From: Promethearchaeum sp.
Lineage (GTDB): Archaea; Asgardarchaeota; Lokiarchaeia; Sigyniarchaeales; Promethearchaeaceae
Reading direction: 5' to 3'
DNA length: 44,493 nucleotides
Assembly (NCBI GenBank): GCA_030612265.1
Contig: JAUWOE010000004.1
Coordinates: forward strand, 1 to 44,493
The stretch's first letter is position 1; every line of letters starts with the position of its first letter. A program made the position numbers and the translations under genes. Shown one piece after another: positions 1 to 44,493 of this stretch. The notes beneath the pieces were generated by a model. It did no database searches. It was not told the DNA's origin and saw only the letters and a list, made by a program, of their open reading frames with translations.

Positions 1-1
1 T

Positions 2-2119
2 AATCAAGCAAATGTTCCTTATGGAGATGTCGCTAATGACTTAAACTATTATCATGTTATGAAAGTTTTAAGACAACACCCTAACTCACATTTTCCTCTT
101 CACTTTTCAGGAACTTTACTTACAGACTTGGCTTGGTTTAATCAAAGCACTTTAGATTATTTACGAGATGGATATAATGATAATCAATTTGAGATTATTG
201 GATCAACTTATTCTCAAAATGTTATGTATTCACACCTTGATAATTATGATAATACAATTCAAATTGAAAAACACCAACAAGTTATAGAATCAATCATTGG
301 AGCTGAACCAACTGGTTTTTGGAATCCTGAAAGATGCTGGAATCAATCCAGCTATGTAGATTTGCTCGTTGACAACGGATATGAATATACCTTTATTGAA
401 GATCAAATATTGGAGCAATCCACAACAGTTAGTGATAATGATGAATATAAAGTACGCACTACATCTTTTAGCGGAAAAACTATTAAAATAGTTAACGACG
501 ATAAAGCAATAATCAACATGGTGGACAACATTGCTTTTACAATTGAAGATCCTTCTAGTATCGAAGTGCAACAAGCCGTTGATGACCTTATAGCTTTCTT
601 ACAAGTCATTTATGAATCCGATGCTGATGACGATTATTTGGTATTTTACGGACAAGATATGGAAGCTTGGGGATTATGGCAAGAAGAAGGTTGGAATTTA
701 GGTGGACATAGCATTGCAGATTCGGTAGAGAGAGTAACCGCGCGACTTGATTATATGCTTACAAGACTTGAACAAGAATCTTCTTGGTTAAACATTGTTA
801 CCCCGGGTGAATTCATTGAATCACTCCCAGTTGATTATAGTTACGAACATGTTGATTCTTATGTTGACGGTCAAGCTGATTGGATGCAAGTGCCAAGCCA
901 AAATGAAGGTTTTACAGACTGGTTTGATTTTAATGAGAATGATTCTAGGTTAATCGATTATCGTAATCAATTCTATCAAGCCAGAACCCGTTTAAAATTT
1001 ATTGATTCTGAGATTGATTCCCTTGCATCAAGTCAAAATGTGACCGCTGCAAAAAATCTAATGAGTTATGCAAAATTTGTCTTTGCAGCTCATCAATTTG
1101 AATTTGGGTGTATCGGATGTTATTTTCCTTGGTATTACGGAACTAAAATTGCTCTAATAACTGCAGAAGCTGCGTATTATGCACTAAATCCTAACATACA
1201 GGCAAATTCACTTAAAATTGACTGGGATTTGGATGGTCATGATGAGTACATTTTGCGTAATCAAAAAGCATTATTTGTATTCTCAGGAACTGGGGGAAGG
1301 TTAATTAATTGGTTTGATTTGGTAGAAGGTAAGGTACTACTTGCAAATGATGTTCCTGCTACTTACTCTGGTGTTGGAGGCCAATCTTATCCGACAGGGA
1401 CTCCTTTTTCATATCCAATAGATATAATCAATCCATATAATTTATGGGGAAGGACAGAAAATAGCTATTTACTCCGCCAAAAATCATTTAATGACATGTT
1501 TTTGAAACCAACTAATTTAATTGATGAAGATTTTTGGAAAACTAGCGAAAGAACAGGTTCTCTTCTAGATAATTCTGTCGTGTTCACTCAAGCAAATAGC
1601 GATTTAACGGTTACAAAGCAATTTATAATAAATGACACAATTAATTCATTAAGAGTATTTTATACATTTGAAAATACTGGAACTGATACAATTACACCAA
1701 ATATTGGCCTAGCTTTTAATCCAGACAATGAAAATCTTCTTATATATGGAAAAAATGGTTTAAGTCTTGATTCTTGGGAAGAAAATTCTGAAACACATAT
1801 TTTAATAAATGAAAACAATTCAAAAACTAGCATAAAAATGATCGGAGAGAGTGATAAAATTACAGGAATCTCTAATGTGAGTGCAAAAAATATGTTTACA
1901 AGTGATTTCACCTTAACACTCAAAGAAATTTCAGCTCAAGATACTTTAAGTGCTGAATTTTTGCTAATGTACTCTGAAGAATTTTTAACTCCAATAGATC
2001 CTGAAGACTCAAACAACATTGCCATACTACCCCAACTCATATTTCTTTTTATGTTCATTGGAGTGGCTACAATTATGGTATATTCCAAACAGCGGGTGAA
2101 ATTGAACACTAAAAAATGA
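2..2119 (+). CDS. GH57 family glycoside hydrolase, membrane-anchored (5' partial)
   Basis: The reading frame is open from base 2, so the true start lies left of the window; the ATG at 59 is internal. Counting from that Met, three GH57 signatures are visible: FEIIG (about 44-48), GFWNPERCW with the probable nucleophile Glu91, and YGQDMEAWG with the probable acid/base Asp200. The N-terminal HQP histidine motif of GH57 must be in the missing part. A long region after about residue 400 looks like the beta-sandwich found behind the barrel in GH57 glucan-acting enzymes. The C-terminus has a hydrophobic segment (about 658-676) and a Lys/Arg-rich tail, so the enzyme is probably anchored with its catalytic part outside the cell. 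Hydrolysis or transglycosylation of alpha-glucans is inferred from the family and the neighbouring genes. A sugar kinase gene follows after 16 bases, probably in the same transcript. The exact activity (amylase or glucanotransferase) cannot be decided. Confidence 0.8.
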   Translation, partial: NQANVPYGDVANDLNYYHVMKVLRQHPNSHFPLHFSGTLLTDLAWFNQSTLDYLRDGYNDNQFEIIGSTYSQNVMYSHLDNYDNTIQIEKHQQVIESIIGAEPTGFWNPERCWNQSSYVDLLVDNGYEYTFIEDQILEQSTTVSDNDEYKVRTTSFSGKTIKIVNDDKAIINMVDNIAFTIEDPSSIEVQQAVDDLIAFLQVIYESDADDDYLVFYGQDMEAWGLWQEEGWNLGGHSIADSVERVTARLDYMLTRLEQESSWLNIVTPGEFIESLPVDYSYEHVDSYVDGQADWMQVPSQNEGFTDWFDFNENDSRLIDYRNQFYQARTRLKFIDSEIDSLASSQNVTAAKNLMSYAKFVFAAHQFEFGCIGCYFPWYYGTKIALITAEAAYYALNPNIQANSLKIDWDLDGHDEYILRNQKALFVFSGTGGRLINWFDLVEGKVLLANDVPATYSGVGGQSYPTGTPFSYPIDIINPYNLWGRTENSYLLRQKSFNDMFLKPTNLIDEDFWKTSERTGSLLDNSVVFTQANSDLTVTKQFIINDTINSLRVFYTFENTGTDTITPNIGLAFNPDNENLLIYGKNGLSLDSWEENSETHILINENNSKTSIKMIGESDKITGISNVSAKNMFTSDFTLTLKEISAQDTLSAEFLLMYSEEFLTPIDPEDSNNIAILPQLIFLFMFIGVATIMVYSKQRVKLNTKK

Positions 2120-2135
2120 AGGATTTTAGAGTTTA

Positions 2136-3080
2136 ATGGAAGATAACAATAAAGAATTTGATGTTGTGGTTGTTGGTGCAGTTGGGATAGATACTAACAT
2201 ATATTTTTTCTCTAATCATATAGATTTTGATGTAGAAGCCAATTTTACAGAAAATTTAGATTATGTAGGGCAAGCGGGAGGCTATGCAAGTAAGGGTTTT
2301 GCGCGCCTTGGTTATAAAACTGCATTTATTGGAAATATTGGAAATGATAGTTGTGGAAATCAAATTCGTGAAGATTTTTTAAATAGCGGAATAAATATTG
2401 AGGGTCTAAATTTTGATCCAAAAGGAACAAAACGTTCTATAAATTTCATGTATCCCGATGGAAATAGAAAGAATTTTTATGATGGAAAAGGTCATATGGA
2501 TTTGGAACTCGATTTAAATCTCTGTAAATCAATTTTATCCAAGAGTACTTTAGCCCATTTTAATTTAATGAATTGGTCCCGAAAACTTCTACCTATAGCT
2601 AAAGATCTTGGTGTGAAAATTTCGTGTGATCTTCAAGATATTGTTGATATAAATGATCCGTATAGAGAAGATTTCATAAAATTCGCAGATTTTATCTTTT
2701 TTTCAACTGTTAATTTTTCTGATCCTTCGCTTGTGATTAAAAAAATCCAATCTAAAAATCCAAATCCAGATCTTATTATAATTGTTGGTATGGGAAAACT
2801 TGGATGTGTATTAGCCACAAGGGATAAAATTAATATTTATAAAGCGATTGATCTAAATAATTATCCAATAATTGATACAAATGGTGCAGGTGATGAATTG
2901 GCGGTGGGATTTTTATCAAGTTACATATTTGGAAAAGATTCTTTGGAAAATTCTATAATGCGAGGGCAAATTTGTGCGCGTTACACGTGTTCAATTAAAG
3001 CAAGCACCTCAAATTTAATTACCAAAGATGAATTGGAAGCATTTTGGAAAGAGCTGGGAGAAAATCAGATAAAAAAATAA
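2136..3080 (+). CDS. PfkB/ribokinase-family sugar kinase
   Basis: This is a 314-residue member of the PfkB carbohydrate kinase family, of usual length. The N-terminal strand and Asp-containing substrate region (VVVGAVGIDTN, about 11-22), the glycine-rich GQAGGYASKG segment (about 45-54) and the signature DTNGAGDELAVGF (from residue 247, catalytic base Asp253) are all present. Members phosphorylate sugars or nucleosides with ATP in the cytoplasm; the substrate cannot be read from the sequence. It lies 16 bases after a GH57 hydrolase and 33 bases before an esterase gene on the same strand. This suggests that it phosphorylates a sugar released by the surrounding glucan-degrading system. No signal peptide is seen. 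The ATG at 2136 directly follows the upstream stop and no strong ribosome-binding site is visible. Confidence 0.85.
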   Translation: MEDNNKEFDVVVVGAVGIDTNIYFFSNHIDFDVEANFTENLDYVGQAGGYASKGFARLGYKTAFIGNIGNDSCGNQIREDFLNSGINIEGLNFDPKGTKRSINFMYPDGNRKNFYDGKGHMDLELDLNLCKSILSKSTLAHFNLMNWSRKLLPIAKDLGVKISCDLQDIVDINDPYREDFIKFADFIFFSTVNFSDPSLVIKKIQSKNPNPDLIIIVGMGKLGCVLATRDKINIYKAIDLNNYPIIDTNGAGDELAVGFLSSYIFGKDSLENSIMRGQICARYTCSIKASTSNLITKDELEAFWKELGENQIKK

Positions 3081-3113
3081 TCATTATATATTTGAACATA
3101 CAGATTAATAATT

Positions 3114-4457
3114 ATGAACTCTAAATCTTTAAGTAAGATCTTTTTATTCTTTATTTTACTATTAGGATTTTTCAATGTTGGTGTAAATATGGGAGTTAGT
3201 TATGATTTTATTAATTTCGATGATTTCTTGGAGCAATATACTGCAGCATTAGAGGAAGACAAACCTGAAATTATAAATGATTATCTTGAATGGCAAGAAA
3301 ATAATGGAGGATTCCCAGCAATCCAAAATAATACGGATATTGTTTTTATTTATTATTCTGTTCACTATCTTAGTACACTTGGTGTAGTTGGAGATTTTAA
3401 TAGTTGGAGCTCTTTGATTTCTATGGTAAAATTAGAATCTGATGTCAGTTTTTTTTATAAAAAAATGTCGTTTGAACCTTCAGCTCGCTTAGATTATAAA
3501 TTTGTTAAAGATGGAAGTGATTGGATAATAGATCCCCGAAATCCAAATACTGTAACTGGAGGCTTTGGTCCAAATTCAGAGCTTTCAATGCCTGAATTCA
3601 TTCAACCTACAGAGATTATTCCAAGAGATAATATATCTCATGGAGAAATTATTACTTTAAGTGATCCATGGATTTCACCCAAAGTACAAGTTTATCTTCC
3701 ACCAAATTATTCCTCAAATAAGACATACTCTACCTTTTACACTTCAGATGGTTCAGAGTACATTTCACTTGCATCAGCTACAGTGATTTTGGATAATCTT
3801 ATCGCCGATAAAAGGATTGATCCTGTTATTGGAGTTTTTATCGATCCATTGGGAGACAGAATCGAATGGTATAGATGTAATCCAGATTATTTAACTTATT
3901 TGGATGGTTTAGTCGAATTTATTGATAATACGTATTCAACTAATAATTCTGCATATACGAGACTCCATTTAGGTGATTCAATGGGAGGGATAGTATCCGC
4001 TTATGTTGGTTTGGAGAGAAATGAAACTTTTAAATTAATAGGGAGTCATTCAGGAGCGTTTTGGACTGGAGATGACTATGGAATTTTACCGAAATATCAT
4101 GATGCTAGTCCCTCAATTGACTTGAAAATGTGGTTTTCAGCCGGAACTTACTAAGAGACCATTTATAATGATACTCAAATAATGGCAAATTACAGTATTG
4201 ATAAGGAATGGGAAACAGAAACAATATATCTGTATGAAGGCCATTCTTGGGGAAGTTGGAGACATACTTTTGATGATATGATGGAATTTTTCTTCACTTA
4301 TACAGGTAATTATGAAGATGACTCAAACACGGAACCACCACTTGATGATGAGGGAAATAATAAAATAATCGGACCCAGTTCTATGATTATTCTTGGATTA
4401 ATTTCGATAACTTCCATAAGTCTGATCAATAGAATAAATAGAAAGAAGAAATTCTAA
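3114..4457 (+). pseudogene. Secreted esterase with CBM48-like domain, broken by an in-frame TAA at 4152-4154
   Basis: The first part (346 codons, 3114-4154) has a signal peptide (about 5-29), an E-set/CBM48-like glycan-binding domain (about 74-160, with the typical VVGDFNSW) and an alpha/beta-hydrolase domain of the Fes/putative esterase family. The nucleophile is Ser289 in GDSMGG. A TAA at 4152-4154 then stops translation, but the same frame stays open to 4457 and encodes the rest of the fold. That part includes the expected catalytic His in EGHSWGSW (codon 377 counted through the stop) and a C-terminal membrane anchor with a basic tail. The nine codons between the stop and the next ATG (4182) also read as esterase (ETIYNDTQI). 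A GAA-to-TAA change is the simplest explanation. Alternatives are readthrough or a base-call error. Without the His part the enzyme should be inactive. Confidence 0.85.
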
Positions 4458-4543
4458 TAGTAAGATCTAGCCACACCGATTTGTGACGATTAAGAACTTA
4501 AGCTGGATCATGAGATTTTGATTAAAAATCTAAGCACAGTAAA

Positions 4544-4558
4544 GTATATATTTAAATA
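4544..4558 (+). promoter_or_regulatory. Archaeal TATA box that argues for the ATG at 4588
   Basis: The stretch GTATATATTTAAATA is a strong TATA-box candidate. It overlaps the first possible ATG (4558), and archaeal transcription usually begins about 25 bases further on. The transcript would then begin near 4570-4580, so translation would begin at the ATG at 4588. Confidence 0.5.
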
Positions 4559-4587
4559 TGCGAAAAATAGATATTGACATAATAAAT

Positions 4588-5853
4588 ATGGCAAAATTCA
4601 ATTTCTCCATATCAAAGAACGAAATTATTATAATTATTATTGTTCTCGCAATATGTATCTGGCCCTTATTCAATGCAATCTCCCTGATTAAGAATAGAAA
4701 CATTGTAAACACTTATGGACAAGTATCACAATTAAGAAATGGAGAACCCACATTTCTAAATTACCAAATGGATTTGAATATGAGATTCCCTCATAAAAAT
4801 TGGCATGCTAATCCGATCCTTTTGATTGAGAACCAATTATATCAACTATGTTATAATAACTCAGAAGTTGCTTCAGGAAGAATTTATTTTTTAAAGACAA
4901 CGTTCAACTCTGATTTTACTCAAATAACGAATATTGAAATGGAAATGACACCGTTAATTGAAAAAAACGTATTTAACTATCCTTATACATTCTCTTTTTA
5001 TTTCCTTTATTATGAAGACGATCATTTTTGGGTATTACAAAATGGAAAGCAAGATAATGAAACAGCTTCCAATATATGGAATTTAATTGAATTTCACCCC
5101 TATTCAGGAATTATTTCAAATATTTCGATTGATCTGTTTACAACCTTGGATGTTTCTCTCGAAACATTTGAGTACGCTAGATTTTTAGAACCATATGGGT
5201 TTTTTTTTCATAAAAAATCATTCTTGATAATAGAGAGGTTCAATATATATAACAATGAAAACTCATCTAATCCCTATTTAACAGATTCGGTGTTTGCAAT
5301 CGCAAATTTCTCATCAATAGATTTCCAATTTCGTTCTTTTTTAACCCTCCCTTCTTACCCTGAACTTGCTAAAATTTCTGTGGATCAATCAAAAATCAAT
5401 TTTCATGTCACAGATGATCCCCTTGGCAATGATCCCAATATAAAGAATTCAATTTATTCGTTTTATCATAATACAACCGATTTTTCTAAACCGTGCCAGA
5501 CAAAACAAGAAGAATATTGGAAAAGTAATTTCATTTACAGAGGAGACACCGTATTTGATTCAACTGTACACATAGACGGTATTTATGGTTTCTTAAACAC
5601 AGAACAAATAGAGATCTGGCCATTATGTGGTTATTCTGGAAACATACATAAAATTCCTGTAGGTTTTTTAATATTTTATTACGATGAAATAAACCATGAT
5701 CAAATAATTATTAGAAGAGAATTTGGATTGGTTGTTTCTAGTGTAATCTTGAGTGGTTCAATAATCTGGATTGCATATAAGCGGATTGTTAAAAAAAAAA
5801 AAGATTATAGGAAAGAAAAACCTAAAAAAATTATCTCTTTACGAAAGTTTTAA
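4588..5853 (+). CDS. Unknown membrane-anchored extracellular protein
   Basis: I do not recognise the family. From the ATG at 4588 the protein has 421 residues; an in-frame ATG at 4558 would add ten, but a TATA box lies on top of it. An isoleucine-rich hydrophobic segment follows about residue 12 and ends near residue 35. Then comes a large, probably extracellular domain rich in aromatic residues, Asn and Ser. A second hydrophobic segment lies near the C-terminus (VVSSVILSGSIIWIAY), followed by a strongly basic Lys/Arg tail. The topology resembles that of the other surface proteins of this region, with the bulk outside and the tail inside. Several short aromatic/polar repeats suggest a beta-rich fold, but no catalytic motif is visible. 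It lies between the broken esterase and the sugar transporter operon, so a role with extracellular glycans is possible but unproven. Confidence 0.6.
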   Translation: MAKFNFSISKNEIIIIIIVLAICIWPLFNAISLIKNRNIVNTYGQVSQLRNGEPTFLNYQMDLNMRFPHKNWHANPILLIENQLYQLCYNNSEVASGRIYFLKTTFNSDFTQITNIEMEMTPLIEKNVFNYPYTFSFYFLYYEDDHFWVLQNGKQDNETASNIWNLIEFHPYSGIISNISIDLFTTLDVSLETFEYARFLEPYGFFFHKKSFLIIERFNIYNNENSSNPYLTDSVFAIANFSSIDFQFRSFLTLPSYPELAKISVDQSKINFHVTDDPLGNDPNIKNSIYSFYHNTTDFSKPCQTKQEEYWKSNFIYRGDTVFDSTVHIDGIYGFLNTEQIEIWPLCGYSGNIHKIPVGFLIFYYDEINHDQIIIRREFGLVVSSVILSGSIIWIAYKRIVKKKKDYRKEKPKKIISLRKF

Positions 5854-5871
5854 CAAGAAGTTAAGCAATAA

Positions 5872-6060
5872 TAAGCTTCATTCTAGGTATTCATACATTA
5901 ATTTTTCATTTGTCTTTTTTATATAGGTAATTTTAAAGAAAACTCAAATAATAATCAAAAAACTGATAATAATGGAAAAAAAATAATTGGAACAAGTTCT
6001 ATGCATATTCTTGGATTAATGTCATTAACAACAGTAAGTTTAATGCATAAGAATAGATAA
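5872..6060 (+). pseudogene. Relic of an esterase C-terminus (partial duplicate)
   Basis: The stretch holds no intact gene, but the frame from 5926 reads GNFKENSN, then NGKKIIGTSSMHILGL, then a short hydrophobic tail ending in KNR and a TAA (6058-6060). This matches the C-terminus of the esterase gene 1.5 kb upstream (GNYEDDSN, NNKIIGPSSMIILGL). Upstream the likeness continues weakly at DNA level as far as a degraded cattct element (near 5876) resembling the HSW codons of the esterase. A stop at 5899-5901 stands where the esterase has the Glu of MMEFF. I read it as the remains of a second, related gene or of a tandem duplication. The rest of the 5854-6095 gap shows nothing else. Confidence 0.7.
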
Positions 6061-6095
6061 AAAAAGTAGATCGTAATAAGAATAAGAAATAAATT

Positions 6096-7475
6096 TTATT
6101 TCTGAGAATCCGCAATTCCTCCTTTGGGAAGAATTCGCATTTTTGAATCTGCATCAAAGAAATGTAACTGATCATCTAAGAATTTGACTTTTATTTGCTC
6201 ATCTATTTTAAATGATGCAATCCCTTCAACTTTGGCAATCATTTCGATAAATTCAGGGAAATCGATATATACATACGTATCAGAACCAATAGGTTCAAGT
6301 ACACCGATTGTTGCACTAAGAGAATTATTAGTCTCACTTCGATTTAATTCAATATGCTCAGGTCTAATTCCTAAAATAACATCTTTCTCAATAAAATCTT
6401 CAATTCCTATTAAATAACGTTCTGGGATTTTATATGAAAAAGATTCTGAATGAAAGACTTTTCCCCCATCTTTATTTATTATTTTTCCATTCACAAAATT
6501 CATGGATGGTGAACCAATAAATCCTGCTACAAATTGATTTAATGGCGTATTATAAACCTCTTTAGGTGTGCCAATTTGATTTGCTATACCTTCATTTAGT
6601 ACAACAATTCTATCTCCCAAAGTCATTGCCTCGATCTGATCATGAGTGACATAGATTGTTGTAGCTTTTAGTTTATTTGTTAATCGTTGTAATTCTGCTC
6701 TCATTTGAACCCTTAGCTTAGCATCTAAATTACTTAAAGGCTCATCCATTAAAAACGCTTTTGGATTGCGGATTATTGCTCGACCAAGAGCAACACGTTG
6801 CCTTTGACCCCCACTCAACTGCTTTGGTTTTTTCCATAATTGTTTTTCAATTCCCAATAGTTTAATAGTCTCTTTTACTTTTTCATTGATATTGACTTCT
6901 TCTTCCTGTAATTGAACTATTGATTTGTTAAATTTAGATCCAAATGAAATAATTAGATTATGAATATCATGACGGGATTCAGGAAACATCACAAGCATTA
7001 ATGATACTCCAAAAAGTCCAGCCCAGAAAAATAGTATTCCATTTCCAGTTAAAAATGGGATAAAATTTAAGATATAACGACAAAAAGCCCAGAATAATAT
7101 GGCAATAATTCCATAAAAGAGTATTTCCATTGTAGATAAAATAAAATTTGCAGATTTTACTTTTTGTCTTGATCTCAAACCAAATGCGAGATTATCATAA
7201 ACCGTATAATGAGGGTAAAGGGCATAACTTTGAAAGACCATAGCGATATCTCTATCTTTTGGTGGAATATCGTTAACAATATTTTCATCGATTTTAATTA
7301 CTCCTTCAGAGATCTCTTCCAACCCTGCTAACATTCGTAAGCTTGTAGTTTTACCACATCCCGAAGGACCTACCAGACACACAAATTCTTGATCATCAAT
7401 TTCCAGATTTAAATTTTTAACTGCAATGAATTCTCCAAACTTTTTTGTTACATTTTCGAATATTATTTTAGCCAT
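6096..7475 (-). CDS. MalK-type sugar ABC transporter ATPase with an inserted membrane hairpin
   Basis: This nucleotide-binding subunit powers sugar import. Walker A GPSGCGKT (36-43), the Q-loop Gln82 in FQSYALYPH, the signature LSGGQRQR (220-227), Walker B with Asp244-Glu245, the D-loop SNLD and the H-loop His278 are all intact, so it should hydrolyse ATP. A C-terminal TOBE-like domain (about 300-455) is typical of MalK/UgpC/MsmX. MalK proteins usually have about 370 residues; this one has 459. The excess is a block of about 87 residues (roughly 106-192) between NLAFGLRSR and the helix before LSGGQ. It contains two hydrophobic stretches (about 111-136 and 138-163) that look like a membrane hairpin. 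This is the last gene of a five-gene operon, 13 bases after the MalG-like gene. A GGAGGT ribosome-binding site precedes the ATG. Confidence 0.92.
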   Translation of the reverse strand: MAKIIFENVTKKFGEFIAVKNLNLEIDDQEFVCLVGPSGCGKTTSLRMLAGLEEISEGVIKIDENIVNDIPPKDRDIAMVFQSYALYPHYTVYDNLAFGLRSRQKVKSANFILSTMEILFYGIIAILFWAFCRYILNFIPFLTGNGILFFWAGLFGVSLMLVMFPESRHDIHNLIISFGSKFNKSIVQLQEEEVNINEKVKETIKLLGIEKQLWKKPKQLSGGQRQRVALGRAIIRNPKAFLMDEPLSNLDAKLRVQMRAELQRLTNKLKATTIYVTHDQIEAMTLGDRIVVLNEGIANQIGTPKEVYNTPLNQFVAGFIGSPSMNFVNGKIINKDGGKVFHSESFSYKIPERYLIGIEDFIEKDVILGIRPEHIELNRSETNNSLSATIGVLEPIGSDTYVYIDFPEFIEMIAKVEGIASFKIDEQIKVKFLDDQLHFFDADSKMRILPKGGIADSQK

Positions 7476-7488
7476 ATTTTTACCTCCA

Positions 7489-8991
7489 TTATTTTATACC
7501 ACCTGCTACTGCTCCTACTGCAAGGGTTTTTTGTAATAACATAAAAAAAGTTACTATTGGTAGAGCCACTATAATCGAATAAGGGGCAACCAGATCAAAA
7601 TAAACTGGAGCATCACTTGTAGCCATATTTTGATAATTATAAAAAAGTAAGGGTAATGTCTGTTTTGTTTCAGCTTGGATGAATGTTCTTGCCAAAACAA
7701 AATCTTGCCAAGATGTAATTAATGTAAATAAAAGTACAGCAACCATTCCAGATTTTACAAGGGGTAAAGCTATTTTCACGAAAGTCCCCACTTTCCCTGC
7801 TCCATCCATAATAGAAGCTTCTTCAATATCAATTGGGATCGTTTCAAAATAACCCTTCATCATCCATGTACAATATGCTGTGGCTCCAGTCGATGAAGCT
7901 AAAAGAACACCAAGAATAACAACTTTCTCTTCTAGTAAACCTAAAGTAGACCAAATTATATATTGAGGAATTAATAATATTAAACCAGGGAACATTTGAG
8001 TCGAAATTATCAAGAATGTGAAGAATTTATTCCCTCTGAATTTAAACCGAGCTAAAGCATACGCTGCAGAAACTGCAACTATTAATCCGATAGTTCCAGT
8101 GCCTATTCCAAGAAAAATACTTCGTAGAAAAGCGGAACCAAACTGAGTTTCGTCTTTTGATACAGAGAAAATTACACTTGAATAGTTTATTATTAAAGCT
8201 TTAATTGGTTCTTTAACTTCCGCGGTAGAAACTCCTGAGAAGGTGGAAATGGAAATTTTTAATGTTAAATAGACAGGAAGGAGTGTGAATATTAGATAAA
8301 AAATTAAAACTAGATAAAAAGGAATATTTAAAAGTATATTTCTTATAACATCCCCAACGTTTTGCTTCATTCCAGGTTTTGCTGCTTTTTTTTCACGGTT
8401 ACCTATTAAGAATATTATTGTTAAAATTGTCAAGATAAAAAATATTATAGATATAATAATACCAATTATAAATATAAATTGTGAAAGATCACCAATATCT
8501 ATTCGAACCCAATCATATCCTGGTTGACCTGTATCGGTAATTAGTTTAATTCCTTCAATAACCCAAATACTATTAAACAACCAAAAACCAGTTATTGATG
8601 TTAATCCACTTGATATACTTAAAACAACTGTTAATTTCTTAACTTTTTCATTCCAAATTTTATCTATCATTATAATTTTTAATAAAAATGCAACTATTAC
8701 AAAGTTACATAATATTCCAAGCAAATACATAACGAGATAGGATGTTATCATATATCTCATATCTGTCAATGAAGTATTTTGATAAATTGGTGCAACACTT
8801 ACCCAACCTGATCCAGTAGTATACCTTATTCTATTCCATAGTAAAGATTCTATCTGATACCAAGAAATAAATAGTAAAATGAACCCAAAAATTGCGATTA
8901 TTAAGAAAATATTTTCTTTCGAGGTCTTTTCTGGTTCTAAGGTTAAGAAATTATCATTTTTTTCCGTTATTACTAGATTTTTTTCTGTCAA
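7489..8991 (-). CDS. MalG-type sugar ABC transporter permease with extra N-terminal helices
   Basis: The C-terminal part (about 215-500) is a standard MalG-like inner-membrane permease domain with the EAA loop EEASIMDGAGKVGTFVK (390-406), which contacts the ATPase. MalG proteins usually have about 280 residues; here about 210 residues come first and add around four predicted helices (near 27-48, 82-107, 120-140 and 168-195). The start is a TTG at 8991. It is supported by an AGGAG ribosome-binding site that overlaps the stop codon of the upstream MalF-like gene, and no ATG fits better. The C-terminus ends in AGGIK, as in many MalG proteins. The gene is the fourth in the operon and pairs with the MalF-like permease. 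Maltose or maltodextrin import is inferred from the surrounding amylases, not from the permease itself. Confidence 0.9.
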   Translation of the reverse strand: MTEKNLVITEKNDNFLTLEPEKTSKENIFLIIAIFGFILLFISWYQIESLLWNRIRYTTGSGWVSVAPIYQNTSLTDMRYMITSYLVMYLLGILCNFVIVAFLLKIIMIDKIWNEKVKKLTVVLSISSGLTSITGFWLFNSIWVIEGIKLITDTGQPGYDWVRIDIGDLSQFIFIIGIIISIIFFILTILTIIFLIGNREKKAAKPGMKQNVGDVIRNILLNIPFYLVLIFYLIFTLLPVYLTLKISISTFSGVSTAEVKEPIKALIINYSSVIFSVSKDETQFGSAFLRSIFLGIGTGTIGLIVAVSAAYALARFKFRGNKFFTFLIISTQMFPGLILLIPQYIIWSTLGLLEEKVVILGVLLASSTGATAYCTWMMKGYFETIPIDIEEASIMDGAGKVGTFVKIALPLVKSGMVAVLLFTLITSWQDFVLARTFIQAETKQTLPLLFYNYQNMATSDAPVYFDLVAPYSIIVALPIVTFFMLLQKTLAVGAVAGGIK

Positions 8992-9003
8992 ATTAATACG
9001 CTC

Positions 9004-10854
9004 CTATAATTTATCTGATGAACTTATTTCTTTGTTTTTTGAAGATTTTTTCTTTTCTTCTAGTACTTTTTCTTCTCCTTTGAACATCTTTTCAATATCA
9101 ACAACTTTGTTATACACTTTACTGATTGTAATAAGCATTAAAAAGACAATAAAACTCATAGCGGCGGATTGAGAGAATTGTTTATCAACATCAAATAGAC
9201 GATATATATAAGTAACAAAAATTGAATAATACTTCGCATCACCTAAACCAGTCTGATTTTCTGTCAATAAATAGAAAACATTGAAGAGATTGAAGGTCCA
9301 TATAAAACCTAATAAGGAAACGGTAAATAATGTTGGTTTTAAAAGTGGAAATGTGATCTTTTTAAATTGTTGCCAACCGCTTGCACCATCAATTTCAGCA
9401 GCTTCGTATAAATCTGGTGGAATGCTTTGTAATGCAGCTAAAAAGCTTACCATCATAAAAGGGACACCGAGCCATACATTAATTAAAATCGCTGAAAATG
9501 TTACCATTTTTATTTTAAATGTATTATTTCCAAAGAGATATACATCATCAGTTATCCAGAAAGTTGATGTTATATCAGGCAAATCCACAATATTTAATGT
9601 TAATAAACTTAAATTTCGTAAAAATTCTGCCAACAAATTGAAAAAATGGAATGCTAATGGTATAAAAATTATCATTAAAACAAGAATTAAAAATGACCTA
9701 AATTTTGGATTTAATTTTAATTTTTTTTCAATATATTTTGAGATGTTAAAAATAATAAACACAACTAATATAATTGTTAGAACGAGAACAAACAAATCCC
9801 CTAGTGTAAAACTCCAACCCAGATGAGTTAACCCATCAGTTTCACTAATATATCTATATGAAAACAAAGTGTTACCAAAAATTTCTTTTGTCCTTGTTCC
9901 TAGAAATCCTTGTCGAAAATCAAAAATGAAATTTCGCCAAATAAGGGTAGAAACAAATGAGGGAATTGCCCAAGGTAAGATAAATATTCCTCTGAAAAAA
10001 CCCTTACCAACGAAATTTCTATTCATTAAAATTGCCAAAAACATTCCAAGAATTACATGTAGAAGTGTACATGTTAATGTCCAGAAGACTGTATTAAAGA
10101 GTATCCTTAAAAAATCAAGTTGCACCTCATCTGTAAGAACATACCTATATTCATCCAGAGGTAGTTTAATTACAACGGAAATTATTGTTACCAATTCAAA
10201 AAACAAGGTTATTATTGATAATATTAAAGGAGCAGCAATTACACTTATAATTATTGCAGTAATCACGGATAAAAACCGATTGATCCCTTCTTGTTTTGAA
10301 AAATATCTCTTAAGAAAAAACATGCAAATTCCAAAACTTATAATGCCAAAAATCAAACCAATAATTGGAATATTTGGGATTAGAAATTGAAAAAAAACAA
10401 AAAAGAAAATTCCTGGAATTATACTCATACCAATACTATTAGACCAGCTTTTTATGGGAGAGTTTTGTGGAGTTTTTTCTAATTTTTTATATATTTTTCT
10501 CATATAGACTAAGACCATTATACCCAAAATTAATAACTTTAATCCTTCTGGAATCAAAATTCCTTGTAAATTAGCTTCTGGGTTATTTATTACAAATAAT
10601 CGATATAATGATGCAACTGAAGCATTATTTAAATTTGTAAAATACTCTGTTGCATGGCGTAATTCATCTACGATAGGATTTTGAAATAAACTTAATAAAA
10701 AGGAAAAAAAGATTGGCCCAAAAACAAATATTAAGAGAGAGAGCAATGCGGGTATCATAAATAGATAAGCAATCGCTGAATCGGTTTTTACTTGCCGCAT
10801 TTTTTTTTTTTGTTTCAACTCGCTCTCTTTTTTAATTTTTGTCGCTACAACCAT
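9004..10854 (-). CDS. MalF-type sugar ABC transporter permease, enlarged
   Basis: This 616-residue permease carries the EAA loop YEAAEIDGASGWQQFKK (about 483-499) and the typical MalF surroundings (RGIFILPWAIPSFVS and LLGFIWTFNLFNVFY). A first helix lies at about 28-50 with a basic N-terminus. Before and inside the core there are additional hydrophobic segments (about 105-120, 140-180 and 195-230, and another block at about 355-420), making it roughly twice as long as a minimal MalF-type permease. The C-terminus is a charged, Lys/Glu/Ser-rich tail of about 35 residues. It lies 13 bases after the binding-protein gene and 12 bases before the MalG-like gene, so it forms the second half of the membrane channel. 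The ribosome-binding site is weak. Confidence 0.9.
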   Translation of the reverse strand: MVVATKIKKESELKQKKKMRQVKTDSAIAYLFMIPALLSLLIFVFGPIFFSFLLSLFQNPIVDELRHATEYFTNLNNASVASLYRLFVINNPEANLQGILIPEGLKLLILGIMVLVYMRKIYKKLEKTPQNSPIKSWSNSIGMSIIPGIFFFVFFQFLIPNIPIIGLIFGIISFGICMFFLKRYFSKQEGINRFLSVITAIIISVIAAPLILSIITLFFELVTIISVVIKLPLDEYRYVLTDEVQLDFLRILFNTVFWTLTCTLLHVILGMFLAILMNRNFVGKGFFRGIFILPWAIPSFVSTLIWRNFIFDFRQGFLGTRTKEIFGNTLFSYRYISETDGLTHLGWSFTLGDLFVLVLTIILVVFIIFNISKYIEKKLKLNPKFRSFLILVLMIIFIPLAFHFFNLLAEFLRNLSLLTLNIVDLPDITSTFWITDDVYLFGNNTFKIKMVTFSAILINVWLGVPFMMVSFLAALQSIPPDLYEAAEIDGASGWQQFKKITFPLLKPTLFTVSLLGFIWTFNLFNVFYLLTENQTGLGDAKYYSIFVTYIYRLFDVDKQFSQSAAMSFIVFLMLITISKVYNKVVDIEKMFKGEEKVLEEKKKSSKNKEISSSDKL

Positions 10855-10867
10855 ATTTTTCTAATCC

Positions 10868-12343
10868 CTATTTGGAATTTATCAAATATTTTTTTCTAAT
10901 TAAAAAAATAATTCCAACTGACATGGAAATTAATAGAAAACTAAGAGTATATCCAGGTATTTGAACTTCAGGTTCAGTAACATCAACTCCTTCAGGAGGA
11001 ATTATAATTCTCCAATTTGCATATACAGCAGAGATAAATTCATCTAAATTTAAATCTCCTGATAAATATTCATCAAGTCGATCAGATAATCGTTGTTCGA
11101 TTTGCGCCCAGCGATGATCAACGGGTACTACTGCAGCAGCTAATACAGCATCATAATAACTCTTAACATAAGGATAGTTCTCATGATTCATAACATCGTC
11201 TCGTTTCATAACGCTCATTCGTGCTGGAACATGATAGAATCCCTTTGCCTTCTCTGCCATGACATCTTCACTCGTAAGAAACTTACACAGTTTTACTGCA
11301 GCTTCATATTTAGCCCCTTCAGTGTTCTTTGAAATCACATAAGCTTGACCACCGACAGGTGCTCCTCTATTTCCCTCACTATCATGTGGAAGTTGAACGA
11401 TTCCCATATTATCCTTTGATGCATAAACTTTTGCTCCAGGAGCTCCAGGATTAAATTCAGGAGAATTATCTAAGAAGTTCTTTAATTCCCATGGTCCTTG
11501 TGAAACCATAGCCACTATTCCTTGATCACTAAACAGAATATTAATAGTAGACCAGCCTTGTTCTTCCCATCTTGGAGTGTATAAACTATTTGTTAAATTT
11601 TTCACAAACATAAATCCTTCTCGAGATTCTGTTGTATTGATTGCAATAGTTTCAAATTTTACAGTATCATTTGTAAAAAGATTTCCCCCATGACCAAAAT
11701 AGAATGGTTGTGCTCCGAAAAACATACCTGCTAAGGTTGTTGCATAAATACCATCATCAGTACTATTAACTGTAGCTAAAATAGACCAATATTCTTCCCA
11801 AGTCCATGATGTCTCAATTGTTAATTCTGATAGATCAATTCCAGCAAGTTCAAAGTGATGCTTATTATACATTAATGCTGGAGTATCTACAAGCTGTGGA
11901 AATGACCAATATTCTTCAATACCTGTGTCAGGATCTGGATACTTACTCATTTTTAAAGCAATCGGTAAGAAATCATTTAAATCATCTTCAGTTAATTCAG
12001 ATGTAATCGCTTTTAGCATTTTAGCATTAGCAAATTCCGGAACCCAATCTCTTGTTGCTCGAAAAACTTCTGGTTCTTCGCGGGCAATATATGCACTTTG
12101 GTAATCATTTCGGGCATTAAAGAAACCTTTTTGGGTGGCGGTAACATCAATATCTGGATTCAAAGTTTCAAATTGAGTTATTAGATCAGTAATCCCTGGT
12201 TTTTCAGTATCATTTTCTGTATACCAAAATGTTATTTCTGTTGGACCTTGTAAAGGTTGACCAATCGCAGTAATCGGAGCAAAAAGCATAATAGATAAAA
12301 CCCCGATACTAAATAAGCATAATAATTGTTTCTTTATTTTCAT
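10868..12343 (-). CDS. Extracellular sugar-binding protein (family 1), membrane-anchored
   Basis: This is a MalE-like family 1 solute-binding protein of 491 residues. It has a signal peptide (about 5-28), the start EITFWYTEND typical of mature family members, and conserved segments such as FWYGQ-like FYFGHGGNLF, MVSQGPWE and GAPVGGQAYVISKN. Instead of a lipobox cysteine it ends with IPGYTLSFLL, a hydrophobic segment and a Lys/Arg tail, so it is probably held at the membrane by its C-terminus. It starts one base after the stop of the preceding binding-protein gene, and a GAGGG ribosome-binding site lies inside that gene's last codons, which indicates translational coupling. Its ligand is probably a maltodextrin or a similar oligosaccharide, judged from the flanking amylases. 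Confidence 0.9.
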   Translation of the reverse strand: MKIKKQLLCLFSIGVLSIMLFAPITAIGQPLQGPTEITFWYTENDTEKPGITDLITQFETLNPDIDVTATQKGFFNARNDYQSAYIAREEPEVFRATRDWVPEFANAKMLKAITSELTEDDLNDFLPIALKMSKYPDPDTGIEEYWSFPQLVDTPALMYNKHHFELAGIDLSELTIETSWTWEEYWSILATVNSTDDGIYATTLAGMFFGAQPFYFGHGGNLFTNDTVKFETIAINTTESREGFMFVKNLTNSLYTPRWEEQGWSTINILFSDQGIVAMVSQGPWELKNFLDNSPEFNPGAPGAKVYASKDNMGIVQLPHDSEGNRGAPVGGQAYVISKNTEGAKYEAAVKLCKFLTSEDVMAEKAKGFYHVPARMSVMKRDDVMNHENYPYVKSYYDAVLAAAVVPVDHRWAQIEQRLSDRLDEYLSGDLNLDEFISAVYANWRIIIPPEGVDVTEPEVQIPGYTLSFLLISMSVGIIFLIRKKYLINSK

Positions 12344-12344
12344 T

Positions 12345-13790
12345 TTAAACCCTCATTTTTCTTTTTTTTGTAAAAAACACCAATACTGATGTTATCCCAA
12401 TTATACTTATTATTAAAATGGGATTTGCTCCAGGAATAGCCGCTTTTTCATCTTCTAGTGGTATCGGATCAATATTTGCATTTGTTGGAAGAGAACTACT
12501 GAATAATAAATTTAATCCTGTGCAAGTACTCAATTCATTTTGCTTTCCCGCCAGCATATTGTCCAATTGGACAATTTCTGCATCTTTTACAACGGAAGAA
12601 TATTGTGAGATGGGTTTGATCGAAGAACGATCGATAAATTCTTTATAAGCTTGAATAAAACGATTATTCTTAATGCTATCATCGTCATAGGCAGATTCAA
12701 TCGCAGGCATTAAGTATTCATTCTTAGCATTCTCAATCATAGCATCTTTTGAAGATAATGCTTGAGCAAGTTTAACTGCATTATCCATATTTGAAGATTG
12801 GGAATTAATCATTAATGCCATTACTTCAATCGGAGCGTACTTTCCAATTTCAGCCACTGGAACTGGAGCTATATCCAATTTGGATGAATCCGAAAATTGA
12901 GCACCATTTAATAAATATTTCAGATCCGAAGCGAGACTAAGTGTTGATGCAACATTTCCTACTTCAGCAAAATGAGAAAATGTATTTTTTGTCCCTTGTT
13001 CAGAGTAATCTATTGTTAATTTAAATACATTAACCAAATCATAGATGAATCCCATAGCTTCTACTGATTGATTGCTTAAGATTTCAATGTGAGAAACATC
13101 CATGACCAAATCCGAGAAATATTGTCCACCCGCTCCAAAGAAAAGAGCATTTGGCCCATATGGTAGATCCATAAAAGAAAAACCATATTTTTTATTATCT
13201 GGATTAGGATCGCTTTGATCATTCATTGCTGAAATCGCACCTTTAAACGCTTCTGTATCCCAAGTTCCATCATAAGAAGGAATAGAAACTGATGCAGGTA
13301 CATTTTCAGTATTATACAAATATCCTACAGTATCAACATATTGTGGAAATCCATAATACACTATATCATTAGTTACAACATAGTTTTCAACTTTATAATA
13401 GGATATTGCACGTTTGGCTTTTACCATATAATCTTCAACAAAAAATGTGCTATTAAAATCTTGGATTGTGTTTAACATTGCAAGTTCTCCTATCCAATCT
13501 GCAGAACCTTGAATTAAATCTGGACCATTACTTGATGCATATTTTGCAATATATTCCGATTTTAATTCATCATATGTCATAGAAATTGCATTAACAGTTA
13601 TAGCATTGGAAGATTCAAAATCGTCTATTAAATCTAGTAGAGTATCATCAACCATATCATCATCTATGTACCAAATAGTGAGTTCATCACTTGCTTTCAC
13701 ACTTACTGAAGACATAGAAATAATAAAAGACAATAATAGTAAACTAGAAAAAATGACTTTTACTGATTTTTTAACATTTATTCTTTTCAT
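12345..13790 (-). CDS. Second extracellular sugar-binding protein, membrane-anchored
   Basis: This is the first gene of the transporter operon, encoding a 481-residue family 1 solute-binding protein. After a signal peptide (about 10-33) the mature protein begins ELTIWYIDDD, like its neighbour. It shares the neighbour's layout (YGFPQYVDTVGYLYN against WSFPQLVDTPALMYN), so the two genes look like an ancient tandem duplication. It is more divergent from standard MalE proteins than its neighbour. It too ends with an IPG motif (IPGANPILII), a hydrophobic segment and a basic tail. The ATG is preceded by AAAGGTG with suitable spacing. Two binding proteins in one operon may widen the range of oligosaccharides taken up; this is an inference. 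Confidence 0.85.
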   Translation of the reverse strand: MKRINVKKSVKVIFSSLLLLSFIISMSSVSVKASDELTIWYIDDDMVDDTLLDLIDDFESSNAITVNAISMTYDELKSEYIAKYASSNGPDLIQGSADWIGELAMLNTIQDFNSTFFVEDYMVKAKRAISYYKVENYVVTNDIVYYGFPQYVDTVGYLYNTENVPASVSIPSYDGTWDTEAFKGAISAMNDQSDPNPDNKKYGFSFMDLPYGPNALFFGAGGQYFSDLVMDVSHIEILSNQSVEAMGFIYDLVNVFKLTIDYSEQGTKNTFSHFAEVGNVASTLSLASDLKYLLNGAQFSDSSKLDIAPVPVAEIGKYAPIEVMALMINSQSSNMDNAVKLAQALSSKDAMIENAKNEYLMPAIESAYDDDSIKNNRFIQAYKEFIDRSSIKPISQYSSVVKDAEIVQLDNMLAGKQNELSTCTGLNLLFSSSLPTNANIDPIPLEDEKAAIPGANPILIISIIGITSVLVFFTKKRKMRV

Positions 13791-13838
13791 TTTTTACACC
13801 TTTATTTTTTTTTAAACTGAATGAATATTGATTGGATT

Positions 13839-13848
13839 TTTTATAAAT
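13839..13848 (-). promoter_or_regulatory. Candidate TATA box of the sugar transporter operon
   Basis: Read on the minus strand, the stretch gives ATTTATAAAA. It lies about 50 bases before the ATG at 13790, which would give a leader of about 25 bases carrying the AAAGGTG ribosome-binding site. This is the only clear TATA-like element on that side of the divergent region. Confidence 0.45.
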
Positions 13849-13997
13849 ACTTTTTAAATTTATTTCTTATTATTAATAAAGATTTTAGATTTTATTATTT
13901 ATTTAAGTAAGGAAGAATCTTTGAAATTTTTCGCTATTAAACACAAATTCACTAACAATATTCCAAAATAGCCTTTTCTTTTCAAATTTAATTATTA

Positions 13998-14024
13998 AAT
14001 GGGAAATTAATGGGAATTACCATT
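13998..14024. promoter_or_regulatory. Candidate operator between divergent glucan operons
   Basis: AATGGGAA occurs twice, at 13998-14005 and 14009-14016, exactly one helical turn (11 bases) apart. The second copy also forms an inverted repeat with CCATT (AATGG, six bases, CCATT; 14009-14024). The site sits between the transporter operon and the pullulanase gene, where a shared sugar regulator (TrmB-like in many archaea) would bind. No regulator gene of that kind is in the window. The rest of the 13791-14166 gap shows only AT-rich promoter-like sequence. Confidence 0.35.
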
Positions 14025-14151
14025 CAAATATTAAAAATCTATAAATTTGATGAAAATTAAATTAAAATCGAATTTTTTCACATCTTTCTTATAATTTCAT
14101 TATTTTAAGAAATCAAATTCTTTAAATGTCAAAATGCTCAATACTTTAAAT

Positions 14152-14157
14152 GGAGGT
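14152..14157 (+). promoter_or_regulatory. Ribosome-binding site that fixes the pullulanase start
   Basis: GGAGGT lies nine bases before the ATG at 14167, ideal spacing. The longer frame beginning at the ATG at 14134 would have to be translated through this site and lacks a ribosome-binding site of its own. Confidence 0.75.
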
Positions 14158-14166
14158 TTTATCGAA

Positions 14167-17100
14167 ATGAATCCACTTAGTTTAAAAAAAAAAATTCTAA
14201 TTATTTTATTGGGGTTTAGTTTCGCTCTTACCCCGTCTTTTTCGAGTATGAGCGCATCAGAGATTAGCAATCAACCTTTATCGGAAGCTGATCCAGTTGT
14301 AAATCTAATCATTATTTGGCACCAACATCAGCCTTCTTATCAGGATCCTGAAACGTTAATTTATGAGCAACCTTGGGTTTTTATGCATGGTACAAATTCA
14401 TATCCTTATATGGCAGATATACTTAATGTTTATCCAAGCATAAATGTTACAATCAATTTGACACCTTCTCTATTACATCAACTTTCAGATTATATTAATG
14501 GAACTGCATACGATAGAAGGATTGAATTGTTTAAAATGGATGAGGCTTCAATGAGTTTTGAAAATAAAAGTATTGTTATGCAGTACTTTTTTGACATTAA
14601 TTCACAATTTAGACAAGAAGGAAGCCGTTATTGGGAATTGTCTCAAAAAAGAAATCAGTATGCAACATTGGCAGAACAAGTTAATGCTTTTTCAAATCAA
14701 GATTTTCTAGATTTAAAAGTATTATTCTTTTTACATTGGATTAATCCAAGGTATACTGATGAAGGGATTTATCAATTTCTATTAGATCATGATGTTGCTG
14801 GAAACCATTATAATTCTGGTGACAAGACTACTGTACTAGATTTGGGACAGTCTTTGGTGGAAGACTCTATTCTTTACCATAAAAACATTCAGAATGAAGG
14901 AAGACTCGAAATAATTACCACTCCATTCTATCATCCTATCCTTCCTTTATTGATAAACACTTCAAATGCTAGAGAAGTAAATCCGGGAGTGGCAGATCTT
15001 CCCCTTCCTGATCAAAATACATTATGGACTGAAGATGCCTTATTACAAATTGAAAAGGGGAGAAATTACACGAGTGTTTTGTTTGGACAAGATCCAGTTG
15101 GTATGTGGCCATCAGAACATGCCGTTAGCGATGAAATTATTCCATTGGTTAACCAGAGTAATCTCCAATGGTTTGTAACTGACTATACAGTATTACGGAA
15201 TAGTTTAGGTGTTTCAACTTTAACTCCAGAGCAATGGTTTAAGCCATATCTTGTGGAAAAAGATGGCCTCTCTTCTGTTGCATTCTTCCGCCATCAACAA
15301 CTTTCAGATGAAGTTGGATTTAATTATGGAGGTCTCCATCCTAACACATCTGCTCAAAATATGATTAACTCATTAAAAGTTTTTCAAGAGAATTGGGTTG
15401 GAGTAGATGATCCAGTTCTAACTGTTGCTTTAGATGGTGAAAATGCATGGGAGAATTACCAATATGATTTAGACGGCGACGGAGATGTTGAATATACAGG
15501 TAATCTATTCAGAGAAAAAATGTATGAATTATTAGAAGTTGCTCAAGTAGATGGATGGCTCCGAACAATAACACCAAAACAATACTTGGCTGAACATCCT
15601 GCAGATACTTTAGACACTTTAAATCTTGCCACGGGTTCATGGGCAGGCGATTTAAACATCTGGATTGGTGAAGATGAAGAAAATTGGGCATGGGATCAAC
15701 TAATAACTACTCGAGATGATTTAGTTGAATTTATGGCTAATGAAACTCTAACAAAAGAAGATCTTCCAGAAGCATGGGAAGCATTATATGCTGCTGAAGG
15801 CAGCGATTGGTTTTGGTGGTACGGATCAGATCGAGACAGTGGTCATGATGACCTCTTTGATTGGCAATTTAAATCAATTTTAAGAGGAGTTTATAAAGCT
15901 ATAAATTGGACAGACACTGAAATAATGAATGAATATCCTATCCTATTTCTTAAAAATTTACCCCCAGTTGCAGCATCCATTGAGGGAAAACAAGAACCAA
16001 CCATTGACGGTATTTTTACTGATGGATCTGAGTGGACTTTGGCTGCAAATTTAAGTCATAGTTTAGCAAATAATACAAATCACGTGATAAAAGATCTATA
16101 TCTCGGTGTAGATGAAGTAATCGATGATCTCCATATTGCAATTACCACAACTGATGCATTTGATTTAGGGACTAGTGATGATTTATCATTTGGATTATAT
16201 TTCTCCAGTCCAGATCTCGAAAATAAACAACTTTTCCCACGTTTTACCGATCCTTTAAATTCAAGTCATATTTTGGGATTCGAATTAGCAACTGAAATTC
16301 GAATTGATTTAGACGATACTTCAGAAGCGAAAATTTACAGGGTAAATGAAACAAATGAATGGGAGTTAGCATTAGATACAATAACTACCTTAGCGGTAAA
16401 TGACATCATCGAAATAACAATACCACTCACCGCATTAAATATTGAAAAAGGAAAATCAATATTTATGAATGTTCTAGCAACCAATGATACATTGAACGAA
16501 AATATTGATAAAGCACCCAGTGATGGTCCTTGGAGTTTAAATATTCCTATTGGAGGGGTAGATATGACCGAAGTATTTTCAATGGCAGATCCAAGCGAGG
16601 ATGAACATGGAATTTATCCGACAAACCCGCAGATGCATCCAGATGGAGATGTTGAGCAAACTGGATTAATGGATATTCTCAGATTTAGAATTGGATATCA
16701 AGATGATCACGTATATTTTGAGTTTAAATTCCGAGAACTTTATAATCCTTGGAACGGTCCAGGAGGATACAGTCATCCCTTAATGCAAGTATATATTGAT
16801 AAAGACAATATTCCAGGATCTGGAAGTACCACCTGTGATCAAAATGGACATTTTAATATCGAAGATGAACATGCCTGGGAAATGATGGTTCGAGCAGATG
16901 GATGGTTACAATATGTGCTATATTCAAATCAAACAATGTTAGAAGGATCTGTGGAAACCTTTTCAGATTCAGTTGATAATATAATCGTTTATTCTGCACT
17001 ACTTTCAATTATAGGAACACCATCTCCAGATTGGGCATATACCGTAGTAGTGGGATCCCAAGATTACCAAGCATTTAGAGATTTTCTTAGTCAGCCTCAA

Positions 17101-17664
17101 GAATGGAAATTTGGAGGAGGAGACGATTCAGAATGGGACCCAAATATTGTTGATTGTTTAGTCCCTGAAGGAATAGATCAAGAAGCAATTTTGAATTCCT
17201 ATGATGTTCTAAATCAACAATACTGCACTATTCCTGCAGTAGGTCTAAATGTACAATTTCAAGAAGATACTATCGCACCAAATATTTCAATCATTGAGCC
17301 GTTAGACGATCCCTTTGAAGTTTCAATACCTAGGGGAGAATCAACTGCTTCAGTAAATATTAGCTGGGAAGCATCTGATGATAAAGAAATTGATCGCTTT
17401 GAGATTTATGATGGAAATGAATTTCTTTCGGAATACAATGCGACTATAAGTTCTGTAATTTTGGAATTACCAGAAGGTGAACATATAATTAAAGTTAATG
17501 TCTTTGATTCTGCAGAAAATTATTCTTCCGACTCAATTACTATAATAGTAACAACAGGATCGAAAATTTCAGGATTTCCGATATTGTTATTGTTGGGGAG
17601 TATTGGATTAGTTGTAGGTTTGATTATAAAAAACCAAAAATTAAAAATAAAAAAGGATTTATAG
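14167..17664 (+). CDS. GH57 amylopullulanase-type enzyme, multidomain, surface-anchored
   Basis: This 1165-residue secreted enzyme probably cleaves alpha-1,4 and alpha-1,6 bonds of starch-like glucans. After a signal peptide (about 5-30) comes a GH57 catalytic region with HQHQP (52-56), RLEIITTPFYHP (about 246-257), GMWPSEHAV (nucleophile Glu317) and ALDGENAWENY (acid/base Asp423). These motifs agree with those known from archaeal GH57 pullulanases. A WFWWYGSDRDSGHDD segment near 548 is also typical of them. Then follow a CBM9/DOMON-like domain (about 605-780), a glucodextranase-C-like module (about 800-1020), an Ig-like domain (about 1035-1120), and a hydrophobic anchor with a Lys-rich tail. 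The start at 14167 is chosen for its GGAGGT site. The gene is divergent from the sugar transporter operon and ends 14 bases from the convergent GH13 gene. Confidence 0.92.
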   Translation: MNPLSLKKKILIILLGFSFALTPSFSSMSASEISNQPLSEADPVVNLIIIWHQHQPSYQDPETLIYEQPWVFMHGTNSYPYMADILNVYPSINVTINLTPSLLHQLSDYINGTAYDRRIELFKMDEASMSFENKSIVMQYFFDINSQFRQEGSRYWELSQKRNQYATLAEQVNAFSNQDFLDLKVLFFLHWINPRYTDEGIYQFLLDHDVAGNHYNSGDKTTVLDLGQSLVEDSILYHKNIQNEGRLEIITTPFYHPILPLLINTSNAREVNPGVADLPLPDQNTLWTEDALLQIEKGRNYTSVLFGQDPVGMWPSEHAVSDEIIPLVNQSNLQWFVTDYTVLRNSLGVSTLTPEQWFKPYLVEKDGLSSVAFFRHQQLSDEVGFNYGGLHPNTSAQNMINSLKVFQENWVGVDDPVLTVALDGENAWENYQYDLDGDGDVEYTGNLFREKMYELLEVAQVDGWLRTITPKQYLAEHPADTLDTLNLATGSWAGDLNIWIGEDEENWAWDQLITTRDDLVEFMANETLTKEDLPEAWEALYAAEGSDWFWWYGSDRDSGHDDLFDWQFKSILRGVYKAINWTDTEIMNEYPILFLKNLPPVAASIEGKQEPTIDGIFTDGSEWTLAANLSHSLANNTNHVIKDLYLGVDEVIDDLHIAITTTDAFDLGTSDDLSFGLYFSSPDLENKQLFPRFTDPLNSSHILGFELATEIRIDLDDTSEAKIYRVNETNEWELALDTITTLAVNDIIEITIPLTALNIEKGKSIFMNVLATNDTLNENIDKAPSDGPWSLNIPIGGVDMTEVFSMADPSEDEHGIYPTNPQMHPDGDVEQTGLMDILRFRIGYQDDHVYFEFKFRELYNPWNGPGGYSHPLMQVYIDKDNIPGSGSTTCDQNGHFNIEDEHAWEMMVRADGWLQYVLYSNQTMLEGSVETFSDSVDNIIVYSALLSIIGTPSPDWAYTVVVGSQDYQAFRDFLSQPQEWKFGGGDDSEWDPNIVDCLVPEGIDQEAILNSYDVLNQQYCTIPAVGLNVQFQEDTIAPNISIIEPLDDPFEVSIPRGESTASVNISWEASDDKEIDRFEIYDGNEFLSEYNATISSVILELPEGEHIIKVNVFDSAENYSSDSITIIVTTGSKISGFPILLLLGSIGLVVGLIIKNQKLKIKKDL

Positions 17665-17678
17665 AAATTCCATAAATC

Positions 17679-19940
17679 TCATATTTCCAATATTTTCTTT
17701 TTTCTTTTTTTCCTAATTTCTTTCTTGAAGAGAAAAATTATACCCAATATTGATGAAAAGAAAAGAATTGAAAAATTAAAACTTGTAATTTTTTTCGATG
17801 TAGTACCATTCGTATCAAGAGATATTGGAAGAATTTCATAAATATCTGTTAAAGATAACCATGATACACTATCCCCAAAACCGTCTACTTGAGCATCAGA
17901 GGGTACAGAGTCTGCAGCTCCAATTTTTCCTTCCTCTGAAGTGAAAACTTTAATGGAAAAATTCCCTCCAGCTTCGAGTGCAATATCACTTAATGGAATC
18001 TTTAATTCTGCAAAATTATATGCAATATTTGAAGCAAAATCGACATTTTTTACATATGTTTTATTTAAATCCCATTCTTCTCCATTAAATACATAAAATT
18101 CTCCATGATCCAATCCATGAGTTATTTTACTAACATCTGTATTACAATAAATTAAAAAGTCAGGAGCAGGTGTTCCTCCATATCGAATTTCAGGATGTTT
18201 TCCTGGATCTCCTCTAGCACCACCAGGTAAACTATCAATGGCAATACCATAGTCTAAATTTGAACCCGCCCAATCATACTGATTACATTCAAAACCGAGA
18301 TATAGATATGTTTCATCTGTTACCATATAAAGAGAAATTAGATCTTGAGGCCCAACTCCAGCATCTCCAATGTTGTCCATAGCTTTTGGAGAAGGCCAAA
18401 TGTTATCGAGAACTCCATCAATAATTATTTCTTCTGGTTCTGTTTTTATAACAACTTTTGATTCATCAAGATATGGTTTGGGGCTAAAAATTGGATTTTC
18501 AACTGAGTATACCCCATAATTATATGAACTTGCTGAAATTGTTGCTTTACCATATTCATCAGTGGTTATATTGGGCATTCGACCCAGTAAGTCATGCAAT
18601 TCAATACTATTCCATTTTGTGGTCACTTCAATATTTTTTTCCAAATCAGGATTATCATTTAATACAAGTAATAATCCAGGGTCTCCTCTTCGTTCCATGA
18701 GGTATAAATCTTCATCAGCATAAAGAACTGAAAGATCCCCATTTGCATAGAGATTATGAATTTTGATCATAGCTTTCAATTCTTGTTGCAATCTTAAATC
18801 ATAAAAATCATCCCAATATACCATCGGATAGCCTTCATGTGTCAATATATAAAGATATGCAAATAGACGTTGGTCATGAGGAATATTAAAAGTAGTGGTA
18901 CGATATGTATCATGATTTACTGCAAAAGTCCATGTTTGTTCAGGACGTACTCCAAGTAAACCCGCATCAACCAAATTTCGCATGTCGTACAATCCATCTT
19001 GAACAGTCATATCATGTAGTGCTTCTAATAATATGAAATCAAAGGCGTCAAGTGTATTATTTGTATCGTCTAAGTATTTAAGTTGACTTCCTAGATCCAT
19101 TTCGGTACCTGTCCAATATTCAGCAACTCCCATACCTGAAACGTTCACCATCCAATCTCTTAACATCTCTGGAATTATTCCTAAAGCAACATCAAACCTC
19201 CATCCATCAAAACCTATATCATTTTTTAACCAATTAGCCCATTTTAGTAATTCTTCATGTACATATGGATGTTCATGAATTAAATCAGGAAAATTTCCAA
19301 AAGCCAATCGATCACTGACTCCATAAGCGGGATTTGGATAAAAATGTGTGTAATTTCTAGGGAATTTTCCGCTAGATATGTTCATGAAATTTGTATTAGT
19401 TTCTGAAAACGTAAAATTATTGTACTCCGATGCACCTCCGTTATTATGATTTATAACGATATCCCCGATTACCGAGATATCATGGTTATGTAATACATCA
19501 ATCATTGATTCTATTTGAGAACGTGTACCGTATCGCGTTCTAGTAGTACCTTTTTGATTAAATTCACCCAAATCATAATAATCATAAGGTTCATAACCAC
19601 AACGTGCAACATTCCCTTCTTTTGTTTTTACCATTGGAGGGAGCCATATTGCATCAAATCCACTGTCTTGAAGAAAATTTGCTTGGTCTGAGATTACATC
19701 CCACCAAAAACCTTGATCTGGAACTTCCCAGAAATATCCTTGTATTAAAACTTTGTTTCCTGGATTGTTATTTGGAAATTCATGGGAAGTTGTGGGATTT
19801 TTGTGGGATACTTCTAATTTTTTTACCTCAATATTAATTCTATAATTTTTAGGCTCAGTTTGTGAAATCGGAAAAAACAAACCCGATATCATCATTAAAA
19901 ATAGAAGGATTAGTTTAATTCTAATTTTATGGTTAATCAT
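17679..19940 (-). CDS. Secreted GH13 alpha-amylase with C-terminal CBM9-like domain
   Basis: The enzyme hydrolyses internal alpha-1,4-glucan bonds outside the cell. A signal peptide (about 8-26) precedes a GH13 barrel of about 410 residues. All four GH13 regions are present: DIVINH (160-165), GWRFDVALG with nucleophile Asp250, AEYW with acid/base Glu274, and NHD with Asp344. The GYFWEVP start and overall layout resemble archaeal alpha-amylases. A CBM9/DOMON-like domain (about 495-680, with IIIDGVLDNIWP) is added, then a hydrophobic segment and a very basic tail that probably anchor it. The gene is convergent with the GH57 pullulanase and divergent from the surface binding protein. No clear ribosome-binding site precedes the ATG, so a short or absent leader is possible. 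Confidence 0.93.
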   Translation of the reverse strand: MINHKIRIKLILLFLMMISGLFFPISQTEPKNYRINIEVKKLEVSHKNPTTSHEFPNNNPGNKVLIQGYFWEVPDQGFWWDVISDQANFLQDSGFDAIWLPPMVKTKEGNVARCGYEPYDYYDLGEFNQKGTTRTRYGTRSQIESMIDVLHNHDISVIGDIVINHNNGGASEYNNFTFSETNTNFMNISSGKFPRNYTHFYPNPAYGVSDRLAFGNFPDLIHEHPYVHEELLKWANWLKNDIGFDGWRFDVALGIIPEMLRDWMVNVSGMGVAEYWTGTEMDLGSQLKYLDDTNNTLDAFDFILLEALHDMTVQDGLYDMRNLVDAGLLGVRPEQTWTFAVNHDTYRTTTFNIPHDQRLFAYLYILTHEGYPMVYWDDFYDLRLQQELKAMIKIHNLYANGDLSVLYADEDLYLMERRGDPGLLLVLNDNPDLEKNIEVTTKWNSIELHDLLGRMPNITTDEYGKATISASSYNYGVYSVENPIFSPKPYLDESKVVIKTEPEEIIIDGVLDNIWPSPKAMDNIGDAGVGPQDLISLYMVTDETYLYLGFECNQYDWAGSNLDYGIAIDSLPGGARGDPGKHPEIRYGGTPAPDFLIYCNTDVSKITHGLDHGEFYVFNGEEWDLNKTYVKNVDFASNIAYNFAELKIPLSDIALEAGGNFSIKVFTSEEGKIGAADSVPSDAQVDGFGDSVSWLSLTDIYEILPISLDTNGTTSKKITSFNFSILFFSSILGIIFLFKKEIRKKRKKKILEI

Positions 19941-20096
19941 ATTATAACTATTGTATTGCTTCTAAATAAAGCAAGGTTATTATTTCTCAAACTATAGTTA
20001 AATAATTAAAAATTGATAAAATATGATAAAGTACAAGATATTTCACGACCTATTGAAATTTTGAATAGGAATTGGTTATATTTTAAAAAATTAAGG

Positions 20097-20124
20097 AATC
20101 ATTTAAATATACCTTTAAATGATT
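20097..20124. promoter_or_regulatory. Perfect 11-bp inverted repeat overlapping a TATA-like element
   Basis: AATCATTTAAA and TTTAAATGATT are exact reverse complements separated by TATACC. The left arm runs into TTTAAATATA, a good archaeal TATA box, about 125 bases before the ATG of the surface protein. A dimeric repressor bound here would block the promoter. The remaining bases of the 19941-20228 gap hold a weak minus-strand promoter-like stretch for the amylase. Confidence 0.5.
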
Positions 20125-20158
20125 TTAGTAACGTAGTTTTATCTACAAAAAAAAAAAT

Positions 20159-20213
20159 AGAATTCTGAAATTTACAAAATCCTTCAGGATTAATGTAAAA
20201 AGCCCAGAATTCT
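20159..20213 (+). promoter_or_regulatory. Long stem-loop in the leader of the surface protein gene
   Basis: Three nested complementary pairs are visible: AGAATTCTG (20159-20167) with CAGAATTCT (20205-20213), TTTACA (20171-20176) with TGTAAA (20194-20199), and AATCC with GGATT closing a TTCA tetraloop (20178-20191). The structure ends four bases before the ribosome-binding site GGTGA (20218-20222). It could stabilise the mRNA or control translation. It resembles no riboswitch I know. Confidence 0.55.
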
Positions 20214-20228
20214 TTTTGGTGAATTAAA

Positions 20229-22769
20229 ATGAAAAAAAAATTAATATCACTTTTTCTAACGGTAAGTTTTCTAATTATGGCTCTTGCAGTGTACAGTCCA
20301 ATATACGTTGCTGCATCAGACACAACAACTCATAATGATATTGTAGTTGATGGTGTTGTAGGCGCAGATTGGTTTGATGGCAATTACACACTTACCTTAG
20401 AAGATGATACTGGTGAGTTAGATAGTTTATATCTAGCTTTAAATCAAACTGGATTAGCTGTAGCTCTTAAAGCTAATGTTTTGACAGATGAGAATGGATA
20501 TCTTGTCTATTTTGATATAGATGGAGAAGATAGCGGATTAGATATAATGGATGATGCAGCTAATTATAATCTCCGTAATACTGCATTTGAAAACGGCTTT
20601 AAACCAGATTTCTTTTTGGGGGCATGGGGAATAGCAGCTGGTTGGGATTTCTTTAATACAACAGGATGGATTGGAACTTATGGTAGTAATTTAAACGAAA
20701 CAAACCTTCCATCCATGACAACCTATGAAGCATTTATCCCATGGATAGATTTTTATCCTAGTGGGAATAGCACTCACCCAGTTCCAGCAAATGCTCAAAT
20801 AGGTATTGCAGCTATGCGTGCAGGTGCTGATTGGGACCCTCTTGTTGATGCAATTCCTTCTAACACAAAAGTGGACACGGTTGATAATCATGTTATTCTT
20901 CCGATTGATTCTGATGGTGATATGAAACCTGATTTAGTTCAACCCGCAATTGGTTGGGCAGGAAACGAATTCGATAGCTCAATAGGTGGAATTGGAGTAG
21001 TTGGAATTCCAGTTGATGTAGCGATTTCAGTTTGGTATAATAATGTCCATGGATTTCCAAATAGTAGCGCTTGGCCCGAAATAAATTATCGAGTATATGA
21101 TAATTCAACAGATACATGGGGTTCAGAAATGACTGAATTAATGTTCCATAAATTTGGAGATTATCAAGGAAATAATGATTGGCATCGATATTCAATTGAT
21201 ACCGGAACATACGACAATGATGACATTGTTCAATACAATATTAGCTCATCTTACGGTGATACTGGCACATACAATGTTACTCTAGGAGAAATGCCTCCAG
21301 TGGATATTGGTTGGCTAGGAAATATTGATCCTACAGGTGGTTTTATTCTTCCTGATACTTCATTTGATATAACATTTCAAGTAGAGTTATTATGGAATGG
21401 AACCGATACCAGAGTAACTGGTGATATGGGTTTTGATGTTACTCTAAACTACACTATCGACGATGGTGCAAATTGGGTCCAACAAGATTTTGATTGGGAT
21501 GCTGTAGCAGGTCAAAACGCACAATATCGAGTTGGATTAGCAGGATTTCCAGTAAATACAAATATGACCTACACAATCAACATTACAACAAATAACGACA
21601 CAGAAGTAACAGACCCAATTACCCTTTATATTTTGATACCCCCACCAGAAACCGGAATTTTCTACATGGTTGATCCAGAAGGGGACGAATATGGAGTTTA
21701 TCCAACTGAACCAAATGCATTCCCTGAAGATCAAAGAGGATTATTTGATCTTTTAGAATTAAATGTTTCTGCTAATGTATGGGGAACAACATTCCGATTC
21801 CACTTAGCAAATGCATACGATCCAGGTTGGGGTGCAGAGCTTTGGTCACATCCAATTTTTGGAGTTATGATTGATATAGAGGACGGTGGAGCAACAACTG
21901 CATTAAGCAATATATATGCAAATACTGAAGCTGATTTTCCATGGGACTATGGATTCCAAATTGAAGGTTGGCAACAGAAATTTTATACTCCAACAACCTT
22001 AGATGATCCACAAACATCAGGCCATGGAATTACTATTGCATATGAAGAAGTTAGTGGAGAACATTGGTACAGTTTTAATGTACCTGAAATGTTAATCGGA
22101 GCAGTTGCAGATTCTACATGGACCTATTTCATTGTAGTTGGATCTGGTGACACTAATGAATTCCGAGCACATAACGCTGTAGCAGAAGATTACCGCTTTG
22201 GTGGCGGTGAAGATGGAAATATTGATCCAAACTGGGTAGATATTCTCGTTCCTGCAGGCGGTAATAGCACGGAAATCCAAGAATTCATAACGAATGATTA
22301 TGACATTTCAACAAGCGCAATGACAACTTTATTGGCTGTGGGTGATGGAATTTCATACGTAGAAGACTCTACAAATCCTACAATAGATATAACAGCTCCT
22401 GTTGATGGTGAAGAATTCAATATCACTGAAGGAGAAACAACAACCACTATTACTTTAACTTGGACTGCTACCGATCCTGATGATGCAACATTTAGTGGAA
22501 TTGATAGGATTGAAGTGTTTGTTAATACGGTTCTTGAACCAATTATTGGAGATGGAACTGTAGACTTAACATTGAGTAATGGCACTCATACTATCGTGAT
22601 AAATGTGTATGATAGGAGAGGCAACTACGCTACTACAACAATTACAATTACTGTAAATCCAGCACCAGAAGAAGAAGATAAACCAGTAATTCCGGGATAT
22701 GGCTTATTCTTCCTTCTAATTGCAGGAATTGGAACTGTTTTGGTGATAACAAAGCGAATTCGAAAATAA
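20229..22769 (+). CDS. Surface-anchored multi-module glycan-binding protein
   Basis: This 846-residue protein has a signal peptide (about 5-29) and no catalytic motif. Modules in order are a CBM9/DOMON-like domain (about 35-230, beginning IVVDGVVGADW), a middle beta-rich region (about 235-470), a glucodextranase-C-like module (about 478-690, with DPEGDEYGVYPTEP and RFGGGEDG), an Ig-like domain (about 714-812), and VIPGYGLFFLL followed by a hydrophobic anchor and a KRIRK tail. The last three modules match the C-terminal half of the GH57 pullulanase in order and in motifs. I infer a protein that captures starch-like glucans at the cell surface, like the binding lipoproteins of bacterial Sus systems. 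The GGTGA ribosome-binding site, strong leader hairpin and terminator suggest a well-expressed single-gene transcript. An S-layer role is an alternative. Confidence 0.75.
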   Translation: MKKKLISLFLTVSFLIMALAVYSPIYVAASDTTTHNDIVVDGVVGADWFDGNYTLTLEDDTGELDSLYLALNQTGLAVALKANVLTDENGYLVYFDIDGEDSGLDIMDDAANYNLRNTAFENGFKPDFFLGAWGIAAGWDFFNTTGWIGTYGSNLNETNLPSMTTYEAFIPWIDFYPSGNSTHPVPANAQIGIAAMRAGADWDPLVDAIPSNTKVDTVDNHVILPIDSDGDMKPDLVQPAIGWAGNEFDSSIGGIGVVGIPVDVAISVWYNNVHGFPNSSAWPEINYRVYDNSTDTWGSEMTELMFHKFGDYQGNNDWHRYSIDTGTYDNDDIVQYNISSSYGDTGTYNVTLGEMPPVDIGWLGNIDPTGGFILPDTSFDITFQVELLWNGTDTRVTGDMGFDVTLNYTIDDGANWVQQDFDWDAVAGQNAQYRVGLAGFPVNTNMTYTINITTNNDTEVTDPITLYILIPPPETGIFYMVDPEGDEYGVYPTEPNAFPEDQRGLFDLLELNVSANVWGTTFRFHLANAYDPGWGAELWSHPIFGVMIDIEDGGATTALSNIYANTEADFPWDYGFQIEGWQQKFYTPTTLDDPQTSGHGITIAYEEVSGEHWYSFNVPEMLIGAVADSTWTYFIVVGSGDTNEFRAHNAVAEDYRFGGGEDGNIDPNWVDILVPAGGNSTEIQEFITNDYDISTSAMTTLLAVGDGISYVEDSTNPTIDITAPVDGEEFNITEGETTTTITLTWTATDPDDATFSGIDRIEVFVNTVLEPIIGDGTVDLTLSNGTHTIVINVYDRRGNYATTTITITVNPAPEEEDKPVIPGYGLFFLLIAGIGTVLVITKRIRK

Positions 22770-22830
22770 AGGTAAAATAACCTTTATTTGAGATTTTTTT
22801 TTATTTCTTTTATTTTTATTTTTTTTCTCT
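22764..22830 (+). terminator. Hairpin plus T-run terminator
   Basis: AAATAAAGG (22764-22772) and CCTTTATTT (22781-22789) form a perfect nine-base stem with an eight-base loop. Runs of T separated by single A or C follow up to about 22830. The stem begins inside the last codons of the surface protein gene. The T-runs alone would terminate an archaeal RNA polymerase; the hairpin may stabilise the 3' end. Confidence 0.65.
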
Positions 22831-22869
22831 CCTAATTCATTTTATGACTGTTTCTTTCATTTATAGAAA

Positions 22870-22879
22870 CTTATATATT
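22870..22879 (+). promoter_or_regulatory. TATA box of the gene at 22925
   Basis: CTTATATATT is a good archaeal TATA box 46 bases before the ATG at 22925. The resulting short leader contains the ribosome-binding site AAGGAG. Confidence 0.5.
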
Positions 22880-22924
22880 ATTTCGTTGTGTAAATAATCT
22901 TGATCCTAAGGAGAATCAAACCCA

Positions 22925-23677
22925 ATGTCAGAAGAATATTATTCAATTCTAAACCAAATTGGTGAATTTCTTGAGGTAAAATCAGCTAATTCTTCAATAT
23001 CCAAATATCTCGAAAAAAATTTTACAAGTAAAGTAGAAAAAGAAAAAGCAGCTCGCACAGTTTTGGATTTTATACTCTATTTCGCGCCGTTTAGTGATAT
23101 TGTTCCTTTAAAAGAAATAATCTACCAAACATTACTTGAAACATTAAATCGAGCAAAAAAACTTGAAGAATTACACGATCTTCTACTTATTGACATACTA
23201 TTACGTGTTATTGAGATTTATATAATAAATTCGCAACTTACAGATAAGAAGAAAATAATATCAACATTAGCAAAATCATTACTTGGATTAGCTCCTTCAG
23301 CCTTAATCTTAAATCTCTGCACTATCGTTAAACCTATCTTTTCTCAAAGTGATTACACCGTTAAATTTGACAGAAAAATTGATAATGAAGAAATAAAGGA
23401 TAATGATACTGTTAACCAAATAAGAACAAAAATTGAAGAATGGATTAAATCTTTAGGGTTACAAGCAAGAGATCTGAACAGAATTGAAGATTTAAAAAAA
23501 AAACTGAATCAACAAGCATCTAAATATGCACGAGAGCTCAATTTTAACGAAGAATCTAATGAATTCTATCAAATTGTAAAAGAAGCTCAAGACATGCTTG
23601 ATATTACACTTACTGCTATTTCTTTAGCAACAGATAATAAAAATAGAGATTTATACTCACAATTGTTCCCTTCTTAG
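22925..23677 (+). CDS. Unknown alpha-helical cytosolic protein
   Basis: I do not recognise this 250-residue protein. It has no signal peptide. It is predicted to be nearly all helical, with an acidic/basic N-terminal third, a hydrophobic stretch at about 85-145 (LLLIDILLRVIEIYII and LLGLAPSALILNL), and a C-terminal third (about 160-235) with a Lys/Gln/Glu-rich, coiled-coil-like pattern. The hydrophobic stretch is not continuous enough for certain membrane helices. The start is well supported by AAGGAG and a TATA box. It stands alone between a terminator and a convergent longin-like gene. Confidence 0.7.
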   Translation: MSEEYYSILNQIGEFLEVKSANSSISKYLEKNFTSKVEKEKAARTVLDFILYFAPFSDIVPLKEIIYQTLLETLNRAKKLEELHDLLLIDILLRVIEIYIINSQLTDKKKIISTLAKSLLGLAPSALILNLCTIVKPIFSQSDYTVKFDRKIDNEEIKDNDTVNQIRTKIEEWIKSLGLQARDLNRIEDLKKKLNQQASKYARELNFNEESNEFYQIVKEAQDMLDITLTAISLATDNKNRDLYSQLFPS

Positions 23678-23762
23678 TATAAAAATAGGAAAATGGGAAA
23701 ATATTAAAATCGAGTAGAAAAAAAAACTCAGAGAATATCAGAAAAATTCTAATTTTTACTTA

Positions 23763-24320
23763 TTAGTCCACTACCCGTTGAAAACCATGAAACTCTGGAA
23801 AATTCGGTGATTTTACTATTTGGGGTGTATTATAATCGTGGAAAGATGGCTCTTTCTGATCTGAATTCCAATTATATTGAAATTCCTCCAGTCGATAAAA
23901 AAAACTCTTAAATGGCATTACATCACCCCTAAAATGCTGAATAAACGGCTTATATGTATTATAAAAATCTATAACGATTTTTTGTAAGAAAGCATGTTCT
24001 ATATTGGCATCCTCAACCTTTTTTGAGACGCCAACACATAAAAGAGATTTTTCCCCAAAAGCAGGATTAAAACGCTCATAAACAATACGTAGCCCTTTAA
24101 AATTGATTTCTTGAAGATGCTCGTACCTATCGCTATAGGCTAAGTGATTGATAAAAGTTTCTAAGGCCTTAAACATCCCGGTTATTACATTAACATCGTA
24201 TTTATTCTCGGAATAATTTTTTGAGATAAGTTCACAACCTGTCTCACCGTCGATTAAATAAATTGAATGAAATGGAATTGAATTTATTGGTAAAATTTCT
24301 TGCAAAATAGTCTTCATCAA
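23763..24320 (-). CDS. Longin/roadblock-like domain protein
   Basis: This 185-residue protein begins, after about 15 residues, with a pattern typical of longin or roadblock folds: SIYLIDGETGCELISKNY, then a helix (VITGMFKALETFINHL), a strand pair (INFKGLRIVYERF), a strand (SLLCVGVSKK) and a C-terminal helix with IVIDFYNTY. Such domains bind small GTPases and are unusually numerous in Asgard archaea. The last 45 residues are polar, rich in Phe, His and Pro, and resemble nothing I know. It is convergent with the unknown helical gene and divergent from the AbrB/ACT-like gene. A link to the MglA-like GTPase at 30645-31265 is possible but only inferred. The assignment rests on the strand/helix pattern, not on a signature motif. 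Confidence 0.55.
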   Translation of the reverse strand: MMKTILQEILPINSIPFHSIYLIDGETGCELISKNYSENKYDVNVITGMFKALETFINHLAYSDRYEHLQEINFKGLRIVYERFNPAFGEKSLLCVGVSKKVEDANIEHAFLQKIVIDFYNTYKPFIQHFRGDVMPFKSFFYRLEEFQYNWNSDQKEPSFHDYNTPQIVKSPNFPEFHGFQRVVD

Positions 24321-24501
24321 AATAATTCCCTTTTCTTAAATTATTCAACAGTACTACTATCCAGATCAAGATCCGGATATCATTCGAATATTTTCTCTAA
24401 GAAAATTAATCCAATAGAGGAGATCTAATCCTCAGTGTCAAATTATTTTTGAGAAACCTTTTAAGCCACATTCTCTAAATACATATTAGGTGGCATTTTG
24501 A

Positions 24502-24963
24502 ATGGAAAATGATGAAGAAAAGAAACAGATTTCATATGGCAAATTAATGCAAAAAAAGGATTTTGATGAAAACGCTTTAGGAATCCCTAAGAACGTTAGA
24601 GAAAAACTAAAATCTACTCCCTATTACCTCTTTATTTTTATACCTGGTGACGACATCATAAAGCTCAGTATCTTTCCTTGCCAAAATAACGATGTAAAAA
24701 AGATTCTAATACGATTGAAAGAATTTTCTCCAGACTTAGTTAAAGGTATATCCGATGTTCTAAAGAAATTTAATCTGGATGTTGGAACGATTCACACTAC
24801 AGGTTTATGTTTCGAAGCAATCAACTGCTTTTATGAAACGTATGTCGATGCTACTGCACTACGTAAAGAAAACATCTCAATTGAAAAAGTCAGAGAAGAA
24901 TTCTTAAATGTTCATCGTGTAAAAGAAGTTAAAATTATCGATATAACTGCAAAATCAATTTAA
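24502..24963 (+). CDS. AbrB-like plus ACT-like domain protein, putative regulator
   Basis: This 153-residue protein has two parts. Residues about 20-58 (GIPKNVREKL and the strand-rich part after it) resemble the swapped-hairpin DNA-binding fold of AbrB/SpoVT proteins. Residues about 60-150 show an ACT-like beta-alpha-beta pattern, with a helix (ISDVLKKFNLDVGTIHT), a strand with Cys (CFEAINCFYETYVDA) and a final helix and strand (VREEFLNVHRVKEVKI). ACT domains bind small molecules such as amino acids, so a metabolite-responsive regulator is plausible. An AGGTGG ribosome-binding site lies eight bases before the ATG. A longin-like gene follows after 52 bases on the same strand. Both domain calls come from pattern reading and could be wrong. 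Confidence 0.5.
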   Translation: MENDEEKKQISYGKLMQKKDFDENALGIPKNVREKLKSTPYYLFIFIPGDDIIKLSIFPCQNNDVKKILIRLKEFSPDLVKGISDVLKKFNLDVGTIHTTGLCFEAINCFYETYVDATALRKENISIEKVREEFLNVHRVKEVKIIDITAKSI

Positions 24964-25015
24964 TTTAGAATTTTTTACTCATCATAGCATTACTAAATGA
25001 AAAGCGGGGCAATTT

Positions 25016-25405
25016 ATGGCGTTAAAACTTCAAGAACTGTGGATTATTAATAAGAACGGTTTACCTTACCTATCGGTTCAATCTAAAGAAATTATGGAAG
25101 GAGAAGGAATTAACCCAATGATTTTCTCAGGATTCATGTCCGCAGTCCAAAACTTGGCAGAAGACTCTATTGACGCTATAAAGATGAGAAACTCTAAAAT
25201 TATGATTGTCCCAGTTAAAGAACCAATTCCATTTTTCGTTATTGGTCGTGCAAAAACAAAAGAAAAAGATGGTTCAATCCGAAAACAACTGGGTAAAATT
25301 AGAGACATGTTTCTCGATGAATTCTCGATAATAATCCCGACGTGGGAGGGTGACTTGAGCTTCTTTACCTATTTTAAAAATCGATTAAGTCAGCAATTCT
25401 TTTGA
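25016..25405 (+). CDS. Small longin/roadblock-like protein
   Basis: At 129 residues this is the size of a single longin-like domain: ELWIINKNGLPYLSV (first hairpin), MIFSGFMSAVQNLAED (helix), KIMIVPVKEPIPFFVIGRAK (two strands) and RKQLGKIRDMFLDEFS (C-terminal helix). This arrangement is seen in the Asgard proteins that associate with small GTPases. No transmembrane part or signal peptide is seen. It probably shares a transcript with the AbrB/ACT-like gene 52 bases upstream, so the two may act together in a signalling step. There is no strong sequence signature, so the fold needs structural confirmation. Confidence 0.55.
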   Translation: MALKLQELWIINKNGLPYLSVQSKEIMEGEGINPMIFSGFMSAVQNLAEDSIDAIKMRNSKIMIVPVKEPIPFFVIGRAKTKEKDGSIRKQLGKIRDMFLDEFSIIIPTWEGDLSFFTYFKNRLSQQFF

Positions 25406-25481
25406 TATAAAATAATTAATCAAAAAAATTAAAATATTAAAATAATTATGCTAAGTTGAAAAAAAGCAATAACCGATATAT

Positions 25482-25730
25482 TTATCCTCTAATCTTTTCT
25501 TTTTCCTTCGCATTCTGATATTTTACTCGAACATCCTCTAATTTATGCTTCAATTCCTCATCATCCGGCATATATTGGAATGCTTTCTTATAAAAACTAT
25601 ACGCTTGATGATATAATTTAATTCCTTTTGAAAACTCATTATCACGCACATGATGATCTGCTGTTTCATTCGCTAAATCACCACGTTTAACAAAAAACTC
25701 AATCGCTTGTTTACTTGCATCATTAGACAT
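25482..25730 (-). CDS. Small TPR-like helical protein
   Basis: This 82-residue protein consists of about three helices. The middle part reads as one TPR-like repeat (GIKLYHQAYSFYKKAFQYMP, about 36-55), with the alternating small and aromatic residues of such repeats; a charged helix follows. It could be a protein-interaction adaptor. A GGTGTGAT ribosome-binding site stands just before the ATG. It lies convergent with the longin-like gene and upstream of no other minus-strand gene nearby, so it seems to be a single transcript. Confidence 0.6.
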   Translation of the reverse strand: MSNDASKQAIEFFVKRGDLANETADHHVRDNEFSKGIKLYHQAYSFYKKAFQYMPDDEELKHKLEDVRVKYQNAKEKEKIRG

Positions 25731-25811
25731 TTAAATCACACCAAAATTCTTATAATTTATTTAAGAAAAAGGAATTTAAAAAGAAATTGAAAAATTAAAA
25801 TTTTGATCATG

Positions 25812-27911
25812 TTATTTTAATAATTGCTGAATTTTCTCTAACAATTCGATTAATGAAAATGGTTTTTGAAGTAGATTAATGCCCGCTTCTAATTCCCCAT
25901 CCTTACTTAATATATTCGCATCATAACCTGAAATAAACAATACAGTTATATCGGAACGTTGCTTTATAATTTTCTTTTTGAGTTCAAGCCCAGAAAAATC
26001 AGGCATAATTACATCACTTAATAGTAAATCTATTTTTCCTTTATATTCTTGAGAAATTTTTACAGCTTCTTTTGGACCTTTGGCCTCTAAACAATTGTAA
26101 CCATGAGAATTTAACACATTCAATGCAAATTTCCTAACCATTTCTTCATCTTCAACAAGCAAAATAGTTTGGTTACCATGAAGTTTTCCTCGGTTTTTTA
26201 TTTCATTCTCATTTTCTTCAAGACCAATTTCATCACTTCCTGGAAAATGCATATGAAAAACGGTCCCAACTCCAAATTCTGATTCTACTTTAACTTCTCC
26301 GTTAAACTGTTTTATGATTCCAAACGCTGTTGACAACCCTAAACCTGTTCCTTTTCCCTTTTCTTTAGTTGTAAAGAACGGCTCAAATATATGCTGCATT
26401 TGATTTTCATCCATTCCAATACCCGTATCTCTTACCGAGATCTTAATATATTCTCCAGACTTTAAATCAAAACCATTCATGTCTTTGGTTATGTATATAC
26501 TTGATGTTTCTATTATGAATTTTCCCCCATTTGGCATTGCATCCCGTGAATTTAATGCCAAATTTAAAATAACCAAAGATAGTTGGTTAGGATCAATTTC
26601 AATGCATTTAATATCGTGATCTAATTTTAAATTGAAAGCAATATTTTCACCCAATACCCTTGTAATCATATCCTCATTATTTTGAAATAATTTGTTAACA
26701 TTCACTATTTGAGATTGATAAACTTGTTTTCTACTGAATGTGAGGATATCCTTTGTTAGTTTAGCAGCTCTATCTCCTGCTCTCATTATATCTTCTAAAT
26801 TTTTGATAAGTTCATTTTTATCCATCTCATAATTATCATCTTTCAAGGAATCTATAGATAAATTAGATAAACCGAGTATTACTGTTAAAACATTATTAAA
26901 ATCGTGAGCTATCCCCCCTGCAAATTGACCAATCGCCTCCATCTTTTGAGATTGCATTAATTCATCTTGAGCTGTTTTCAACTCTGAAGTTTTCTCATTA
27001 ACTCGTTTTTTTAAAGTTCTGTTCCATAGACTTAGTGTACCAATTCCTAAAAGCGAAATTAATAAAAATACTCCAATAAAGATCAAGATTTCACTTGAAA
27101 AAAAGTTAGATCCGAATCCTGTTCCAAACCATTTTTCATATATCTTATTATATTCGCCCGTTTCAAACAGAATGTCAAGTGCTGCATTAATTTTCTCAAG
27201 CAAACTTGTATTTCCTTTCTTCACTGCAATACAAAATGGTCCAAAAACCAATTCTTCTCCAATCACCTTTATTCCTTCATAATTATGCTCCTGAATGAAA
27301 TAAGAAACAATATGCATTTCATCAAAAAGTGCAAAAACCTCGTCATTTGCCAACATTTCGAGACCATCTTGAACTTTTTCTACTACAACAAGATGAGCAT
27401 CCGGTACGTTATTTTCAAGGTATATATGCGTTGCATATTGATTAACCACGGCAACCGTATGATTTGCCAGATCATATGCATCGGAGATTCCCACCACCTT
27501 CTCGTTTACGAATATCCTATTGGAAAGATTCAAAATTGGTTTGCTAAAATCAAAAAATTCACGCCTCTCGGGAGTGTCTGTTGCACATAATATATCCAAT
27601 GACCCATTTTTTACCGATTCTAACACATCATTCCAATCCATCGGATAATATTCCACAACATAATCCATATTTTCTCCCATTTTTTTAACTAAATCTACAT
27701 CAAATCCCTTGACTTTCCCATTCTCGACAAATTCTCCAGGGGGCCAACCAGGATCTACCCCATATTTTAAAATCCCTTCTTGACCGGAAACATTATTAAC
27801 TATTCCAATTGAACCAAAGAATATTATCAAAATCGTATAAACCACTGCAAAATTGGTTAGACCTTTGCTTGATTTCATAAATCCATAGGGTTTTGATTTG
27901 CTCAATAACAA
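25812..27911 (-). CDS. Hybrid sensor histidine kinase with SBP3 sensor and receiver domain
   Basis: A membrane sensor of 699 residues. Domains in order are an N-terminal hydrophobic segment (about 20-42), an extracellular family 3 solute-binding domain (about 46-263, with PEGYPP-like DPGWPPGEF and DILCATDTPERREFFDFSKP), a membrane helix (about 274-295), a short coiled coil (303-322), HisKA with His336 in AGGIAHDFNN, HATPase with Asn454, GIGM and GTGLGLS, and a receiver domain (about 582-699) with Asp633 and Lys683. The ligand is probably an amino acid or small amine, as usual for SBP3. It looks strongly bacterial and was likely acquired by transfer. No separate response regulator or output gene is adjacent. 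The TTG at 27911 (AAGTGA upstream) is used here; an ATG at 27878 would remove 11 residues. Confidence 0.9.
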   Translation of the reverse strand: MLLSKSKPYGFMKSSKGLTNFAVVYTILIIFFGSIGIVNNVSGQEGILKYGVDPGWPPGEFVENGKVKGFDVDLVKKMGENMDYVVEYYPMDWNDVLESVKNGSLDILCATDTPERREFFDFSKPILNLSNRIFVNEKVVGISDAYDLANHTVAVVNQYATHIYLENNVPDAHLVVVEKVQDGLEMLANDEVFALFDEMHIVSYFIQEHNYEGIKVIGEELVFGPFCIAVKKGNTSLLEKINAALDILFETGEYNKIYEKWFGTGFGSNFFSSEILIFIGVFLLISLLGIGTLSLWNRTLKKRVNEKTSELKTAQDELMQSQKMEAIGQFAGGIAHDFNNVLTVILGLSNLSIDSLKDDNYEMDKNELIKNLEDIMRAGDRAAKLTKDILTFSRKQVYQSQIVNVNKLFQNNEDMITRVLGENIAFNLKLDHDIKCIEIDPNQLSLVILNLALNSRDAMPNGGKFIIETSSIYITKDMNGFDLKSGEYIKISVRDTGIGMDENQMQHIFEPFFTTKEKGKGTGLGLSTAFGIIKQFNGEVKVESEFGVGTVFHMHFPGSDEIGLEENENEIKNRGKLHGNQTILLVEDEEMVRKFALNVLNSHGYNCLEAKGPKEAVKISQEYKGKIDLLLSDVIMPDFSGLELKKKIIKQRSDITVLFISGYDANILSKDGELEAGINLLQKPFSLIELLEKIQQLLK

Positions 27912-28060
27912 AATATTGTCACTTAATGTTTTTTTTCCCCACTTAAATAATTATAATATAGATTTTTGTGTTTCCTTTTGGTTTTATTTTTGTGATTTTG
28001 AGAATTTAAAAAATAAAATTCAATTAAACTCAGATTAACACACAATAATTAGACTAAAAA

Positions 28061-28176
28061 TTTCACTCTCTGCTTTCGTAACCTGAGCCCCTGATTGTAA
28101 ACGTATTTAATGCCTTAAAATCGCTTCACGTTCCTTTAAGGAAAAGATATTTTCTTCCCACTGATCAAATGAAGAA
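28061..28176 (-). pseudogene. Relic of an MglA-like GTPase with a large internal deletion
   Basis: Read on the minus strand, the piece encodes SSFDQWEENIFSLKE joined in frame to REAILRH, a stop, then IRLQSGA and KAES. The intact GTPase at 30645-31265 has SSSDQWEENIFSLKE and REAVLRHYMRLQSGA with 72 codons in between. So the relic lost the region holding G4 and G5 and everything before residue 98, gained a stop (TAA for the Tyr codon) and lost its own stop. It is the only recognisable content of the 27912-28201 gap. Confidence 0.85.
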
Positions 28177-28201
28177 AAAATTTAAATTTTTAAGATACAA
28201 C

Positions 28202-28924
28202 TCATAGATTTGATTTTTTCAAAAATTCTCGATAATCATCAAATTTTTCAGGGTTCCAATTCTTTGGTGTTGGATGATTCTTTCTGAATTGAAAATCACA
28301 ATAAGTACCACCCATAGCAATAGTTTGTGTCCGTTTAAATCCAATATTAAGATTACTTAGAAGCTTGTAATCAGAGATACAAAGATAAGGTGTCAGATGG
28401 GAATAACCCAAATCTTCCATATACTTTTGTAAACCACACTGACTATATTTCATCGTATAAATAAGATCTTCATCATTTTTATCTTCAATTATATCAAATT
28501 TCCACTCATATTCATATAAGACAGGTTCACGAGCTTTCTTTTTAATCAAACGCTTTCCTAACCACCCAATAGTCATTATTCTACCTAACCATTTTACAAA
28601 TTTTTTTTTAGGAGTCAGATATTCACCAACTGTTTCAAAAATGAACTTGCCAAATTCTTCATCCTCAATTCCCAAAGGTTTAATATTCTTGTAAATTGCA
28701 ACTACAAGAGGAGCACTAGCCAAATATTGGGTAAACTTATTTTTAAAACCACCAATGTAAGGAATCGTCGGGATTAAAAGTTCAAGATCCTTCTGTGTAT
28801 TTTTCTTAAACTCTTCATAATTCTCATTTGGAAATTTTTGGATAAAATGCGGTTTAAAGTATCCCATAACTATATCAAACATTTCCAACAATTTCGCTTT
28901 GTTTTCTATATAGTAATCATTCAT
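28202..28924 (-). CDS. L-2-amino-thiazoline-4-carboxylic acid hydrolase-like protein
   Basis: This 240-residue protein shows the C-terminal signature of the ATC hydrolase family: QCGLQKYMEDLG (Cys163), a Pro-x-x-Cys-x-x-Asp element (YLCISDY, Cys182 and Asp185), RTQTIAMGG (198-206) and YCDFQF (Cys209, Asp210). In pseudomonads the named enzyme opens a thiazoline ring on the way to cysteine. Most family members in anaerobes have unknown substrates, so the reaction is not certain here. The N-terminal 150 residues are helical and basic, without a signal peptide. It is divergent from the M28 peptidase gene and lies just upstream of the GTPase relic. Nothing in the context shows cysteine metabolism. 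Confidence 0.75.
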   Translation of the reverse strand: MNDYYIENKAKLLEMFDIVMGYFKPHFIQKFPNENYEEFKKNTQKDLELLIPTIPYIGGFKNKFTQYLASAPLVVAIYKNIKPLGIEDEEFGKFIFETVGEYLTPKKKFVKWLGRIMTIGWLGKRLIKKKAREPVLYEYEWKFDIIEDKNDEDLIYTMKYSQCGLQKYMEDLGYSHLTPYLCISDYKLLSNLNIGFKRTQTIAMGGTYCDFQFRKNHPTPKNWNPEKFDDYREFLKKSNL

Positions 28925-29029
28925 TTAATTCTCAATATTATCAATATTTCACACAATTTATAAGTTAAATTAAAAGAATTAAAATCTTAATAATAAAAAT
29001 TTTAAGATACATTATTAGAGTTGATAGAT

Positions 29030-30283
29030 ATGAAAAATTATTTAGATTTGGTTGAAAAAGTAGATGAGAAAAGATTATATTCTCACATATACAACCTCCA
29101 AGGTATAAAACATCCCATTGTCGCTCGAGATGCACTCATAAATGCATATAAATATATCATATCAGAATTTAAAAATATTGGAATTGAAGTTATAGAAGAA
29201 GATTTTGAAGTTGAAGGCTATGATATTCCTTTTAAGAATATAATTGGCAAGCTTGATCTAAGTAATGGAACCGCCGATGAAGTTATAATCTCAGGCCATC
29301 ACGACACAGTTTTTAATGCCCCAGGCGCAAATGATAATGCCACCGCCGTTGCAATTGTTATAGAAACTGCACGTATTATTTATGAAAATCAAAGTTTATT
29401 TAGTGGGAATTATCGTTTTGTAAGTTTTGATCTTGAAGAGGGAAATCCCGTAATGCAAAAAGATCTTTGGGAATTAGGAAAGAAATTTGGTGTTACTGAG
29501 AATGATACCTTCACTCAGTTATCATATAAAAAGAATTATGAGATGCTCTTTTCTTCTTTTTTTCAGTTTAAAAATGAAGATTCAAGAGAGAAACTCAGAT
29601 TAAAAGTGAAAGAAACTAAATTAGATGAAAATGAGAGAGATTTTTACAATTCTATGTTGGATTACTTTTCAATTTCATTCAAAGATGGTGAATGGTTAGG
29701 TATCTCAGGCCTATTAGGTTCTACACATTATGTCTCTCATGCAAAATCACAAGGTAGGAAGATTAAAGGTCTAATTAATATAGATACTGTGGGTTATACC
29801 TCAAATAAAAAGAATAGCCAAACCTATCCTAAAGGAATTCCAGTTAATCTACTTAAATTAGTTACAAAACCTATTCTCAAATCAATACCATTTCTTTCCA
29901 AGAGTTTTAAAACTACTGGTGTGAAGGATGTTACTGTTGGAGATTTCGCTTCTTTACTGGTTGATATCAATTCTACATCTGAGGCAGATCTATTTATGAA
30001 AAACGCAAAACAAATAAATTTGAAAGTTGTAGCCATATATACCGGAATGGATTATGCTAATATATCTATGAAGATGCATGATTTGTTAAGAGCTGACCAC
30101 GCGCCATTTTGGCGAGATAATATTCATGCAATTTTTATATCAGATAGCGCAAATTTCAGATGCCCACATTACCATACAGGATCGGACACTATTGAGCATG
30201 TAGATTTTAATTTTGTTAAAAAAATCGCTCAAACGTCTCTATTAACATTGATTGCCATGGCAGAAGAAAATATAATAGAATGA
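29030..30283 (+). CDS. M28-family zinc aminopeptidase-like protein
   Basis: This 417-residue cytosolic protein carries the two-zinc M28 motifs: HHD (His90 and Asp92), GANDN (Asp102), DLEEGN with catalytic and metal Glu136-Glu137, NIDTVGY, and HYHTGSD near the C-terminus. Members remove N-terminal amino acids or cleave related amides. It differs from the usual pattern by about 85 mostly helical, charged residues (about 139-224) between EEGN and GLLGSTHY, where other M28 enzymes have only a few residues. No signal peptide is present, so it acts inside the cell. The ATG at 29030 is chosen; a TTG at 29021 is possible but has no better ribosome-binding site. The gene appears to be monocistronic. 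Confidence 0.85.
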   Translation: MKNYLDLVEKVDEKRLYSHIYNLQGIKHPIVARDALINAYKYIISEFKNIGIEVIEEDFEVEGYDIPFKNIIGKLDLSNGTADEVIISGHHDTVFNAPGANDNATAVAIVIETARIIYENQSLFSGNYRFVSFDLEEGNPVMQKDLWELGKKFGVTENDTFTQLSYKKNYEMLFSSFFQFKNEDSREKLRLKVKETKLDENERDFYNSMLDYFSISFKDGEWLGISGLLGSTHYVSHAKSQGRKIKGLINIDTVGYTSNKKNSQTYPKGIPVNLLKLVTKPILKSIPFLSKSFKTTGVKDVTVGDFASLLVDINSTSEADLFMKNAKQINLKVVAIYTGMDYANISMKMHDLLRADHAPFWRDNIHAIFISDSANFRCPHYHTGSDTIEHVDFNFVKKIAQTSLLTLIAMAEENIIE

Positions 30284-30404
30284 ACTAAGAAAATTAAGAA
30301 AATCGAAGCCCTTTTTTTTATCTTTTTCAATCTACTTCTATCTTATTCAATCTTTTTCCATATCTTTCAAAAAATTAACATCTTAGGAGGTCATATTTTA
30401 TCAT

Positions 30405-30596
30405 ATGAAAGGAAATCTTAGAAAAAACATAAAACCAGGACTATCCGTATCGATTGTTGAGAAACAAAACCAGCGCAATGGTCAATTAACCACAGGAATC
30501 GTGAAAGATATTTTAACTAACTCTACACAACACCCACATGGAATTAAAGTGCGTTTAACCTCAGGAAAGATAGGGCGAGTAAAAGAGATTCGATGA
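30405..30596 (+). CDS. ywbE: YwbE family protein
   Basis: The 63 residues match the YwbE (DUF2196) family from end to end, with NIKPGLSVSIVEKQNQR, TTGIVKDILTNS, HPHGIKVRL and GRVKEI. The length is the usual one. The function of the family is not established; the fold resembles small RNA-binding or KOW-like beta-barrels. A very strong AGGAGG (30385-30390) precedes the ATG, but 14 bases away, longer than usual. No other start codon in this frame lies closer. It is convergent with the GTPase gene. Confidence 0.92.
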   Translation: MKGNLRKNIKPGLSVSIVEKQNQRNGQLTTGIVKDILTNSTQHPHGIKVRLTSGKIGRVKEIR

Positions 30597-30644
30597 ATTA
30601 AATAAAAATAATATTTATTGAATGTATAGAAATAGAAAAAAAAA

Positions 30645-31265
30645 TTAACTCTCCGCTTTCGGAACCGTGGCACCCGATTGTAACCGCATATAATGCCTTA
30701 AAACCGCCTCACGCGCCGAAAATACGAACGCACGCTTCACATTAACCCCAGTTATCGCTATCGTTTCGTATATTAAAACATTACTCAATTTTGCAGCATT
30801 TAAAACCTCACGAATTTTATCGATTGGGGTTGGATTTGGAAGATCTCTTTTGTTAGCCATGAGAACGAGTGGGACTTCAGTATTGCCGTCAGCTCTGGGC
30901 ATTATTTTAGGTCCGTAAAATTGCAATAATTCCTTTAGGGAAAAGATATTTTCTTCCCACTGGTCGGATGAAGAATCCCAAACGAAAACCAGAGCATCGC
31001 TGCCTTTTAGCACGGTTTTTCGTTGATATTTGTGCCTGCGCTGGCCCGCCACCGTATAAGTTTGGAAAACAACGTTAGAAACCTTTGCAACAACTCGGTC
31101 AAAGAAAAGTGTTCGCCCGGTAGGATCTGTTATGGATTGAAGCTTTCCGCTTGCTAGACCCTCTTTTTGGTAAATCCATTCAAGGGCACAGGTCTTGCCT
31201 CCCATGCTTGGTCCCCAAAAAACTACTTTAAATACCAGTGTATTATCTGCTCTTCTGCTTGGCAT
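30645..31265 (-). CDS. MglA-like small GTPase
   Basis: This is a 206-residue Ras-superfamily GTPase. The P-loop is GPSMGGKT (18-25) and G4 is NKRD (138-141). G3 reads TVAGQ (71-75), with Thr in place of the usual Asp; this TVxGQ form is characteristic of MglA-type GTPases. Members cycle between GTP and GDP and are controlled by roadblock/longin proteins; several such genes lie a few kilobases away. No lipid-attachment cysteine or membrane segment is seen at the C-terminus (VPKAES). The upstream region has a TATA-like ATATATTATATTAA. A decayed partial copy lies at 28061-28176, so the gene was duplicated locally. Its cellular role cannot be told from the sequence. Confidence 0.9.
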   Translation of the reverse strand: MPSRRADNTLVFKVVFWGPSMGGKTCALEWIYQKEGLASGKLQSITDPTGRTLFFDRVVAKVSNVVFQTYTVAGQRRHKYQRKTVLKGSDALVFVWDSSSDQWEENIFSLKELLQFYGPKIMPRADGNTEVPLVLMANKRDLPNPTPIDKIREVLNAAKLSNVLIYETIAITGVNVKRAFVFSAREAVLRHYMRLQSGATVPKAES

Positions 31266-31560
31266 GATTTTTCAGTAAGGAATTTTTTTTAGAATTAATA
31301 TAATATATTCTTATTTTCCTTAAATGTTTTAGTTTAGAGAAAAAATCACAGACAAAATGACACAAAAATGAGCTCAAAAGCGAGCGAATTGGGTTAATGA
31401 AATGCAAACAAGAAAAAAAATGAGTAATATTTTAAAAAATTTTTTTATCATGGTAGCCTCAGAATACAACCTTGAAGTCCAAAGTGCTATCTACTATTAT
31501 TATCAAATAGATTTTCCAAAGTGTTATCAAGTTAAAAGATGTATTTTAAATCCGAACTAG
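31266..31560. other. Intergenic region with GTPase promoter and a doubtful 52-codon frame
   Basis: The part next to 31265 holds an AT-rich minus-strand promoter for the GTPase. A plus-strand frame from the ATG at 31402 to the TAG at 31560 would give a 52-residue peptide ending in LNPN. It has no ribosome-binding site, overlaps the end of the LRR gene, and matches no family I know. I do not call it a gene. Confidence 0.3.
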
Positions 31561-33471
31561 AATATCCCCTATATCTTTTTCAAGCTTGAACTTCTCCCAA
31601 ATAAATGCAGGTAATATTTCTCTATATCCAGAAGGTAAATTAATTCTCTCCAACGAAGGCATTTTATATATCTCCTTTGGTATTTCAAGATTCTTGTTTC
31701 GAAAATCTAAAAATAAAATTTTCAATTTTTTACAGTTGACTAGTGTTTTAGGGATTCTAATTAATTTTGGAATGCTTAATGCTAAAAATTCCAAATTTTC
31801 CAATTTATTGCTTTCTAAATTCCATTGTGTTATTTTATTTGATTGTATGCTTAAATATTTTAAATTCTCTAAATCACTCAAACTACTCGGGATTTCTTCT
31901 AAATTTTCTGTGATTAGCGAGAGACTCTTTAACGATGTAAATCTTGAAAAGATATCTGGAATCGATATAGTTTTCAAGTTTCCCAATTTTAAAATTAACA
32001 AATTCGGCATATCAGGTAAAGAATTTATAACCTTTGTCATATCTTTTACATCTATTTCAAGTTGTTTCATCTTTTTGGCATTTTTTTTTAAGAAAACGAG
32101 ATTTTCTTCAAACTTGTAGTTAGTTATTCTTAAAACGGATGGATTTCTTGTTTTACAATATTGACATATCTTATTTCCAATATCTGAAGATGTAAGGACA
32201 AATTCCGCCCCACAATTTTCACAGATCCAAGAGTCCTCACTAAATATTGGAAGGACATTCGATTTAAAATGAAGTTTAAAATTTCTCTTATAGCTGTTTT
32301 TAATATAATTTTTTGGGAAAACTCGAATCAAATTCCTATTCCCATCAATTGTTAAATTTGGATTGGGTTTTAGAAGAAATTTGGGTAATTCTCTAATTTG
32401 ATTATAACCAATATTTATTCTATTAAGTTTAATCAATTTGATACATGAAGTCGGAAAATCCGATATCCTATTGGCAAATATATTTAGATTCTGAAGCTCT
32501 GTCAAATTTCCAAATTCTTTAGGTAATTTAGTGATTCGATTGCCATTTAATTCTAAAAATTGTAGATTTCTTAAATTACATAAAGACTCAGGAATTTCTT
32601 CAATTTGATTATTACCTAATCGCAATTGTGTTAGATTCACGAGATCTCCGATATTTTCTGGAATTGCCTTAAGTTTTCCTTTTTGTATCCGCAAAATATT
32701 AAGATTTCTCAATTTAGTAATTTCAACTGGTAAAAACTCTATATCACAATCTAAAATAGAGAATTCTTTCAATTTTATTAAATCTCCAATCCAAGGATGA
32801 ATTATTTTAAGTACATTTTCTCTAGGAATAGTTTTAGGAGAAATATGAAAATTTTCAAGATGTTTTAATGTGCTTAATTCCTTAGGAATAAATTCACAGT
32901 TATAATCATAAATAGTAAGATTTCTCAATCGAGTGAAATGTTGAATTATTTCAAATATTTTTATTGCATCGGTATCCTTATTAAATATCATAGTCAATAA
33001 AATTACGTGATTTTTCTCCATAAGATAACCGAAAGGTTGATAATCTTCATCAGAATGAACTCGTATAAACTTAACATGTAAATGATCTTCAAGTTCCTTT
33101 AATTTGGATAGTTCGAATTTCAAAGTCCCTGATGCTTTAGCTTCTTTTGAGGAAAAATCTGTCTCTTTTAATATATCTGTTTTAAATTCTAGCATACCTT
33201 CTGACCTGACTTTTAATTTAGATTGCCAATAATGAGAAATTCCATCTGCATCATTTCCTATTATTTCTCCAGAATCTTTAGAAGTCATATAAAAATAGTA
33301 CCATCTCTTAGGAGTTTCGATAAAGAAAATATCAGGATGTCCCCCTTTAGAAAGATAATGAACGTCCTCAATCGACCAATCTATAAGAGGTAAGACTAAT
33401 TTTGCGATTTTATATTTCTGGGGATACTTTTTTAGATATTCAGAAATCGATTTTTTGTATTTTGCTGTCAT
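31546..33471 (-). CDS. Leucine-rich-repeat protein interrupted by a zinc ribbon
   Basis: This 641-residue cytosolic protein has three parts. Residues 1-170 form an unrecognised N-terminal domain. Residues about 180-380 contain leucine-rich repeats of the LxxLxLxxNxIxxIP kind (for example NLTQLRLGNNQIEEIPESL). Then a zinc ribbon follows with WICENCGAEF and ICQYCKTRN, giving Cys417, Cys420, Cys436 and Cys439. After it, a second set of repeats (about 465-635) continues to the C-terminus. There is no signal peptide or membrane segment. Proteins of this kind serve protein-protein recognition; in bacteria similar repeats are coupled to GTPases. The GTPase gene is the next downstream gene on the same strand, though 280 bases away. 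A specific function cannot be given. Confidence 0.85.
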   Translation of the reverse strand: MTAKYKKSISEYLKKYPQKYKIAKLVLPLIDWSIEDVHYLSKGGHPDIFFIETPKRWYYFYMTSKDSGEIIGNDADGISHYWQSKLKVRSEGMLEFKTDILKETDFSSKEAKASGTLKFELSKLKELEDHLHVKFIRVHSDEDYQPFGYLMEKNHVILLTMIFNKDTDAIKIFEIIQHFTRLRNLTIYDYNCEFIPKELSTLKHLENFHISPKTIPRENVLKIIHPWIGDLIKLKEFSILDCDIEFLPVEITKLRNLNILRIQKGKLKAIPENIGDLVNLTQLRLGNNQIEEIPESLCNLRNLQFLELNGNRITKLPKEFGNLTELQNLNIFANRISDFPTSCIKLIKLNRINIGYNQIRELPKFLLKPNPNLTIDGNRNLIRVFPKNYIKNSYKRNFKLHFKSNVLPIFSEDSWICENCGAEFVLTSSDIGNKICQYCKTRNPSVLRITNYKFEENLVFLKKNAKKMKQLEIDVKDMTKVINSLPDMPNLLILKLGNLKTISIPDIFSRFTSLKSLSLITENLEEIPSSLSDLENLKYLSIQSNKITQWNLESNKLENLEFLALSIPKLIRIPKTLVNCKKLKILFLDFRNKNLEIPKEIYKMPSLERINLPSGYREILPAFIWEKFKLEKDIGDILVRI

Positions 33472-33858
33472 TTTAGATTCACTTTTTATTTTTTTTTCTC
33501 ATATAAAAATCTTAATAATAATAACTTTAGATCCTATTTGCACATATATAAAAAGAGAGCCATCAAAATTTTTCAATTATTAAAATTCGTTATTATAGAC
33601 ACTTTATTAAAATCAATTTTATAGAACTATCAGAACTTTATCCCATCAAACGCAGGAGGTTTGGGTGGATAGCTTAACAACAGTTTGAATAAGTCAAAAC
33701 CATTTTTTTACCTGCTTCCCATCCCTTTTTTTCGATTAATAAAATTAAATTTTCGAGTGTTTTCAAAAAGAGAGTGTGCGTATTGTGGAGAAACATTTGA
33801 TAAGTATGCCAAAATTTCATTAAAATCAAAAATGGCCTCTTTGGTCCACTCTATGGAA
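33472..33858. other. Intergenic region with a possible fragment of a zinc-finger gene
   Basis: The right part has a plus-strand frame (33685-33873) that reads KRECAYCGETFDKYA, a CxxC element as in zinc ribbons or HNH nucleases. It lacks the second cysteine pair, starts with a TTG, and overlaps the end of the antitoxin-like gene. A GGAGGT lies at 33656-33661 without a fitting start. It may be debris of a lost gene. The left part is an AT-rich promoter region for the LRR gene. Confidence 0.25.
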
Positions 33859-34047
33859 CTATTTCTTTTTTAACTTCTCAATGACGTCTTTATGAGGGAT
33901 TATCTCACCAGCTTCAATTTGTTGTTCTGCCTTTTGTATTTTTTGCTTCACAAATAAATGATACTGAATATCTTCAAGGGTGACATCATTAGGTAGGTTT
34001 CGGATTAAATCAACCACCATTTGTTTAATGTTTGGTCTGTCACTCAT
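33859..34047 (-). CDS. Small antitoxin-like protein without a visible toxin
   Basis: The 62 residues resemble a widespread class of small antitoxins: KQMVVDLIRNLPNDVTLEDI, then YHLFVKQKIQKAEQQIEAGE and a His-containing end (IIPHKDVIEKLKKK). These usually sit directly before a ParE/RelE-type or PIN toxin. No toxin frame follows within the 375 bases downstream, so the gene is an orphan or has lost its partner. The ATG at 34047 is preceded by GTGAT; a GTG at 34056 would add three residues but would destroy that site's role. Confidence 0.6.
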   Translation of the reverse strand: MSDRPNIKQMVVDLIRNLPNDVTLEDIQYHLFVKQKIQKAEQQIEAGEIIPHKDVIEKLKKK

Positions 34048-34180
34048 ATTTATCACTAATTAATATAGAAAGCACTCACAAAAATATCTATTTGTATCTC
34101 CAAAAAAAAAATTATTAATATTATGGAATGAAAAAAAGTAAAAAAAGATTGTTTTATAATATTATTTTAATTCTTAACTC

Positions 34181-35521
34181 TTAATCCTCTTTATCGGCCT
34201 CTTTTTTCTTTTCCTTCTTCTTTTTCTTCTTCTTTGGTATCTTTAATCTCAAAAACAACACAAATATGAACAATAAAATGCCACCTCCGAGAACTTGAGG
34301 TATTATTTTTTGAAGACTTGCATTATCAACTAAGAAGTATCCTATTATATCGAACACAATTCCGGCACCTAAAATGATATTGACCATGTTTAGGATTTTT
34401 TCTTGGCGATCAGATGCTTCTTCTTGTTTGTCTAAAAAGATTGAGTTCATTTCCCGAGTATTGGAGTCGATTTTAGCAAGGATTAATTGCCAGTTTTTCT
34501 CAATTTCGTTATTTTCCACGCAACGTTTAAGTATTGCATGATAATGTTGCCGGTGTGAACGAGTTAAGTCAGTAAAGAATGGAGATATAGTTCTTTGAAG
34601 GGTTAATTTAAGTTTATTAGTTATTTCTAAATCATCTTTAATTTCCTTTGATTTCCTAGCGCTAAACTCTTCAGAACATAATTGCCCTGTGTCTTCATCG
34701 ACTTCATCGCTTACTACTATCATTGCGAACGCGATGGAACGGATTTTAATTATAGTTTTAACAACCCAATCATGTATATACCCACTAGAATCTGGTGTGT
34801 CATTATCTTTGATAAAATATCTCCGATAATTATCAGGTTCCATGTAAATTAAGCTAGAATTGCGATTAATAAAGTGCATTTCAGATGTTCGATTTGATAA
34901 ATCAAATTCAATTCGCCGTTCGTATAATTCATCCCTATAATCGGGAAACTGCCCCGAGTATAATTCTATCCATTGACCCAATTCAGATTTATATTTGTGA
35001 GTTTTTTCTTTAGTCCATTCGATTATTGAATCATTAGAATGACCGGAACAGACCGATACAATGTATGGAGGTGTTGAATCATCGAATAAAAATTCGAATT
35101 TGAATTTCTCTTTCAATCTATTCCAAATAATTAAAATAATTTGTTGAAGGTAATTTGGTCGGACATCGAGAATATTAAATTTTGGATTATCTTTAAGTCG
35201 AACTCTAAATAAAAGATAACCCAATTTATCATAGGTGCAATTTTTTGCTTCAAAATTGAAATCTTTAATATATTCTTCCCATTCCAACTCGATTTTGAGG
35301 TTTTGGGATAATAAGGCTATATTTTGGCGATCATTTGCATCCGGGACGAATCTTGGATAAATATTCGATTCTTTAAGCGTCCTAATTTGAGTTTCAACAT
35401 AGGCACTCAATTTTTTAATCTCATCGGGCAATGTTGTTTCTGTATTTAGGTTAGTAAAGGCGCTCACGCACCACCATTGCTCCTTAAATTTTAAGCGAAA
35501 TCCATCTAATTCATTTAACAT
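34181..35521 (-). CDS. Unknown membrane protein with two C-terminal helices (CorA-like topology)
   Basis: The first 370 residues form a soluble, charged domain I do not recognise. A helical region follows (about 320-385, ending TREMNSIFLDKQEEAS). Two close membrane segments come next, at about 388-405 (MVNIILGAGIVFDIIGYFL) and 412-428 (VLGGGILLFIFVLFL), and then an extremely Lys-rich tail. Long soluble domain, long helix and two C-terminal helices are the topology of CorA-type metal transporters. The GMN motif between the helices is absent, however, so ion transport is not supported. The ATG at 35521 has an AGAGGA ribosome-binding site. It is downstream of the acyltransferase-like gene on the same strand (140 bases), perhaps in another transcript. 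Confidence 0.65.
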   Translation of the reverse strand: MLNELDGFRLKFKEQWWCVSAFTNLNTETTLPDEIKKLSAYVETQIRTLKESNIYPRFVPDANDRQNIALLSQNLKIELEWEEYIKDFNFEAKNCTYDKLGYLLFRVRLKDNPKFNILDVRPNYLQQIILIIWNRLKEKFKFEFLFDDSTPPYIVSVCSGHSNDSIIEWTKEKTHKYKSELGQWIELYSGQFPDYRDELYERRIEFDLSNRTSEMHFINRNSSLIYMEPDNYRRYFIKDNDTPDSSGYIHDWVVKTIIKIRSIAFAMIVVSDEVDEDTGQLCSEEFSARKSKEIKDDLEITNKLKLTLQRTISPFFTDLTRSHRQHYHAILKRCVENNEIEKNWQLILAKIDSNTREMNSIFLDKQEEASDRQEKILNMVNIILGAGIVFDIIGYFLVDNASLQKIIPQVLGGGILLFIFVLFLRLKIPKKKKKKKEKKKEADKED

Positions 35522-35661
35522 ATTATTTATCCTCTAAAATGTGTACTATCTTGATTTTATATTAATTATTGTTACCTATTAGTATTCGTTTTGTGAGTTA
35601 TAAGAAATGAATATCATTCAGAAAAATGTAGTAAAGAATTATTTCTTTGATGGAAAAACCT

Positions 35662-37053
35662 TCAAAATAATGTAAGTAAGGAATTCAGTCTCTGAGAAAT
35701 AAAATCGTTTTTTTGTTTAATATAAGAATTTTGATAAGATAGTAGAATGGAAATTACTTTTTTAAAAGTGTTTTTTCCAGTAAGGAGCCCAATGTCAATA
35801 TATTTATTATTTAAAGTAATAATATCTCTTGGATCCTCTTCTATCTCTTCTAAATCGGCACTAAAGCTTTTTAGATTATTAACAATATCTTCATCTCTCC
35901 TACCGTGTTCATATGAATTCAGGATGAATAAACTTAATTTAGTTATTGTAATTTTCAACATTTCAAGGTAAGACTCGACATTTTTAAACTTGATTCTTAA
36001 CTGTGTTCTATCGAAAAACAGAAAAGCCCCTTGCCATAAAAATGGGTATTGCAATAAATAACGATTCAGTTTTCTATTAATTAAGAGAGATAATAAACCG
36101 TATTTTTCCTTTTTATTAAGAGTTCCATTACGAAAATTCACGATTTCTTTTTGAAGTGTTTCATCTTCATTTGAAATATCCATGGTCAAAGGATTAACTT
36201 CTGGAAGGAATTTAACAACTGAGAGTTTCAAATTCTGCCTTGGGTAAGTAGTTACAGGGATTATTGGACAACCTAAATTGAGATGAATATTGGTGATCAT
36301 CTGAGGACATGGAACTAGAAAATCGTATTGTTTTGAATTGTAGAGAAAGGGCACCCTTAGTTGTTTTCTAGAGTAGTAATCTTGAGCTAGGAACACACAA
36401 TAATTTCTTTTTAAATAGTATTGAATAGTTTTTTGTAAGGATTTAAAATCTGTAGTTATTACAGCTGAAAGATTATCAATTTTCTTTATTTGTCCTCTAA
36501 AAAGGAATTCATTTTCTTTTGAGGATAGCGCGAAAACTAAAATTTTTTGAGATTTTTCATCTATAAGAACATTACGATAGAGTAATGTGTATAATGTATG
36601 GAGATATTCTCCCAAATGGAGTAAGGGGACTATAACACCTTTTTTTTTCTGGATAGCTTTTTCAAGATGGTTAAAACCAACAACAGGATGGAAGTAATCT
36701 TTATTTTTTGAATTCCTAATGGATAAATATAGGGCTGTATCAAAGTAAAGTTGAATTTTATACCGAATAAAAGAATTTGTCCATCTTTTTAATTTAATTT
36801 TTTCTAAAAATTTTTGAGAATATAGGAATTTCCAAGTCTTTGATAATTGGGGATGTCCATTAACTGCATGCTGATAACCAATTGGAACAGAAAGAGCTCT
36901 AAAAATTGTAAAGGGAACGTGTTGAAAAAATCTATTAACCCTATATTTTTGAATGAAATGAGCAACTCTATACACGAAGTTGTTATCAGGGAAGGTATCC
37001 GTTGGTTTAATTGTACTATTATTATCCAGGGTATCCGATTTTTTTTCATTCAA
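35662..37053 (-). CDS. LpxL/HtrB-like acyltransferase family protein, divergent
   Basis: This 463-residue protein resembles lipid A acyltransferase-like proteins (LpxL/HtrB family). Shared features are the helical N-terminal part, the segment AIQKKKGVIVPLLHLGEYLH (about 133-152) in the place of the catalytic region, and SAVITTDFKSLQKTIQ and LNLGCPIIPVTTYP further on. The family motif is H-x4-D/E; here His146 is present, but position 151 is Leu and the nearest acid is Glu149, so the active site is changed or the enzyme is inactive. The last 110 residues are not part of the usual family. Archaea have no lipid A, so another hydroxylated acceptor must be assumed. The start is a TTG, supported by GGTGA nine bases upstream; no ATG occurs near it. 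Confidence 0.5.
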   Translation of the reverse strand: MNEKKSDTLDNNSTIKPTDTFPDNNFVYRVAHFIQKYRVNRFFQHVPFTIFRALSVPIGYQHAVNGHPQLSKTWKFLYSQKFLEKIKLKRWTNSFIRYKIQLYFDTALYLSIRNSKNKDYFHPVVGFNHLEKAIQKKKGVIVPLLHLGEYLHTLYTLLYRNVLIDEKSQKILVFALSSKENEFLFRGQIKKIDNLSAVITTDFKSLQKTIQYYLKRNYCVFLAQDYYSRKQLRVPFLYNSKQYDFLVPCPQMITNIHLNLGCPIIPVTTYPRQNLKLSVVKFLPEVNPLTMDISNEDETLQKEIVNFRNGTLNKKEKYGLLSLLINRKLNRYLLQYPFLWQGAFLFFDRTQLRIKFKNVESYLEMLKITITKLSLFILNSYEHGRRDEDIVNNLKSFSADLEEIEEDPRDIITLNNKYIDIGLLTGKNTFKKVISILLSYQNSYIKQKNDFISQRLNSLLTLF

Positions 37054-37061
37054 TTAAATAT

Positions 37062-37066
37062 TCACC
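37062..37066 (-). promoter_or_regulatory. Ribosome-binding site that fixes a TTG start
   Basis: On the minus strand this reads GGTGA, eight bases before the TTG at 37053. It explains why the acyltransferase-like gene starts with TTG. Confidence 0.6.
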
Positions 37067-37361
37067 AAAAATATTTTGTTAGAAGGAACTCGAAATTCGT
37101 ATTATATATATCATTTCGATAGGCAATTTTAAAATTCTTTTGATTTTAACTAAAAATTAATTAAGATCTGGATTAGATAATTAACTAAATTGTTTGAAAA
37201 CATACTAATTTTATGAATAAATTGAAAATATTTGGTAGAAATAAATGTTGATGAGAAATTCTCCTAAAAAAAATGAAAAAAAAGGAGTCCTATTGTATCC
37301 AAGTTTTTTTTTCACATTTACCGACAGTAAAATTAATTACTTGTCTTTTTATAATATATTT

Positions 37362-37565
37362 ATGAAATCAAAGTTAAGGATTTATTTAGATACTTCAGTA
37401 ATATCTGCGGTTTTTGATCAAAAACATCCAGAACGTCAATCCCTAACAAAATATTTTTTTAAAATGAAAGATGTTTTTAAAATTTTTATTTCTGAATTAA
37501 CTCAACTTGAGATTAATCAATTTCGCATAGGGCTACTGAAGATATTTCATCATCATCCGAACTAA
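37362..37565 (+). pseudogene. Truncated PIN-domain (VapC-like) toxin gene
   Basis: From the ATG at 37362 the frame encodes the N-terminal third of a PIN domain: LRIYLDTSVISAVFD with the first metal-binding Asp10, then HPERQSLTKYF and IFISELTQLEI with the second acidic region (Glu44/Glu50). A full PIN toxin has about 130-150 residues. The likeness stops at residue 51, exactly at the stop codon of the convergent gyrA gene (37513-37515). The last 16 codons are simply gyrA read backwards. The remaining acidic residues of the nuclease centre are missing, so no active toxin is made. No antitoxin gene precedes it. Confidence 0.75.
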
Positions 37566-40014
37566 ACCTCATAATAATTACACCCATAGTAGCCCTTCCT
37601 GTTTCTCGGATATCATCAGTGCGAATTCGAATTAATAATCCCATTTCACTGGCAAGTAAGAGATTTTTTTCAGAAGGAACTGCTTTCACAGCTATTACCT
37701 CATCATTTTTGGAACGCAACTTAATATTTATTACACCTTTGCCACCGCGATGTGTTAATCGATATAGTTTTAATTTGGTATGTTTCCCATATCCTTTTTT
37801 AGTGATAGTGATTATTGAGGTATCGGGATCATGAATGACCGCATCAACAACTTCATCATCTAAGCGTAATTTAATTCCTCTAACACCCATTGCCGTTCTA
37901 CCGGATGATCTGAGTTCATTTTCTTTAAAACGAATCGCAAAACCATTTTTAGTAGCAATTAATACTTCTTCCTTAGGGTTACATAATTTAACACGAACAA
38001 GTTTATCATCTTCACGAATTGTTATGCATTTAATTCCAGTTTGTCTTATTTTAGAAAATGCGCTCAAATTTGTTTTCTTTGTTATACCCTTAGCAGAAAC
38101 AAAAACTAAACTTTTCTTAACACCTGTAAAGCTTTCAATATTGGTTATATCAATTATTTTTTCACCGGGCTTGAGATTAACATAGTTTACAAGCGCTTTG
38201 CCTCTTGCATTTCTTGAAGCCATTGGGAATTTAAAAGCGGGAACCGAATATATCCTTCCTTGTTGAGTAAAAAGTAGGATAGTATCGTGGCTTGAAGCAA
38301 TAAACATATTTACGATAACATCTTCTTCTCTCATTTTCATACCACGCTTTCCTTTTCCACCTCTCCCTTGAGCTTGATATTGTTCAAGGGTCATTCGTTT
38401 AACTTTTTGATCTTGGGTGATTACAATAACACATTCTTCTTCAGGAACAGTTTCCTTGTAAGTAAATTTATATTCTTCTTCCATCTCTTGAATTTCTGTC
38501 CTTCGTTCATCCCCATATCTCTTTGTAATTTCATGAGATTCAGTTTTGATAATTTGGAGGATTTTTTTACGATCTGCAAGAATAGCTTTTAATTTTTTGA
38601 TTTTCTTTACAAGCTCATCCTTTTCATCGATCAATTTCTTATTTTGTAGATTAGTTAATCGACTTAGAGGCATTTTCAGAATTTCTGTGACCTGTAAGTC
38701 TGTAAGTGAATAATTGTTCATTAAGACTTTAGTGGCATCCTTAGCATCTGCACTTTTTTTAATGAGCTGAACAATGGCATCAATATTATCAATTGCAATA
38801 AGTAATCCTTCAATGATGTGCATTCTTCTTTCTGCTTTTTTTAAATTAAAGGCAGTTCGGCGCCTTATTACGTCTTCGCGGTGAGTAATAAATTCTTTTA
38901 TGATTTCTAAATAATTTAGAACTTTTGGTTGTCTACCATTATTGATCAGGGCTAAATTAATAATATTAAAAGTGTTTTGGAGTTGAGTTTTATTGTATAA
39001 TCTATTCAAACAAGCATTTGCATCAGAATTTCTCTTTAATTCTATTACAATTCTCATACCCTTACGATCTGATTCATCTCGAACATCAGAAATTTCAGGA
39101 ATTACTTTATTATTAACCAATAATGCTATTTTTTTAATTAAAACAGATTTATTAACAATATATGGAATTTCAGACACAACAATAGAATCACGGTTTTTTC
39201 CAGTACCATTGGGAACTATCTCACATTTTCCCCGAACAACAATGGAACCACGACCTGTATAAATAGCGTCTTTGATTCCTTGACGTCCCATTATTATGCC
39301 ACCAGTTGGAAAATCGGGACCTTTAATGTATTTTTCAACATCACTTCCATCAAAATTATCAACACCCATATCAATTGCTGCGCAAATTGCATCATTTATC
39401 TCAGTTAGATTATGGGGAGCAATAGTTGTTGACATTCCCACAGCAATACCAGCCGCACCGTTCATCAATAATAACGGAAGTTTTGCAGGCAAATAAATAG
39501 GTTCTTTGAGTGAACCATCAAAATTATCTTGAAAATCTACAGTATCTTTGTCCAGTTCTTCCAATAATAATTCAGATATCTTGGCTAATCGTGCCTCTGT
39601 ATATCGCATAGCTGCTGCTGCGTCGCCATCAATTGAGCCAAAATTGCCTTGTTTATCAATTAACAAATATCTAACAGAAAAATCTTGAGCTAATCTTACA
39701 AGTGCCGCATAAACCGACTGATCACCATGTGGATGATATTTTCCCATACAGTCCCCAACAATCCGCGCGCATTTAAAATGAGGTTTGTTATAGTAGAAGT
39801 TATTTTGCGCCATGGAATACAGAATTCTGCGTTGAACAGGCTTACAACCGTCTCTAACATCTGGAATGGCTCTTCCGACAATAACAGACATAGAATAATC
39901 GAGGTATGAACGTGAAAGTTCCGCTCTTAATTCCCTTTCAATTATTTTTGATAATCCTGGATTCAAAACAGGTTCAGAATCAGTTCCAAGTTCATTATTG
40001 GGAATTTTTGACAT
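37513..40014 (-). CDS. gyrA: DNA gyrase subunit A
   Basis: GyrA cuts and rejoins DNA in the gyrase tetramer that introduces negative supercoils. The 833-residue protein has the breakage-reunion domain (about 25-480) with the catalytic Tyr138 in AMRYTEARL, and the C-terminal beta-propeller (about 500-830). The propeller carries a GyrA-box, QGRGGKGKRG, which separates gyrase from topoisomerase IV. Six repeats of the propeller can be traced (for example GRIYSVPAFKFP and GFAIRFKENELR). The ATG at 40014 is preceded by GTGAT. It lies 40 bases after gyrB on the same strand and was presumably acquired with it from bacteria. Its stop overlaps the end of the truncated PIN gene. Confidence 0.97.
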   Translation of the reverse strand: MSKIPNNELGTDSEPVLNPGLSKIIERELRAELSRSYLDYSMSVIVGRAIPDVRDGCKPVQRRILYSMAQNNFYYNKPHFKCARIVGDCMGKYHPHGDQSVYAALVRLAQDFSVRYLLIDKQGNFGSIDGDAAAAMRYTEARLAKISELLLEELDKDTVDFQDNFDGSLKEPIYLPAKLPLLLMNGAAGIAVGMSTTIAPHNLTEINDAICAAIDMGVDNFDGSDVEKYIKGPDFPTGGIIMGRQGIKDAIYTGRGSIVVRGKCEIVPNGTGKNRDSIVVSEIPYIVNKSVLIKKIALLVNNKVIPEISDVRDESDRKGMRIVIELKRNSDANACLNRLYNKTQLQNTFNIINLALINNGRQPKVLNYLEIIKEFITHREDVIRRRTAFNLKKAERRMHIIEGLLIAIDNIDAIVQLIKKSADAKDATKVLMNNYSLTDLQVTEILKMPLSRLTNLQNKKLIDEKDELVKKIKKLKAILADRKKILQIIKTESHEITKRYGDERRTEIQEMEEEYKFTYKETVPEEECVIVITQDQKVKRMTLEQYQAQGRGGKGKRGMKMREEDVIVNMFIASSHDTILLFTQQGRIYSVPAFKFPMASRNARGKALVNYVNLKPGEKIIDITNIESFTGVKKSLVFVSAKGITKKTNLSAFSKIRQTGIKCITIREDDKLVRVKLCNPKEEVLIATKNGFAIRFKENELRSSGRTAMGVRGIKLRLDDEVVDAVIHDPDTSIITITKKGYGKHTKLKLYRLTHRGGKGVINIKLRSKNDEVIAVKAVPSEKNLLLASEMGLLIRIRTDDIRETGRATMGVIIMRFSSDDDEISSVALCEID

Positions 40015-40054
40015 AAATTATCACAGAGTTTCCATGCAAGCAATTTTGATTTAT

Positions 40055-42274
40055 TTAAATATCTAGATTTAGGACTTCATTATAATGTTCGACAATATAT
40101 TCACGTCGAGGAGCTACTTCACTCCCCATTAGAATTGAAAAAAGGATATCTGTGTTAGTAAAATCATCATATTTGACCTTAATTAATCGTCTGTTCGCAG
40201 GTTCCATGGTAGTATCCCATAATTCATCGGGATTCATCTCCCCTAACCCCTTATATCGCTGCACTTTAACTTTAGAAATATCCAAAATTTTGTGTTCTTT
40301 CATAAAAGATTCTAATTCTGCAGTTAATAATTTTGCTTCATCTGCAATATATAGGTATTTAAATTTATTTTTATAGTTTAACTTATAAATCGGAGGAACG
40401 GCAAGATAAATATGACCCTCATCTATTAAAGGTCTCATATATCTGAAAAAGAAAGTTAAAAGTAACGTTTCGATGTGGTGGCCATCTACATCTGCATCAC
40501 ACATAATTATAATCTTATGATACCGTAGTTGTGAAATATCAAATTGGCTTTCATCTTCATCATCGTCTTCATCATCACCGTTATCCTTTCCTTGATAAAT
40601 CCCAACACCGATTGCTTTTATCATCGCTCCAATTTCCTTATTTTCAAGAATTTTTCCAATCCGGGATTTTTCTACATTCAATATTTTTCCTCGTAATGGT
40701 AAAATTGCTTGTGTGCTGCGATTTCTACCTTGTTTTGCAGATCCCCCTGCAGAATCTCCTTCGACAATAAAAATTTCGCACTCTTCAGCGTTTTTGGAAG
40801 AGCAATCAGCCAATTTCCCGGGTAATCGTAATGTTTCCAGAGCAGATTTTCTTCTGGTAAGTTCTCTAGCTTTTTGACTCGCAAGCCGCGCTTGTTGAGC
40901 ACTAATACATTTATGAATTATTGCTTTGGTTTCCTTTGGATTTGAATCAAAATGATGATAAACTTCTTCATAAACAATATCAGAAACTATGGTTTTAACT
41001 TCGGGATTTCCTAATTTTGTTTTTGTTTGACCTTCAAATTGAGGTTCGGGGACACTAACAGAAAGTATTGCAACAATTCCTTCTCTAACATCCGCCCCTT
41101 TAAGGGTTTTATCTTTTAAATTTTTAAATTGACTTTGGTGATCTTTAATATAATTATTGAATACTCTTGAGAGAGCCGATTTAAATCCTGTTAAATGGGT
41201 GCCCCCTTCAATAGTGTTTATATTATTAACAAATGATTGAACTATTTCAATATAAGATTCATTATATTGAAAAGCTAGTTTGACAATTATTCCTTTGTTT
41301 TCTTTTTTAATATGGATGATGTTTTCATGTAAAGGTTTCTTGGCTTTATTCAGATAATTTACAAAATCAGATAATCCGTTTTCATACTTGAAAATTTGAC
41401 TTTTTTCTTGCCCAACTCTTTTATCTATGATTTCAATCTCAATCGGATTTAAATATGCAAGATCTCTCAATCTTCCTGCAAGATATTCATAATCAAATTT
41501 ATAAAGTTCTTCTACCATTCCTGTAAATATGAGTTTATCTGGTAAAAATTGTATTTCGGTGCCTGTATCATCTAATTCTCTATCAGTCTCTCTTTCAGTT
41601 AGATGTTCTATAATATGACCTTTAGACATTTTTATTTTGTAAAGCTTGCCATTTCTTCTGACTTTTGCAGTAGCCCATTCAGAACAAGCATTAACTACAG
41701 CAAGACCAACTCCATGGAGTCCCCCAGATACTGCGTATGATTTCTTATCAAATTTTCCACCAGAATGAAGAGAAGTAAAAACTATTTCTAAGGTGGAAAT
41801 TCCCTTTTTTGGATGTTTTGAAACGGGTATGCCGCGTCCGTTATCTCTAATAGTACAAGAATTATCTGCTTCAAGAATAAGTTGGATTTTCGAACAAAAT
41901 CCTCCTATTGCTTCATCAATTGAATTATCGATTACTTCAAAAGCAAGATGATGGAACCCTCGTCTCCCTTGAGAGCCGATATACATTGAAGGTCGCTTCC
42001 TAATTCCATCCAAACCTTCTAAAACAACAATATTTTCTGCATTATAATCTTTTTTGCTTTTAGATTTGGATTTTGATGTTTCTTTTTGAGATTCAATATT
42101 CTTTTTTGTTATTGGAATTTTTTCTTTATCTTGGATAGCAGAACTTTTACTAACTTCTTCTAACTCTTCTTGAACAACTATTTTATCATCTGAATCTTTT
42201 TTATCTTCTGAATTATTTTCAATTTTATCACTTAATTCTTGCTTAATTTTTAGGTTTATCTTTTTTGAGCTCAT
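40055..42274 (-). CDS. gyrB: DNA gyrase subunit B
   Basis: GyrB is the ATPase half of gyrase. The GHKL ATPase part shows EVIDNSIDEA, DNGRGIPV and GLHGVG; the Toprim part shows EGDSAGGSAKQGRN, LPLRGKILNVE and CDADVDGHH, and the C-terminus has RYKGLGEMNPDELW. Before the conserved NIVVLEGLDGIRKRPSMYIG there are about 75 highly charged, low-complexity residues not usual in GyrB. An acidic insertion (GDDEDDDEDESQ) lies between the Toprim motifs. The ATG at 42274 (739 residues) is preferred because GGTGAT stands four bases before it; a TTG at 42313 would add 13 residues. gyrA follows after 40 bases, so both subunits probably come from one transcript. Confidence 0.96.
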   Translation of the reverse strand: MSSKKINLKIKQELSDKIENNSEDKKDSDDKIVVQEELEEVSKSSAIQDKEKIPITKKNIESQKETSKSKSKSKKDYNAENIVVLEGLDGIRKRPSMYIGSQGRRGFHHLAFEVIDNSIDEAIGGFCSKIQLILEADNSCTIRDNGRGIPVSKHPKKGISTLEIVFTSLHSGGKFDKKSYAVSGGLHGVGLAVVNACSEWATAKVRRNGKLYKIKMSKGHIIEHLTERETDRELDDTGTEIQFLPDKLIFTGMVEELYKFDYEYLAGRLRDLAYLNPIEIEIIDKRVGQEKSQIFKYENGLSDFVNYLNKAKKPLHENIIHIKKENKGIIVKLAFQYNESYIEIVQSFVNNINTIEGGTHLTGFKSALSRVFNNYIKDHQSQFKNLKDKTLKGADVREGIVAILSVSVPEPQFEGQTKTKLGNPEVKTIVSDIVYEEVYHHFDSNPKETKAIIHKCISAQQARLASQKARELTRRKSALETLRLPGKLADCSSKNAEECEIFIVEGDSAGGSAKQGRNRSTQAILPLRGKILNVEKSRIGKILENKEIGAMIKAIGVGIYQGKDNGDDEDDDEDESQFDISQLRYHKIIIMCDADVDGHHIETLLLTFFFRYMRPLIDEGHIYLAVPPIYKLNYKNKFKYLYIADEAKLLTAELESFMKEHKILDISKVKVQRYKGLGEMNPDELWDTTMEPANRRLIKVKYDDFTNTDILFSILMGSEVAPRREYIVEHYNEVLNLDI

Positions 42275-42342
42275 GTGCATCACCATTGATAAAAATAATT
42301 GAAAATAGCGCAAAAGGGGGGATTTTTTTTTGTTTATACAAA

Positions 42343-42352
42343 CTTATAAAAG
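42343..42352 (-). promoter_or_regulatory. Candidate TATA box of the gyrBA operon
   Basis: Read on the minus strand this gives CTTTTATAAG, about 70 bases before the gyrB start and probably about 45 before the RNA start-to-AUG distance. A short inverted repeat (GTTT/AAAC, 42332-42343) touches it. Confidence 0.45.
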
Positions 42353-42497
42353 AATCGACAACTATTAAGAATTTCTCTTTATCTAAAATCAAATTTTAAG
42401 TTGAAAATATTTCTGGATTTACCAATATGTTTCATGAAATGTTTGATCTTCTTTTTATTCTTAAAATTTTTAATTCAGAAATTTTTAAATCAGAATT

Positions 42498-43793
42498 ATG
42501 GGAATTATAAATTTCGAATTATTTCCGGGCTACTCAATTGGCGATTTTAATCCAGTAAGAATAATGGGTGTAATAAATTTAAGCCCAGAAAGTTTCCATA
42601 AGAATTCTTTTGTTCCAAATGAAGAATTAATTAAGAAAATCAAAGATTTTTTAGATAACGGAGCTACCATTATCGATATTGGAGCTAGATCGACTGCACC
42701 TTGGTCAGAAGAAATTTCTGTTGCAGAGGAAAAAGATCGAATATTAAACGCACTAAATTTATTGGTAAATCACATTCCCAAAGATATTATTCTTTCAATT
42801 GATACACAATATGCGGAAATTGCGGAATTGGGATTAGGATTTGCCAAAAAAAATAATATTAGGACTATTATCAACGATATTAGCTCATTTCACACAGATC
42901 CTAGAATGATGGACGTTATATGCGAATATGGATGCCCTGTTGTAATTATGGCAACAGAAAATAAACCAGGAGATCGAAAATCTATTGATGAAATTTTAAA
43001 AGCTTTACATAACACAATAAATCAACTCAATGATAAAGGATATGATACTAACAAAGTAATTATTGATCCTGGGATAGGTAAATGGGTTTCTGAAAGAACT
43101 TATGAGTATGATCTCGCTATACTTGATTCAATTCAAAATTTTCGTTGCTTTAGGAATCCGATACTTATAGGATTATCAAGAAAATCGTTCCTTGGTTCTG
43201 TACTTGATGAATCGGATACAAATAAAAGGGAAATTGGAAGTCTGGCTGCAACATCGATAGCAGTATATAATGGGGCACATATAATTCGCACCCATGATGT
43301 TGATCAAAAAATTAATCAAACAATTCTAGTGGCCATGTCAATTCGAAAAAAACCCGTAATTTCAAATGCTAATGGTCAAATTTGTGAAATTATTGATCCA
43401 TTTACTAATGCTCGTAGTGCTGATTACTTTTTACAAACATTTGGAGTACTTCCAGGGGGTTCAAAAATCATGAACAGAAAAATGATAAATAAATTAATTG
43501 TCCTTCATAATATCACAGCCCCTGCAGCTTTGATTTTAAAACAAGAACTTCTTTCAAGAGGGGGAGATGTAGCAACTCACAGTCAGGTAATATCGACTGA
43601 ATGGAAGAAAAATGATGAAATCTTTGATGTTGTATTAATGGGAACGATTAGTCAATTTAATAGCTTGATTAAAAAACTAAAAAACCAACATCTAAAATTA
43701 GATATAATTGCATCTTTGATTGAAAATACTTTGAAAAAAGAGAATCAAACAAAAATTCAGTATTCAAAAACATTTGAAGGTTACAATAAATGA
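42498..43793 (+). CDS. Dihydropteroate synthase-like protein with C-terminal extension
   Basis: The first 290 residues are a DHPS/pterin-binding barrel: MGVINLSPESFHKN (23-36), GATIIDIGARSTAPWS (about 54-69), SIDTQ, NDISS, IDPGIG, GLSRKSFLG and RTHDVD. These bind the pterin and pyrophosphate, so a step of folate or methanopterin-type cofactor synthesis is likely. The final 130 residues (from about SNANGQICEI) form an additional domain found in archaeal DHPS relatives, whose role is unknown. The ATG at 42498 has no ribosome-binding site, so a leaderless RNA is possible. Just before it a 14-base direct repeat occurs. The stop overlaps the ATG of the CofE-like gene by four bases (ATGA), a sign of coupled translation. 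Confidence 0.85.
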   Translation: MGIINFELFPGYSIGDFNPVRIMGVINLSPESFHKNSFVPNEELIKKIKDFLDNGATIIDIGARSTAPWSEEISVAEEKDRILNALNLLVNHIPKDIILSIDTQYAEIAELGLGFAKKNNIRTIINDISSFHTDPRMMDVICEYGCPVVIMATENKPGDRKSIDEILKALHNTINQLNDKGYDTNKVIIDPGIGKWVSERTYEYDLAILDSIQNFRCFRNPILIGLSRKSFLGSVLDESDTNKREIGSLAATSIAVYNGAHIIRTHDVDQKINQTILVAMSIRKKPVISNANGQICEIIDPFTNARSADYFLQTFGVLPGGSKIMNRKMINKLIVLHNITAPAALILKQELLSRGGDVATHSQVISTEWKKNDEIFDVVLMGTISQFNSLIKKLKNQHLKLDIIASLIENTLKKENQTKIQYSKTFEGYNK

Positions 43794-44493
43794 AAGTTAC
43801 GGCCTTAAAAACTTCACATATCATATTGAAAAATGAAAATCTCTTTGATGTTATCTGTGAAACTTTGGATTATAATAAAATTGAACTTAAGGAGCGATCG
43901 GTTTTAGTTATTGCAGAAACTTTAGTAGGCACCACTGAAAATAGAATTATTGAAATCGAATCCGTGAAAAATATTTCGGAAAGAGCAAAAGAACTAGCAA
44001 AAGAATATTCAATGGATCCTAAATTTGTGCAGGTGGTTTTAGAAGAAGCAGATGAAATTGTAGGAGGTATTCCGGGTATGCTTTTTACCGAAAAAAATGG
44101 TATTCTAATTGCTAATGGGGGAATAGATCAATCCAATTCTGGTATCGAGGGAAATATTTCACTTTGGCCCGAGGATCCTTTTGGATCTGCACGTGATCTT
44201 GTTCAGAAAATTAAAGAGAAATTCGAGATAAAAGAATTTGGAATTATTATCTCGGATTCGCGCGTTCAACCTATAAGAAAAGGAGTTGTTGGAGTTGCCA
44301 TTGGAGTAGATGGTTTTTATCCAATAATAGATTGTCGAGGAAGAAAGGATCTATTCGGACATGAAATGAAATGGACAACCCGTGCCTTAGCAGACCAATT
44401 GACAGATGCAGCACATGCCGTTATGGGGGAATGTGATGAACAAACACCATTTGTCCTTATTGAAAAGTGTCCTGTGGAATTCACAAATGAACC
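43790..44493 (+). CDS. cofE: CofE-like F420-0:gamma-glutamyl ligase (3' partial)
   Basis: The frame is open to the window end (234 codons), so the C-terminus is missing. The visible part matches CofE, the GTP-dependent ligase that adds glutamates to coenzyme F420-0: VLVIAETLVG (about 39-48), the NGGIDQSNSG motif, PEDPFGSARDL, ISDSRVQPIRKGVVGVAIG, and DCRGRKDLFGHEMK. The motif DSRVQPIR deviates from the usual DSxGRPWR. The gene overlaps the DHPS-like gene by four bases, so the two products should work together. This suggests glutamylation of a pterin/folate-type cofactor as an alternative to F420. Which one cannot be decided here. Confidence 0.85.
   Translation, partial: MKVTALKTSHIILKNENLFDVICETLDYNKIELKERSVLVIAETLVGTTENRIIEIESVKNISERAKELAKEYSMDPKFVQVVLEEADEIVGGIPGMLFTEKNGILIANGGIDQSNSGIEGNISLWPEDPFGSARDLVQKIKEKFEIKEFGIIISDSRVQPIRKGVVGVAIGVDGFYPIIDCRGRKDLFGHEMKWTTRALADQLTDAAHAVMGECDEQTPFVLIEKCPVEFTNE

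Follow-up and report, generated by a model that had tools for sequence, protein, structure and literature searches.

Why should the ATPase of a sugar importer carry a pair of membrane-type helices within its own nucleotide-binding domain (NBD)? E. coli MalK is peripheral, whereas a MalK-like gene in the stretch of Promethearchaeum sp. DNA analysed here (44,493 nucleotides, referred to below as the window) encodes a protein with two predicted transmembrane segments. The features of this gene are listed first.

6096..7475, minus strand: MalK/UgpC-type ABC ATPase, 459 aa, with Walker A, Q-loop, LSGGQ, Walker B, H-loop, OB_MalK and the TOBE_2 C-terminal domain all intact
6900..7160, minus strand: about 86 extra residues (106-192) inserted into the helical subdomain, between the Q-loop and LSGGQ and kept in seven genomes
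7068..7145, minus strand: first predicted transmembrane helix, at residues about 111-136 (107-138 in the AlphaFold model)
6984..7040, minus strand: second predicted transmembrane helix, at residues about 146-164 (140-163 in the AlphaFold model)
6939..6983, minus strand: short helix that follows the hairpin (165-179 in the AlphaFold model), carrying a [PA]-E-x-R motif

The ATPase and its insert

PF00005 (ABC_tran), PF17912 (OB_MalK) and PF08402 (TOBE_2) all match the protein above cut-off, and it scores 441 against the NCBIfam UgpC model NF008653 (cut-off 432). An ABC ATPase domain followed by an OB_MalK/TOBE_2 C-terminal domain is the arrangement of the MalK/UgpC (CUT1) ATPases. AlphaFold, run with an alignment of 27 sequences, gives a model with a mean pLDDT of 90.5, and a Foldseek comparison of this model with the PDB recovers MalK-type ATPases such as AlgS, with TM-scores by target of up to 0.94. 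The predicted model therefore has the three-dimensional fold of a MalK and, apart from the hairpin described below, we predict a normal MalK fold with high confidence. The multitask sugar ATPases MsmX/UgpC (6yir, 7x0q) are among the closest solved ATPases in both sequence and fold, although MsmX lacks the insert. Known MalK proteins of this type are peripheral subunits with no transmembrane segments, attached to the membrane solely through their partners, whereas two such segments are predicted in all seven orthologues that carry the insert and none in 20 insert-less MalKs, and for this reason we class the hairpin ATPase as a variant of the MalK/UgpC type.

An earlier note on this DNA described an insertion of about 87 residues (106-192) in an otherwise intact MalK, and that description holds. 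These residues map exactly to 6900-7160 on the minus strand, and a profile alignment to solved MalK chains breaks there, ending at about residue 106 and restarting at about residue 192, equivalent to positions of about 107 and 109 in the solved chains. FG and LSGGQ lie 115-120 residues apart in the hairpin proteins other than G088. In 20 Asgard MalKs that lack the insert the distance is 34 residues, or 48 in one subgroup, and the net insert is therefore about 81-86 residues. In MsmX the helical subdomain comprises residues 88-154 (PMC7658222), and it is this subdomain that receives the EAA coupling helices of the permeases (PMC3150292). Searches with the insert gave only sub-threshold chance matches in Pfam and no credible match in a profile search of the PDB. 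An origin through a mobile element or repeats was also considered, and no notable flanking repeats were found.

The site tolerates insertions, as the MalKs of one Asgard family (L077, L082, L086 and L088, from genomes G104, G105, G101 and G111 respectively) have a polar insert of 14 residues in the same place. Longer additions occur in an OppD/DppD-type ATPase on another contig of the Promethearchaeum genome (L003:5314-6588, plus strand), where some 65 charged and helix-prone residues have been added between the Q-loop and the signature motif, and in a 684-aa MalK of another genome (L084:991-3042, minus strand, G008), in which the site is occupied by a long, charged, repeat-like stretch and the C-terminal tail is TPR-like. 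These two proteins resemble the hairpin ATPase in having extra residues between the Q-loop and the signature motif, but their inserts are charged and helix-prone and do not span the membrane.

A predicted membrane hairpin

The earlier note placed two hydrophobic stretches at residues 111-136 and 138-163. Both are present, although the second is displaced: better positions for the two segments are about 111-136 and 146-164, separated by a short turn that bears no charge. Each exceeds 2 in Kyte-Doolittle hydropathy, with crude insertion energies of -3.3 and -2.4 respectively; the energy scale is approximate, with a crude centre weighting, and Kyte-Doolittle scans agree with it. All seven orthologues have exactly two hydrophobic segments of spanning grade (crude energies of about -1 to -4), and no other segment of these proteins, nor any segment of the 20 insert-less Asgard MalKs, falls below +2. 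Mean pairwise identity among the hairpin ATPases is 23% in the insert, compared with about 70% in the flanking NBD, yet the hydrophobic segments are retained, which argues that hydrophobicity is what is conserved in the insert.

Each of the seven orthologues has 0-1 lysines or arginines in the turn, 2-6 before the hairpin and 3-6 after it. A turn nearly devoid of positive charge between positive flanks favours a cytosolic location for both flanks, in agreement with the suggestion in the earlier note that both ATPase halves remain in the cytosol.

The AlphaFold model contains helices at residues 92-103, 107-138, 140-163, 165-179 and 184-207. The two hairpin helices (107-138 and 140-163) have pLDDT values of about 84-93, in a prediction that takes no account of the membrane, and they are joined almost without a loop to the subdomain helix 92-103. 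We therefore predict with high confidence a helical hairpin that grows straight from the helical subdomain. This model and the hydrophobicity kept throughout the seven orthologues support the previous proposal of two membrane helices inside this part of the NBD, and make a strong case that the hairpin is inserted in the membrane. If the helices do span it, the insertion point would be close to the membrane, as the first hairpin helix begins right after the subdomain helix (residue 103 to residue 107). This would fit with E. coli MalK Lys106, which cross-linking and suppressor studies reportedly connect with the site of EAA contact. The motif carried by the helix after the hairpin takes the form [PA]-E/D-x-R in orthologue alignments, in which R168 is invariant and E166 nearly so.

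Distribution, operon and enlarged permeases

The search of homologous ATPases in related genomes that the earlier note had proposed uncovered the insertion in six other Asgard genomes. With the insert profiles, the insert-bearing ATPase is found in seven of 228 genomes of the phylum, spread over five families. A protein search of relatives identified an orthologue of 66% identity, also bearing the insert, in Candidatus Harpocratesius repetitus FW102 (G007), whose genome is a single contig of 4.36 Mb, and the other carriers are G106 (Hodarchaeota YT1_021), G099 and G097 (Heimdallarchaeota), G150 (Lokiarchaeota LW30_13) and G088 (Dive96_bin2.176). Several false matches of the first insert profile (frames with stops or without an ATPase) were dropped, and the two weakest extra matches among the 228 genomes contain stops. 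No credible further copy was seen in a 393-genome set reaching into other archaea, where one extra match (G299) has internal stops, and the searches made gave no member outside Asgard. The seven hairpin ATPases, few as they are and too few for an analysis of residue co-variation, form one clade (support 87/89; 84% of bootstrap trees). The hairpin importer adds a lineage-restricted change to nutrient uptake in the archaea closest to eukaryotes.

Five closely spaced minus-strand genes run from 13790 down to 6096 with gaps of 1-13 bases, in the order of two solute-binding proteins, MalF-like, MalG-like and finally MalK.

7489..8991, minus strand: MalG-like permease, 500 aa, with about four extra N-terminal transmembrane helices and then a six-helix core with the EAA loop
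9004..10854, minus strand: MalF-like permease, 616 aa, with extra transmembrane helices in the TM1-TM2 and TM3-TM4 loops
10868..12343, minus strand: solute-binding protein 2 (SBP_bac_8/SBP_bac_1), with a Loki-CTERM tail in keeping with Asgard relatives
12345..13790, minus strand: solute-binding protein 1 (SBP_bac_8/SBP_bac_1), by domain matches
14134..17664, plus strand: divergent neighbour, a GH57 enzyme with a Glucodextran_C domain, amylopullulanase-like; a similar neighbour is present at orthologous loci

Both permeases contain PF00528 and both binding proteins PF13416/PF01547, all within one operon whose order is kept at orthologous loci, as in a transporter of the MalFGK2 type. The two distinct solute-binding protein genes per transporter (10868-13790) are adjacent at most orthologous loci, with only one beside the transporter in G150. 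Neighbours in the window and at related loci include GH57 enzymes, Glucodextran_C proteins, alpha-amylase, 4-alpha-glucanotransferase (GH77) and alpha-glucan phosphorylase, and this gene context points to maltodextrin (starch or glycogen fragments) as the putative substrate.

By hydropathy MalF and MalG have about 9-12 transmembrane helices each, compared with eight and six in their E. coli counterparts. The extra helix pairs of MalF sit in two outer loops. The AlphaFold model of MalG has a mean pLDDT of 57.3 with a poorly predicted core and extension helices between residues 25 and 203, and a fold search with this low-confidence model recovered the permease core only. Nothing credible in the PDB matches the MalG extension by sequence, and a claudin-family identity, indicated by a weak match in one of five sequences (E 0.044), was not accepted. 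The extension (8340-8991) includes a conserved WNR..Y..G..W loop following the first of its four helices.

The earlier note had raised a possible link between the hairpin and the enlarged permeases, and their co-occurrence is exact. A MalG profile run against the 228 Asgard genomes finds the full-length extended protein in precisely the seven hairpin genomes (in G097 the start of the contig alone truncates it), with matches to the core alone in other genomes, and a profile scan of genome contigs likewise confines full-length MalG relatives to Asgard genomes. Across the same 228 genomes, a MalF profile matches the enlarged MalF at E < 1e-50 in five of the seven hairpin genomes and nowhere else, the contig stopping short of MalF in the remaining two. 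As a control, other Asgard importers with permease ORFs of 13-20 predicted transmembrane helices have insert-less MalKs, which argues that permease size alone is not the cause of the hairpin. The hairpin is linked to this one extended permease family and not to permease enlargement in general, although shared inheritance of an operon can yield such co-occurrence without physical contact. Among the large permeases, ORFs with 16-20 predicted transmembrane helices (frames of about 1050-1160 aa) beside an insert-less MalK at L044, L047-L050 and L052 are possibly fused MalF-MalG proteins.

Proposed architecture and alternatives

We lean towards an arrangement in which the ATPase of a maltodextrin-type CUT1 importer is embedded in the membrane by its hairpin, and the hairpin is packed against the additional helices of the permeases. 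The helical subdomain of the NBD would have acquired a transmembrane hairpin, each MalK thereby becoming an integral membrane protein, and since both ends of the hairpin are proposed to be cytosolic the catalytic domain would retain its normal fold. The assembled importer would comprise one MalF, one MalG and two MalK subunits, with the two hairpins flanking the permease core and packed against the additional MalG and MalF helices, to provide a second connection between ATPase and permease in addition to the EAA coupling helices. Likely benefits would be a private pairing with these permeases among the several MalK paralogues of a cell, and a steady placement of the helical subdomain during its rotation on ATP binding. 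We hold the packing of the hairpin against the permease helices with moderate confidence, and a role in coupling is conceivable. That these importers form a distinct Asgard subclass, with integral ATPases whose hairpins are seated on accessory helices in the two permeases, a further mechanical link from ATP hydrolysis to transport besides the EAA coupling helices and about 24 transmembrane helices per complex, we put forward tentatively, as a possible reading.

The hairpin might instead be a simple membrane tether, keeping the ATPase near the membrane or aiding assembly without contacting the extra helices or affecting coupling. The low identity of an insert that nonetheless stays hydrophobic is as expected were lipid contact all that counts, but we consider a tether unlikely, as it would not account for a hairpin that accompanies a single enlarged permease family exactly, and no other permeases, nor for the conserved motif directly after the hairpin. 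Quite improbable, in our estimation, is a hydrophobic helix pair that does not span the membrane, lying at its cytosolic face or docked in a groove of the enlarged permeases. The location in a subdomain that contacts the permease loops would suit such a pair, and the very short turn in the AlphaFold model would allow a shallow or re-entrant hairpin, but both helices have the length needed to cross a membrane (32 and 24 residues as modelled), and the membrane-like energies and the charge pattern hold in all seven orthologues. An assembly error, a frameshift or a fusion with a stray membrane-protein fragment, which the fragmented source genome (3.77 Mb in 317 contigs) might have suggested, can be given virtually no credence, because the same insert occurs in six independent Asgard orthologues, one of them in a single-contig genome, and all are in an uninterrupted frame.

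The favoured arrangement, a hairpin packed against the extra permease helices, has much in common with E. coli MalFGK2 (MalK: 1q12, 2r6g, 9bcr), including the ATPase fold, the OB/TOBE regulatory domain, the operon logic of binding protein and two permeases and the maltodextrin context. It differs in that E. coli MalK has no insert, there is one periplasmic binding protein rather than two, and the complex has 14 transmembrane helices rather than the approximately 24 proposed here. MsmX serves several permeases (PMC7658222), whereas the hairpin would predict a dedicated ATPase, the opposite of such a multitask protein. Fused ABC exporters also have an ATPase covalently joined to membrane helices, but there the transmembrane domain flanks the NBD, whereas in the hairpin MalK the helices fall within the NBD and exist alongside permeases that are proteins of their own. 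Searches of the open-licence literature turned up neither an NBD that contains a transmembrane hairpin nor this transporter, and an earlier description elsewhere is possible.

Hairpin and enlarged permeases together suggest that motor and channel are joined here in a new way. In importers of this kind, short coupling helices are understood to be the main contact between ATPase and permease, and models of the transport cycle centre on this joint. A second, membrane-embedded joint, if it exists, would show that importer architecture can change, and would offer a natural test of which tasks fall to the coupling helices by themselves.

Elsewhere in the window, the minus strand encodes a hybrid histidine kinase that combines a sensor domain of the SBP_bac_3 type with a receiver domain (25812-27911), a leucine-rich-repeat protein of 641 aa (31546-33471) and adjacent genes for DNA gyrase A and B (37513-42313).
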